IMG/VR virus record: IMGVR_UViG_3300032246_000450 | Span: 1-41,527 of that record | Strand: one strand, 5' to 3' | Source: a virus | Length of the DNA: 41,527 bases | In this document: piece by piece, positions 1 through 41,527 of the stretch | Layout of the letters: each line of letters starts with the position of its first letter | Position numbering within the stretch: the first letter of the stretch is position 1 | Notes under the pieces: generated by a model | What the model was told of the DNA's origin: nothing | What the model saw: only the letters and a program-made list of their open reading frames with translations | Databases searched by the model: none | Position numbers and translations under genes: made by a program

Positions 1-675
1 GACGGTCGAGTACAAACGCTTAACTGTGACCTTCGTAAATTTGTATTTGAGAACATCAATCAAGGTCAAAACCAACAAGTTTATGCAAGCACCAGTGAAG
101 CTTTTAATGAAGCATGGTGGTTCTATTGTTCAGCAAACAGCACGGCAATGGACAGTTACGTGGTGTATAACTACCTTGAAAAGCTTTGGTATTACGGAAG
201 TATTGGCAGAACAGCATGGCTAGATTCAGGCTTGCTCCCCAACCCCGTTGCAGCTACATACAACGGATATATTGTTAATCAAGAGAGTGGTGTTGATGAC
301 TCGGAAACAGGTACTCCCGCAGCTATTGACGCTTATATTTCTTCATCAGAGTTTGATATTGGAGACGGTCATAATTTTGCTTTTGTGTGGAGGATTCTTC
401 CTGATGTAACTTTTGCAGGTTCCTCAAGTGGTACAGCCCCTGAAGCCACCCTGACGCTATACCCTATGTACAACTCAGGATCAGGTACAAATAACCCTAG
501 ATCAAATGCAGTACAGAGTATTAACCTTAGTGCAAACCCTGAAACATTTACAGGCGAAGTCTATACACGGGTGCGTGGACGGCAACTCATCATCAAGATG
601 GAATCTAATAAAGTCGGAACCAATTGGCAGTTGGGCGCTCCTAGACTCGATATCCGTCCTGACGGCAGACGCTAA
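1..675 (+). CDS. Tail or head-tail connector protein, C-terminal part (5' end missing)
   Basis: The frame is open from the first base, so the gene begins outside the window; an internal ATG at 148 is not the start. About 224 residues are visible. The part with WWFYCSANSTAMDSYVVYNY followed by LEKLWYYGSIGRTAWLDSG resembles the repeated blades of podovirus nozzle or DNA-stabilisation proteins (P22 gp10/T7 gp12 type), which close the portal channel below the head. That resemblance is from memory of the family and is the basis of the call. It ends TAATG with the next gene, so the two are probably translationally coupled. A tail spike or other tail protein is the main alternative. Confidence 0.45.
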   Translation, partial: DGRVQTLNCDLRKFVFENINQGQNQQVYASTSEAFNEAWWFYCSANSTAMDSYVVYNYLEKLWYYGSIGRTAWLDSGLLPNPVAATYNGYIVNQESGVDDSETGTPAAIDAYISSSEFDIGDGHNFAFVWRILPDVTFAGSSSGTAPEATLTLYPMYNSGSGTNNPRSNAVQSINLSANPETFTGEVYTRVRGRQLIIKMESNKVGTNWQLGAPRLDIRPDGRR

Positions 676-1004
676 TGGCAATACAACCCATTATCAACCC
701 CCCAGTACCTAGCTTGCCTTTAGCTACGGAAGATTACGAGCGTCGGTATCAAGATCAATATTCCAACGTCTTGCGTCTGTACTTTAACCAGCTCAACAAT
801 GCTTTAAACGTAATTATCAATAACTACACAGTTGGCACTACGGTGTATACAGTAGCTACATTACCCAGTGCGGTTACATCAGGTGCGGGCACAAGAACTT
901 TTGTATCGGATTCTTCGGTGACTACTTTTAATACAACGGTAGCTAGCGGTGGGGCAAACACAGTGCCTGTATTCTCCAATGGAACCAACTGGAAAGTTGG
1001 CTAA
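675..1004 (+). CDS. Small tail-associated structural protein
   Basis: 109 aa; its ATG shares a base with the TAA of the upstream tail gene. The N-terminal half has a helical stretch (DYERRYQDQYSNVLRLYF), and the C-terminal half is Thr/Ser/Gly-rich and ends VPVFSNGTNWKVG, an ending often seen in short phage tail-fibre or fibre-adaptor proteins. No enzymatic motif is visible. The position between a tail protein and the internal virion proteins suggests a virion role, perhaps fibre attachment, but this is inferred from context. Confidence 0.5.
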   Translation: MAIQPIINPPVPSLPLATEDYERRYQDQYSNVLRLYFNQLNNALNVIINNYTVGTTVYTVATLPSAVTSGAGTRTFVSDSSVTTFNTTVASGGANTVPVFSNGTNWKVG

Positions 1005-1037
1005 TATGTTAAACTTTAACTTATTTACGAGGCAAAT

Positions 1038-3794
1038 ATGAGTCTCCAAAACATAGCACATCACTTAGCTCAACATGGTCGTGGTAACGACACGGTGTTG
1101 GTTCATATGACCCCCAAAGAAGTTGGCGGTTTGCAGCAGCTTGCCCAAGCGCACGGTGGCTCCCTTACAATCAATCCTCATACGGGTTTACCCGAAGCTA
1201 ACTTTTTAGAAAAGATGCTGCCTACTATTCTTGGCGCAGCAGCTACTTTTATGTTTCCTGAGTTATCTCTTTTACAAATTGGTTTAGGTGTGGGTGGAGC
1301 TGCAACTATTGCATCAGGTGGTGATTTAAAGAAAGGTTTAATGGCTGGTCTTGGTGCTTATGGCGGTGCTGGCTTGGCTGGTGGATTGTCTGAAGCTGGA
1401 ACAGCCGCACTTTCATCTGAAGCTGGGGCGGCAGCAACAGCCGGATTAACTCCTGAAGCAATCGCTAGTGGAGCCGGAGATCAAGCTGCTCAAGAAGCTA
1501 TCAAAGAAAGATTAGCAAATGCAAGTCCTTTAGAAAAACTTGGCGCTGGCGTTCAAGGTCTTGGAAGTGAAACTGGACGTGCTAACCTACTAGGTTCTTT
1601 AGGTGGTGCAAAAGGTTTAGCAGCGACAGGTTTGATGGCTGCGGCTCCTATGATGACTGCATCTCAGCCGACTACGTCTATGCCCGGTAAAACAAGTCCT
1701 ACTGCGTATGTTGAAACCAAAATGTTTAACCCTTACACCAAGCAATTTATTGATGTAAGTAGAGTACCTGCTGACCAATGGGGTAGCCGTACTTTTGCCG
1801 ATGAACGAAACAATGCTGATCTTTCAAAATATATAACTGCTGCTGATGGTGGTTTAATGGGGATGACTCAACCTCCGGCATCAGGTATGTTTAACTATGC
1901 CCAAATGCAACCTGCTGTAGATTTACATCCTAGTATTGGTGTAACTGCAAAAAATATGGCTAGTGGCGGTATTGCTCATTTTGATGGTTCCGAAGGCAGT
2001 GACGTTGTTGCTGCTCCTGTTTATTCAGATCAACAAGTTGCGGATTACATTAAGGGCATACAAGCGCAAGGCGGTGGAGACAACGAAATAGCTTTGGCAA
2101 TGAGTAAGTTTGGTGTTGGCGCAGATCAAGTATCTAAAGTTACAGGCGTCAATGCAGCAGATGTTACTCAAAGATACAATACAGGTATTAAAAATGACAT
2201 CAATGCTTACTTAGGAGCCAACCCAACTGCATCTGATGCAACCATTTACAATCAAATGCTTGCCAATAACATCACCACAAATCAAGTGGCAAATGCTGTA
2301 GGTGTGCCCTTAACGGGTGAAAATAGCGTTCAAGATCGTTATAACTTAGCTAAAGACATTATTGCTGAAGGAGAAAATATAGGTAAAGCGCCAGACAAAA
2401 ATCCTTTGGGTAGTACTTACGACCAAACTTGGGCGCAGTACATGGATGCACATAAAGACGCATCTGGCAAAGTTGATAAAATTACAATTGAAGAAATAGC
2501 GCGTACAACAGGCATTTCTAAAGATGAAATTGAAAAGAGATATAAAGCGGCTGAAGCAGCATTAGCTACAACAGGAACGGGGACAGGCACTGGTACTCCT
2601 ACGCCAACTCCCAGCGGTACTCCTACGCCTACTCCTACGCCTTCACCTACGCCTTCACCTACGCCTTCACCTACACCCACTCCAACACCCCCAAATACAA
2701 CACAGCATACAACTACAACTGTAACTGAGCCAACCATAATTAATACAGCACCCACAACATCATTGCCTATAGGTACAAGTGGAACAACTGGGCCGTCTAT
2801 TGTTGGAGGTGGAACAACAATTAATCCTAATGGTACGGTTACGGTATCGCCGCGCATTCCAGATATTCCTGTGGGTGGGTTTACAGGCGCGGGTCAAGTA
2901 GATGATATTTATACCAAAGGTGGTGGTAGCACAGGCTACATTCCTTACGCACCAAAAACAATGAAGGAGTTCAACGATAAATACAACAAGCTATCTGGTG
3001 GGTCTAAACAAGCTTATGATTACCTAACGGGTAACGCTGAGTACAGTCCTGTGCCTTATACAAAAGATGGGCAGATTATGAAGCCCTATGGAGAGTCAGT
3101 TTTAGGTACTCCTCAATCTATACCTAACTCACAAAAATATTATGTAGACTCAAAGACACATAGATTGACACTTAACTCCAATTACAAACCTACGGATACT
3201 AGCAGTACAGGATCAAGCACAAGTACAAGTACAAAATTACCAAACGGTGTAATTACTACGCCAGTAACACAATATCCGGGGTATTCTAAAGGTTCAGATG
3301 GTAAATACTATGATAAAAATGGTAATAAAGTTGCCGACGATGACGCATCTTTTACTGCGCTTGTAAATGAAGTACCTGCCGCTAACGGTGGTCTTATGGG
3401 CATGGCTCGTGGCGGCGGTGCACATTCTTCATTCTTTTCAAAAGCAACGGGCAAATTTAACTTTAATCCTCCAAAGGTTTATGCAGATGGCGGTTCTCCT
3501 ACTCAATACAACCTTGGTAGTTACTCTGATGGCGGTCGGCTGCTTCGTGGCCCCGGCGATGGTGTTTCTGACTCTATCCCTGCTACCATAGGTAAAGGAC
3601 AACCCGCTCGGTTAGCCGACGGTGAATTTGTAGTACCAGCAAGAATTGTGTCTGAGTTAGGCAATGGTTCTACTGAAGCAGGTGCAAAACAACTTTATGC
3701 CATGATGGATCGTATCCAAAAAGCACGCAGTAGAACAGTTGGTAAAGGCAAAGTAGCTGCCAACACACGCGCCTCTAAATATCTTCCAGCATAA
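1038..3794 (+). CDS. Large virion protein, probable internal or DNA-ejection protein
   Basis: 918 aa, preceded by a purine-rich ribosome site (cgagg) 6-8 nt before the ATG. Residues 1-60 are polar. Residues 62-118 are Gly/Ala-rich and hydrophobic (GLGAYGGAGLAGG), like glycine-zipper membrane-inserting segments. A Pro/Thr/Ser linker built from short repeats lies near residues 520-552. The last ~100 residues (RGPGDGVSDSIPATIG, LADGEFVVPARIVSELGNG, ending RASKYLPA) form a C-terminal domain I recall from many phage virion proteins. Short GG motifs (ADGGLMGM near 270, ASGGIAHFDG near 306, ANGGLMGMARGGG near 780) recur. The place upstream of other internal proteins suggests release during DNA entry; no enzyme motif is seen. 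Confidence 0.55.
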   Translation: MSLQNIAHHLAQHGRGNDTVLVHMTPKEVGGLQQLAQAHGGSLTINPHTGLPEANFLEKMLPTILGAAATFMFPELSLLQIGLGVGGAATIASGGDLKKGLMAGLGAYGGAGLAGGLSEAGTAALSSEAGAAATAGLTPEAIASGAGDQAAQEAIKERLANASPLEKLGAGVQGLGSETGRANLLGSLGGAKGLAATGLMAAAPMMTASQPTTSMPGKTSPTAYVETKMFNPYTKQFIDVSRVPADQWGSRTFADERNNADLSKYITAADGGLMGMTQPPASGMFNYAQMQPAVDLHPSIGVTAKNMASGGIAHFDGSEGSDVVAAPVYSDQQVADYIKGIQAQGGGDNEIALAMSKFGVGADQVSKVTGVNAADVTQRYNTGIKNDINAYLGANPTASDATIYNQMLANNITTNQVANAVGVPLTGENSVQDRYNLAKDIIAEGENIGKAPDKNPLGSTYDQTWAQYMDAHKDASGKVDKITIEEIARTTGISKDEIEKRYKAAEAALATTGTGTGTGTPTPTPSGTPTPTPTPSPTPSPTPSPTPTPTPPNTTQHTTTTVTEPTIINTAPTTSLPIGTSGTTGPSIVGGGTTINPNGTVTVSPRIPDIPVGGFTGAGQVDDIYTKGGGSTGYIPYAPKTMKEFNDKYNKLSGGSKQAYDYLTGNAEYSPVPYTKDGQIMKPYGESVLGTPQSIPNSQKYYVDSKTHRLTLNSNYKPTDTSSTGSSTSTSTKLPNGVITTPVTQYPGYSKGSDGKYYDKNGNKVADDDASFTALVNEVPAANGGLMGMARGGGAHSSFFSKATGKFNFNPPKVYADGGSPTQYNLGSYSDGGRLLRGPGDGVSDSIPATIGKGQPARLADGEFVVPARIVSELGNGSTEAGAKQLYAMMDRIQKARSRTVGKGKVAANTRASKYLPA
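2640..2675 (+). repeat. 12-bp tandem repeat in Pro/Thr/Ser linker
   Basis: Three consecutive copies of CCTTCACCTACG (the last ends in A) lie in a longer run of CCTACG/CCAACT units from about 2596 to 2692. They encode the PTPSPTPS-type linker of the 918-aa virion protein. Such short tandem units change copy number easily, so linker length probably varies between related phages. Confidence 0.85.
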
Positions 3795-3803
3795 GGAATC
3801 AAA

Positions 3804-4808
3804 ATGGCAGATCCACAATTACAACAAGTAACGCAATATCAGGTAGGGTTTACGCCAGAAATGGCCCCCTTCCAACAAGACTTACTTGCACAAGCTCAAG
3901 CTGTTACTGATCCCACTCAAAACCCCTACATGCAGTATCAGGGGGCAAGGCAAGCTCAGTTTAGTCCATTACAGAACCAAGCATTTGAAAACGCTGCGTT
4001 GATGCAGTCTTCTCCTCAGTTAAAAGATGCAAGTGCAATGGCGGGGACGGCTGGGTTAGGTGCGTTAAATACTGGGTATACATACAACCCCTATCAGACG
4101 CAAAGTTTTACTGCTCCCGGTGTAGCTCAGCATTTTATGAACCCTTATTTGGGTGTTCAAGATCAAGCTGCATATAGACAATCACAAATTCAAAATGCGG
4201 CAAACAACGCACAAGCTACTACGGCAGGTGCGTTTGGTGGTGGTCGTCAAGCCATTATGGGGGCGCAAAATAACGCCGACTTGCAACGCAATTTAGCTAA
4301 AAACCAATTTGACGCTTATAACATAGGCCAACAACAGTTCAATACCGAGCAAGGGCAAAATCTTAATGCGGCTCAGTTGAATGCTCAACAAGGACAGTTT
4401 GGTTCAAATTTAGGTTTGCAAGGACTTAATACTGCTATTCAAAGTGCAGGTATGCTTGGTACATTGGGTCAAAACCAGTATACGCAAAACATGGGTATCA
4501 ATCAGTTGCAAAATGCAACAGGTACTCAACAACAGCAGCAAATGCAAAATGTACTCAACAATCAATATCAAGACTATCAAAATGCCCAAAACTTTCCCTA
4601 TCAACAAATGGGCTTCATGTCTGATATCATCCGTGGCCTACCAACAAGTCAGCAAGCTAGTACTCTTTATCAAGCTCCTCCTTCTACCGCCCAAACGGTT
4701 GCCTCGTTGGGATTAGGTGCAGCGGGTCTAGCTAAATTATTTGCTAATGGTGGACACGTACAAAGTTACGGACTTGGTGGTATAGCGTTGAATCAGTTAG
4801 GGAGTTAA
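3804..4808 (+). CDS. Gln/Asn-rich virion protein, probable internal protein
   Basis: 334 aa with AAGGA 7 nt before the ATG, 9 bp after the previous gene. The protein is rich in Gln, Asn and Ala with long predicted helices from about residue 110 to 270, including a QQQQQ run near 240. A short hydrophobic stretch (VASLGLGAAGLAKLF) precedes the C-terminal motif ANGGHVQSYGLGGIA. That motif is of the same type as those in the flanking virion proteins. I recognise no enzyme. Composition and position are compatible with a head-internal protein ejected with the DNA; this is an inference. Confidence 0.5.
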   Translation: MADPQLQQVTQYQVGFTPEMAPFQQDLLAQAQAVTDPTQNPYMQYQGARQAQFSPLQNQAFENAALMQSSPQLKDASAMAGTAGLGALNTGYTYNPYQTQSFTAPGVAQHFMNPYLGVQDQAAYRQSQIQNAANNAQATTAGAFGGGRQAIMGAQNNADLQRNLAKNQFDAYNIGQQQFNTEQGQNLNAAQLNAQQGQFGSNLGLQGLNTAIQSAGMLGTLGQNQYTQNMGINQLQNATGTQQQQQMQNVLNNQYQDYQNAQNFPYQQMGFMSDIIRGLPTSQQASTLYQAPPSTAQTVASLGLGAAGLAKLFANGGHVQSYGLGGIALNQLGS

Positions 4809-4810
4809 TT

Positions 4811-6232
4811 ATGTCTATTGATAGAGCTTCAATTTTTGCTGAACGCTATAGAGCCAACCCCGTCGCATTACAACAGGCGGTTCTTGGCGTTGGGGGGCAA
4901 ACAGTTACTGACCCGTATACAGCCCTACGTGCGCTCCAATTACTTAAGCAATCTCAAGCCATGCAATCGGCACAAGCAGCACAAGCTCCAACAAACACGC
5001 CTTCAATTGCGGCTGAAGCAGTCACACCACAACCAAATCAACCTATGCAGGGTTTAAACGCAGGGCTTGGCGCAATGCCAGTTCCTACTAGCAATTACGC
5101 AATGGGAGGAATGGTTGCTTTTGCCGACGGTGGAACTCCAATGCAACATTATGTTGAGCGTGGTTTAACCGATAGCAAAGTTAGTGATGAAGAAGCATTT
5201 TTTAGGGCTTCTGAAAGAGGCGATGGTTTAGAAACTGCTGGAACTGAAGAAGATGCAGTTAGACCTTTAGTTGGTGAAGGCGATCCTGATATTATTAAAC
5301 AGGGTATGTACGATTTAAAAAATAGACCAACAGTTAAATTTGGAAATCGTCTTGAAGAAACTAAAGCACTTGCCAGAGCATATGCCGAAGCTGGTGGGCC
5401 TGATATTTATGGCCCTCAATTAGAACGATTAAAAGCAAGAGAAGGTGAAGGACTTAAAGCCAAAGATCAAGGTCTTGGTTTATCCCTGCTTAAAGCTGCC
5501 GCCGCAATGTCTCAAGGTAACAATTTAGGTAGAGGCGTAGCCGCCGCTGCCGGTGCATTTAGCGATTCTTACAATGAAATTCTTAAACAATCTAGAGCGG
5601 AACAAGAACATAGGGATGCAATGCAGTTTCATCTTGCCGACGCACAACGCAAAGACAAGTTGGGTCAATTTTCTCTTGCTGCTACCGCAACACATCAAGC
5701 TCGTATGGAAGCCATTGCTGCACAAAATGCTGAAGACAAACGTCTTGCGTTACAAGTTCAACTTCAAGCGCTGGGTAATAGAGGGGCTAAAACAACTGGT
5801 GCACAAATTAACCCGACTAATCTTTTGTTCAACGCAAAAGAAGAGTATAGGCTTAATCCAACACCTGAGAACGCTGCAAAAGTTAAAAATGCTGAGCAAG
5901 CAATTGAAAAAACTAAAACTACAAACGCTAACATATTTAGCGTGTCTGATATTACTGGTAATAAAGCCGCTCAAGGTGAAACTGGATTAGATATTAAACA
6001 GCAACAAGTTGCTGACCAACAGAAAAAATTGCATGGCGAAGAATTAAGAAAGATAAAGCGTTCAATAGAATATTTGGATGCTAATCCAGCAACTAAAGAA
6101 CAAATGGTGGAAGCTATTGACGAAAAGTATCCGCTTGCAAAGCATGGTAAAGTTATTGCTCCAACACCCGCTGCGGCAAGACCAACAAGAAGTGGTAATA
6201 TACCCCTACCTAGTGGCTTTATACCGGATTAA
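4811..6232 (+). CDS. Virion protein, probable internal or ejection protein
   Basis: 473 aa; a strong AGGGAG site overlaps the end of the upstream gene and the ATG follows its stop by 2 bp. The N-terminus (residues 1-90) is Ala/Gln-rich, then comes the motif YAMGGMVAFADGG (about 96-109). The rest is mainly charged, probably coiled coil, with a long Ala/Gln/Glu helix region around 210-330 (EQEHRDAMQFHLADAQRKDK). No catalytic motif is seen. The gene lies between two other proteins of the presumed ejection set and shares a GG motif with them. Confidence 0.5.
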   Translation: MSIDRASIFAERYRANPVALQQAVLGVGGQTVTDPYTALRALQLLKQSQAMQSAQAAQAPTNTPSIAAEAVTPQPNQPMQGLNAGLGAMPVPTSNYAMGGMVAFADGGTPMQHYVERGLTDSKVSDEEAFFRASERGDGLETAGTEEDAVRPLVGEGDPDIIKQGMYDLKNRPTVKFGNRLEETKALARAYAEAGGPDIYGPQLERLKAREGEGLKAKDQGLGLSLLKAAAAMSQGNNLGRGVAAAAGAFSDSYNEILKQSRAEQEHRDAMQFHLADAQRKDKLGQFSLAATATHQARMEAIAAQNAEDKRLALQVQLQALGNRGAKTTGAQINPTNLLFNAKEEYRLNPTPENAAKVKNAEQAIEKTKTTNANIFSVSDITGNKAAQGETGLDIKQQQVADQQKKLHGEELRKIKRSIEYLDANPATKEQMVEAIDEKYPLAKHGKVIAPTPAAARPTRSGNIPLPSGFIPD

Positions 6233-6237
6233 TCCAA

Positions 6238-9200
6238 ATGGCTGTACAAACTGCAACAAACCCTGATACAGGAGAGCGAGTAGCTTTAGTTGATGGAGAA
6301 TGGAAACCAGTTGTAAAGACCGCAACCAATCCTGATACTGGGGCTAGAGCTTTTTTAGTTGGCGATCAATGGCTTGTAAATGAAACCACTGCTAAACCTG
6401 CGCCTAAAGTTACACCTAAGGAAGAACCCGTTGTTCCACGTGAAACGGTTACAGAAGAACGCCCAGACTTGGGTTCTCCTATGGGGGAAAGTTTTATTTA
6501 TGAGGTAGCTAGTTCGGGCGCACCAAAAAGACAAAGTGTATTACAGGGCAAACAATTGCCCGCCCCAACTGCGCCTACAGTAGATAAGTATGTACTTGAT
6601 CCTAAGTTTGTTACTGGGTTAGAGGCGCAACTTAATGCCATGCCAGAGGAAGAGCGTCAAGCTAAGCTGGATAAATTGGCTACCCGTCCTGATGTCTATG
6701 GTCGTGCGGCTAAGCTTATTCAGCAACGATACGAAAACTATAACGCCATTACTCAGCCGACAATAAGTAAAGCGTTTGATCCTAGGCTTGAAGCACAAAC
6801 AGAACGCTTTATACAACAAGATGCAAGTGCAGAAACTGCCCAAGCCGAAGCAGAAAGACAAGCACGCCGTGGACAAATAGGACGTAACTTAGCTGAAGTT
6901 ACTGAAACTCCTGAAGCAGTTCAAAAAGGTATGGAGTACAAACTCCCTGCCGATGCTACGCCTTTTGAGCAAACTCTTAATACTGTACAACGTGGAGCTA
7001 AATTAGGTTTATTGGGTACAGAGACTGCCATACGTGGAACACATCGGTTTATTGGGGATATGCTCGGCATGGATTTGCCGGGTTTCGATACTAAGAAAAA
7101 CTTAGACAAGATCAATGAATTTACGCAAGGTATGGGGGAGAATGCAAGCAAACCTTTACAGATTGTTGAAGGGGCTATATCTTCTATAGCGCAACAGTTA
7201 CCTTACATGATTGCTGGAATAGCAACGGGTTCTGAAGCTGCTGTACTTGTTCCTATGTTTACCAATGCGTTTGGTCAAAATTATGATGAAGCAAGACGAG
7301 CAGGTTTAGACCCAGAGACTAGTACCGTAAGATCAACAGCTAATAGCTTCTTTGAAGTGCTTGGTGAAAAAGCTGGGCTTGGCGCACAAATGAAGGCGCT
7401 AAAAGCATCAACAAAAGGCATTCCTACCAGCGATTTGGTTGCTTACTATGCTAAAGCATTGGCAAAAGAAGTACCCGGAGAAGAATTAACCTATGGTGGA
7501 CAGACCGTTGTAGATACAGTACTTGGTCTAAAGCCCAATACAGATTGGAAAGGTTTTCTCAAGGGTGCGGTAGATACCATGCTTTCTACAGTCACTCAAG
7601 GTGGCTTGATGATGGCGGGTGGCGCAGGTATAAATAAAGCAGTTCGTACTTTAGCTGGCCCCCAACAAATTCAACAAGAACAGCAACAAGAGGTTCCTCC
7701 ACCTCCCCCACCCCCTGCGGATCAAACAGTTCCAATAGCCCCCAACCTTAATAAAATTGCTGAAACGCCAGCTGAAGAAAAGATTGCGGCTACTAAAGTA
7801 CCTACAGTAGATAAAGAAGCTAAAATTAAAAAACTAGCTGAAGACTACATGAATTCTGGGTATCCGGAAGATGATGCGTTAGCACAGGCTAAAGATGAAG
7901 TGAATGCTGAGTTAGGTATAACACCTGAAGCTGCCGGGCCCATAGAATCAAATAAATTAAAGGCATGGCCTCAAGCCATGTTGGAAGGCACATTAGATTT
8001 ACAACTTAAAAAACCCGCAGAAAAACGTGACAAAGGGTTGATGGCTCAGATTGAAGCCGAGTTGATTAGAAGGCAAGGAGAACAGAATGTTACAAGACCT
8101 ATCACAACACCAACTGGAGTTAGCACTGGAGCACCTAGCGAGCCCGCTACCACTGTGCCCGCCGGAGGAGTTGGAGGAGCTCAACCAGATGGAGTGGTTT
8201 CTACTTCAGAGAATGCTGGACTGCCTCCTAGTGGAGAAGCAACGCAACCCACTCCAATAGAAGAAGCACCAAAGGTTGAGGAAAAAATAGCACCTGCCCC
8301 TCCAGTACCACCAATAACAAATGTAGACGTATCAAATACATCGGCGTATTTTGAAAAACGAGATGAACTTCTTAAACAGTCTGATGAAGCCCATGCAGAA
8401 TTTGAAAAAGCGGCTGAAGAAGTAACTCGGTTGGATCAAGCTCCAACAGAATTTGTATCTAACGGTAGCTTGGATGTAGATGCACGTGATGCAGCTAAGA
8501 AAACTGCGGAAATCAAATACAACGAGGCAAAAGCTAAGTTTGATGCTATATACAACCAGATTGAAGAATTTGATGCGGCTAGAAAAGCATCAAAAGAAAC
8601 TAAAGGAGCCGAACTTGGCACTGAAACCACTGAAACCACTGAAACCAAGCAAACAACGCAAGAAGGACAAGCACAATCAACCCCAACAAAACGTGGGCCT
8701 AAAGGTGCTCGGTTAACACCCGAAGAAAAGGCGGCTAAAGCCGCTGCAAGCAAACCAAAGGTTGCAGATAACACTGCCGCTGATAGAGCAAATAAAAAGT
8801 ATGGTGCTCAACTTGAAGAAGCTGCTAAGCCGATTGATCCTGATACTGAAACAGATAAAGTAGAAGCAGCAGAACAAGAGAAAAAAGATTTACGCCGTAC
8901 CGCTCTTGAAGAGTTGATTAAAGCGCAAGCTAAAGTTGGTAATAGCCCTGCGGGTAAACGCATTAAAGCATTGCTTGCTAAACATGCAACGCCCCAACAA
9001 ATTGAAGATATTAAAAAAAGCATGGCCGAGCGTAAAAAACGTTTGGCTAGTTACACAAAAGAAAACGTACTAACGGGCAACTTAGAAACCCGTGGGTACA
9101 ACGCATCTGCTACTGTTGGTAGAAGACACAATACTTCTCCTGTCAACCGTGGGTTTAACAAAGCTACCAATGCAGCCCAAGCTATTCAGCAGATCGTTAA

Positions 9201-12200
9201 GACTGGTAACTTCTTTCAAAAGCTACTTGCTAGAAAATTAAGTGGGTTTGTAAACGGTGTTTCTTTTCATGTAATTGAAAAAGGTCAACCCTTACCAGAA
9301 GTTCTTCAACGTAATATGGATACGTGGGGAAGAGCAAGTGCTATTTATATCCGGGATGAAGCCACAGGCAAACGTTCTATCTACGTGCGTGGTGAAAGCT
9401 TTGGCCGATATCATGGTGTTAATAACGTTGACGTGTTGCACGAGTTACTCCATGCTGCGACAAACCAAAAAATTTATTTAGGTATTTATAGTTCCGCCAA
9501 AGGTTTGGAACTTGATGCAGCTCTTACTAAATTTACAAAAGAACTGACGAACATAATGATTCGTGCAGAGCAACACTATAACCAGCTTAAAGAGCAAGGT
9601 GCATTACCGCAAGAAGTTATAGATCGTGTTGAATCTACTCGTGATGAGAATGGTGACTTGGCTATATTTGAGCAGCCAGAAGAATTCTTAGCCTATGGTA
9701 TGTCGGATGAAAACATACAAGACTTTTTGATGGGCATGGAAGGTAGACAGAAAGACGAGACTGCATTTAGTTCTTTTGTCCGTGCCATTATGAAGTTGTT
9801 TGGTATTGGGGATGGCTATTACAACGGTTTCTCTGATTTAGTTAATGTTACTGATAACATTTTAACTTCTGACAAAACTGCTCAAATGCGTATGATTGAG
9901 CGTGGTGAAATGAAAGCCGCACAAATAGCTAAAGGACAAACAGAAAAAGTATCGGCGACTACAACGCAACAAGATTTAGATAAAATTGCTGAAGACAATG
10001 CACTTGTTAAGAAAAACTTAGAAGCTCTAGCAGTTTCAACCGATCCAGAAATAGTAGGTGAAGCAATTTCAACCTTACAAGTACTACGTAATCCATCTAA
10101 ATTGTTAGGTGCAACAGTTCGTGCTGTAAATGGGTTGGGCGAAACAGCAAAATCTTTTCTTTTAAATATACCTACTACTGATGCAGTAGCAGCTTTGTCT
10201 AATATCGACTCCTTAAAACGTGCCAATATTGAATTAGAACGCATGGCGGGTATGGGCAAACAAATGTTAGATTCAGCAAGTAAATTGGTTGACTCAATTG
10301 AAAAACGTTTTGATGAGGCTAATGATCCAACTTTACATAAAAAAGTAGACTTGTTTACGTATGCCACTCAAGGTATAAATCCCGTAACCAATAAAAATGT
10401 TCCGCAAATAAATACAATGTGGAATAGTCTAGGCCCCGTAGGTCAATCTATATTTAAAGATGTGGTTAAATATTATGACCATATGTATAAGTACACAGGT
10501 ACTTTGCTCAAACAGATTGTTGCAGAAGCCAGCCAAGGTACAAGTCAAGGCCCCGTTATTCTTAAGCAGTTGAATGACTTACTTGCAGCCGACAATAGAA
10601 TTGAATCATATGTTCCATTGTTGCGTGACCAAGGTGGCAGATTTTTTATACGGATAAAAGATTCTGGAGCTTTTTTTATTAGAGACTCTGTGGCTAAACG
10701 AGATGCTTTAGTTGATAACATAAGCAAAAAAACAGGTAAAACCCGTAAACAACTTATAGAAGATGGTGATATTACAGTAGGCAATAATGTTGCGGATTTA
10801 CGTAAAACTGCACTTAGTTCAAGTGCCCTGCTTAAAGAGATAGTTACACTAGTTGAGACTTCTCCAACTTCCCCACAAATGAGTATAGATGATATAAGCA
10901 GACAAGATGTAACTGACTCCATCATTCAGTTGTGGCTACAGTTGCAACCCGAACAAAGTATGCGTAAAGGATTTATCCATCGTAAAACTACACCGGGTTA
11001 CGATGTTGATATTGTACAAGGGCTTGTACGTTCTGCGGTTAAGTTCTCTATACAGATACCTAAACTAAAGTACGGACGTATGATCCGTAATTCCATATCG
11101 TCGGCAAAGAGTTATATTGCACAAACACCTGAGATGACTCCATATGTAACGGAAATGGAGCGGCGTGCAGACTCAGTGCTTAACCCCCCACCGCCTAACG
11201 CTAACCCAATTCAGCAAAAAACAGTTGCAACATTGCGTTTTCTTAACAGCATGGCATATACATACTACCTTAGTCAGGCTACTGCACTCGCTAATACAAT
11301 CAGTGCGTACGAACTTGGCGTTCCTCAATTGTTAAAGAAACACTCGGCAGTAGAAGTAACTACTGAAATGGGTAAGCTAATGGCGGTGTGGAGTTCGCTA
11401 AGTAAAAAAGATGTAAACGGCAATTTAATTATGCCGACTATTGCGGGCTCTAGCGCAGTCACTGATAACGCATCCGATAACGCTGAACAAAAACAACGTA
11501 AATCTGAAGATCGTAAAGCTATCAACGCAATGAAAGCACTTAACGTTAACGAGTCTACTGCGGCACGGGCTATGTACGGCAAGATTGAAATTCCTTCTGA
11601 GCACTACGGGTCAAAGACTAAAAAAGCTAAGTACATTGCTAAGCAAGTAGCAACTCTTGGCGTAGGTGAGATCATTCATGCAACCGAACGCATTTCTAGG
11701 GAAGTTATTTACCTTGCGTCTTTTAGATTAAACCGCAATAAAGCATTGGCTAAGTTTAGAAAAACTCTTGCTTACCAAACTGCTACGGATAAAGTAGCTG
11801 CCGAAGCAAAATACATAGACGAAAACTTTGATGCGCTTACACTTGCGGCTAAAAAAGATGTAGACCAATCATTGTTTAATTACAGCACGGCTAATAGACC
11901 TGCTTGGCTTAGATCTGATGTCGGGCAATTCTTGTTTCAATTTATGATGTGGAGATTGAGTGCGGCACAATTTATAGCTAGGAATTTCATCGGTATGGTT
12001 AAGCCTATGGATGGAGATACTAGAGCCGAGTGTATGCGAGCTTTCTTTGCCGTGCTGGGAACTTCATGGTCTGTAGCAGGCACAGTCGGTATGCCCTTGC
12101 TTGGTACTGTATTTGCCTTTATGAGCGCACTTTATGATAGAGAGCGTGATAAATTACCCGCAGATATGCGCCAGTTGGATCCAAAAACTTGGTACAAAAC

Positions 12201-12996
12201 TACATGGCTTAAAGAACAATTAGGTGATATTACCATTGGTGATAAGAGCTTAGACACAATCATTAGGCAAGGGCCTCTTAATGCGCTTACTGGGTGGGAT
12301 GTTGGTAGCCATGTAAGCATGTCTGATTTATTCTTTAATACTGAATTTAAAGAAGGTAGCAATAAAGGCGTAAGAACTGAAATTGCAAACTACGTAATGT
12401 CTCTTGCCCCTCCATCAATTACGATGATGGTAAACATGATTGAGGGTATTTCAATGGCAACGCATGGAGAAACTAGAAAAGGGTTTGAAAAAATTGTCCC
12501 ATCCGCTGCATGGCGAAACCTATTTACTTCTCAAAGATACGCTACTGAGGGTGAAACAGGTAAAAATAATGAAAAGATTTTAAACGCCAGAGCTATGCGT
12601 ATATCTGAGCTTGTTGGCCAAGCGGTTGGTTTGCGTCCTGTTATCCTTAAAGATATTAAAGATGCAACACAGGCCGAATTTAAACTAAGACAAAAAGTTG
12701 AAGGCAAGCAAAGTGAATTGTTAAATGATATGTTCAGGGCGTATAGCAAACAAGATGTGCCCGAATACAAACGTCTATACCAAGAAACGTATGAGTTCAA
12801 TAAAAAGTATTCTGCAACTTATCCTGAGTATGAAATTGACGAAGATTTAATTAACAAATCGTTTGATGCTAAAGAAGAAGCAATTTCAGAATCTTGGAGA
12901 GGTGCTAGGGTCACAGAGAAAAATGTAGTCCCTGCATATAGGTTGCTATCTCCATCTCGTAAAGCCGCTGCCGAGCGAGAAGCGCAATCAAAATAA
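6238..12996 (+). CDS. Giant virion protein (2252 aa) with HELLH metallopeptidase-like motif
   Basis: It starts 5 bp after the previous stop with no clear Shine-Dalgarno, so translation is probably coupled. The N-terminus has two ~22-residue repeats beginning ATNPDTG and ending in a Trp. Residues 300-420 contain a hydrophobic, helical region (QLPYMIAGIATGSEAAVLVP). A Pro-rich linker is at about 486-493 and a long low-complexity Glu/Ala/Lys region runs to ~1000. HELLH lies at 1068-1072 with a downstream PEEFLAYG (1147-1154) that could supply the third zinc ligand, as in gluzincin-type peptidases. The C-terminal ~1000 residues are helical, with hydrophobic segments near 1930-1965. Size and location match very large ejected or polyvalent phage proteins analogous to T7 gp16. 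The peptidase role is inferred from the motif only. Confidence 0.6.
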   Translation: MAVQTATNPDTGERVALVDGEWKPVVKTATNPDTGARAFLVGDQWLVNETTAKPAPKVTPKEEPVVPRETVTEERPDLGSPMGESFIYEVASSGAPKRQSVLQGKQLPAPTAPTVDKYVLDPKFVTGLEAQLNAMPEEERQAKLDKLATRPDVYGRAAKLIQQRYENYNAITQPTISKAFDPRLEAQTERFIQQDASAETAQAEAERQARRGQIGRNLAEVTETPEAVQKGMEYKLPADATPFEQTLNTVQRGAKLGLLGTETAIRGTHRFIGDMLGMDLPGFDTKKNLDKINEFTQGMGENASKPLQIVEGAISSIAQQLPYMIAGIATGSEAAVLVPMFTNAFGQNYDEARRAGLDPETSTVRSTANSFFEVLGEKAGLGAQMKALKASTKGIPTSDLVAYYAKALAKEVPGEELTYGGQTVVDTVLGLKPNTDWKGFLKGAVDTMLSTVTQGGLMMAGGAGINKAVRTLAGPQQIQQEQQQEVPPPPPPPADQTVPIAPNLNKIAETPAEEKIAATKVPTVDKEAKIKKLAEDYMNSGYPEDDALAQAKDEVNAELGITPEAAGPIESNKLKAWPQAMLEGTLDLQLKKPAEKRDKGLMAQIEAELIRRQGEQNVTRPITTPTGVSTGAPSEPATTVPAGGVGGAQPDGVVSTSENAGLPPSGEATQPTPIEEAPKVEEKIAPAPPVPPITNVDVSNTSAYFEKRDELLKQSDEAHAEFEKAAEEVTRLDQAPTEFVSNGSLDVDARDAAKKTAEIKYNEAKAKFDAIYNQIEEFDAARKASKETKGAELGTETTETTETKQTTQEGQAQSTPTKRGPKGARLTPEEKAAKAAASKPKVADNTAADRANKKYGAQLEEAAKPIDPDTETDKVEAAEQEKKDLRRTALEELIKAQAKVGNSPAGKRIKALLAKHATPQQIEDIKKSMAERKKRLASYTKENVLTGNLETRGYNASATVGRRHNTSPVNRGFNKATNAAQAIQQIVKTGNFFQKLLARKLSGFVNGVSFHVIEKGQPLPEVLQRNMDTWGRASAIYIRDEATGKRSIYVRGESFGRYHGVNNVDVLHELLHAATNQKIYLGIYSSAKGLELDAALTKFTKELTNIMIRAEQHYNQLKEQGALPQEVIDRVESTRDENGDLAIFEQPEEFLAYGMSDENIQDFLMGMEGRQKDETAFSSFVRAIMKLFGIGDGYYNGFSDLVNVTDNILTSDKTAQMRMIERGEMKAAQIAKGQTEKVSATTTQQDLDKIAEDNALVKKNLEALAVSTDPEIVGEAISTLQVLRNPSKLLGATVRAVNGLGETAKSFLLNIPTTDAVAALSNIDSLKRANIELERMAGMGKQMLDSASKLVDSIEKRFDEANDPTLHKKVDLFTYATQGINPVTNKNVPQINTMWNSLGPVGQSIFKDVVKYYDHMYKYTGTLLKQIVAEASQGTSQGPVILKQLNDLLAADNRIESYVPLLRDQGGRFFIRIKDSGAFFIRDSVAKRDALVDNISKKTGKTRKQLIEDGDITVGNNVADLRKTALSSSALLKEIVTLVETSPTSPQMSIDDISRQDVTDSIIQLWLQLQPEQSMRKGFIHRKTTPGYDVDIVQGLVRSAVKFSIQIPKLKYGRMIRNSISSAKSYIAQTPEMTPYVTEMERRADSVLNPPPPNANPIQQKTVATLRFLNSMAYTYYLSQATALANTISAYELGVPQLLKKHSAVEVTTEMGKLMAVWSSLSKKDVNGNLIMPTIAGSSAVTDNASDNAEQKQRKSEDRKAINAMKALNVNESTAARAMYGKIEIPSEHYGSKTKKAKYIAKQVATLGVGEIIHATERISREVIYLASFRLNRNKALAKFRKTLAYQTATDKVAAEAKYIDENFDALTLAAKKDVDQSLFNYSTANRPAWLRSDVGQFLFQFMMWRLSAAQFIARNFIGMVKPMDGDTRAECMRAFFAVLGTSWSVAGTVGMPLLGTVFAFMSALYDRERDKLPADMRQLDPKTWYKTTWLKEQLGDITIGDKSLDTIIRQGPLNALTGWDVGSHVSMSDLFFNTEFKEGSNKGVRTEIANYVMSLAPPSITMMVNMIEGISMATHGETRKGFEKIVPSAAWRNLFTSQRYATEGETGKNNEKILNARAMRISELVGQAVGLRPVILKDIKDATQAEFKLRQKVEGKQSELLNDMFRAYSKQDVPEYKRLYQETYEFNKKYSATYPEYEIDEDLINKSFDAKEEAISESWRGARVTEKNVVPAYRLLSPSRKAAAEREAQSK

Positions 12997-13021
12997 AAAA
13001 TCCCCGCACTAGGCGGGGTTT
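12995..13021. terminator. Convergent intrinsic terminator, strongest for leftward transcription
   Basis: CCCCGC (13002-13007), loop ACTAG and GCGGGG (13013-13018) form a perfect 6-bp GC stem. Read leftward, the stem is followed by A then six U (12995-13000), a classical terminator for the early operon. Read rightward, it has only UUU before A-rich sequence, so it is weaker for the virion operon, whose stop codon TAA ends at 12996. Confidence 0.85.
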
Positions 13022-13090
13022 AAAAAAGAAAGGAACTAACTTTCAGAGGAAACATTAGCAACTGCAAGAAGCTAACAAGTGTAGTATAAC

Positions 13091-13285
13091 TTACACCCTC
13101 CAGACTCGCAATCCTTTTATGCCTTCTTCAACCACGCATTTTGTAACGGTGGCAATTTTTAGCCGCTTAGTAGTTACCCGCAATGTTTTTCTTGCAGCTA
13201 ATACGTTAATACAAGGAATAAAAAAGGAGCTACCCTTCTTAAACCGTTTCCAATTTATCTGATAGCTCACTGTCTCTATTTTCAT
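13091..13285 (-). CDS. Small conserved phage protein, last gene of the early operon
   Basis: 64 aa from the ATG at 13285; the start lies inside the 3' end of the primase-helicase gene (47-bp overlap, different frame). An upstream ATG (13291) and a TTG are possible starts but no start has a clear ribosome site. The pattern WKRFKKGSSFFIPCINV ... KCVVEEGIKGLRVWRV is familiar from short phage proteins of unknown function (central SFFIP, C-terminal G-x-R-V-W). The terminator at 12995-13021 follows it. Confidence 0.6.
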   Translation of the reverse strand: MKIETVSYQINWKRFKKGSSFFIPCINVLAARKTLRVTTKRLKIATVTKCVVEEGIKGLRVWRV

Positions 13286-16073
13286 CTGCATCAATCTGTA
13301 GAAACTCTGTGGTAGAGGCATCAAACATTAACACCCGTACAGCGGGAGACACAACCTTCATGCCTTTTGCCATACGTTTATTAATAGTATCTTTGTAAAT
13401 ACCAGACTCTTTTAGCTTACTAAGTAATTCTTTATGATTAATTTGGTATTTAACACAGTAGTCTTTAAAAGGTTTAGCTACTACATAAAGTGTTTTATTG
13501 TCGGGTTCATACCGAACCAATAGCTCTGATCTAGGTTCTTGCATAGGTGCAGAGTTTAGCCCGCTGCGCGAATCAACTTCTCCGTTTACGACGAGTACAT
13601 TAATCATGTGGGCGTTAATAAAGTCACCCAATACTGTAAACGGTACATCAACTGGAGGTTTTACATCCTCACGCATCTCACTAAGCATCTTAACTAGCCA
13701 TTTATAAACCAGCTTCATATCGTAGTCGTGCAGTTTTAAGCTCTTGGCAATCAACCCGCCCGCAATATTACATGCACAAACAGCCGACCAAAACCGTTCC
13801 CGTGCCGTAAATTTAACTTCCTTGTCAATCCTAGCTTGTATTTGCTTAATTAAATCCTTGGCTTCTTCTAAGTTATTTACCAACCACTGAGCATAGATTT
13901 CCCCTGCATGGCCATAGTTTTCCCGCAATTGATGGTCAAACATCTGCTTACCCAAAGCCACATCAATGATATTAGATGGCTCAATCTTGTACTCAATCAA
14001 ACGCATTGACTCGCCGTCAGGTGTGTTCTTTAGAGCACCAAGCTTTTGGTAGAAGCTCGCATTGGATGAAGCCAAGGTCATGTTGTTCCACGACGTATTG
14101 TTTAAGCGCATCTCATTGGTTTGAGACTTCATCTTATCTTTACCCCTACCTTGCGATATGCTGTATGCCAAGTCCGAAAACTCTGTGGGCGACGTATTTG
14201 TAATCTCATCAATTGTGTTTGATAAGTTATTCATAACACCTAGTCGGTGCATCTTAGACTGAGGGGTATCTTTCCACTGAGACGACAGCTTTACAGGATG
14301 CCCGTATACGCTGTTACACATAAACAAAGCAGTAGATTTACCTGAACCTGACTTCTCGTGAATCAAGTTAATGATCGCCCCACTCATGCCCGTGAACTTT
14401 AATAAAGGTGAACCAAAAGCCGTCAATGCCGCAAACGCATGAGGCTCAAGTCCGGGTCGGCTATACATATTAAATGCCTCTTTCCATTTCTCAAACGATC
14501 CTTTGCGATGGATATGTTCAACAATACCTCTTGTAGCTATTGACGGAGGACTATAGAATACCCCGTCTTTAGTAATCTCCTGTTCACCAATGATGAATTT
14601 ACTGTCGTTATCGACCCAACCAAATTGTGTTCTCATAATATCTGCTTTCCTTTCTACTTGCATATTCTTAACAAACGTCGTCATGTAGACATACATTTGG
14701 TCTAACTGTTTAGAATACAAGGCCACACCATAGTGTGCCAATGCTTTCCTCAGTTCTTCTTTTACTGTGATACACGTTAGGGGTAACACAAACTCTTTTA
14801 CCCCGTCTCTCGGTAGGTGCAACTTTATAAGGGCCACCTCACCTGCACTCGGATCAATTAGCCTTTTTACAATATACAGATCATGCTCGTATACTTGCGT
14901 AGGGTCACTTTCATCATCATCGGTTCGGCGGTAAACACCACCATTCTTGCCACGGAAAAACGGAAATGGATACTCAGGGATATGGTGAGTCTCCACCACG
15001 CCCTCTTCTATCGTCACCTCAACTGTGTTGTCTTCGTCATCAGCTTCAGCAATCTCATCGCCTAACACAATCGGAGATTTGATCTTGCCTTTGTGCATAC
15101 AACCATCACAATACCCAACGTTATTTTTCTCAAACGTTAAGCAATGGTGCGGGGCTCCTGTCTTAACCAAATTGTCAGCCTTGCGCTCAGTTTCCCGCTT
15201 ATCGTAGTCGGGGTACTTCTCAGACATCTTATGGATAGCTGAGTCTCTATCTACGCAAAAAGCCGCAATCGATAATGCGCTGCGCCACAAGTTATATTCG
15301 ATGGTGTCTTGGTTTTGAAAGCAATGCAGTAGTTGTGCACAACCTTCACCTTTTACCGACTTCATCATAATCGTCTTGAACCGTCTCACTCGGTTCGACA
15401 TTACTGAGGTCATCAAAGGGCTCATTGTCCTTGGGATGAAATCAGGCACAACTTCTTTAGGCTCGGGTGCACCGAGTAGCGCCTTCATATCTGCGTATGC
15501 AATACGCTCGGATGATTCGTTAATTATTTTTACTTCAGCGGGTGTGGTTCCTTTGAAGTTAAAAGTTCCGGGGATTCTAAGTACTCGGGATGCTTCAAAA
15601 ACAGCAGGGTCAACGATCAGCTCATTCTCTTTACATAGCTCTTCTAAGCGCTCGGCCAAAGGCTCCCACTCTCTTCGCTCGATTGTTTCTTCGAGTAACC
15701 AGTAGGCATGAATGCCATAGCCTGAATTAACAACTATTGGAGTAGGGAGGTTAACAGACTTATAAAACTTCTTAAAAGCTTGAACACCTTCAGCTTGCGT
15801 AGCATACCCTTTGCCTTCCGCCGCTTTTGCTTCTCCACAATCAATGTCAATCCATAGTGCCCTAAAATACTTTGCGTTTGAATGTGTACGGTTATTTTCA
15901 TTACCGTATTTAGCACAGCCATAGAACGCATTAACTTTATTTGCTACGAACTCTTGAGCAATTGTCTCAACTTCCGCTCTTGTATCACAGAATCTTTGGT
16001 TTGGAAACTTGCCCAAGCCAAAGACGCAGTACCTACCCTCTGCCGGTAAAACAGCATCTAGTAGATCAAACAT
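13239..16073 (-). CDS. Primase-helicase: AEP-like primase domain plus DUF927 helicase
   Basis: 944 aa. The N-terminal part has the signature of RepB/archaeo-eukaryotic-type primases: WIDIDCG (D76, D78), SGYGIHAYW (117-125, with H122) and RVLRIPGT (163-170). A Cys/His cluster near 309-325 (HHC ... CDGC) may bind zinc. The C-terminal half is a DUF927-type superfamily 3-like ATPase with Walker A HEKSGSGKST (572-581) and Walker B IDE (621-623). It would make primers and unwind DNA at the phage fork together with the polymerase at 20567-22381. Its start ATG is 3 bp after the stop of the HTH gene, with only a weak purine-rich leader. Confidence 0.85.
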   Translation of the reverse strand: MFDLLDAVLPAEGRYCVFGLGKFPNQRFCDTRAEVETIAQEFVANKVNAFYGCAKYGNENNRTHSNAKYFRALWIDIDCGEAKAAEGKGYATQAEGVQAFKKFYKSVNLPTPIVVNSGYGIHAYWLLEETIERREWEPLAERLEELCKENELIVDPAVFEASRVLRIPGTFNFKGTTPAEVKIINESSERIAYADMKALLGAPEPKEVVPDFIPRTMSPLMTSVMSNRVRRFKTIMMKSVKGEGCAQLLHCFQNQDTIEYNLWRSALSIAAFCVDRDSAIHKMSEKYPDYDKRETERKADNLVKTGAPHHCLTFEKNNVGYCDGCMHKGKIKSPIVLGDEIAEADDEDNTVEVTIEEGVVETHHIPEYPFPFFRGKNGGVYRRTDDDESDPTQVYEHDLYIVKRLIDPSAGEVALIKLHLPRDGVKEFVLPLTCITVKEELRKALAHYGVALYSKQLDQMYVYMTTFVKNMQVERKADIMRTQFGWVDNDSKFIIGEQEITKDGVFYSPPSIATRGIVEHIHRKGSFEKWKEAFNMYSRPGLEPHAFAALTAFGSPLLKFTGMSGAIINLIHEKSGSGKSTALFMCNSVYGHPVKLSSQWKDTPQSKMHRLGVMNNLSNTIDEITNTSPTEFSDLAYSISQGRGKDKMKSQTNEMRLNNTSWNNMTLASSNASFYQKLGALKNTPDGESMRLIEYKIEPSNIIDVALGKQMFDHQLRENYGHAGEIYAQWLVNNLEEAKDLIKQIQARIDKEVKFTARERFWSAVCACNIAGGLIAKSLKLHDYDMKLVYKWLVKMLSEMREDVKPPVDVPFTVLGDFINAHMINVLVVNGEVDSRSGLNSAPMQEPRSELLVRYEPDNKTLYVVAKPFKDYCVKYQINHKELLSKLKESGIYKDTINKRMAKGMKVVSPAVRVLMFDASTTEFLQIDADENRDSELSDKLETV

Positions 16074-16076
16074 TTT

Positions 16077-16316
16077 TTACTTTCGCTTTTTATGCTGACG
16101 CATGAACGAAGTAATCAGCTCACTATGCTCCCGAGAAGGAATGCTACTCCCCCAAAACCAATTGTAAACAGTTGCCCTGCTTACACCTAAGTACTTAAAA
16201 ACATCGTTCACTGGAATACTTCGTTCGATGCAATATCTGCCTAAAGCTACACCCAACGAAGTAGTATCTGCTTCTTTATTGGCTTCGACCAAACGTTGAC
16301 TGTATCCATAGCTCAT
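16077..16316 (-). CDS. Small helix-turn-helix protein
   Basis: 79 aa. Residues ~35-62 (IPVNDVFKYLGVSRATVYNW) fit a Cro/C1-like helix-turn-helix followed by a basic tail (RQHKKRK). Similar small HTH proteins are common in phage replication modules. The ATG lies 1 base from the stop of the upstream gene (TAATATG). It is one of the few candidates in the window for a protein that binds the 13-bp palindromes at 23059-32571, but nothing in the sequence links them directly. Confidence 0.65.
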   Translation of the reverse strand: MSYGYSQRLVEANKEADTTSLGVALGRYCIERSIPVNDVFKYLGVSRATVYNWFWGSSIPSREHSELITSFMRQHKKRK

Positions 16317-16317
16317 A

Positions 16318-17241
16318 TTAGTCTTCCTCGCTCCATGCTTTCAGTACGTCATCTAATTCCTTCTTAGATGCTACTGCGGGTGCTTCAGCCTTTGGACGCT
16401 TAACAGGTTCTGCCACTACTTCAGCTTTTGCTGCGATAGGCGCGTACACAGGGGCGTCCTCTTCCTTAGTCAGTTCACCCATTGAGCGAATGTTTTCTAA
16501 CTTAGGACGACCAGACATGTCGGCTTGATACGGTGTCATTACCACCAACTTTTGAACTTCAGGCAACACTGCCAATTTGCTAGTAACTGCAAACTCTTCT
16601 TTGTTAATAAAGCGAGCAGGACTAAACAAAATAGACTGGTTGTCATTGTCTTCATTGAAACTCATTGTGGTCACAACGTAATCAATGCTCTTACCATTGT
16701 TGGAAAGGTACTTGGCGTAGTTCTCGAATGTGAAATTATTGTCTCCAACATTATCACCAAACAAAGACTTGGATGCCAAATTCATTTGGTACACTTCACC
16801 TTGCAGTCCAGTGCCAAAATCCTCTTCTAACGTAACCGCAATACGACGGGAGTAACGACAAGCTTTTGATGTGCCTTGACCCGAACCCTTGATATTATTA
16901 GGGCACGCATCGCAACGATCAGCTTGAGGTTTGTTAGCACCTTTATCAGGTGTCTGACCATCATTAGAAAAACAGTCAGGTGCAGTTGGCTCCGCATCGG
17001 GAGACCATGATTGTGCATAGAAAATTCTTCCGACTTTTGGTGAAGCGTTAACAATAATAATGTTAAGGTTGCCCTTAATTTTACCCATCTCTTCAGTACC
17101 GACCATCTTACGGAAAATTCCGTTTTTTGGCACGATACGTTTAGCTCCAGTTTTTCCAGCTAAGTTTTTGGTTAAAGCACTAACTCCCGCTGTTTGCAGA
17201 AAGTCAGGTAACGCTTGATCTGATAACACTAAATTGCTCAT
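16318..17241 (-). CDS. Conserved phage replication-module protein with Cys cluster
   Basis: 307 aa, preceded by AAGGAA. I recognise the family as widespread in phages next to helicases and polymerases (LPDFLQTAGVSALTKNLAGK at the N-terminus, NIIIVNASPKVGRIFYAQSW in the middle), but its function is not established to my knowledge. Cysteines C90, C110, C113 and C128 could form a zinc site, and beta-rich sequence surrounds them. The C-terminus is a low-complexity Ala/Pro/Glu tail ending in acidic WSEED. A tail of this kind is typical of ssDNA-binding proteins, so an SSB-like role is a reasonable but unproven guess. Confidence 0.6.
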   Translation of the reverse strand: MSNLVLSDQALPDFLQTAGVSALTKNLAGKTGAKRIVPKNGIFRKMVGTEEMGKIKGNLNIIIVNASPKVGRIFYAQSWSPDAEPTAPDCFSNDGQTPDKGANKPQADRCDACPNNIKGSGQGTSKACRYSRRIAVTLEEDFGTGLQGEVYQMNLASKSLFGDNVGDNNFTFENYAKYLSNNGKSIDYVVTTMSFNEDNDNQSILFSPARFINKEEFAVTSKLAVLPEVQKLVVMTPYQADMSGRPKLENIRSMGELTKEEDAPVYAPIAAKAEVVAEPVKRPKAEAPAVASKKELDDVLKAWSEED

Positions 17242-17243
17242 TT

Positions 17244-17669
17244 TTACATTTCCTTTTTACGTCTAACTAACACGGTAAATTGATTCTCGACATTCATCCC
17301 TGCGGGGTAAACATCAGGATTCTCTTGAATAAACTCCTTCATATGTGTTTGTTGAATTCGTTTTTCAAGCAAGCCGAACGCATCGTGTTCTTTGATGAAC
17401 TGATACATCGAATCCCAGTCATTCGTCCAATACCGTGATTTAACCGAACGAATAACAGTGCCATGATCTGTGCCTAACGTGTTGGTATTAAGCTCTTTGC
17501 AAAGGTCAAGGAGTTTCTCCTCGATCAATTCCATTTCTGCTTTGATTGCATTGTCTTGTGCTTCCCATTCTTGTTTGACTTGGGATCGCTTATCTCGCAT
17601 CTTTATGTAGACGCTAGTAAGTTGATTGACATCCAATGGGGGTTTTTCTTCCTGAACTGCTAAGTCCAT
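17244..17669 (-). CDS. Conserved phage protein with coiled coil, unknown function
   Basis: 141 aa with AAAGGAAC 6-7 nt before the ATG. The N-terminal half is a charged helix (residues ~20-62, probable coiled coil), followed by a compact part with SRYWTNDWDSMYQFIKEHDA and a terminal VENQFTVLVRRKKEM. It ends just upstream of the Cys-cluster gene at 16318 and follows the helicase gene; the order suggests a replication or recombination accessory factor. No catalytic motif is visible. Confidence 0.6.
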   Translation of the reverse strand: MDLAVQEEKPPLDVNQLTSVYIKMRDKRSQVKQEWEAQDNAIKAEMELIEEKLLDLCKELNTNTLGTDHGTVIRSVKSRYWTNDWDSMYQFIKEHDAFGLLEKRIQQTHMKEFIQENPDVYPAGMNVENQFTVLVRRKKEM

Positions 17670-17699
17670 AATGTAGTTCCTTTCGTTGTTGTGGGTGTA

Positions 17700-19109
17700 T
17701 TATATCTCAGGATTAGACATTGTCAAGTCTTCATCCAATATTTCTTGCTTATAAAGCTCAATTATTTTTTCATGGTTTGTGATGTTACCACGAAGCATTT
17801 CGTATAAGCGTTTTTCAACTGCGCTACCTCTTATGTGTACGACAGTCATGGGATTGTTCTGCCCGGGCCTATCGATCCTTGCGTTTGCTTGCAAATAGGT
17901 TTCAACACTTGTGCACGGAGCATACCAAATAATTGTGTTAGCCGCAGTTAGGGTTAGTCCGTGTGAAGCGGCTTGCGGTTGGATGACTAAAACTTTAGGC
18001 TCAACATTGTTTTGAAACTCTTTGACAATCTCTGCACGGCGATTAGCGCCAACGTTACCATTAATAATATCGTTTGTAATTCCTTGCTTGTCTAAGTATT
18101 TAGTTAGCAAATCTATAGTATGCGTAAAAGGTACAAAGATCAAAACTTTATGGCTTGACTCGTCGATCACTTCTTTAACTACCTTGAGTCGGGTTGATGC
18201 GTCAAAGTCCACAACCTCACCTTTGTCGGTGTACACAGACCCGCAAGAAATCTGTAGTAGTTTAGTCAACTTAGATGCGGCGTTGACTGCGCTAACTTCT
18301 TCGCCCGCTGCTTCAATAAGCATTTGGCTCTTAAGTTTCTTGTAATACATATTTTGCTGCGGTGTAAGCGGTGCATCTCGATCAGTATACGTAAGAGGTG
18401 GTAGGTCTAAACACTGAGCTTTCTCAAATCGAATGGCTGGTTGCAGTGCTTTGTGTACTACCTGATCTGCATCGGCTTTTGGAACCCAACGAAAATCACT
18501 GACCTTGAGCATTACTAAATCTTTAAAATGGGAAAAGAACTGAGGTACACCTGTTGGATTAACAAGCTTTGCCAATCCGTAAGCATCCGCAGGGCTTTGG
18601 GCGGCAGGCGTTCCAGTCAACATCCACAAGTTATGCACATGTTTATTAATATCCCGCATAGTTTTCCAACGGTTAGTCTGTGCATTCTTATAAGCCGATG
18701 CTTCATCAATCACAATCAAATCAAACTCACCCGCAATGATGGCGTTCTTAACAATCTCTACGCCATCAAAATTAATGATGACAAACTCAGCATTCCCATC
18801 CATAACCTTTTTGCGCTTTTCTCTACTGCCGTAAGCAACGTCCACTCTGCGGTGCAAAGCAAATTTAAACAGATCTTCTTGCCATGCGGCTTTCATAACT
18901 GAGAGCGGGCAAACAATGAGCACTCGCTTGATAACTCCCTTGGTCATTAGGTAGTCGGTTGCCCATATCACAGATGCAGTCTTGCCTGTGCCTTGTTCGT
19001 TAAAACAAAAGGCTTTTCTATTCCTAATTAAAAAATCAGCAGTTTGAATCTGATGGTCGAACGGCGTATAGCCATGTGGCCTAGGCCACGTATATGTATC
19101 AAGACTCAT
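17700..19109 (-). CDS. SNF2/DEAD-like superfamily 2 helicase
   Basis: 469 aa with the full superfamily 2 motif set: a Gln at the start (DHQIQTADFL, 18-27), Walker A EQGTGKT (38-44), Walker B VIDEAS (133-138), TGTPA (165-169), and motif VI ARIDRPGQ (410-417). The RPGQ version is typical of SNF2-family ATPases. It probably remodels or unwinds DNA in phage replication or recombination. Its ATG overlaps the stop of the HNH gene (ATGA), so the two are coupled. Confidence 0.85.
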   Translation of the reverse strand: MSLDTYTWPRPHGYTPFDHQIQTADFLIRNRKAFCFNEQGTGKTASVIWATDYLMTKGVIKRVLIVCPLSVMKAAWQEDLFKFALHRRVDVAYGSREKRKKVMDGNAEFVIINFDGVEIVKNAIIAGEFDLIVIDEASAYKNAQTNRWKTMRDINKHVHNLWMLTGTPAAQSPADAYGLAKLVNPTGVPQFFSHFKDLVMLKVSDFRWVPKADADQVVHKALQPAIRFEKAQCLDLPPLTYTDRDAPLTPQQNMYYKKLKSQMLIEAAGEEVSAVNAASKLTKLLQISCGSVYTDKGEVVDFDASTRLKVVKEVIDESSHKVLIFVPFTHTIDLLTKYLDKQGITNDIINGNVGANRRAEIVKEFQNNVEPKVLVIQPQAASHGLTLTAANTIIWYAPCTSVETYLQANARIDRPGQNNPMTVVHIRGSAVEKRLYEMLRGNITNHEKIIELYKQEILDEDLTMSNPEI

Positions 19110-19384
19110 TTTTTCTTAGACTTGTTCACTTTGACTGTGTGGTCGCTGTTCCTACTGAAAGATCTGTTAGCACTGGGGGCCTTCAGCTTCAAGTTAGACG
19201 GAGCATTTGTACCGCCTTTAGAAAGGGGGACGGTGTGGTCGATGTCTTTACCTGTGCGGTCAACACCTTTCTTGTCCATCTCATTGCGAGCACGTTGGCG
19301 ATCCATGCGGGCGGGCAATTCACCACGCTCCACTTGTTGCTGATATTCTTTTTTGTAGGGTCTAGGTTTATTTACGTATGGCAT
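19106..19384 (-). CDS. HNH endonuclease-like protein
   Basis: 92 aa, preceded by AGGAG. The core DIDHTVPLSKGGTNAPSNL (D47-L65) with H50, N60/N64 and N73 matches the HNH fold, where the first His of the pair sits after Asp. The zinc cysteines found in some HNH enzymes are absent. The C-terminus is Lys-rich. Free-standing HNH proteins of this size occur in phages as nicking or packaging enzymes or as homing nucleases; its position inside the replication operon favours a DNA-processing role. Confidence 0.75.
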   Translation of the reverse strand: MPYVNKPRPYKKEYQQQVERGELPARMDRQRARNEMDKKGVDRTGKDIDHTVPLSKGGTNAPSNLKLKAPSANRSFSRNSDHTVKVNKSKKK

Positions 19385-19385
19385 A

Positions 19386-19646
19386 CTAACTCCTGTATGG
19401 GTGTACTAGTTTAAGAATTGCTTGTTGTAATCTAACGCATGGGTTAGATTTGTCCATCGATACTGGATCACTGATAATAGCGCTTTCAATTATTTCAATA
19501 ATTAAAGAATGGAAAATGTCATCAAGTGGATCACCATCCTCATTATTACTTGTCAGCGCATTAAAAATAGTTTGTTTAATTAACTTTTTTGCGTCGTCCT
19601 GTAATTTTAAATAAACTGCCGCTTGTTGTTGCTCTTCTTCGGTCAT
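19386..19646 (-). CDS. Small acidic protein, unknown
   Basis: 86 aa; AGGAG lies about 6 nt before the ATG, which overlaps the stop of the upstream nuclease gene (ATGA). The sequence is Glu/Gln-rich at the N-terminus and largely helical, without a recognisable domain. The tight packing between two nuclease genes supports that it is a real gene. Confidence 0.55.
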   Translation of the reverse strand: MTEEEQQQAAVYLKLQDDAKKLIKQTIFNALTSNNEDGDPLDDIFHSLIIEIIESAIISDPVSMDKSNPCVRLQQAILKLVHPYRS

Positions 19647-20317
19647 TTTCTACTCCTATCTACATAGTGTTCGCAATGTGTGACGGGACACCATCCGCAC
19701 AACGCACCTTGCTTGGGGTTCCATATCCCACTATTAAATGCCCCCTCTAGTCTTTCTAGGTGAGGCAGTACCTTTTTTATGTACTTTTCTTTTGTACTTG
19801 CTAGGTGTTCTGCTTTGATGAACTCCTTCGAAATCACAAACAGCAAGGCTGACTTCACCATCTGAATCTCCGGAAACTTGGCGAATAGCCCACAAGCGAC
19901 AAGATCCAGTTGCGTTACGTCCGCATATCTCGCATTCTTGTTCGTTTTGTAATCCACAGAATATGTAATCCCCGTCTTCCTGTTGATAATCACCAAATCG
20001 GCTACCCCATGCCACCATACATTCGGAGCATCGAAATCGCACGACTCTAAGGTCTTCGTCAAACCAAGTTTTACTTCGCACAACTTCTCTCCTTCAATAG
20101 CATTCAAAATGTTAAGCGATGATCTGAGGTACTCAAACTTAGGAGGTATGTCTATGCCATCACGAATGTATTCCTCTGCAACTAAGTGAGCATCCTTACC
20201 ATAAGTTGCCGCTTCGTTACCTTTGTCTTGTATATCTTGTGCTACCTTTAAGTGATAGTACTTTTTGGGGCACTGTTGAAAAGTCTTAAGACTACTAAAC
20301 GACCATACTAAGCTCAT
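19643..20317 (-). CDS. PD-(D/E)XK nuclease, RecB/Cas4-like, with likely Fe-S cysteines
   Basis: 224 aa with GGAGG before the ATG. The N-terminal box WSFSSLKTFQQCPKKYY, H44 in GKDAHLVAEEY, D107 (GVAD), D122-x-K124 (VDYKT) and Q136 are the catalytic signature of the RecB/Cas4-type nuclease family. C16 plus C207, C210 and C215 at the C-terminus have the arrangement of the 4Fe-4S cluster of AddB/Cas4-like enzymes. It probably resects or degrades DNA during recombination or host takeover. Confidence 0.8.
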   Translation of the reverse strand: MSLVWSFSSLKTFQQCPKKYYHLKVAQDIQDKGNEAATYGKDAHLVAEEYIRDGIDIPPKFEYLRSSLNILNAIEGEKLCEVKLGLTKTLESCDFDAPNVWWHGVADLVIINRKTGITYSVDYKTNKNARYADVTQLDLVACGLFAKFPEIQMVKSALLFVISKEFIKAEHLASTKEKYIKKVLPHLERLEGAFNSGIWNPKQGALCGWCPVTHCEHYVDRSRK

Positions 20318-20454
20318 AATAACGCCTCCTCAACATTATTCAATTGCTCTTGCTTGTCCTTACGCATGACCTCTTGCAGTATCTTTGGGTCAACACGATC
20401 AAAAGGCCACCATGTGTTTGTTTGTATCTGCTCTATGATTTCATCTTTGTTCAT
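20314..20454 (-). CDS. Small protein, 46 aa, unknown
   Basis: ATG at 20454 with GAAGGA upstream; the product starts MNKDEIIEQIQTNTWWPFDR and ends ...NNVEEALL. Its stop TGA overlaps the ATG of the PD-(D/E)XK gene, and its own ATG overlaps the stop of the gene at 20451-20567. This chain of 4-nt overlaps is the main evidence that it is translated. No domain is recognised. Confidence 0.55.
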   Translation of the reverse strand: MNKDEIIEQIQTNTWWPFDRVDPKILQEVMRKDKQEQLNNVEEALL

Positions 20455-20567
20455 TCTTCTTCCTTCGGTATTCTAAATTCCCAGTACCCACGATGGTCAT
20501 CCCACCGCTCCCACGAAAAGTAAATCTCTTTACTTGTTTTGCTAACGTACTTCCACAGTATCCGCAT
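20451..20567 (-). CDS. Small protein, 38 aa, unknown
   Basis: The ATG at 20567 shares a base with the TGA of the polymerase gene (TGATG), so translation is probably by termination-reinitiation. The product (MRILWKYVSKTSKEIYFSWE...) is Trp/Tyr-rich and ends in acidic EEE. The stop overlaps the next ATG. No domain is recognised. Confidence 0.5.
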   Translation of the reverse strand: MRILWKYVSKTSKEIYFSWERWDDHRGYWEFRIPKEEE

Positions 20568-22381
20568 CAGCACTCTCCATAAGAAAAGCCCGTCCCTGAC
20601 TCGCAATTAAGCGGTAACTGTTGTGCCCACGTAGGACGCATACGCATACACAATTCAACGTATTCTTTGCCAGTGCTGGCTTCATGCTCTGGTACTACGC
20701 ACATAACAGCATCATGTACCGTCATAGCCACTTTGTACTTTTTAGCAATCATTAGCATTTGCTCACCAATGACAATTCTAGCCAAGGCTTGACACACATT
20801 TTCTATGACCTTCCCGCCATATATCCTCGTAGGTGTAGCCACTTTGCCTTTCTTGTTGTCGTAAACAATCTCAGACTTATCGCCGTTGGTAACCATCCTC
20901 AAGTTAGGGTAGCGTAGATATAGACCATTGGGCAAACGAATTCCTTTTTTGCCCTCAACCACAAGCACACCCTTTCGGCCAAGTTTGCATGTTTGATCCA
21001 TCATAATAGCTTTTAGGGTATCAGCGCCTTCTTGCCAAAGATTCGTAATTTTAGGGTACGTTTGGCGATACGTATCGATAATGCGCTTTGACTCCTCCCC
21101 CCCAATAGTCGTGCCAAAATTCTTAAGTTGCGTGCTAAATTTTGTCGATCCCATGCCGTAACCCGCACCAAGGATTGTCGTCTTGCCAACAAACCTTTCT
21201 TCTCCACTAATCTCTTTGATGCTCTTGTGGTAGATAGCAGATGCCATGATTTTGTATACGTCCTCTCCATTTTCAAATGCCTCCGTTAAATCATTTTGTT
21301 CCGATAGCCATGCTAACGTACGTGCTTCAATCTGTGAAGAATCAGAATCGATTAATACAAACCCTTCGGGGGCTACGACCGCCTTCTTGATTGGGGAATT
21401 CCTAGGGAGGTTTTGCAAATTAACTTTGTCATCGCCACCCCACCGTCCCGTATGTGCCGCATAGTAGCGTAAGGGAACTGGCATAAACCCTCGTTGGGAC
21501 ATTCCAAGGAAGCGAGCGGTTCTTGTTTCTTCTAACGTAGACTTAGTGCCTAATCTGGCTGCCACTAAACTTTGCACTTCTAAGTTTTCATGGTTAAGCA
21601 ACTCCTTAAATGCTTCATCGTTTTTGGCAAACGCAAACGTCTGCTTGCCTGTGGCTAAGCTCGTCTTCATGGGGGGTTCGACCCCAACCATCTTAAGCAA
21701 CTCAGCGAACTTGGGGTTACTCATCAAAGTATCTTTGTCAAAGTTTTGCAGTAACTCTTCTTTACGTTGTCGGGTAATAAGCAAATGATCGTGCAATACT
21801 CGTTGATCCAACTTCAATACTGGCTCGGTGAACATACGCAAGGTAATGTCAATTAGTTTAAGCTCAACCAATGGAAAGCCCGCCATCATCAACTTGAAAA
21901 TCTTATACGTAAGCGCAGTATCATTCTTGCAATACTCGCCGTACCGAATTAACTGGTCAGCAGGGAAATCCCGTCGGCGTAACCCAAGCGCATTCACCAC
22001 CTCTTCGCCCTTCGCACCTACGTCGTAGTAAGTAGCCAGCTTAGCCAAGCTACCACCTACCTCAGTACCATGAATAGCCCGTGCCATGCTCAGCGTATCC
22101 AACCAATGCTTTGGCTTAATACCAAATAGCCAAGTAAGGATTGCTCCGTCAAACGCAGTATTGTGTGCAAGTACCGCATGTTTCTCTAGGTTTAATGAAT
22201 ACAAAAAGACTTGGGTCTCTTCCATTGTCCCAGTAAACCACTCAGGTTCTTTGTCATCCACCTGTGCTGATACACCGATCACCTCAAACTGGTCACTGCG
22301 TACATACTCTTCTGTGGTTAGCTTAGTAAGGCTAAACTCTTTGGAGTAATAGGTTTCAAAATCAATTGTGACGATGCTCAT
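20567..22381 (-). CDS. DNA polymerase, family A, with 3'-5' exonuclease domain
   Basis: 604 aa. The N-terminal DEDD exonuclease shows D7/E9 (DFET), D78 (HNTAFDGA) and D154 (CKNDTALTYK). The polymerase domain has HTGRWGG (310-316), motif A DSSQIEAR with catalytic D347, motif B R396-x3-K400-x7-YG (408-409) and motif C VHDA (H556, D557). The residue aligned to E. coli Pol I position 762 is Leu404. Motif C ends in Ala where many family members have Glu (HDE). It is the replicative polymerase of the phage. Its ATG overlaps the upstream stop by 4 nt. Confidence 0.92.
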   Translation of the reverse strand: MSIVTIDFETYYSKEFSLTKLTTEEYVRSDQFEVIGVSAQVDDKEPEWFTGTMEETQVFLYSLNLEKHAVLAHNTAFDGAILTWLFGIKPKHWLDTLSMARAIHGTEVGGSLAKLATYYDVGAKGEEVVNALGLRRRDFPADQLIRYGEYCKNDTALTYKIFKLMMAGFPLVELKLIDITLRMFTEPVLKLDQRVLHDHLLITRQRKEELLQNFDKDTLMSNPKFAELLKMVGVEPPMKTSLATGKQTFAFAKNDEAFKELLNHENLEVQSLVAARLGTKSTLEETRTARFLGMSQRGFMPVPLRYYAAHTGRWGGDDKVNLQNLPRNSPIKKAVVAPEGFVLIDSDSSQIEARTLAWLSEQNDLTEAFENGEDVYKIMASAIYHKSIKEISGEERFVGKTTILGAGYGMGSTKFSTQLKNFGTTIGGEESKRIIDTYRQTYPKITNLWQEGADTLKAIMMDQTCKLGRKGVLVVEGKKGIRLPNGLYLRYPNLRMVTNGDKSEIVYDNKKGKVATPTRIYGGKVIENVCQALARIVIGEQMLMIAKKYKVAMTVHDAVMCVVPEHEASTGKEYVELCMRMRPTWAQQLPLNCESGTGFSYGEC

Positions 22382-22701
22382 GCTTCGTAGCTCACTGGTT
22401 GCCCCTTGGCTTGAATTTGCGCTTTACGAAACCCACTTTTTACACTGGCAGGGCCTGTGTGCACTTGCTCCTCTTCGTCTACCTTTAATATTTCTTTGAG
22501 GATCCGAGCCTCAAACTCTTTTCTACGTACGTCCCTAAGTGCAGTGTGAATGGCGGCCTTCTCAGGTTCTGTGAGTACGTCTCTAAATGTTTCTTTGTAT
22601 ATAAAAGCCCACCTGTCTTTTTCTTTTGGGTCAAAGAATTCTTCGGGGGCTTCTTTCATTCTGTTGCACAGTGCTTGTACTGCACCTGATATATCACTCA
22701 T
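22378..22701 (-). CDS. Conserved hypothetical protein upstream of the polymerase
   Basis: 107 aa, mainly charged helices (KEKDRWAFIYKETFRDVL, ALRDVRRKEFEARIL) with a flexible C-terminus. It overlaps the VRR nuclease gene at one end and the polymerase gene at the other by 4 nt (ATGA), so the three are surely co-translated. No domain is recognised; a polymerase or nuclease accessory role is only suggested by position. Confidence 0.6.
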   Translation of the reverse strand: MSDISGAVQALCNRMKEAPEEFFDPKEKDRWAFIYKETFRDVLTEPEKAAIHTALRDVRRKEFEARILKEILKVDEEEQVHTGPASVKSGFRKAQIQAKGQPVSYEA

Positions 22702-23000
22702 GTTAAGTTCCTTGCAGGTTTAATGTGTGTTTCAATCTCATCTAGATTAGTCTCGTTAATGACTAACGCAATCCCTCTCGCATCCCTGATCTCTCTCAGG
22801 TGTTTATCTTGTAGTGCAGTGGTTGTGCCTTTACCCGCTTTGGCTTCGATTGCTAAAAATTTACCATGCACGCAACATAGGAAGTCAGGCACGCCAGCGT
22901 TACCAAAACCTGATCCAATCGGCATAGCGTAATACACACCATGCTTATCAAGGATAGCCTTGATTTGTTTTTTAACTTTTGATTCGGGGGTTTGTGCCAT
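22698..23000 (-). CDS. VRR-NUC domain nuclease
   Basis: 100 aa, the usual size of stand-alone phage VRR-NUC proteins. GFGNAGVPDF (D39), IEAKAG (E52, K54) and Q64 are the PD-(D/E)XK catalytic residues. The start MAQTPESKVKKQIKAIL matches the typical N-terminus of the family. There is no Shine-Dalgarno; a sigma70-like promoter at 23008-23035 would place the transcript start almost at the ATG, so the mRNA may be leaderless. The family cleaves DNA branch structures. Confidence 0.85.
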   Translation of the reverse strand: MAQTPESKVKKQIKAILDKHGVYYAMPIGSGFGNAGVPDFLCCVHGKFLAIEAKAGKGTTTALQDKHLREIRDARGIALVINETNLDEIETHIKPARNLT

Positions 23001-23035
23001 GTACCATAGTATAGTGGTACATTAGACTTTGTCAA
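23001..23035 (-). promoter_or_regulatory. Sigma70-like promoter with inverted repeat over the -10
   Basis: Reading leftward: TTGACA (23035-23030), 16-nt spacer, TATACT (23013-23008). The arms GTACCA (23001-23006) and TGGTAC (23015-23020) form an inverted repeat covering the -10, which could be an operator. The downstream gene is the VRR nuclease, whose ATG is at 23000. A TACTAT -10 with 18-nt spacing is an alternative reading. Confidence 0.65.
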
Positions 23036-23225
23036 TAGTAATAAATAAAATATTTACCCTAACATTGTTAGGGGTCGGGGGGTTAAGCAGATTACATGCC
23101 CCCCGTCATGTTAGAGGTCTACCAGCTAGCAAACTTCTTCCACTGCGAGACTAGCGGGTAGTACAGACACCGTCACATCTGCAAGGCTAGGTCATCCATA
23201 TCTTTATGCACACTCGCAGTTAGAA
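23036..23225. other. Intergenic region with possible folded element
   Basis: About 190 bases without a gene. ACTGCGAG (23142-23149) and CTCGCAGT (23213-23220) are an 8-bp perfect inverted repeat enclosing about 63 nt, within which ACTA/TAGT (23150-23162) can form a hairpin. G-run/C-run segments near 23071-23105 can also pair. It could be a structured RNA at the 3' end of the upstream transcript, or a DNA site. No tRNA T-arm is evident on either strand. Confidence 0.4.
23059..23071. repeat. 13-bp palindrome CTAACATTGTTAG, copy 1
   Basis: Two 6-bp arms (CTAACA/TGTTAG) around a central T. Flanks extend the arms to CCCTAACATTGTTAGGG. It lies upstream of the VRR nuclease promoter at 23001-23035. 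Read leftward it could fold as a hairpin followed by a U-rich stretch. Confidence 0.95.
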
Positions 23226-23711
23226 TTAGATATGAAGTTTCATAATGGCACGCTCTAAATACCATTGTGCTTTCTTAAGGTCTTCTAGTTCGTTGCCCTT
23301 GTGTTTAGCCCTACTGACGTACTTGATGACATTACCTAGGTGATACCCCAACTCCTTGGCTTCAATGAAGTCAATAGTTTCAATTCCACCTGTCTTGTAA
23401 TGTGGAGGGTGATTGACTGGATCGGGCATAGGTATCATTTCAGGCGGTTGCCATTCTCTATTTTCGGTTGATTGCATCCTTAACTTGGGTCTACCCAAGC
23501 CCGCTTTATACGCAAGGTCTCTGTTCATGGCATTGATGTTATCCATGTGTGTATTTATACTTTTCTCAATCGCTGCGTGTTTCATCTTGTGTTTAACTGC
23601 GTAGACATAAGTAGATGCTACCTTAAACTTCTTGGCTATTTCTGCCGTAGTTGCTTCAGGTTTTGCTTTTAAATACTCACGTATCTGTTGCGCTTTATTT
23701 ACTTTCTTCAT
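23226..23711 (-). CDS. HTH plus DUF3310 protein
   Basis: 161 aa with AAGGAAC before the ATG. Residues 6-42 (QQIREYLKAKPEATTAEIAK ...) look like a winged or simple helix-turn-helix. Residues ~97-160 (DPVNHPPHYKTGGIETIDFI, LGNVIKYVSRAKHKG, LEDLKKAQWYLERAI) are the DUF3310 domain, common in phages. Its biochemical role is unsettled. The fusion to a DNA-binding-like N-terminus suggests a regulatory or DNA-associated role. Confidence 0.8.
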   Translation of the reverse strand: MKKVNKAQQIREYLKAKPEATTAEIAKKFKVASTYVYAVKHKMKHAAIEKSINTHMDNINAMNRDLAYKAGLGRPKLRMQSTENREWQPPEMIPMPDPVNHPPHYKTGGIETIDFIEAKELGYHLGNVIKYVSRAKHKGNELEDLKKAQWYLERAIMKLHI

Positions 23712-23916
23712 TGCTTAGTTCCTTGTTTATAAAATCGGTAAGAATTTCTCTCATCTTAGTTTGCTTTGTATAAGGATAATGTCGGTCAAAATAGTCCAAC
23801 ACATTTTTTGGTATACGCAAGCTAACATGCACCAGAGCGGGTTTCTTACCAAGACCCCGTCCCGATTTCTTTCTTTCTGTTCCCCATTTAAGGCTCTCAA
23901 TGTTATCAAATATCAT
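23695..23916 (-). CDS. Ribbon-helix-helix-like small protein
   Basis: 73 aa from the ATG at 23916, chosen because GGGAGG lies 6 nt upstream; the more distal ATG at 23940 has none. The segment LVHVSLRIPKNVLDYFDRHY then TKMREILTDFINKEL has the beta-strand plus two helices pattern of ribbon-helix-helix DNA-binding proteins, reminiscent of BrnA-type antitoxins. No toxin partner is next to it. It overlaps the DUF3310 gene start by 17 bp. Confidence 0.65.
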   Translation of the reverse strand: MIFDNIESLKWGTERKKSGRGLGKKPALVHVSLRIPKNVLDYFDRHYPYTKQTKMREILTDFINKELSNEESK

Positions 23917-24157
23917 CTTCGTCCTCCCAGTAAATATCATCAGGCCATACTAAGACAGGTGTATCCTCTCCAATGTAAGCGCCTTCAATGTTGTATTCAA
24001 TGAACTCACGTGCTTCTTCCGCACTCATACCATCTCGGTTCATCAATATCTTTCGCATAATCTCGGCATCGTAAACCAATACACCTACCATAGAATTGCT
24101 ACGCCATATCGACGCTGGGCCTAGAATCGCTTCGTCAAATCCGTCATACTTTTTCAT
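23906..24157 (-). CDS. Small conserved phage protein, unknown
   Basis: 83 aa from the ATG at 24157, with GGAGG 7 nt upstream; an ATG at 24163 directly abuts that site and is unlikely. The pattern FDEAILG ... VLVYDAEIM ... MSAEEAREFIEYNIEGAYIG followed by a very acidic tail (WEDEDDI) is familiar from short phage proteins of unknown function. The end overlaps the next gene's ribosome site. Confidence 0.65.
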   Translation of the reverse strand: MKKYDGFDEAILGPASIWRSNSMVGVLVYDAEIMRKILMNRDGMSAEEAREFIEYNIEGAYIGEDTPVLVWPDDIYWEDEDDI

Positions 24158-24422
24158 TTGCATACCTCCAATTTAAAAATCCTTCTTCTTCTAAAGCCGT
24201 TGCAATTTCCTTTGCGGTCACCCTACCACAATTGGGTACTTGCCATGCTAAACTTTCTTTACTTAAATGTTTAAACACATCAAAAATGTTGGCATCGTGC
24301 ATAGGTTTCATTCGGAATGATATTTTGTCTTTTGTAAACCAAATCCCCTCTTTGCTGATTGACATGACTACATTCATCCCCCGAACGCTTAATTTTGTTT
24401 TCGCAAATTCTTCTAGTGTCAT
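24144..24422 (-). CDS. Small protein with alpha-CTD-like helix-hairpin-helix
   Basis: 92 aa. Residues 56-80 (LAWQVPNCGRVTAKEIATAL) resemble the helix-hairpin-helix of the RNA polymerase alpha C-terminal domain (LxNxGRKTxxEI). The N-terminal part is beta-like (NVVMSISKEGIWFTKDKISF). A nucleic-acid-binding role is plausible. The ATG overlaps the stop of the membrane peptide gene (TAATG). Confidence 0.55.
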   Translation of the reverse strand: MTLEEFAKTKLSVRGMNVVMSISKEGIWFTKDKISFRMKPMHDANIFDVFKHLSKESLAWQVPNCGRVTAKEIATALEEEGFLNWRYANEKV

Positions 24423-24607
24423 TATGCGTGTTCCTCAGTATGTGTATCTACCTTGTCAAAAAACTCCGCTCTTAAGCCCTTGTGCTCAATTAACGTAGCT
24501 ACAAAACTTCTATGGTTTCTATCCTCCTGTCGGTAGTGCACTGCCATGCCTGTAGCCAGTCCCGCCCATGCCAATAGGAATATCTCCGTAAGTGTAAATT
24601 CAATCAT
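24422..24607 (-). CDS. Small single-pass membrane protein (61 aa)
   Basis: GGAG about 9 nt upstream. Residues ~4-22 (FTLTEIFLLAWAGLATGMAV) form one transmembrane helix, followed by a charged cytoplasmic-type tail (HYRQEDRNHRSFVATLIEHK...). It resembles small inner-membrane proteins often seen in phage early regions. A holin or superinfection role is possible but not shown by the sequence. Confidence 0.6.
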   Translation of the reverse strand: MIEFTLTEIFLLAWAGLATGMAVHYRQEDRNHRSFVATLIEHKGLRAEFFDKVDTHTEEHA

Positions 24608-24720
24608 TTATTCAACTCCTCAAAAATTAACCAAAAGACTACGATCAACATAGCCATTGCTCCTACTAAACCAAACAGAATCATTACCCAAGATACGATG
24701 TTATAGAACGAATCAGTCAT
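24604..24720 (-). CDS. Membrane peptide, 38 aa
   Basis: Strong AAGGAGG upstream of the ATG at 24720. The product MTDSFYNIVSWVMILFGLVG... is almost entirely one hydrophobic helix (residues ~8-33) ending in EELNK. The stop overlaps the ATG of the next membrane protein (ATGA), so the two are probably made together. Confidence 0.65.
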   Translation of the reverse strand: MTDSFYNIVSWVMILFGLVGAMAMLIVVFWLIFEELNK

Positions 24721-24947
24721 AACTCCTCCTTGAATGCAAACTCCACGATTGTTTTAATTGCTATAACTACAAACTCGGGGTTATCATCATCTTCATACAT
24801 TTCTGCAATTCGTTTTTGAATGTCCTCAAGCGCCGCCCTATACTTTTCACCTGCTAAAGCATCCTTAAGTTTCTGCTCGTCATCAGGGTATGCAAACGAT
24901 AACGTTGCGTGCATCTTCTCTCCTTTGTGTATTACTCCTGCGTTCAT
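24717..24947 (-). CDS. Small protein, unknown (76 aa, or 65 aa from an inner start)
   Basis: The ATG at 24947 overlaps the upstream stop and has AGGAGG 4 nt away. An inner ATG at 24914 has AAGGAG at good spacing and would give MHATLSFAYPDDEQKLKDAL..., so either may be used. The protein is helical and acidic (EMYEDDDNPEFVVIAIKTIV). No function is recognised. Confidence 0.6.
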   Translation of the reverse strand: MNAGVIHKGEKMHATLSFAYPDDEQKLKDALAGEKYRAALEDIQKRIAEMYEDDDNPEFVVIAIKTIVEFAFKEEL

Positions 24948-25117
24948 GTGACCTCCTCAGTTTTACGCTCGATGTTCTTTGACAAAAGCCAGTTCCCACT
25001 ATCCCTCACTTGACGAACCGCCTTCACCCACTTGCGGATGTTGGCTCGGTTCTCATGGTAAGGTAAGTAATCAACTGACCATAATATTCTTGCTCGTTTT
25101 AACATAATAATATTCAT
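24944..25117 (-). CDS. Small basic protein, unknown (57 aa)
   Basis: The start at 25117 is preferred because GAAAGG lies about 6 nt upstream. A further ATG at 25141, inside a 13-bp palindrome copy, has no ribosome site. The sequence LPYHENRANIRKWVKAVRQVRDSGNWLLS matches a type of short phage protein (N-x-R-x-W-x-x-A-V ... W-L-L). Function unknown. Confidence 0.6.
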   Translation of the reverse strand: MNIIMLKRARILWSVDYLPYHENRANIRKWVKAVRQVRDSGNWLLSKNIERKTEEVT

Positions 25118-25134
25118 AGTTAACCTTTCGTGCC

Positions 25135-25147
25135 CTAACATTGTTAG
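25135..25147. repeat. 13-bp palindrome, copy 2 (central T)
   Basis: Exact CTAACATTGTTAG between the genes at 24944-25117 and 25150-25953. Read leftward it contains an ATG (25141) in frame with the downstream gene. Confidence 0.95.
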
Positions 25148-25149
25148 GT

Positions 25150-25953
25150 CTACATTGTGATTACATATACATCTTCAGTTACTCGGCAACCTATGTCCTC
25201 GATACATTGCTCTATCTCTACAAGTTTGAGCATACCTAGCTTAGCCCGATACTCTTCGGGTAGCGTAGTATCCATGTAATGTTGGACATTGTCAAGAGCT
25301 TTTACTAGGTATCCACCCTTATGTATGGCAATATACACACCATTGTTATTTATCTTCTTGCCAATAGTTTCTAGTACTTTAGTTTGATTACGTATTTCCT
25401 CATACGAATCTAAGTCTACACGTTTTCCTACGCCTTCAATATACGCATTGAATGTTTCTCTGTGTACAGAGAGGGCAAACCTGTTTATGTCAGATCTAAG
25501 ATTGCGCATATACTCATTTGCTCTTTCTGCTTTCCTGTATCGTTGGCTCTCCACTACACGTTTTGCTTTATCCACATGCTCAGCCATGATCTTGGCTATA
25601 GACTTAGGCACAAAGTGTTTCTGCGCTTCTCTTATGGCTTTCTTAGGATCGCTAGTGACAATGTGATCCTTGCGACTACCTATCGACTCGGCCTGTACCA
25701 ATACCGCATACTTACCCGATCTATTAGAATAGTCATGCTTGAGACCACCAACTCTTTGCTCATCCACATGAACGTGAAACCTATCCATTCTGTATGTATC
25801 GTGACCCATAGATTCACCGATTAGCTGCCATGCAGGGTTAGTGGTAGCTAACGCATACACAACCTCCTCCAATGGTTTAGGAATGTGATACAAGTTTTTA
25901 TCTGTCCCTTGCATCTTCTTTACAGTTACATTGCTCAATAACATTGGGTTCAT
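25150..25953 (-). CDS. Conserved phage protein, unknown (267 aa)
   Basis: GAGGT lies 6 nt before the ATG. The product starts MNPMLLSNVTVKKMQGTDKN and is alternately beta-rich and helical, with a long basic helix region (residues ~115-165, KHFVPKSIAKIMAEHVDKAK...). No catalytic motif stands out. The ATG overlaps the stop of the 54-aa gene upstream. I cannot assign a function. Confidence 0.6.
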   Translation of the reverse strand: MNPMLLSNVTVKKMQGTDKNLYHIPKPLEEVVYALATTNPAWQLIGESMGHDTYRMDRFHVHVDEQRVGGLKHDYSNRSGKYAVLVQAESIGSRKDHIVTSDPKKAIREAQKHFVPKSIAKIMAEHVDKAKRVVESQRYRKAERANEYMRNLRSDINRFALSVHRETFNAYIEGVGKRVDLDSYEEIRNQTKVLETIGKKINNNGVYIAIHKGGYLVKALDNVQHYMDTTLPEEYRAKLGMLKLVEIEQCIEDIGCRVTEDVYVITM

Positions 25954-26114
25954 TTTAATACCTCAATAATAGTTGCAGTTACCAATACGATAGCATTCAA
26001 AGGATCTGATGCCAGAACCTCTATTTGATTGCCGTGTTTATCTTCCACAATATGCGGAACTTTCTCTAGCTTGTCGCTCTCGATTGTGTTTGGATATTTA
26101 GTCCATGCTTTCAT
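25950..26114 (-). CDS. Small protein, 54 aa, unknown
   Basis: ATG at 26114 with GGAG about 8 nt upstream. MKAWTKYPNTIESDKLEKVP ... KHGNQIEVLASDPLNAIVLV; its stop overlaps the next ATG (ATGA). It has a beta-rich look and no recognised domain. Confidence 0.6.
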   Translation of the reverse strand: MKAWTKYPNTIESDKLEKVPHIVEDKHGNQIEVLASDPLNAIVLVTATIIEVLK

Positions 26115-26128
26115 TTGTTATCTCCAGT

Positions 26129-26509
26129 TTAAATGTTGATGTCTACTACTCGACTGATATTTAGTACATTGTCAGCACCATCAGATTCATTAGCCTCAAT
26201 GTCGTTCAACTCCTCTCCTATACGCACGAACTCATAAGCCCATGTCAGCTCGCTACCATCCTTATCAGCCAACTCTTTGAACTGCTCGATCATTTCATTG
26301 AACTCAATAACGTCTTCATAAGTGTCGTACCATTTCACATCATCGGCTTGAAACAAAATGTATTTGTCGCCGTTCGTTTTCTCATCCTCTTTAAAAGATT
26401 CTTTTACCCATTGGCTTTTAATGTTCTCGTCTATGAATAGCTTCATAGTTGGATAGTCTTCAGGTTTGTGGCAATAAAACACTGCCGTCACTTCGCTTCT
26501 GTAACCCAT
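26129..26509 (-). CDS. Conserved phage protein beginning MGYRSEV, unknown
   Basis: 126 aa with AGGAGG before the ATG. The start MGYRSEVTAVFYCHKPEDYP and a following pattern of beta strands and acidic helices (VKWYDTYEDVIEFNEMIEQF) recall a family common in phages of many hosts, without known function. It is strongly acidic. Confidence 0.65.
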   Translation of the reverse strand: MGYRSEVTAVFYCHKPEDYPTMKLFIDENIKSQWVKESFKEDEKTNGDKYILFQADDVKWYDTYEDVIEFNEMIEQFKELADKDGSELTWAYEFVRIGEELNDIEANESDGADNVLNISRVVDINI

Positions 26510-26518
26510 ACTAACCTC

Positions 26519-27370
26519 CTACCAATCGAACTTGCCAATGATCGCATCAACCTTCTGCTTGAGGTTCTCACGTACGACCGCCATCTGTTTGATATCCTCG
26601 ATGTCTTTACCTACTAACGCACGCTCAAGGTCTTGCCTAGCTTCTTCTAGCTTCGGATCGTTGGTCACATTGAGCTTGGTCAACAGCCCACACAAGTCTT
26701 GCGCATTCGTTAGTAGACTGTCGTGATAACGCTTCTTCTCATCATCTCCGTTGTCGGTTAGCTTCTCAGACATTGCAGTTAGCGTAGTATGCAAACGCTC
26801 CCAAGGTGCTTTCATCGCATCGGCAAGTCTCTCGCTGAACTTGGACTCGTACTGTGTTTTGATGTCCTCAAGGTCTGAATTACTAACGTCTAATCTAAAG
26901 TCACCACTCTCGGGGATAGGGTCAACTGATCTTCTGAATCCGAACTTACCCTTAACGTCCTCCAACTCAGGATAGTCGCTTGCCTTGTACATTGTGCCTA
27001 GACTCAGACTAGCATCCTGTACCAATTGTGGATACATGACGAAGAAGTTACTGCACATCATGTTGAATGTATGCTCATGCGCATCCATCGTCTGCTTGTA
27101 CTCCATGAATAGCTTAGTAGGTAGAAGTCTCTGACCCTTGTCTGCCCAAGGCAATGTATGTTGATTGTGATACAGACGAATTCGGGCGGCGAACTTGTCA
27201 ATATCTTTACGCATACTCGTACCCGCAAAAAGATTCTTCTTGGTTTGGCTGGCATCACGCACTGCTGATGCGTTAGTATTCACTGCGTCGGTCGTTTCTC
27301 GATCAACCTTACTCGCAGGCCATACGCTGATATTCAACTCTACTAAAACTGCTGATGAACTGATACTCAT
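26519..27370 (-). CDS. DUF3150-like protein of the MoxR/VWA cassette
   Basis: 283 aa with AGGAGA before the ATG. The N-terminus AVLVELNISVWPASKVDRET, the middle LPWADKGQRLLPTKLFMEYK and the C-terminus KLNVTNDPKLEEARQDLERA match my recollection of the DUF3150 family, which often lies beside a CobS/MoxR-like ATPase and a VWA protein in phages. The protein is largely helical. Its closeness to the two genes upstream (27803 and 29018) supports a joint role, for example as the substrate-binding or adaptor subunit. The domain name is tentative. Confidence 0.6.
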   Translation of the reverse strand: MSISSSAVLVELNISVWPASKVDRETTDAVNTNASAVRDASQTKKNLFAGTSMRKDIDKFAARIRLYHNQHTLPWADKGQRLLPTKLFMEYKQTMDAHEHTFNMMCSNFFVMYPQLVQDASLSLGTMYKASDYPELEDVKGKFGFRRSVDPIPESGDFRLDVSNSDLEDIKTQYESKFSERLADAMKAPWERLHTTLTAMSEKLTDNGDDEKKRYHDSLLTNAQDLCGLLTKLNVTNDPKLEEARQDLERALVGKDIEDIKQMAVVRENLKQKVDAIIGKFDW

Positions 27371-27510
27371 TTTGTTTCTCCTGATATTTCGTTGTAGACT
27401 ACCCTGATTACTTGCACATTGGTTGGTAGGTTGTGTGCCTCACACATACCCTCCCACGCTCTCAGACTGAACTCATCTCGATACAAATATAAAACCCCTG
27501 TTACTTTCAT
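27367..27510 (-). CDS. Small protein, 47 aa, unknown
   Basis: ATG at 27510 with AAGGAG 5 nt upstream. MKVTGVLYLYRDEFSLRAWE ... VVYNEISGETK; its stop overlaps the ATG of the DUF3150-like gene (ATGA), so it is probably translated with it. No domain recognised. Confidence 0.6.
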   Translation of the reverse strand: MKVTGVLYLYRDEFSLRAWEGMCEAHNLPTNVQVIRVVYNEISGETK

Positions 27511-27519
27511 AATTTCTCC

Positions 27520-27771
27520 TTATGGTTTGACTGGTTTACCCGCTAGCTTGGCTAGCCTGTACTTCTCATCACTGATTGTCTTAGCACTGACTGTGCTATC
27601 GTTCGCATACACGTGGTATGTGTGATAGGCTTCACCCAATGTGTTACCCTTATCGTCTTTGGATATGTAGCGCTCCTCATATCTCTCCGAATTCCCTAGT
27701 ATCTCTAACATTGTTAGGGCATCCTTGGTCGGTACAACATAGTCGGTGTACCCAAAAGTTACTATCATCAT
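27520..27771 (-). CDS. Small protein, unknown (83 aa)
   Basis: The start at 27771 (MMIVTFGYTDYVVPTKDALT) has AAGGGG about 7 nt upstream; a longer reading from 27849 has no ribosome site. One 13-bp palindrome copy (27705-27717) lies in the coding region and encodes Leu-Thr-Met-Leu. The protein has a beta-rich start and a Lys-rich end. Unknown function. Confidence 0.6.
   Translation of the reverse strand: MMIVTFGYTDYVVPTKDALTMLEILGNSERYEERYISKDDKGNTLGEAYHTYHVYANDSTVSAKTISDEKYRLAKLAGKPVKP
27705..27717. repeat. 13-bp palindrome, copy 3 (central T)
   Basis: Exact copy inside the coding region of the 83-aa gene 27520-27771, where it encodes Leu-Thr-Met-Leu. Confidence 0.95.
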
Positions 27772-27802
27772 ATTGTTCCCCTTCTGTTTACTTAAGTTAA
27801 TG

Positions 27803-29002
27803 TTAATCTTTGATATGAATAGTCTTGCCGTTCGGTGAAACTGCATCATTACCTCCTACGATTACCCACAGAATAGGTGCAGTCCAGTCGTTGCCCCAGT
27901 CACCGCCTACGTATCCGTCGGTAAGCACAATGATGCACTCGGGCTTGATGTCCTTCTCCTTCAGATATGTAGAGACTACTGATGGTTCAGTCCCCCCTCC
28001 GTCTTTCGGTTTAGTGGAATCAGTTATTCCTGCTACTTCAGACCCTTCGTATTCTTCGTGAGCCACAACCGCTGAACCCCAATAGATTAAGTCAATCTTC
28101 TCGGGATGCACTTCCTCTGCTACACCTTTGACCTCGGATAAGAACTCAGCCAACTCTTTCCCTCCGATTGACCCTGACGCATCGATGGCAATCACGATGT
28201 GCCCAACCCTTTCACCTATCATGCTAGGCATATACACGCCTGTGGATAAGAACCTACGATTCACCTTACGCCATGATGAGGTATCCTTGGCATTGCATGT
28301 AGTTTTGACAAAGTCACGCAACACCTCACGCCAGTCCACTTTGGGTGCAAGCAACTCTTCAAGCTCTCGGTCTCCACCGCCTTTGCCCTTACCCGCAATC
28401 TTTTGTTGAGCCATCAACCCTTGCCTTATGGCTTGGTCAATATCCCTAGCAAGATCACGCTTCTCATCATCGGACATGCCCTTGGTCGCTTCGTCCCAGT
28501 CATGCTCATCGAACCCTTTACCTCCTTCTCCGCCCGATCCATCGTCCTCCTCCTTCAGTATGTCGAACACTTGCTTGGAATTCATACCTCTGAACCTCTC
28601 GTCGATCAAGCCCATCACCTCGCCTTTCTTCAGCCCTGACTTGTACGTAGGCATCTGAATGACTGAGCAATCGGGATCACAATCTCTGAGCATGATGTTG
28701 ATAACGTAGTCACATGCTTGGTTTGCCAACGAATGATTCTCATCATGTATCTTCTTATATGTAGTCAAGTGACGGTACATTTTGTGAGACGCTTCATGTG
28801 CAACTACAAACGCAAGCTCCTTGTCACTTAGCTCTTTGACGAATGCACGCCCGTACTTCTCGTCTCGTCCATTGGTACATGCAGTCGGTGTGTTATCGTC
28901 TACTGACGTACGCCCAACCATTAGGATGCCAGAGAGCAATGCGAACTTCGGTGAACGCATCAAGCTGATCTTAGCCTTTTGAACTTTTCTTTCCTCTAAC
29001 AT
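27803..29002 (-). CDS. Metallopeptidase-like plus VWA domain protein (DUF2201 type)
   Basis: 399 aa. The N-terminal domain carries HEASH (69-73) followed by NQACDYVIN (94-102), the pattern of DUF2201-type putative zinc peptidases. A Gly/Asp linker is at about 150-210. The C-terminal VWA domain has the MIDAS motif DASGS (274-278), GGGT (335-338) and TDG (361-363), predicted to bind a divalent metal and a partner. The ATG at 29002 sits inside a 13-bp palindrome copy, with AAGGAG 6 nt upstream. It is paired with the AAA+ gene 15 bp upstream, like MoxR-VWA chaperone pairs (for example RavA-ViaA). Target unknown. Confidence 0.85.
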   Translation of the reverse strand: MLEERKVQKAKISLMRSPKFALLSGILMVGRTSVDDNTPTACTNGRDEKYGRAFVKELSDKELAFVVAHEASHKMYRHLTTYKKIHDENHSLANQACDYVINIMLRDCDPDCSVIQMPTYKSGLKKGEVMGLIDERFRGMNSKQVFDILKEEDDGSGGEGGKGFDEHDWDEATKGMSDDEKRDLARDIDQAIRQGLMAQQKIAGKGKGGGDRELEELLAPKVDWREVLRDFVKTTCNAKDTSSWRKVNRRFLSTGVYMPSMIGERVGHIVIAIDASGSIGGKELAEFLSEVKGVAEEVHPEKIDLIYWGSAVVAHEEYEGSEVAGITDSTKPKDGGGTEPSVVSTYLKEKDIKPECIIVLTDGYVGGDWGNDWTAPILWVIVGGNDAVSPNGKTIHIKD

Positions 29003-29008
29003 TGTTAG
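28996..29008. repeat. 13-bp palindrome, copy 4, containing a start codon
   Basis: Exact copy; the leftward reading ctaacaATGttag holds the start codon (29002-29000) of the metallopeptidase/VWA gene. Any protein bound here would cover the initiation site. Confidence 0.95.
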
Positions 29009-29017
29009 CTCCTTGTA

Positions 29018-30082
29018 TTACAGTAAGTCTTGATTCTTAGCAACCCAGTCGCTGAATGCTTTGCAACTGAACGCTATACTCTGCTTGCTCGGTGTCTTTG
29101 CAATGTTGATCGCAAAGACTGCTTGCCACTCGGCATCGAACCTCTCCAAATACTCCATGAATGGAGTAATCGTCTCCTTCGTCATACGTGCTATCGCACC
29201 GAATACTACGATGGCACATGCCCCCGCCGATGTCGGTATGCTCGTAGTCTTAGGGTTAGCAATGGTCGCTTCCCATGTCGGTAGCTGATCTGAGAACTCT
29301 ATGTATGCTTGCATATCCCTAGCACCCGATTCACCAATAGCACCCGTCAAGGATGCAATCACAGTATCAGGGTCAAGATGCTTTCTAGACCTAACAATGT
29401 TAGAGGCAGTCTCCAAGGATCTTGGGGATACGAACGCCTTCTGATTGCTTTTGGGTGTGTAGATGTAGGGGTTGTCTCCTTGCCCGCCATCAAGATAACT
29501 TGCCAATACTTGCGGAAACCTATTCACCCATGCAATCACCTCGGGCTCTAGACCTTTGTTGATCGCCCACTCGATCCACTCCTCGGCATCGGGCTTACGT
29601 ATACGTACGGGCACTAAGCGATTACGACTATGTGCTTTCAAGCTATCTCCAACCCCGTCGGTCGTGAGGTTACCCGTCAAAAACACAATTGTATTTTTGG
29701 TGATCGGGATATCGCCCAGTCTAGGATTAGCTTTCTCTAGCATGGGGTGTAGCATATTCTTTACAGGGTCTGCACCCTTGGTGAACTCGTCGAGCATAAT
29801 CACCAGTGGTTTGCCCGCGTGGATCTTGAACCTAGCATTAGGATAATACTTGGTAGTCTTGGACTCGTGGTCGATCACAGGCATCGCAATATCACCTAAG
29901 TCCATGTTCGGCACATCGATGTAGGCATGCTCGTAGCCCATGTCCTTAGCTATACTCTCCAATAGAGATGACTTCCCTATCCCTGGTTCACCTTCAAGGA
30001 GAAAACGGGTCTCGGGGTTTGCTTGAATTAGCTTAGATGCTTGCTTCAAGGTAATTGATTTTCCAAACGTTACTTCTGACAT
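29018..30082 (-). CDS. MoxR/CobS-like AAA+ ATPase
   Basis: 354 aa with AAGGAA before the ATG. Walker A GEPGIGKS (31-38), Walker B VIMLDEF (94-100) and sensor 1 TGN (136-138) are intact. The family works as a hexameric remodelling ATPase together with VWA partners, here the gene just downstream. A palindrome copy (29391-29403) lies within the coding region. A promoter at 30178-30207 and another palindrome copy lie upstream, so the cassette can be separately controlled. Confidence 0.85.
   Translation of the reverse strand: MSEVTFGKSITLKQASKLIQANPETRFLLEGEPGIGKSSLLESIAKDMGYEHAYIDVPNMDLGDIAMPVIDHESKTTKYYPNARFKIHAGKPLVIMLDEFTKGADPVKNMLHPMLEKANPRLGDIPITKNTIVFLTGNLTTDGVGDSLKAHSRNRLVPVRIRKPDAEEWIEWAINKGLEPEVIAWVNRFPQVLASYLDGGQGDNPYIYTPKSNQKAFVSPRSLETASNIVRSRKHLDPDTVIASLTGAIGESGARDMQAYIEFSDQLPTWEATIANPKTTSIPTSAGACAIVVFGAIARMTKETITPFMEYLERFDAEWQAVFAINIAKTPSKQSIAFSCKAFSDWVAKNQDLL
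29391..29403. repeat. 13-bp palindrome, copy 5 (central A)
   Basis: Exact CTAACAATGTTAG inside the AAA+ gene, read there in another frame as Ser-Asn-Ile-Val. Confidence 0.95.
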
Positions 30083-30112
30083 TTTTAGTTCCTTCTTTCT
30101 ACGTTGATATGC

Positions 30113-30125
30113 CTAACAATGTTAG
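30113..30125. repeat. 13-bp palindrome, copy 6 (central A)
   Basis: In the leader between the promoter at 30178-30207 and the AAA+ gene start at 30082. Confidence 0.95.
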
Positions 30126-30177
30126 GGGTTACTGACACAATTCGCTTCGCTCATTCAGATTTTTGATCTTATATAAC

Positions 30178-30207
30178 ATTGTACCACACAATAATAACCA
30201 ATGTCAA
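30178..30207 (-). promoter_or_regulatory. Sigma70-like promoter for the AAA+/VWA cassette
   Basis: Leftward TTGACA (30207-30202), 18-nt spacer and TACAAT (30183-30178), with TGGTAC spanning into the -10. A palindrome copy at 30113-30125 lies in the leader, roughly 50 nt after the predicted start. The same layout occurs at 30887-30915. Confidence 0.7.
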
Positions 30208-30211
30208 GTCT

Positions 30212-30367
30212 TTAGTCCTGACGGAGGACATAAGCCTTCACGGTTTTAAGCGTGGGGTATTGCAAAGCAAACCTTTCTTTTGCTTTCGTCATGCTTCGGC
30301 ATTCGTAGGTTTCTGCAACCCACATGCCAAACCTCGGGCTAAACCCAGTCACATAGTATTTGTTCAT
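30212..30367 (-). CDS. Small protein, 51 aa, unknown
   Basis: ATG at 30367, overlapping the stop of the membrane peptide gene (TAATG), with GGAG about 9 nt upstream. The product MNKYYVTGFSPRFGMWVAET ... KAYVLRQD is basic with a WVAET core. Its stop lies just before the -35 of the promoter for the AAA+ gene. No domain recognised. Confidence 0.55.
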   Translation of the reverse strand: MNKYYVTGFSPRFGMWVAETYECRSMTKAKERFALQYPTLKTVKAYVLRQD

Positions 30368-30453
30368 TAGTTAGGTCTCCACAGTAAAAAGTCTAGGGTT
30401 AGCACAATAAGTGCAATGAGGAAAACAATCCTCGATACAGTTTCAAATTTCAT
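30367..30453 (-). CDS. Membrane micropeptide, 28 aa
   Basis: ATG at 30453 with GAGG 6 nt upstream. MKFETVSRIVFLIALIVLTL... is a single hydrophobic helix ending FLLWRPN. It overlaps both neighbours (11 bp with the 48-aa gene, 1 base with the 51-aa gene). Its size is at the limit of what can be called from sequence, but the overlap pattern and ribosome site support it. Confidence 0.55.
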   Translation of the reverse strand: MKFETVSRIVFLIALIVLTLDFLLWRPN

Positions 30454-30589
30454 TTTGTGCCTCGATTTCCCCTAACAATGTTAGGGCTTCCAATATGTTG
30501 ATATGAGCAAAGTCATAGTTACCCTGCACGATGTTGCTCTCGGCTTCCTTGATAAGCTCGATTGCCATGATGTAATCGCCTTCAGTCAT
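30443..30589 (-). CDS. Small acidic protein, 48 aa, unknown
   Basis: ATG at 30589 with AAGGAG 8 nt upstream, overlapping the stop of the zinc-ribbon gene. MTEGDYIMAIELIKEAESNI ... EALTLLGEIEAQNEI is a pair of amphipathic helices. A palindrome copy (30472-30484) is in frame and encodes Leu-Thr-Leu-Leu. Confidence 0.6.
   Translation of the reverse strand: MTEGDYIMAIELIKEAESNIVQGNYDFAHINILEALTLLGEIEAQNEI
30472..30484. repeat. 13-bp palindrome, copy 7 (central A)
   Basis: Inside the 48-aa gene 30443-30589, encoding Leu-Thr-Leu-Leu, just upstream of the membrane micropeptide start. Confidence 0.95.
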
Positions 30590-30807
30590 GCTCGGTTCTC
30601 CTTGGGATTAGTCTGTCTAAGTGTTGCGGGTGCTGACGTAGAGGTAACAAACATATAATTGCCTTTTGTGTACTCTTGGATTACGCACCATGATGCACGC
30701 TCTGCTATCGCTTGGTCTTCACCACAGAATAGGCATCGCTTGTATCCAAGTGCCCATCGTTCGATGTGGATCTCATCTCCGCAGTCTAAGCATTCTTTCC
30801 AGTCCAT
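30586..30807 (-). CDS. Small zinc-ribbon protein
   Basis: 73 aa with AAAGGA before the ATG. C6-x2-C9 and C25-x2-C28 (CLDCGDE ... CLFCGEDQA) form a four-Cys zinc ribbon, followed by a flexible tail. Such proteins in phages are often regulatory or RNA/DNA-binding. It is the first gene after the promoter at 30887-30915 and a leader palindrome (30829-30841). Confidence 0.7.
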   Translation of the reverse strand: MDWKECLDCGDEIHIERWALGYKRCLFCGEDQAIAERASWCVIQEYTKGNYMFVTSTSAPATLRQTNPKENRA

Positions 30808-30828
30808 AAAAGTCCTTTGTAGTTAGTC

Positions 30829-30841
30829 CTAACAATGTTAG
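30829..30841. repeat. 13-bp palindrome, copy 8 (central A)
   Basis: In the leader between the promoter at 30887-30915 and the zinc-ribbon gene start at 30807. Confidence 0.95.
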
Positions 30842-30886
30842 GGGGTTGATTTGAGCAAGAAAAGAATTTCCTTTGCTTCAGCCTAT

Positions 30887-30915
30887 ATTGTACCACTAAG
30901 TTATACAAATGTCAA
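30887..30915 (-). promoter_or_regulatory. Sigma70-like promoter for the zinc-ribbon gene and downstream genes
   Basis: Leftward TTGACA (30915-30910), 17-nt spacer, TACAAT (30892-30887): near-consensus on all counts. The palindrome copy at 30829-30841 lies about 40-50 nt after the predicted start, the same relation as at the 30178 promoter. Confidence 0.75.
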
Positions 30916-31431
30916 GTCTTTGGTCATAGCTTTGGTCTGAGGGGGGACTAGAGCGACTTTAAAGTTATACACAAGCTAAAGTATTACTAAGAACTCTAGA
31001 ACTACATAGGAAGTGTCGTTGCGCCATGTTTGTGGCACAATGTAATGTATGTTACGATTTTGAAAATGTGGACAATCTGTGCATAACGTTTGTAAGTGCT
31101 TGATTTGCAATAAAAAAAAAGAGTGTGTTATGAAAGTTACAAAGTTATAGTTTTTTTTATATGATATCTAAAGAGGGGTTGTGGGACAAATTGCACTTGC
31201 TGACTTGCTTGCGCTTTCACTTTGCTTTGGCTACACTCAATTTGGTAAAAAAACGTAACATGTAACATTACTTATAAATCAACAACTTACGAGCGAGCTG
31301 TAAATAACAACAGTGCTTTTTTCGTAACATTAGGCATAACATTAGCCATAGCCAAGGCAAGGAACTGGCATAATTGAATACTGTGTTTATATACACTACA
31401 TAATGGATACGCTAGTAATTGTAAGCGGACG
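30916..31431. other. Long non-coding region, candidate replication origin
   Basis: About 515 bases with no credible gene. DnaA-box-like 9-mers occur at 30965-30973 (TTATACACA, + strand), 31078-31086 (TTATGCACA, - strand) and 31067-31075 (TTGTCCACA, - strand, one mismatch). Nearby A and T tracts (A9 at 31112-31120, T8 at 31151-31158) and generally AT-rich sequence could be an unwinding element. TAACAT units recur further right. An origin fits an otherwise gene-dense phage, but this is an inference. Confidence 0.45.
31325..31348 (+). repeat. Direct repeat TAACATTAGsCA, two tandem copies
   Basis: TAACATTAGGCA (31325-31336) and TAACATTAGCCA (31337-31348). The TAACAT core also occurs twice near 31255-31270 and is the half-site core of the 13-bp palindrome family, so these may be degenerate binding sites or iterons. 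Confidence 0.55.
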
Positions 31432-31456
31432 CAAAAAAGCCCGCACTAGGCGGGCT
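31432..31456 (-). terminator. Intrinsic terminator of the two-gene leader operon
   Basis: AGCCCGC (31438-31444), loop ACTAG and GCGGGCT (31450-31456) make a 7-bp stem; read leftward it is followed by six U (31438-31433). It follows the gene at 31495-31785. The core CCCGCACTAGGCGGG is identical to that of the terminator at 13002-13018. Confidence 0.85.
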
Positions 31457-31460
31457 CGGG

Positions 31461-31473
31461 CTAACATTGTTAG
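31461..31473. repeat. 13-bp palindrome, copy 9 (central T)
   Basis: Between the terminator at 31432-31456 and the end of the gene at 31495. Confidence 0.95.
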
Positions 31474-31494
31474 GTCTATTTTTCGCTTTTAAAA

Positions 31495-31785
31495 TTAAAC
31501 ATTAACACTACGTACGTAATTAGAAACACCTTCGGATTGTGCACGATTGTGCAAGCACCGATCAAAATAAAGATCATGGGCAAACGCAATCCAAAAAGAT
31601 GTGACATAAGAGTAAGGTAAACCATTGTCCTTGAAGAACTTTGCAACCCTTGCACGATGAGGGTTTGTCCTAGTATTACCTTGCAACCCTTCGGATTTTC
31701 CTACACTAAATCTAATCTCATCAAGTAACGCTTGGATCATTTTGTCCTGAGCTACTCTCTCCATGATGTTTACTCTGTTACGCAT
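31495..31785 (-). CDS. Leader-operon protein, unknown (96 aa)
   Basis: The start at 31785 (MRNRVNIMERVAQDKMIQAL) is preferred because AAGGGG lies 6 nt upstream; the ATG at 31800 has none. The protein is basic and helical (RTNPHRARVAKFFKDNGLPY, VTSFWIAFAHDLYFDR) and I do not recognise it. It is flanked by palindrome copies on both sides and followed by a terminator, so it may belong to a regulatory circuit. Confidence 0.6.
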   Translation of the reverse strand: MRNRVNIMERVAQDKMIQALLDEIRFSVGKSEGLQGNTRTNPHRARVAKFFKDNGLPYSYVTSFWIAFAHDLYFDRCLHNRAQSEGVSNYVRSVNV

Positions 31786-31809
31786 AATTTTCCCCTTCAT
31801 TTATTTGGA

Positions 31810-31822
31810 CTAACAATGTTAG
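31810..31822. repeat. 13-bp palindrome, copy 10 (central A)
   Basis: Just upstream of the gene starting at 31785, 16 bp from copy 11 and with the opposite central base. Confidence 0.95.
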
Positions 31823-31838
31823 GACTACTTACATAACC

Positions 31839-31851
31839 CTAACATTGTTAG
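31839..31851. repeat. 13-bp palindrome, copy 11 (central T)
   Basis: Between the two leader-operon genes. The centre-to-centre distance to copy 10 is 29 bp, close to three helical turns, which would favour cooperative binding on one DNA face. Confidence 0.95.
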
Positions 31852-31882
31852 GCTAGGGTTTCCCCTAACCTAACCCTCACCC

Positions 31883-32428
31883 TTACTTAATCATAGAAGG
31901 GTCAACCTTCAAAGCATTCAGAGCGCTAGTGATAAACGTGTGGGCTTGCTTTTGCTCATTCGTTAGTACGTGCTCATCTTTCTTACATGCTTTGTACAAT
32001 TTTGAGAGCTCTTCAATCAATCGGAGGTTTAGACCTCTCTTAGCATTTGCACCATTGGACTCGCCCTCGCCCTCTGATATCTCGCCCTTTTCAATCGCTA
32101 ACGCTTTTACGTGGTTGCGACCTTCGTTTCTAACCCGTGTCCACATAACGCTAGGGTTTTTGTGTCCAGCTTTGCGTAATGCGTCTCTGAACTTCTGTGC
32201 TATTTCAAGTGTAGGCTTTGCGCCTTCCCTAGTATCGCTATGCTCGATGTCATACCATGCGGTTTCACTAGCAACCATTCGGGCATCATAAGACGTAAAG
32301 GATTTAAGCTCAGAGCAAAGACGAACCGCTAGCTCTTTAGTTGCACCATACTCTCTTTTAACTGTATCCGCTACGTTAGCAATAAGCTCGTCGATTGTAG
32401 GCATTGTGTTTTCAGTGATTGTTGTCAT
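31883..32428 (-). CDS. First leftward gene from the divergent region, unknown (181 aa)
   Basis: The start at 32428 (MTTITENTMPTIDELIANVA) has AGGGGT upstream; a longer open frame to 32536 would run through the promoter at 32484-32512. The protein is helical and basic in the middle (KFRDALRKAGHKNPSVMWTR, NEGRNHVKALAIEKG), then has a Gly/Glu linker and a C-terminal helical part. As the first gene transcribed from the control region, it is a candidate regulator and a possible ligand of the palindromes, but no DNA-binding motif is obvious. Confidence 0.65.
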   Translation of the reverse strand: MTTITENTMPTIDELIANVADTVKREYGATKELAVRLCSELKSFTSYDARMVASETAWYDIEHSDTREGAKPTLEIAQKFRDALRKAGHKNPSVMWTRVRNEGRNHVKALAIEKGEISEGEGESNGANAKRGLNLRLIEELSKLYKACKKDEHVLTNEQKQAHTFITSALNALKVDPSMIK

Positions 32429-32483
32429 ATAGACCCCTATTAAAGTTAAGTTATATACAAAGCCCCTCGCCTTGTATGATTGA

Positions 32484-32512
32484 ATAATAGTACAATGTCC
32501 CACAGAATGCAA
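32484..32512 (-). promoter_or_regulatory. Leftward early promoter
   Basis: TTGCAT (32512-32507), 17-nt spacer and TATTAT (32489-32484), leftward. Transcription would start near 32477, giving a ~50-nt leader before the ATG at 32428. The palindrome copy at 32559-32571 lies upstream of it. Confidence 0.55.
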
Positions 32513-32558
32513 GTAAATAGTATAAAATAATTTCATAGAGGATACGGGTCAAAAAAGG

Positions 32559-32571
32559 CTAACATTGTTAG
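32559..32571. repeat. 13-bp palindrome, copy 12 (central T)
   Basis: The outermost copy, upstream of the leftward promoter at 32484-32512 and at the edge of the divergent control region. Confidence 0.95.
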
Positions 32572-32787
32572 GGTACGGATACCCACCCACCCAAGACAGG
32601 GAGAAGGGACTCCCAAACGCACTACACACTGTGCCGCTCATTAGATACTTCATTTTAAAAAATGCCCCCCCCCTACCCCCTTCGTTAATATCCGCAAGCA
32701 CTCCACCCCCCTAGATATAAAAACACCCCCCGTCACTTTTTATTTATTCGACCCCCCGGGGGGTATATATTTTTGGTAGGATTTATC
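32572..32787. other. Divergent control region with C-runs and a GC palindrome
   Basis: No gene is seen. Five runs of five or more C on the + strand occur at 32665-32673 (nine C), 32676-32680, 32706-32711, 32726-32731 and 32752-32757. The last is half of the perfect 14-bp palindrome ACCCCCCGGGGGGT (32751-32764), followed by TATATATTTTT. The complementary G-runs could form a G-quadruplex. Packaging or regulation are possible roles. Confidence 0.5.
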
Positions 32788-32871
32788 TGTTGGCGAAACG
32801 GCTTAGCTCCGTGGGTGTAAAGATATTAAAGAGTGTTGTTCACCTGACCCTGCTTCATGGGAGCGCCAACA
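32788..32871 (+). other. Possible folded element closed by an 8-bp inverted repeat
   Basis: TGTTGGCG (32788-32795) pairs perfectly with CGCCAACA (32864-32871). Inside, ACGG/CCGT (32798-32812), GGTG/CACC (32814-32844) and CCC/GGG (about 32848-32861) can form three further arms, giving a cloverleaf-like shape. It is not a convincing tRNA: no T-arm and no standard anticodon arm. It lies just before the late promoter, so it may act as DNA or in a read-through transcript. Confidence 0.35.
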
Positions 32872-32873
32872 AC

Positions 32874-32910
32874 TTGCGTGTATTTATATATGTGTGCTAT
32901 AGTTCGCACA
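32874..32910 (+). promoter_or_regulatory. Late (rightward) promoter with overlapping inverted repeat
   Basis: TTGCGT (32874-32879), 18-nt spacer, TATAGT (32898-32903). TGTGC (32893-32897) and GCACA (32906-32910) form an inverted repeat around the -10, a likely operator. The start near 32910 gives a leader of about 25 nt to the terminase ATG at 32935. Confidence 0.5.
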
Positions 32911-32934
32911 TTCCCAATTAACTTTGGTGCACGA

Positions 32935-33531
32935 ATGCTAAATATAGAACCTACTAGGGATCATCCAATTCCTTACGACCTATCTGATGACGAACCAAAA
33001 ACGCAGGCAGATAGCGTAAGCGTCGCTATCAATACAGTAGATCTTCTTGAACAGCTAGGTGCAGGTATAGATTACTCTGCTGATGATAGTAAAGAAGCGG
33101 TCAAGCTAGTCACTCAAGCAACCAATACACCCAGACATTTCAGCAGCACTGCACAGGCAAAAGCAGCGCAAGTTATTTTGCGTCGTCACGACTACCAAGC
33201 GTTTGAAGATGCTCAGCAAGCTAGAAACTTTATTACCAATCGCTTAATAGAACTAGCTGATTGTGGCGATCCTAAGTTAGAAATCAAAGCTCTTGAACTG
33301 CTCGGCAAACATTCTGACGTAGGCTTATTTACAAATCGCAGTGAGATCACAATCAATCACCGTTCTTCAGAATCTCTTGAAAATTCAATCAAAGAAAGAA
33401 TCAAGCGCTTGCTTAATTCGCCAGATGAAATAATTGACATAACCCCTCTAGACGATCTGGATACGCACTTAGGTGCATTTGAACCGGCAGGAAGTACTGA
33501 AGAAATCATAACAGAGGACAACGATGAGTGA
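32935..33531 (+). CDS. terS: Small terminase subunit
   Basis: 198 aa from the ATG at 32935 (MLNIEPTRDHPIPYDLSDDE). An in-frame ATG at 32857 would run through the putative promoter and folded element and has no ribosome site either. The middle is helical (STAQAKAAQVILRRHDYQAF, LEIKALELLGKHSDVGLF) and the C-terminus is acidic, as expected for small terminases that recognise phage DNA and recruit the large subunit. The assignment rests mainly on its position directly upstream of and overlapping the large terminase. Confidence 0.65.
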   Translation: MLNIEPTRDHPIPYDLSDDEPKTQADSVSVAINTVDLLEQLGAGIDYSADDSKEAVKLVTQATNTPRHFSSTAQAKAAQVILRRHDYQAFEDAQQARNFITNRLIELADCGDPKLEIKALELLGKHSDVGLFTNRSEITINHRSSESLENSIKERIKRLLNSPDEIIDITPLDDLDTHLGAFEPAGSTEEIITEDNDE

Positions 33532-35050
33532 AGTCGCTGAAGTTTCATTAAGGGACATTGAGCGGGCATTGCCCAAAATGTCTGAGACGGATATGCGCGT
33601 GCTTGAGAAGCAGTTAATTCATCTAGAGAAGTTAAAAGATCGGGAGCTATCCCAAGAGAAGTTTATCAAGTTCACCCAGAAGGTGTGGCCTACATTTATA
33701 TCAGGAAGACATCATACTAGGATGGCTGAAGCATTTGAGCGTGTGGCTCGTGGTGAATGTAAGCGGCTTATTATTAATATGCCTCCTCGCCATACTAAGT
33801 CCGAGTTTGCTTCTTATTTGTTACCGGCTTGGTTTCTGGGTAAATATCCAAGCAAAAAGGTAATTCAGACCAGCCACACTGCGGAGTTAGCAGTGGGGTT
33901 TGGTAGGAAAGTAAGGAACTTGGTCGATAGTGATGTATATAAAGAGATCTTTCCTGATCTAAACTTGCAAGCAGACAGTAAAGCGGCGGGTAGATGGAAT
34001 ACTTCTAAGGGTGGTGACTACTTTGCGATTGGTGTGGGCGGTGCAGTAACAGGTAAAGGTGCGGACGTACTGATTATTGACGATCCACACTCGGAGCAAG
34101 AGGCTGCGATGGCTGCTGGACACCCAGAAATATACGATAAAGTGTATGAGTGGTACACATCCGGCCCAAGACAGCGTTTACAACCGGGCGGGGCGATTGT
34201 AATTGTGATGACTCGCTGGGCTCAGAGGGATTTAACGGGTCAAGTTATTAAAGCAGCGGCCTCCAGAGGCGGTGAAGACTGGGAAGTGATTGAATTTCCG
34301 GCTATTTTGCCCTCTGGTAACCCACTTTGGCCTGAATTTTGGTCTCTAGAAGAGCTTTCTGCCCTAAAAGAGGAGCTTCCGAACTCAAAATGGCAGGCTC
34401 AGTACCAACAAAACCCAGTTGGCAACGAAAGTGCGATCATAAAACGGGATTGGTGGAAGATTTGGACGGATAAAGACCCACCAAAGTGTGAATATATACT
34501 CCAGACTTGGGATACTGCGTTTGAGAAGAACAATCGGGCTGACTATTCAGCCAGTACAACGTGGGGAATCTTCAGTAATCCTGAGGATCACGACACGCCG
34601 AACATTATTTTGCTCAATACGTACAAGAAACGTGTAGAGTGGGTGGACTTGAAGAGAGATGTTCTTCGGGAATACAATGATTTCGAGCCTGATGGCGTGC
34701 TGATTGAGAAGAAAGCGTCGGGCGCACCTCTTATTTATGAGTTAAGAGCGATGGGTATACCTGTGCAGGAGTATACGCCGGGTAGAGGGCAGGATAAAAT
34801 ATCGAGATTGAATTCAGTTTCTGACATCATTGCCAGTGGCAAAGTGTGGATACCTGAGACCCGTTGGGCAGAAGAATTGGTAGATGAAATCGCAGCTTTC
34901 CCAAGCGGAGAGCATGATGACTTGGTGGACGCGACCACCCTAGCACTGATGCGTTTTAGGCAGGGAGGTTTCCTGCGTTTACCCAGTGATGAACCAGAAG
35001 AAATTAAATGGTTCAAAGGTCATCGAAGAGATAAATTTTATACAGTTTAA
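33524..35050 (+). CDS. terL: Large terminase subunit
   Basis: 508 aa with GAGG 6-7 nt before the ATG, overlapping the upstream gene by 8 bp. The ATPase shows the Walker A variant PPRHTKS (87-93) and Walker B VLIIDDPHS (182-190). The RNase H-like nuclease has D330 (TWDTAF), E395 (LIEKKASG) and HDDLVDA (464-470). It is the packaging motor and nuclease that cuts and translocates DNA into the prohead through the portal encoded next. Confidence 0.92.
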   Translation: MSEVAEVSLRDIERALPKMSETDMRVLEKQLIHLEKLKDRELSQEKFIKFTQKVWPTFISGRHHTRMAEAFERVARGECKRLIINMPPRHTKSEFASYLLPAWFLGKYPSKKVIQTSHTAELAVGFGRKVRNLVDSDVYKEIFPDLNLQADSKAAGRWNTSKGGDYFAIGVGGAVTGKGADVLIIDDPHSEQEAAMAAGHPEIYDKVYEWYTSGPRQRLQPGGAIVIVMTRWAQRDLTGQVIKAAASRGGEDWEVIEFPAILPSGNPLWPEFWSLEELSALKEELPNSKWQAQYQQNPVGNESAIIKRDWWKIWTDKDPPKCEYILQTWDTAFEKNNRADYSASTTWGIFSNPEDHDTPNIILLNTYKKRVEWVDLKRDVLREYNDFEPDGVLIEKKASGAPLIYELRAMGIPVQEYTPGRGQDKISRLNSVSDIIASGKVWIPETRWAEELVDEIAAFPSGEHDDLVDATTLALMRFRQGGFLRLPSDEPEEIKWFKGHRRDKFYTV

Positions 35051-35059
35051 GGATACATC

Positions 35060-37543
35060 ATGGCAATCGACAAAGCAATATATCAAACACCTCAAGGTAT
35101 TGCAGGTATGAACGACTCGGCAATTGAGATCGAAGTAGAAGATCCAAAGGCCGTGCATATCAGTATGGGGGATATAGACATTGACTTAGCACCTGCTGAA
35201 GAAGGTTCTGAAGAGTTCAATGATAACTTAGTTGATTACATGGACGACAATGAGTTGCAGAGTCTAGCCAATGATTTGGTGAATGACTTTACCAAGGACA
35301 TTGGAGATAGAAAAGATTGGATACAAACATATATAGATGGCTTGAAATTACTAGGCTTGAAGTATGAAGAAAGAACAGAACCTTGGAACGGTGCATGTGG
35401 TGTATTTCACCCTATGCTCACAGAGTCAGTTGTAAGGTTTCAGAGTGAAGCAATCATGGAGACATTCCCTGCGATGGGGCCTGTCAAAACGCAGATTGTT
35501 GGAGCAGTAGATAAGATGATAGAAGAGGCTGCTAACCGTGTTCGTGAAGACATGAATTATCAGTTGACTGAAGTGATGCAGGAGTATAGGCCTGAGCATG
35601 AAAAACTTCTATGGAGTCTGCCATTAGCAGGTTCAGCGTTCAAGAAAGTTTACTATGATCCTAATAGAGGAAGACAAGTAGCAGTCTTCGTTCCAGCAGA
35701 AGATATAGTAGTGCCATACGGCGCGTCAAATCTAGAAACTGCCGAGCGAGTTACGCACGTGATGCGAAGAACTGAGAATGAAGTTAGGAAGCTACAAAAA
35801 GCTGGGTTCTATGCAGATATAGACTTGGGCGAGCCCTCATATGAGCTAGATGATATTGAGAAGCAAAAAGCCCAAGAACAGGGGATGACAGCCATACAAG
35901 ATGATAGATTTCGTATCTTAGAAATGAGTGTAAATCTTGACTTAAAAGGCTATGAGCATGAAGACAAAGATGGAGAGAAGACAGGTATAGCACTGCCGTA
36001 CATAGTGACTATAGAGAAGGGCACATCTAAGATTCTAGCTATACGTAGAAATTGGTATGAAGAAGATGAGTTGCACATGAAGCGCCATCACTTTGTGCAC
36101 TACCAGTATATCCCCGGGTTTGGGTTCTATGGGTATGGTCTGATTCACTTGATTGGTGGATATGCGAAGTCTGCTACGATGCTACAACGTCAGTTGATAG
36201 ATGCAGGTACGTTGTCTAATTTACCCGGTGGTTTGAAGTCTAGAGGACTCAGATTAAAAGGCGATGATACACCTATAGCACCGGGAGAGTTTAGAGACGT
36301 AGATGTACCTAGCGGATCGATCCGTGACAACATATTACCACTCCCCTATAAAGAACCAAGTCAGGTTTTATTTTTGTTGCTACAAAATATTATCCAAGAG
36401 GGCAAATCCTTCGCGTCTTCGGGTGACATGAACGTATCTGATATGAGTAGCCAAGCACCTGTAGGCACTACGCTAGCGCTGTTGGAAAGAACATTGAAGG
36501 TGATGACAGCGGTGCAAGCTCGTTTGCACTTTGCAATGAAGCAAGAGTTCAAGTTGCTCAAGGTAATCATTGCCGACTACACACCAGATGACTATGAGTA
36601 TGAGCCAGCAGAAGGTGGGCGCAACATCAAGAAGTCTGACTACGACAAGGTAGATGTGATACCTGTGTCTGATCCTAACGCCGCTACGATGGCGCAGAAG
36701 ATTGTGCAGTATCAAGCGGTGTTGCAGTTGGCTCAACAAGCCCCTCAGTTGTATAACTTGCCTCTGCTCCATAGACAGATGATAGAAGTATTGGGGATAA
36801 AGAATGCGGCGAAACTTGTACCTGTTGAGGATGATGAGAAGCCAACCGATCCAGTGCAAGAGAACCAGAACTTGTTGACAGGCAAACCTGTAAAGGCGTT
36901 CATTGAACAGAATCATCAAGCTCATATTTCAGTACACCAAGCGATGATGCAGGATCCCATGCTGATGCAGATCATGGGACAAAACCCAATGGCGCAGAGG
37001 ATGCAAGCAGCGGCGATGGCTCACTTAAATGAGCACTTGGCGTTTGAATATCGCAACAAGATTGAGCAACAGTTGGGTATTAATTTGCCTAACGAAGAGC
37101 AAAACAAAGAAATGAAGCCAGATATTGCCGAGCAGGTTGCTCAGTTGGCGGCGCAAGCGGCACAAAGACTTCTTCAACAACATACGGCTCAAGCGGCGCA
37201 GAATCAAGCTCAGCAACAAGCACAGGATCCAATCGTACAAATGCAGCAACAAGAACTCCAAATTAAGATGCAAGAATTGAAACTCAAGGCGCAGAAACAG
37301 CAGATCGATGCCGCAGCCAAAGCAGATCAGTTGCGTATTGAAGAGTCTCGGATTGCAGCTCAGAAAGAGATTGCAGCTATGCAGGTAGGGGCTACAGCCG
37401 CCGCAGCTAAAGACAGATTACAAAAGCAACAAGAGTTAGAGGGAGCCAGACTTGGAGTAGATATTGCCAAGTCCAGAGCTCAAATGGCTCAGCAACAACG
37501 TCAATCTTTTATGCAAAATCGTACACCTGTTAAAGGAGAATAA
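35060..37543 (+). CDS. Portal protein, P22-like size and architecture
   Basis: 827 aa with AAGGA before the ATG. Residues 60-420 form the wing/stem-type region (DRKDWIQTYIDGLKLLGLKY, WNGACGVFHPMLTESVVRFQ, EAIMETFPAMGP). The last ~230 residues are an extremely Gln/Ala-rich helix (QQQAQDPIVQMQQQELQIKM), as in the long helical barrel of P22-type portals. It forms the dodecameric ring at one head vertex. The gene follows terL and precedes the scaffold block, the standard order. Confidence 0.88.
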   Translation: MAIDKAIYQTPQGIAGMNDSAIEIEVEDPKAVHISMGDIDIDLAPAEEGSEEFNDNLVDYMDDNELQSLANDLVNDFTKDIGDRKDWIQTYIDGLKLLGLKYEERTEPWNGACGVFHPMLTESVVRFQSEAIMETFPAMGPVKTQIVGAVDKMIEEAANRVREDMNYQLTEVMQEYRPEHEKLLWSLPLAGSAFKKVYYDPNRGRQVAVFVPAEDIVVPYGASNLETAERVTHVMRRTENEVRKLQKAGFYADIDLGEPSYELDDIEKQKAQEQGMTAIQDDRFRILEMSVNLDLKGYEHEDKDGEKTGIALPYIVTIEKGTSKILAIRRNWYEEDELHMKRHHFVHYQYIPGFGFYGYGLIHLIGGYAKSATMLQRQLIDAGTLSNLPGGLKSRGLRLKGDDTPIAPGEFRDVDVPSGSIRDNILPLPYKEPSQVLFLLLQNIIQEGKSFASSGDMNVSDMSSQAPVGTTLALLERTLKVMTAVQARLHFAMKQEFKLLKVIIADYTPDDYEYEPAEGGRNIKKSDYDKVDVIPVSDPNAATMAQKIVQYQAVLQLAQQAPQLYNLPLLHRQMIEVLGIKNAAKLVPVEDDEKPTDPVQENQNLLTGKPVKAFIEQNHQAHISVHQAMMQDPMLMQIMGQNPMAQRMQAAAMAHLNEHLAFEYRNKIEQQLGINLPNEEQNKEMKPDIAEQVAQLAAQAAQRLLQQHTAQAAQNQAQQQAQDPIVQMQQQELQIKMQELKLKAQKQQIDAAAKADQLRIEESRIAAQKEIAAMQVGATAAAAKDRLQKQQELEGARLGVDIAKSRAQMAQQQRQSFMQNRTPVKGE

Positions 37544-37740
37544 TGGACGCTGATCGAGTTTTAAACCACCTGCTTAAAGAGTTTGACAAGCTCAAAGCAG
37601 AGCAAAAAGAGTTCTTAGGAAGCGGTAGGGCGGGGGACTTCCCCGAGTACCGTCAAGTCTGCGGCATCATCCGGGGTCTGGGCCATGCAGAATCAATTGT
37701 CAGAGACCTCGTGCAACGACTGGAGATAGATGATGAGTGA
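37543..37740 (+). CDS. Small protein after the portal, unknown (65 aa)
   Basis: The ATG overlaps the portal stop (TAATG), with AAGGAG upstream. The product is a short helical, charged protein (LLKEFDKLKAEQKEFLGSGR ... IVRDLVQRLEIDDE). Small proteins of this kind often sit between portal and scaffold genes in phages. No function can be read from the sequence. Confidence 0.6.
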   Translation: MDADRVLNHLLKEFDKLKAEQKEFLGSGRAGDFPEYRQVCGIIRGLGHAESIVRDLVQRLEIDDE

Positions 37741-38134
37741 ACTTTTAATAAGTCAAGATGGCGTAACTGCTACTTCGTTACCCGATACACCTGAAGAAAA
37801 GGCGAAGCAAATCCCTGCACCTTCTACGTATCATATCTTGTGTGTATTACCTGATATTGATGATGAATACGAGAGTGGACTTGTAAAGGCAAGCCAGACC
37901 GTGCACTATGAAGAAGTACTGTCACCAGTATTATTTGTGATTGAATTGGGCCCAGATTGCTATAAAGATACGTCTAGGTTCCCCTCCGGCCCTTCTTGTA
38001 AAAAAGGAGATTTTGTAGTGGTGAGACCTAACTCAGGTACACGAATCAAGATTCATGGCAAAGAGTTCCGTATTATCAATGACGATACAGTGGAAGCTGT
38101 AGTCCAAGACCCCCGTGGGATTTCACGTGCTTAA
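37733..38134 (+). CDS. GroES-like co-chaperonin
   Basis: 133 aa from the ATG at 37733, which has GGAG 7 nt upstream (an ATG at 37730 is too close). The body (YHILCVLPDIDDEY, VLFVIELGPDCYKD, RFPSGPSCKKGDFVVVRPNS, GTRIKIHGKEFRIINDD) has the beta-barrel pattern of the Cpn10/GroES family: a GP-x-CKKGD core with the following strand and NDD turn. In T4-type phages such a protein (gp31) replaces host GroES for folding the capsid protein; the position just before the scaffold and capsid genes fits that. The Cpn10 mobile loop region is short, so partner choice is uncertain. Confidence 0.65.
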   Translation: MSELLISQDGVTATSLPDTPEEKAKQIPAPSTYHILCVLPDIDDEYESGLVKASQTVHYEEVLSPVLFVIELGPDCYKDTSRFPSGPSCKKGDFVVVRPNSGTRIKIHGKEFRIINDDTVEAVVQDPRGISRA

Positions 38135-38144
38135 AGGATAAATC

Positions 38145-39125
38145 ATGGCAAACGAAGAATTTAAATTTCCCGATGAAGTTGAAAAGGAAACGCCTAATAA
38201 GGCTGCTGCTGAAGACGCCTTTTCCTTTGAAATAGAAGACGATACGCCCCCAGAAGACAGGAATAGGAAGCCTCTGGCGACCCCTCCTGAAGACCCATCA
38301 GACGATGAGTTGTCTTCCTACGACGAGAAAGTGCAAGCTCGGATAAAGAAATTTACCCGTGGCTACCATGACGAGCGTCGTGCTAAAGAAGAAGCCCTAC
38401 GGGAACGTGAGGCGGCTGAAGGCTATGCTAGACAGGTTATCGAGGAGAACAAACGTCTCCAACAGCAACTTGCTCAAGGGTCTCAAATCATTATTGACCA
38501 GAGTAAAGTTTCTGCTGAAGCTCAGTTAAATTCTGCCAAAAAGAAGTATAAAGAGGCTTATGAGGCCGGAGATACGGATAATTTGGTGGATGCACAGGCA
38601 GAAATTTCCGCCGCAATGTTGCGTTTAGACAAAGCTCATAACTTAAGACCTTTACAAGTACGTGAGAATGAGGTACAAACGCAACAACAGGTCTCTGCAC
38701 CACAAACTCGAATGACAGACCGCGATGCGGAATGGCAAGCTGATAACAAGTGGTTTGGCTCCGATGAAGAAATGACCAGTGCTGCGCTTGGGTTACACCA
38801 AAAGCTGCTTAAACAGCACGGGGAAAAATTTATTGGGTCTAGAGATTACTACAAAGCCGTTGACGCAACTATGCGTAAGCGGTTCCCCGAGAATTTCGGG
38901 AGCGATGAGGATTTTGATGACACCTCTAAAACATCAGAACCGGCTTATGAGTACGAACCTCCACGCCGTGCAACAAAACCAGCTAATGTTGTAGCTCCGG
39001 CTACACGTAGTACACCACCTAACCGTATACGGTTGAAGGCATCTGAAGCAGCGATAGCTCGCCGTCTTGGGGTTCCTTTAGAACTATATGCGAAACAGGT
39101 TGCCGAACTTAGAAAAGGAGAATGA
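38145..39125 (+). CDS. Scaffolding protein
   Basis: 326 aa with AAAGGA before the ATG. The N-terminal ~70 residues are very acidic (FSFEIEDDTPPEDRNRKP), the middle (residues 65-190) is a charged coiled coil, and the C-terminus is basic, ending PNRIRLKASEAAIARRLGVP and LYAKQVAELRKGE. That composition and the position between portal and capsid genes fit a scaffold guiding prohead assembly. It shows no sequence-specific catalytic motif. Confidence 0.7.
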   Translation: MANEEFKFPDEVEKETPNKAAAEDAFSFEIEDDTPPEDRNRKPLATPPEDPSDDELSSYDEKVQARIKKFTRGYHDERRAKEEALREREAAEGYARQVIEENKRLQQQLAQGSQIIIDQSKVSAEAQLNSAKKKYKEAYEAGDTDNLVDAQAEISAAMLRLDKAHNLRPLQVRENEVQTQQQVSAPQTRMTDRDAEWQADNKWFGSDEEMTSAALGLHQKLLKQHGEKFIGSRDYYKAVDATMRKRFPENFGSDEDFDDTSKTSEPAYEYEPPRRATKPANVVAPATRSTPPNRIRLKASEAAIARRLGVPLELYAKQVAELRKGE

Positions 39126-39127
39126 AA

Positions 39128-39583
39128 ATGACTGCCACACAGAACAGACTTGCGAGAGAATTAGACGATAGAACAACCTTTGCTAGGCCATCAGCTTGGC
39201 AAGTTCCTGAGGTACTTCCATACCCCAATGAGCGTCCCGGTTGGAGACATCGTTATGTTCGTATCAGCAATATGGGAGTAGCGGATCCAAGTAATATCTC
39301 GTCTAAGTTACGTGAAGGATATGAACCCTGCAAAGCAGAAGATTATCCTGAGTTGATGATGCACGCAACTCAAGAAGGCCGATTCAAAGGCAATATTGAA
39401 GTTGGTGGTTTGTTATTGTGTCGAATCCCAAAAGAGTTTATGGAACAGCGTGCCGCTTATTACGACAAGCAAAACAAAGCTCAGATGGAATCGGTAGATA
39501 ACACGTTTATGAGGGAAAGCGACCCAAGAATGCCTCTGTTCTCGGACAAGCGCTCAAAGGTAACTTTCGGTTCTGGTTCTTAA
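39128..39583 (+). CDS. Virion or head-assembly protein, unknown (151 aa)
   Basis: The ATG at 39128 is preferred because AGGAG lies 7 nt upstream; the ATG at 39122 is one base from it. The product (RTTFARPSAWQVPEVLPYPN, RPGWRHRYVRISNMGVADPS, EGRFKGNIEVGGLLLCRIPK) is a compact mixed protein ending in a basic tail. It lies between scaffold and capsid genes, so a head-assembly role is likely; I recognise no specific family name. Confidence 0.6.
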   Translation: MTATQNRLARELDDRTTFARPSAWQVPEVLPYPNERPGWRHRYVRISNMGVADPSNISSKLREGYEPCKAEDYPELMMHATQEGRFKGNIEVGGLLLCRIPKEFMEQRAAYYDKQNKAQMESVDNTFMRESDPRMPLFSDKRSKVTFGSGS

Positions 39584-39601
39584 TTTTTATAGGAGTCTTA
39601 A

Positions 39602-40426
39602 ATGGCTTATCCAACTGTCTCAGCCCCTTACGGCGCAAAGCCCGTAAACCTGATCGGTGGTCAAGTATTTGCTGGATCGACAAGAAATTTGCCAATCCAG
39701 TATAACTATGGCACTGCTCTGTATTACGGTGATCTCGTTACTTTATCTGCTGGTTATGTTGTTATTTCAACTTATGCAGTTAGCACTACCAATACAACGG
39801 TTGGTGTTTTCTTGGGTTGTTATTACACAAACCCCACGACTAAGCAACGTCAATACTCACAGTATTATCCCGGTAGCGTAACTGCTGGCGACATTACTGC
39901 GATCATCGGTGACGATCCTGACCAAGTTATGCGTATGGCAGTTACTACAACTGCTGGTGGCACAACTATCGGTTCAGCATCTTCAATCCTCGTTGGTGTC
40001 AACATGGCTGGCGGTACACAAACTGGCTCTGCATCTACTGGAAACAGTAGCTTGTCAGTCGTTGGTGCATCTGCTACAACCTCTGGTGGCGGCTTTCGTG
40101 TATTGAACTTAGTTCCTGATTCACAAATCAGCTACTCAAGCACATACGTGTCTGGTGGCGCTGCTTCTGCAACTTCTGTTGTAGTTTCAGGTTTGGCAGT
40201 AGGTACTTTCTTACCAATCGGCACAGATGTGTTCAACTTGGTAAATGGTCAGTTGCAGTTCACAGGTTCAACCTTGAGTTCAGCATCTACTGTATCAACC
40301 ACAGGTAATACGACTCTTACTATCACTTCGGTCACAACCGCAGTTGCTGGTACTGTTGTATTGGTCGTAACCCCCGAAGTGTTGGTTAAATTCAACTTCG
40401 GCGTACATCGCTATTACGTAGCATAA
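39602..40426 (+). CDS. Head decoration or structural protein
   Basis: 274 aa with TAGGAG before the ATG. The N-terminal part MAYPTVSAPYGAKPVNLIGG and QVFAGSTRNLPIQYNYGTAL matches a phage structural family I have seen next to capsid genes. The rest is Gly/Ser/Thr/Val-rich beta structure with a repetitive, possibly Ig-like or beta-helical look (residues ~130-255), ending VKFNFGVHRYYVA. It could be a capsid decoration protein or a second capsid component. Confidence 0.6.
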   Translation: MAYPTVSAPYGAKPVNLIGGQVFAGSTRNLPIQYNYGTALYYGDLVTLSAGYVVISTYAVSTTNTTVGVFLGCYYTNPTTKQRQYSQYYPGSVTAGDITAIIGDDPDQVMRMAVTTTAGGTTIGSASSILVGVNMAGGTQTGSASTGNSSLSVVGASATTSGGGFRVLNLVPDSQISYSSTYVSGGAASATSVVVSGLAVGTFLPIGTDVFNLVNGQLQFTGSTLSSASTVSTTGNTTLTITSVTTAVAGTVVLVVTPEVLVKFNFGVHRYYVA

Positions 40427-40438
40427 GGAGCTTAAATC

Positions 40439-41350
40439 ATGGCTATTTCACGCGCACAACTATTGAAAGAGCTGCTCCCCGGCCTGAACGCATTGTTCGG
40501 TTTGGAGTATGCACGTTACGGCGAAGAGCACAAAGAGATCTACGAAACAGAGACCTCAGAGCGTTCTTTTGAAGAAGAGACCAAGTTATCTGGCTTCTCC
40601 GCAGCACCAGTCAAAAACGAGGGTTCAGCCATCGCTTATGACAATGCTCAGGAAGCTTGGACAACACGCTATAACCACGAAACCATTGCTTTGGGTTTCT
40701 CAATCACTGAAGAAGCGATTGAAGATAATTTGTATGACTCATTGTCTGCTCGTTATACCAAAGGTTTGGCCCGTGCTATGGCCTACACCAAGCAAGTTAA
40801 GGCTGCTGCCGTTATCAACAACGGTTTCAGTTCTGCTTACCCCGGTGGTGATGGTGTTTCTTTATTTAGTACAGCTCACCCCTTGGTGAATGGTGGTACA
40901 AACTCCAATACTCCTACAACCCAAGTTGATTTGAACGAGACTTCTTTGGAAGCCGCCGTTATTCAGATCGCTGCTTGGACAGACGAGCGTGGACTTTTGA
41001 TTGCCGCTAAGCCTGCTAAGTTGATTGTTCCACCAAACTTAATGTTCGTTGCAAAACGTTTATTGGATACCGAACTCCGTGTTGGTACTACCGATAACGA
41101 TATCAACGCTATTAAGCAAATGGGCGCAATTCCCGGCGGATATACAGTAAACCACTTCTTGACCGACACAAACGGTTGGTATTTGACTACTGATGTGCCT
41201 AACGGATTGAAGCACTTTGTGCGTTCACCTTTGGCTCAGTCAATGGACGGCGATTTTGACACTGGTAACGTTCGTTACAAGTCTAGAGAGCGTTATTCCT
41301 TTGGTTGGTCAGATCCATTGGGAATCTGGGGTTCTTCAGGTTCGTCCTGA
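40439..41350 (+). CDS. Major capsid protein, likely HK97 fold (Mu gpT-like)
   Basis: 303 aa with AAGGAG before the ATG. The pattern LGFSITEEAIEDNLYDSLSA, ARAMAYTKQVKAAAVINNGF, STAHPLVNGG, then KLIVPPNLMFVAKRLL and LKHFVRSPLAQSMDGDFDTG fits Mu gpT-type major head proteins: a helix, the E-loop-like region and the A-domain beta sheet. It is directly followed by a strong terminator, as expected for a gene with high output. No N-terminal cleavage site is obvious. Confidence 0.8.
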   Translation: MAISRAQLLKELLPGLNALFGLEYARYGEEHKEIYETETSERSFEEETKLSGFSAAPVKNEGSAIAYDNAQEAWTTRYNHETIALGFSITEEAIEDNLYDSLSARYTKGLARAMAYTKQVKAAAVINNGFSSAYPGGDGVSLFSTAHPLVNGGTNSNTPTTQVDLNETSLEAAVIQIAAWTDERGLLIAAKPAKLIVPPNLMFVAKRLLDTELRVGTTDNDINAIKQMGAIPGGYTVNHFLTDTNGWYLTTDVPNGLKHFVRSPLAQSMDGDFDTGNVRYKSRERYSFGWSDPLGIWGSSGSS

Positions 41351-41363
41351 TAGGATAAGATTA

Positions 41364-41389
41364 GGGGGCCTTGTGCCCCCTTTTCTTTT
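41364..41389 (+). terminator. Intrinsic terminator after the capsid gene
   Basis: GGGGGC (41364-41369), loop CTTGT and GCCCCC (41375-41380) give a 6-bp GC stem followed by TTTTCTTTT (41381-41389). A textbook terminator 14 bp after the capsid stop. Confidence 0.92.
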
Positions 41390-41420
41390 GGTGTATATTA
41401 GAGTTATTCCGGGCTTTCCG

Positions 41421-41463
41421 GTGTATCAAACAGTCCCGGCTGATGACATACCAATTGATACAC
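41421..41463 (+). repeat. Inverted repeat in the leader of the last gene
   Basis: GTGTATCA (41421-41428) and TGATACAC (41456-41463) are perfect 8-bp arms with a 27-nt interior. It lies between the capsid terminator and the next ATG. It could be an operator or a leader hairpin; no convincing promoter is seen beside it. Confidence 0.5.
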
Positions 41464-41488
41464 TTAACTTGTATGTAAGGAGATCCTC

Positions 41489-41527
41489 ATGGGATTCGCA
41501 ACTCACCTAGGCCCTTGGTTATTGGGC
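41489..41527 (+). CDS. Start of next gene, truncated by the window end
   Basis: ATG at 41489 with AAGGAG 6 nt upstream (41477-41482). Thirteen codons are visible (MGFATHLGPWLLG). The clear ribosome site and position after the capsid terminator make a real gene start likely; the product is unknown. Confidence 0.6.
   Translation, partial: MGFATHLGPWLLG

Follow-up and report, generated by a model that had tools for sequence, protein, structure and literature searches.

A palindrome dispersed through the early region of uncultured phages as putative operator of the product of the first early gene

The 13-bp palindrome CTAACA-W-TGTTAG is repeated in the early region of a viral record from IMG/VR, analyzed here in full (41,527 nucleotides, referred to as the window). 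We consider it probable that this palindrome is the operator of an autoregulated early-gene repressor, encoded by the first early gene and acting through dispersed, roadblock-like sites. By computation, we established the presence and distribution of the sites, the selection acting on them at the DNA level, and their co-variation with the first early gene (leader gene).

The window contains 12 exact copies, compared to 0.01 expected from shuffled sequence, and every position given for them in a first-pass annotation of the window was an exact match (Table 1). No copies with one mismatch were found in the window, and allowing up to two added just two more (at 5928 and 30076), close to the chance level of 1.4. 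The early genes are located on the minus strand, from ca. 32.5 to 13.2 kb, and all 12 copies fall between 23059 and 32571, the promoter-proximal part of this module, while no sites occur in the late genes, which run on the plus strand and start at 32.86 kb. The confinement to the upstream half of the early module described in the annotation was thus borne out. Read in the direction of transcription, the central base is A in seven copies and T in five. The leader open reading frame is open from 32536, and its start was placed at MTTITENTM based on relatives. A search for tRNA genes in the window found none.

Table 1. Leader gene, its predicted promoter, and the putative operators in the window
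Feature	Position	Strand	Basis
Leader (first early) gene, product of 181 aa (family A) proposed to bind the operators	31883..32428	-	A/B switch with spacing
Predicted early promoter of leader gene, TTGCAT-17-TATTAT	32484..32512	-	Sequence; relatives have TTGATT/TTGCAT-17-TATAAT at the same place
Operator 1, 5' of leader promoter, centered at ~-88	32559..32571	.	Exact match
Operator 2, just 3' of leader gene	31839..31851	.	Exact match
Operator 3, 29 bp from operator 2, 5' of RBS of 31495 gene	31810..31822	.	Exact match
Operator 4, immediately 5' of intrinsic terminator (31457-31437)	31461..31473	.	Exact match
Operator 5, ~+46 from predicted promoter TTGACA-17-TACAAT (30915-30887)	30829..30841	.	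Exact match, promoter consensus
Operator 6, ~19 bp 5' of ATG of 28-aa ORF	30472..30484	.	Exact match
Operator 7, ~+52 from predicted promoter TTGACA-18-TACAAT (30207-30178), 5' of AAA ATPase gene	30113..30125	.	Exact match, promoter consensus
Operator 8, within AAA ATPase gene (codons TCT AAC ATT GTT AGG)	29391..29403	.	DNA-level conservation in spacer-1 genomes, not spacer-2
Operator 9, supplies ATG of DUF2201/VWA gene after AAGGAG	28996..29008	.	Exact match
Operator 10, inside or near start of 27520 ORF	27705..27717	.	Exact match
Operator 11, ~17 bp 5' of ATG	25135..25147	.	Exact match
Operator 12, ~-64 from predicted promoter TTGACA-16-TATACT (23035-23008)	23059..23071	.	Exact match, promoter consensus

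Relatives were collected as 80 loci fetched by their terminase and 80 by their early AAA ATPase, and the palindrome is conserved among them. The number of exact copies per locus was bimodal, with 7 to 16 in many loci and zero in many others. In much of the zero class, this half-site was present with 2 bp between the arms (CTAACA-NN-TGTTAG) or was altered, the altered half-sites including CTCACA-N-TGTGAG (L075), CTGACA-NN-TGTCAG (L089 and L090), and GTAACA-NN-TGTTAC (L155), with TGACA half-sites also in L029. Spacers of 3 bp (L014/L027) and 0 bp (CTAACATGTTAG in G019/L439) were found as well. Nearly all sites of one genome share one spacing, mostly 1 or 2 bp and rarely 0 or 3, the spacing being partly mixed within G011 and the L164 group. 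Such uniformity within each genome, with differences between genomes, suggests a dimeric DNA-binding protein that co-evolves with its whole regulon. A single site with a 1-bp spacer, perhaps a relic, is retained in the AAA gene of a spacer-2 genome (L159). In relatives of 53 to 66 kb, the sites listed, which cover some of the records, were all in one contiguous early block. The phages bearing the palindrome form a large clade of uncultured, mostly freshwater representatives.

The annotation had preferred a bound protein to RNA structure alone, and the relatives agree with this choice. The outer pairs of the palindrome showed no covariation beyond independence and G-U pairs were nearly absent. 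The second-best letter was symmetric across the palindrome (C then A at the left, G then T at the right), and the A/T center was balanced (163 versus 146). Moreover, the operator inside the AAA gene was exact in 39 of 43 spacer-1 genomes versus 1 of 23 spacer-2 genomes, most of which encode the same SNIVR peptide at this place using other codons. This comparison of synonymous codons shows that selection acts on the DNA. The site may have been lost from the AAA genes of spacer-2 genomes because a 14-bp site in this frame would create a stop codon (TAG). Of the copies in the window, that in the AAA gene and the one at 27705 fall in coding sequence (the latter perhaps just near its start), one supplies a start codon, and one adjoins a terminator; the others are located in intergenic or leader DNA, mostly 17 to 60 bp 5' of a start codon. 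It appears highly improbable that the palindrome works as an RNA hairpin for translational control or as an N4-type DNA-hairpin promoter. CTAAC-AWT-GTTAG could fold into a stem of 5 bp capped by a loop of 3 nt, and ribosome binding sites adjoin many of the copies, but the pairing statistics and the balanced center speak against a hairpin, a spacer of 0 leaves no such loop, and there are also sites upstream of promoters and inside genes. The N4-type promoter was discarded because distances to promoters vary and no conserved element was found at a fixed distance from the sites.

The early genes are mostly common to both spacing classes, at equal identity. In an all-against-all comparison of the open reading frames of ca. 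160 loci, the strongest opposed pair was formed by two families of leader genes, A (50 spacer-1 versus 3 spacer-2 loci) and B (1 spacer-1 versus 28 spacer-2 loci). Both occupy the same locus, that of the first early gene (31883-32428 in the window), and are distant homologues along their length (hhalign E value of 2.6e-15). We gathered 171 distinct leader proteins, of which 82 of family A and 64 of family B could be classified for spacing, the rest being unclassifiable. Family A was associated with spacer 1 in 77 cases (76 TAACA and 1 TCACA), spacer 2 in three, and spacer 3 in two, and family B with spacer 2 in 56 and spacer 1 in eight. These off-pattern pairings (B with spacer 1, A with spacer 2 or 3) mostly form their own subclades. 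On the leader tree, spacing changed 6 times versus 47.5 after shuffling, although the shuffles show clustering only. On the AAA tree there were several changes of spacing, and the leader family was concordant on average in ca. 3.8 of 4 well-supported independent pairs, a number too small for significance (P = 0.125). Among 22 long records, a full-length leader gene was accompanied by 7 to 21 sites, or by sites with spacer 0 (G019), while three without it (G008, G016, and G020) had none or one. Another record (G014) had six sites on a contig that starts close to the AAA gene, so that its leader locus was probably cut off. The cultured phages closest by terminase (DSL-LC04, HTVC027P, 023Pt_psg01, and HTVC023P) had neither leader gene nor sites in the 50 kb read of each.

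Four proteins had been put forward as candidate binders in the annotation: an HTH protein (16077), an RHH protein (23695), and those encoded at 31495 and 31883. The HTH protein was present in 15 of 15 records tested, from both spacing classes, and the RHH protein was common to both classes at equal identity, so both were rejected as spacing determinants. The 31883 product, i.e., the leader protein, is singled out among the four because its family changes with operator spacing. We find it quite unlikely that the HTH protein, the RHH protein, or a host factor is the actual binder and that the leader gene co-varies merely by linkage. The universality of the HTH protein in the records tested and a spacing class that partly follows phylogeny speak for this explanation; however, neither protein separates the classes, independent switches of spacing come with a change of leader family, and a genome-specific spacing is not easily explained by a host factor.

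Regarding their placement, 36% of the sites were in conserved coding sequence, compared to 76% of random positions, and 41% (versus 7%) were within -20 to +30 of a conserved coding start. Of the sites with spacer 1, ca. 17% contained a start codon with a Shine-Dalgarno sequence ahead of it, as did ca. 25% of those with spacer 2. At the leader promoter, one operator is usually found at about -56 to -84, often with a second one at +32 to +66 (typically -72 and +48), and this pair is most often 113 bp apart. The inter-operator distances are mostly 108 to 132 bp, without clear helical phasing, for which reason looping at a fixed helical phase was rejected. Sites away from the leader promoter, but near predicted promoters, were enriched at -100 to -75 and +25 to +75. 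Overall, with promoters identified as consensus matches and most sites having none detected nearby, promoter-near sites were mainly at -100 to -50 or +25 to +75, and 0 of 685 were at -50 to +25, so that the core was never overlapped. This geometry disfavors promoter occlusion and the standard positions of activators and fits roadblocks that RNA polymerase would run into, for which the GalR operator OI at +53.5 (PMC4693257) and the LacI roadblocks (PMC4132739) offer comparisons. As in Escherichia coli GalR, with operators OE (-60.5) and OI (+53.5), two palindromic operators flank a promoter without overlapping its core (PMC4693257); unlike in GalR, the protein is a different one, the sites are many more, and their distances lack clear phasing.

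The leader protein might instead bind these sites but act positively, as an activator or by antiterminator-like loading on early transcription. The sites adjoin early promoters and the leader protein is probably made first. However, the distances between sites and promoters vary by tens of bases with no conserved element at a fixed one, many sites are in or between genes without a detected promoter nearby, and one precedes a terminator, which makes a positive role rather unlikely in our view.

Returning to the repressor, we propose that the early promoter at ca. 32.5 kb would switch on the leader gene, whose product, as a homodimer, would bind the ca. 12 dispersed operators. These operators flank its own predicted promoter and predicted internal early promoters and are found at the 5' ends of early genes. 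There, the dimers would most likely hinder transcription through the early module, in a roadblock or stoperator-like manner. Looping at the leader promoter might also contribute, an idea weakened by the lack of clear helical phasing. The outcome would be a negative feedback, with early transcription shut off while the site-free late genes take over. The spacer (0 to 3 bp) and the rarer half-site variants would change in concert with the protein, at nearly all of a genome's sites. Of the operator or stoperator reading in the annotation, the dispersed operator-like system stood, and direct binding, the dimeric state, the stopping or repression of transcription, and its timing are what we infer. 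Largely the same traces would be expected of an activator or a DNA-organizing protein. We give about even chances to the broader proposal that a new sequence-specific DNA-binding family turns off the early region in apparently lytic phages via a dozen dispersed operators, with the dimer spacing (0, 1, 2, or 3 bp) rewritten at nearly all sites of a genome along with the protein.

Neither tyrosine or serine recombinases (PF00589 and PF00239) nor ParA (PF13614) were detected in 15 records of uncertified completeness, which makes a lytic early shut-off more likely than lysogeny. The same result, together with the lack of a partition context, agrees with the annotation that no partition pair is visible. 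Phage N15 carries its sopC partition sites as dispersed inverted repeats in the genome, and the annotation had drawn this parallel. Exact dispersed sites accompanied by a small helical candidate DNA-binding protein would fit a centromere, or sites organized by a nucleoid-like protein. Nevertheless, unlike in N15, a ParA-type ATPase was not found in those 15 records, and the sites are restricted to the early region, concentrated at gene 5' ends and promoter flanks. The N15 parallel was consequently abandoned, and centromere or DNA-organizing sites seem very unlikely. The temperate phage P1 has scattered asymmetric operators for its C1 repressor. The putative repressor sites described here similarly comprise many operators across a phage genome but differ in their symmetry and in their apparently lytic carriers.

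The closest known dispersed system is that of L5 (Cluster A) temperate phages, in which a monomeric repressor with HTH and Stoperator domains binds 20 to 30 asymmetric stoperators, oriented with transcription and spread genome-wide (PMC6550527, PMC9283540). In both systems, each genome has many sites of ca. 13 bp, placed in promoter regions and in short gaps between genes, with an autoregulatory site at the locus of the repressor (here, the candidate binder), and this protein and the sites diverge together between relatives (PMC6550527, PMC9283540). Unlike in L5, the sites here are exact palindromes with a balanced A/T center, number ca. 12, are confined in the records listed to the early block, and vary in spacing from 0 to 3 bp. 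In addition, integrase and parABS-type ParA were not found (in the 15 records of uncertified completeness) and the leader protein had no detected sequence relation to any known family. Thus, the parallel made in the annotation holds for the dispersed-operator logic and the co-divergence and fails for asymmetry, whole-genome spread, and prophage genes; since these features define the L5 family, we consider the system L5-like in logic and not a member. If our proposal is true, dispersed stoperator-like control would reach beyond the temperate phages of actinobacteria to uncultured, apparently lytic ones, and early-to-late control could be predicted in a large phage clade.

The leader protein had no significant relatives in Pfam, PHROG, PDB, or BFVD, and no known DNA-binding fold was recognized. 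As regards an N-terminal HTH plus a Stoperator domain, as in L5, the leader protein matched nothing in Pfam or PHROG and no fold in the PDB. Relatives were found neither in cultured phages nor in bacterial genomes, searched for a host or prophage, and a literature search for the palindrome retrieved no report. By these comparisons, the family appears not to have been seen before. AF2 models (pLDDT of 88 for the window protein, family A, and 82) showed helices and short strands, with a pair of helices at the C-terminus; a fold search gave weak helical Z-scores only, which are not interpretable and no proof of a new fold. In the models, a near-invariant NPS..W.RVR segment starts a long helix, a candidate recognition helix. 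A regulator family without recognized relatives and its DNA sites can thus be proposed from sequence alone, and the 171 distinct proteins, with spacers of 0 to 3 bp and several half-site types, are a natural data set for a protein-DNA recognition code and, if the proposal is true, a natural series showing how the specificity of a regulator shifts along with that of its entire regulon. Some correlations between residues and sites, for which relatedness was uncontrolled, might serve as leads. In family B, the position preceding the invariant Trp was occupied by Tyr in 62 of 62 proteins of genomes with TAACA sites and by Ile or Met in the two TGACA genomes, yet L428, with both TAACA and TGACA sites, has a Tyr protein. 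An insertion in the HxNPS loop was rejected as the spacing determinant, given that L229 has it but shows spacer 1. In family A, the motif xGA accompanied spacer 1 in 71 of 77 proteins and S[AS]ER spacer 2 or 3 in four of five.

Immediately 5' of the -35 element of the predicted leader promoter, a conserved box, AATTATTGTTYMCG, was found in 71 of 163 related phage loci. In relatives, it lies at about -121 relative to the start of the leader gene (e.g., ahead of the leader genes of L053 and L078). It is perhaps an UP element or the site of another protein. Farther upstream, GGGTGGG tracts adjoin the upstream operator (114/163 loci), and a second palindrome, CACASTGTG, is located ca. 230 bp 5' of the leader start, between the divergent early and late genes (43/163 loci).

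In L440 (long record G016) and L150/L060 (G008), clade phages in which no leader gene was detected, other short palindromes are repeated (CTGTAGCTACA and AGGGTTAACCC, five copies each), and the regulators have possibly been replaced. Six other loci (L031, L187, L170, L192, L204, and L225) have two paralogous leader genes per genome, located near each other.

With regard to other genes of the window, the pair formed by an AAA ATPase and a DUF2201 metallopeptidase/VWA protein is kept throughout the clade. The small HTH protein is single copy and conserved in all 15 records tested. Another gene encodes a protein of 2,252 amino acids, the C-terminal part of which matches DarB-like antirestriction proteins.

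Positions of these features in the window
Feature	Position	Strand
Gene for 2,252-aa protein	6238-12996	
Small HTH protein	16077-16316	
AAA ATPase and DUF2201/VWA pair	27803-30082	
GGGTGGG tracts	32582-32592	minus
CACASTGTG palindrome	32625
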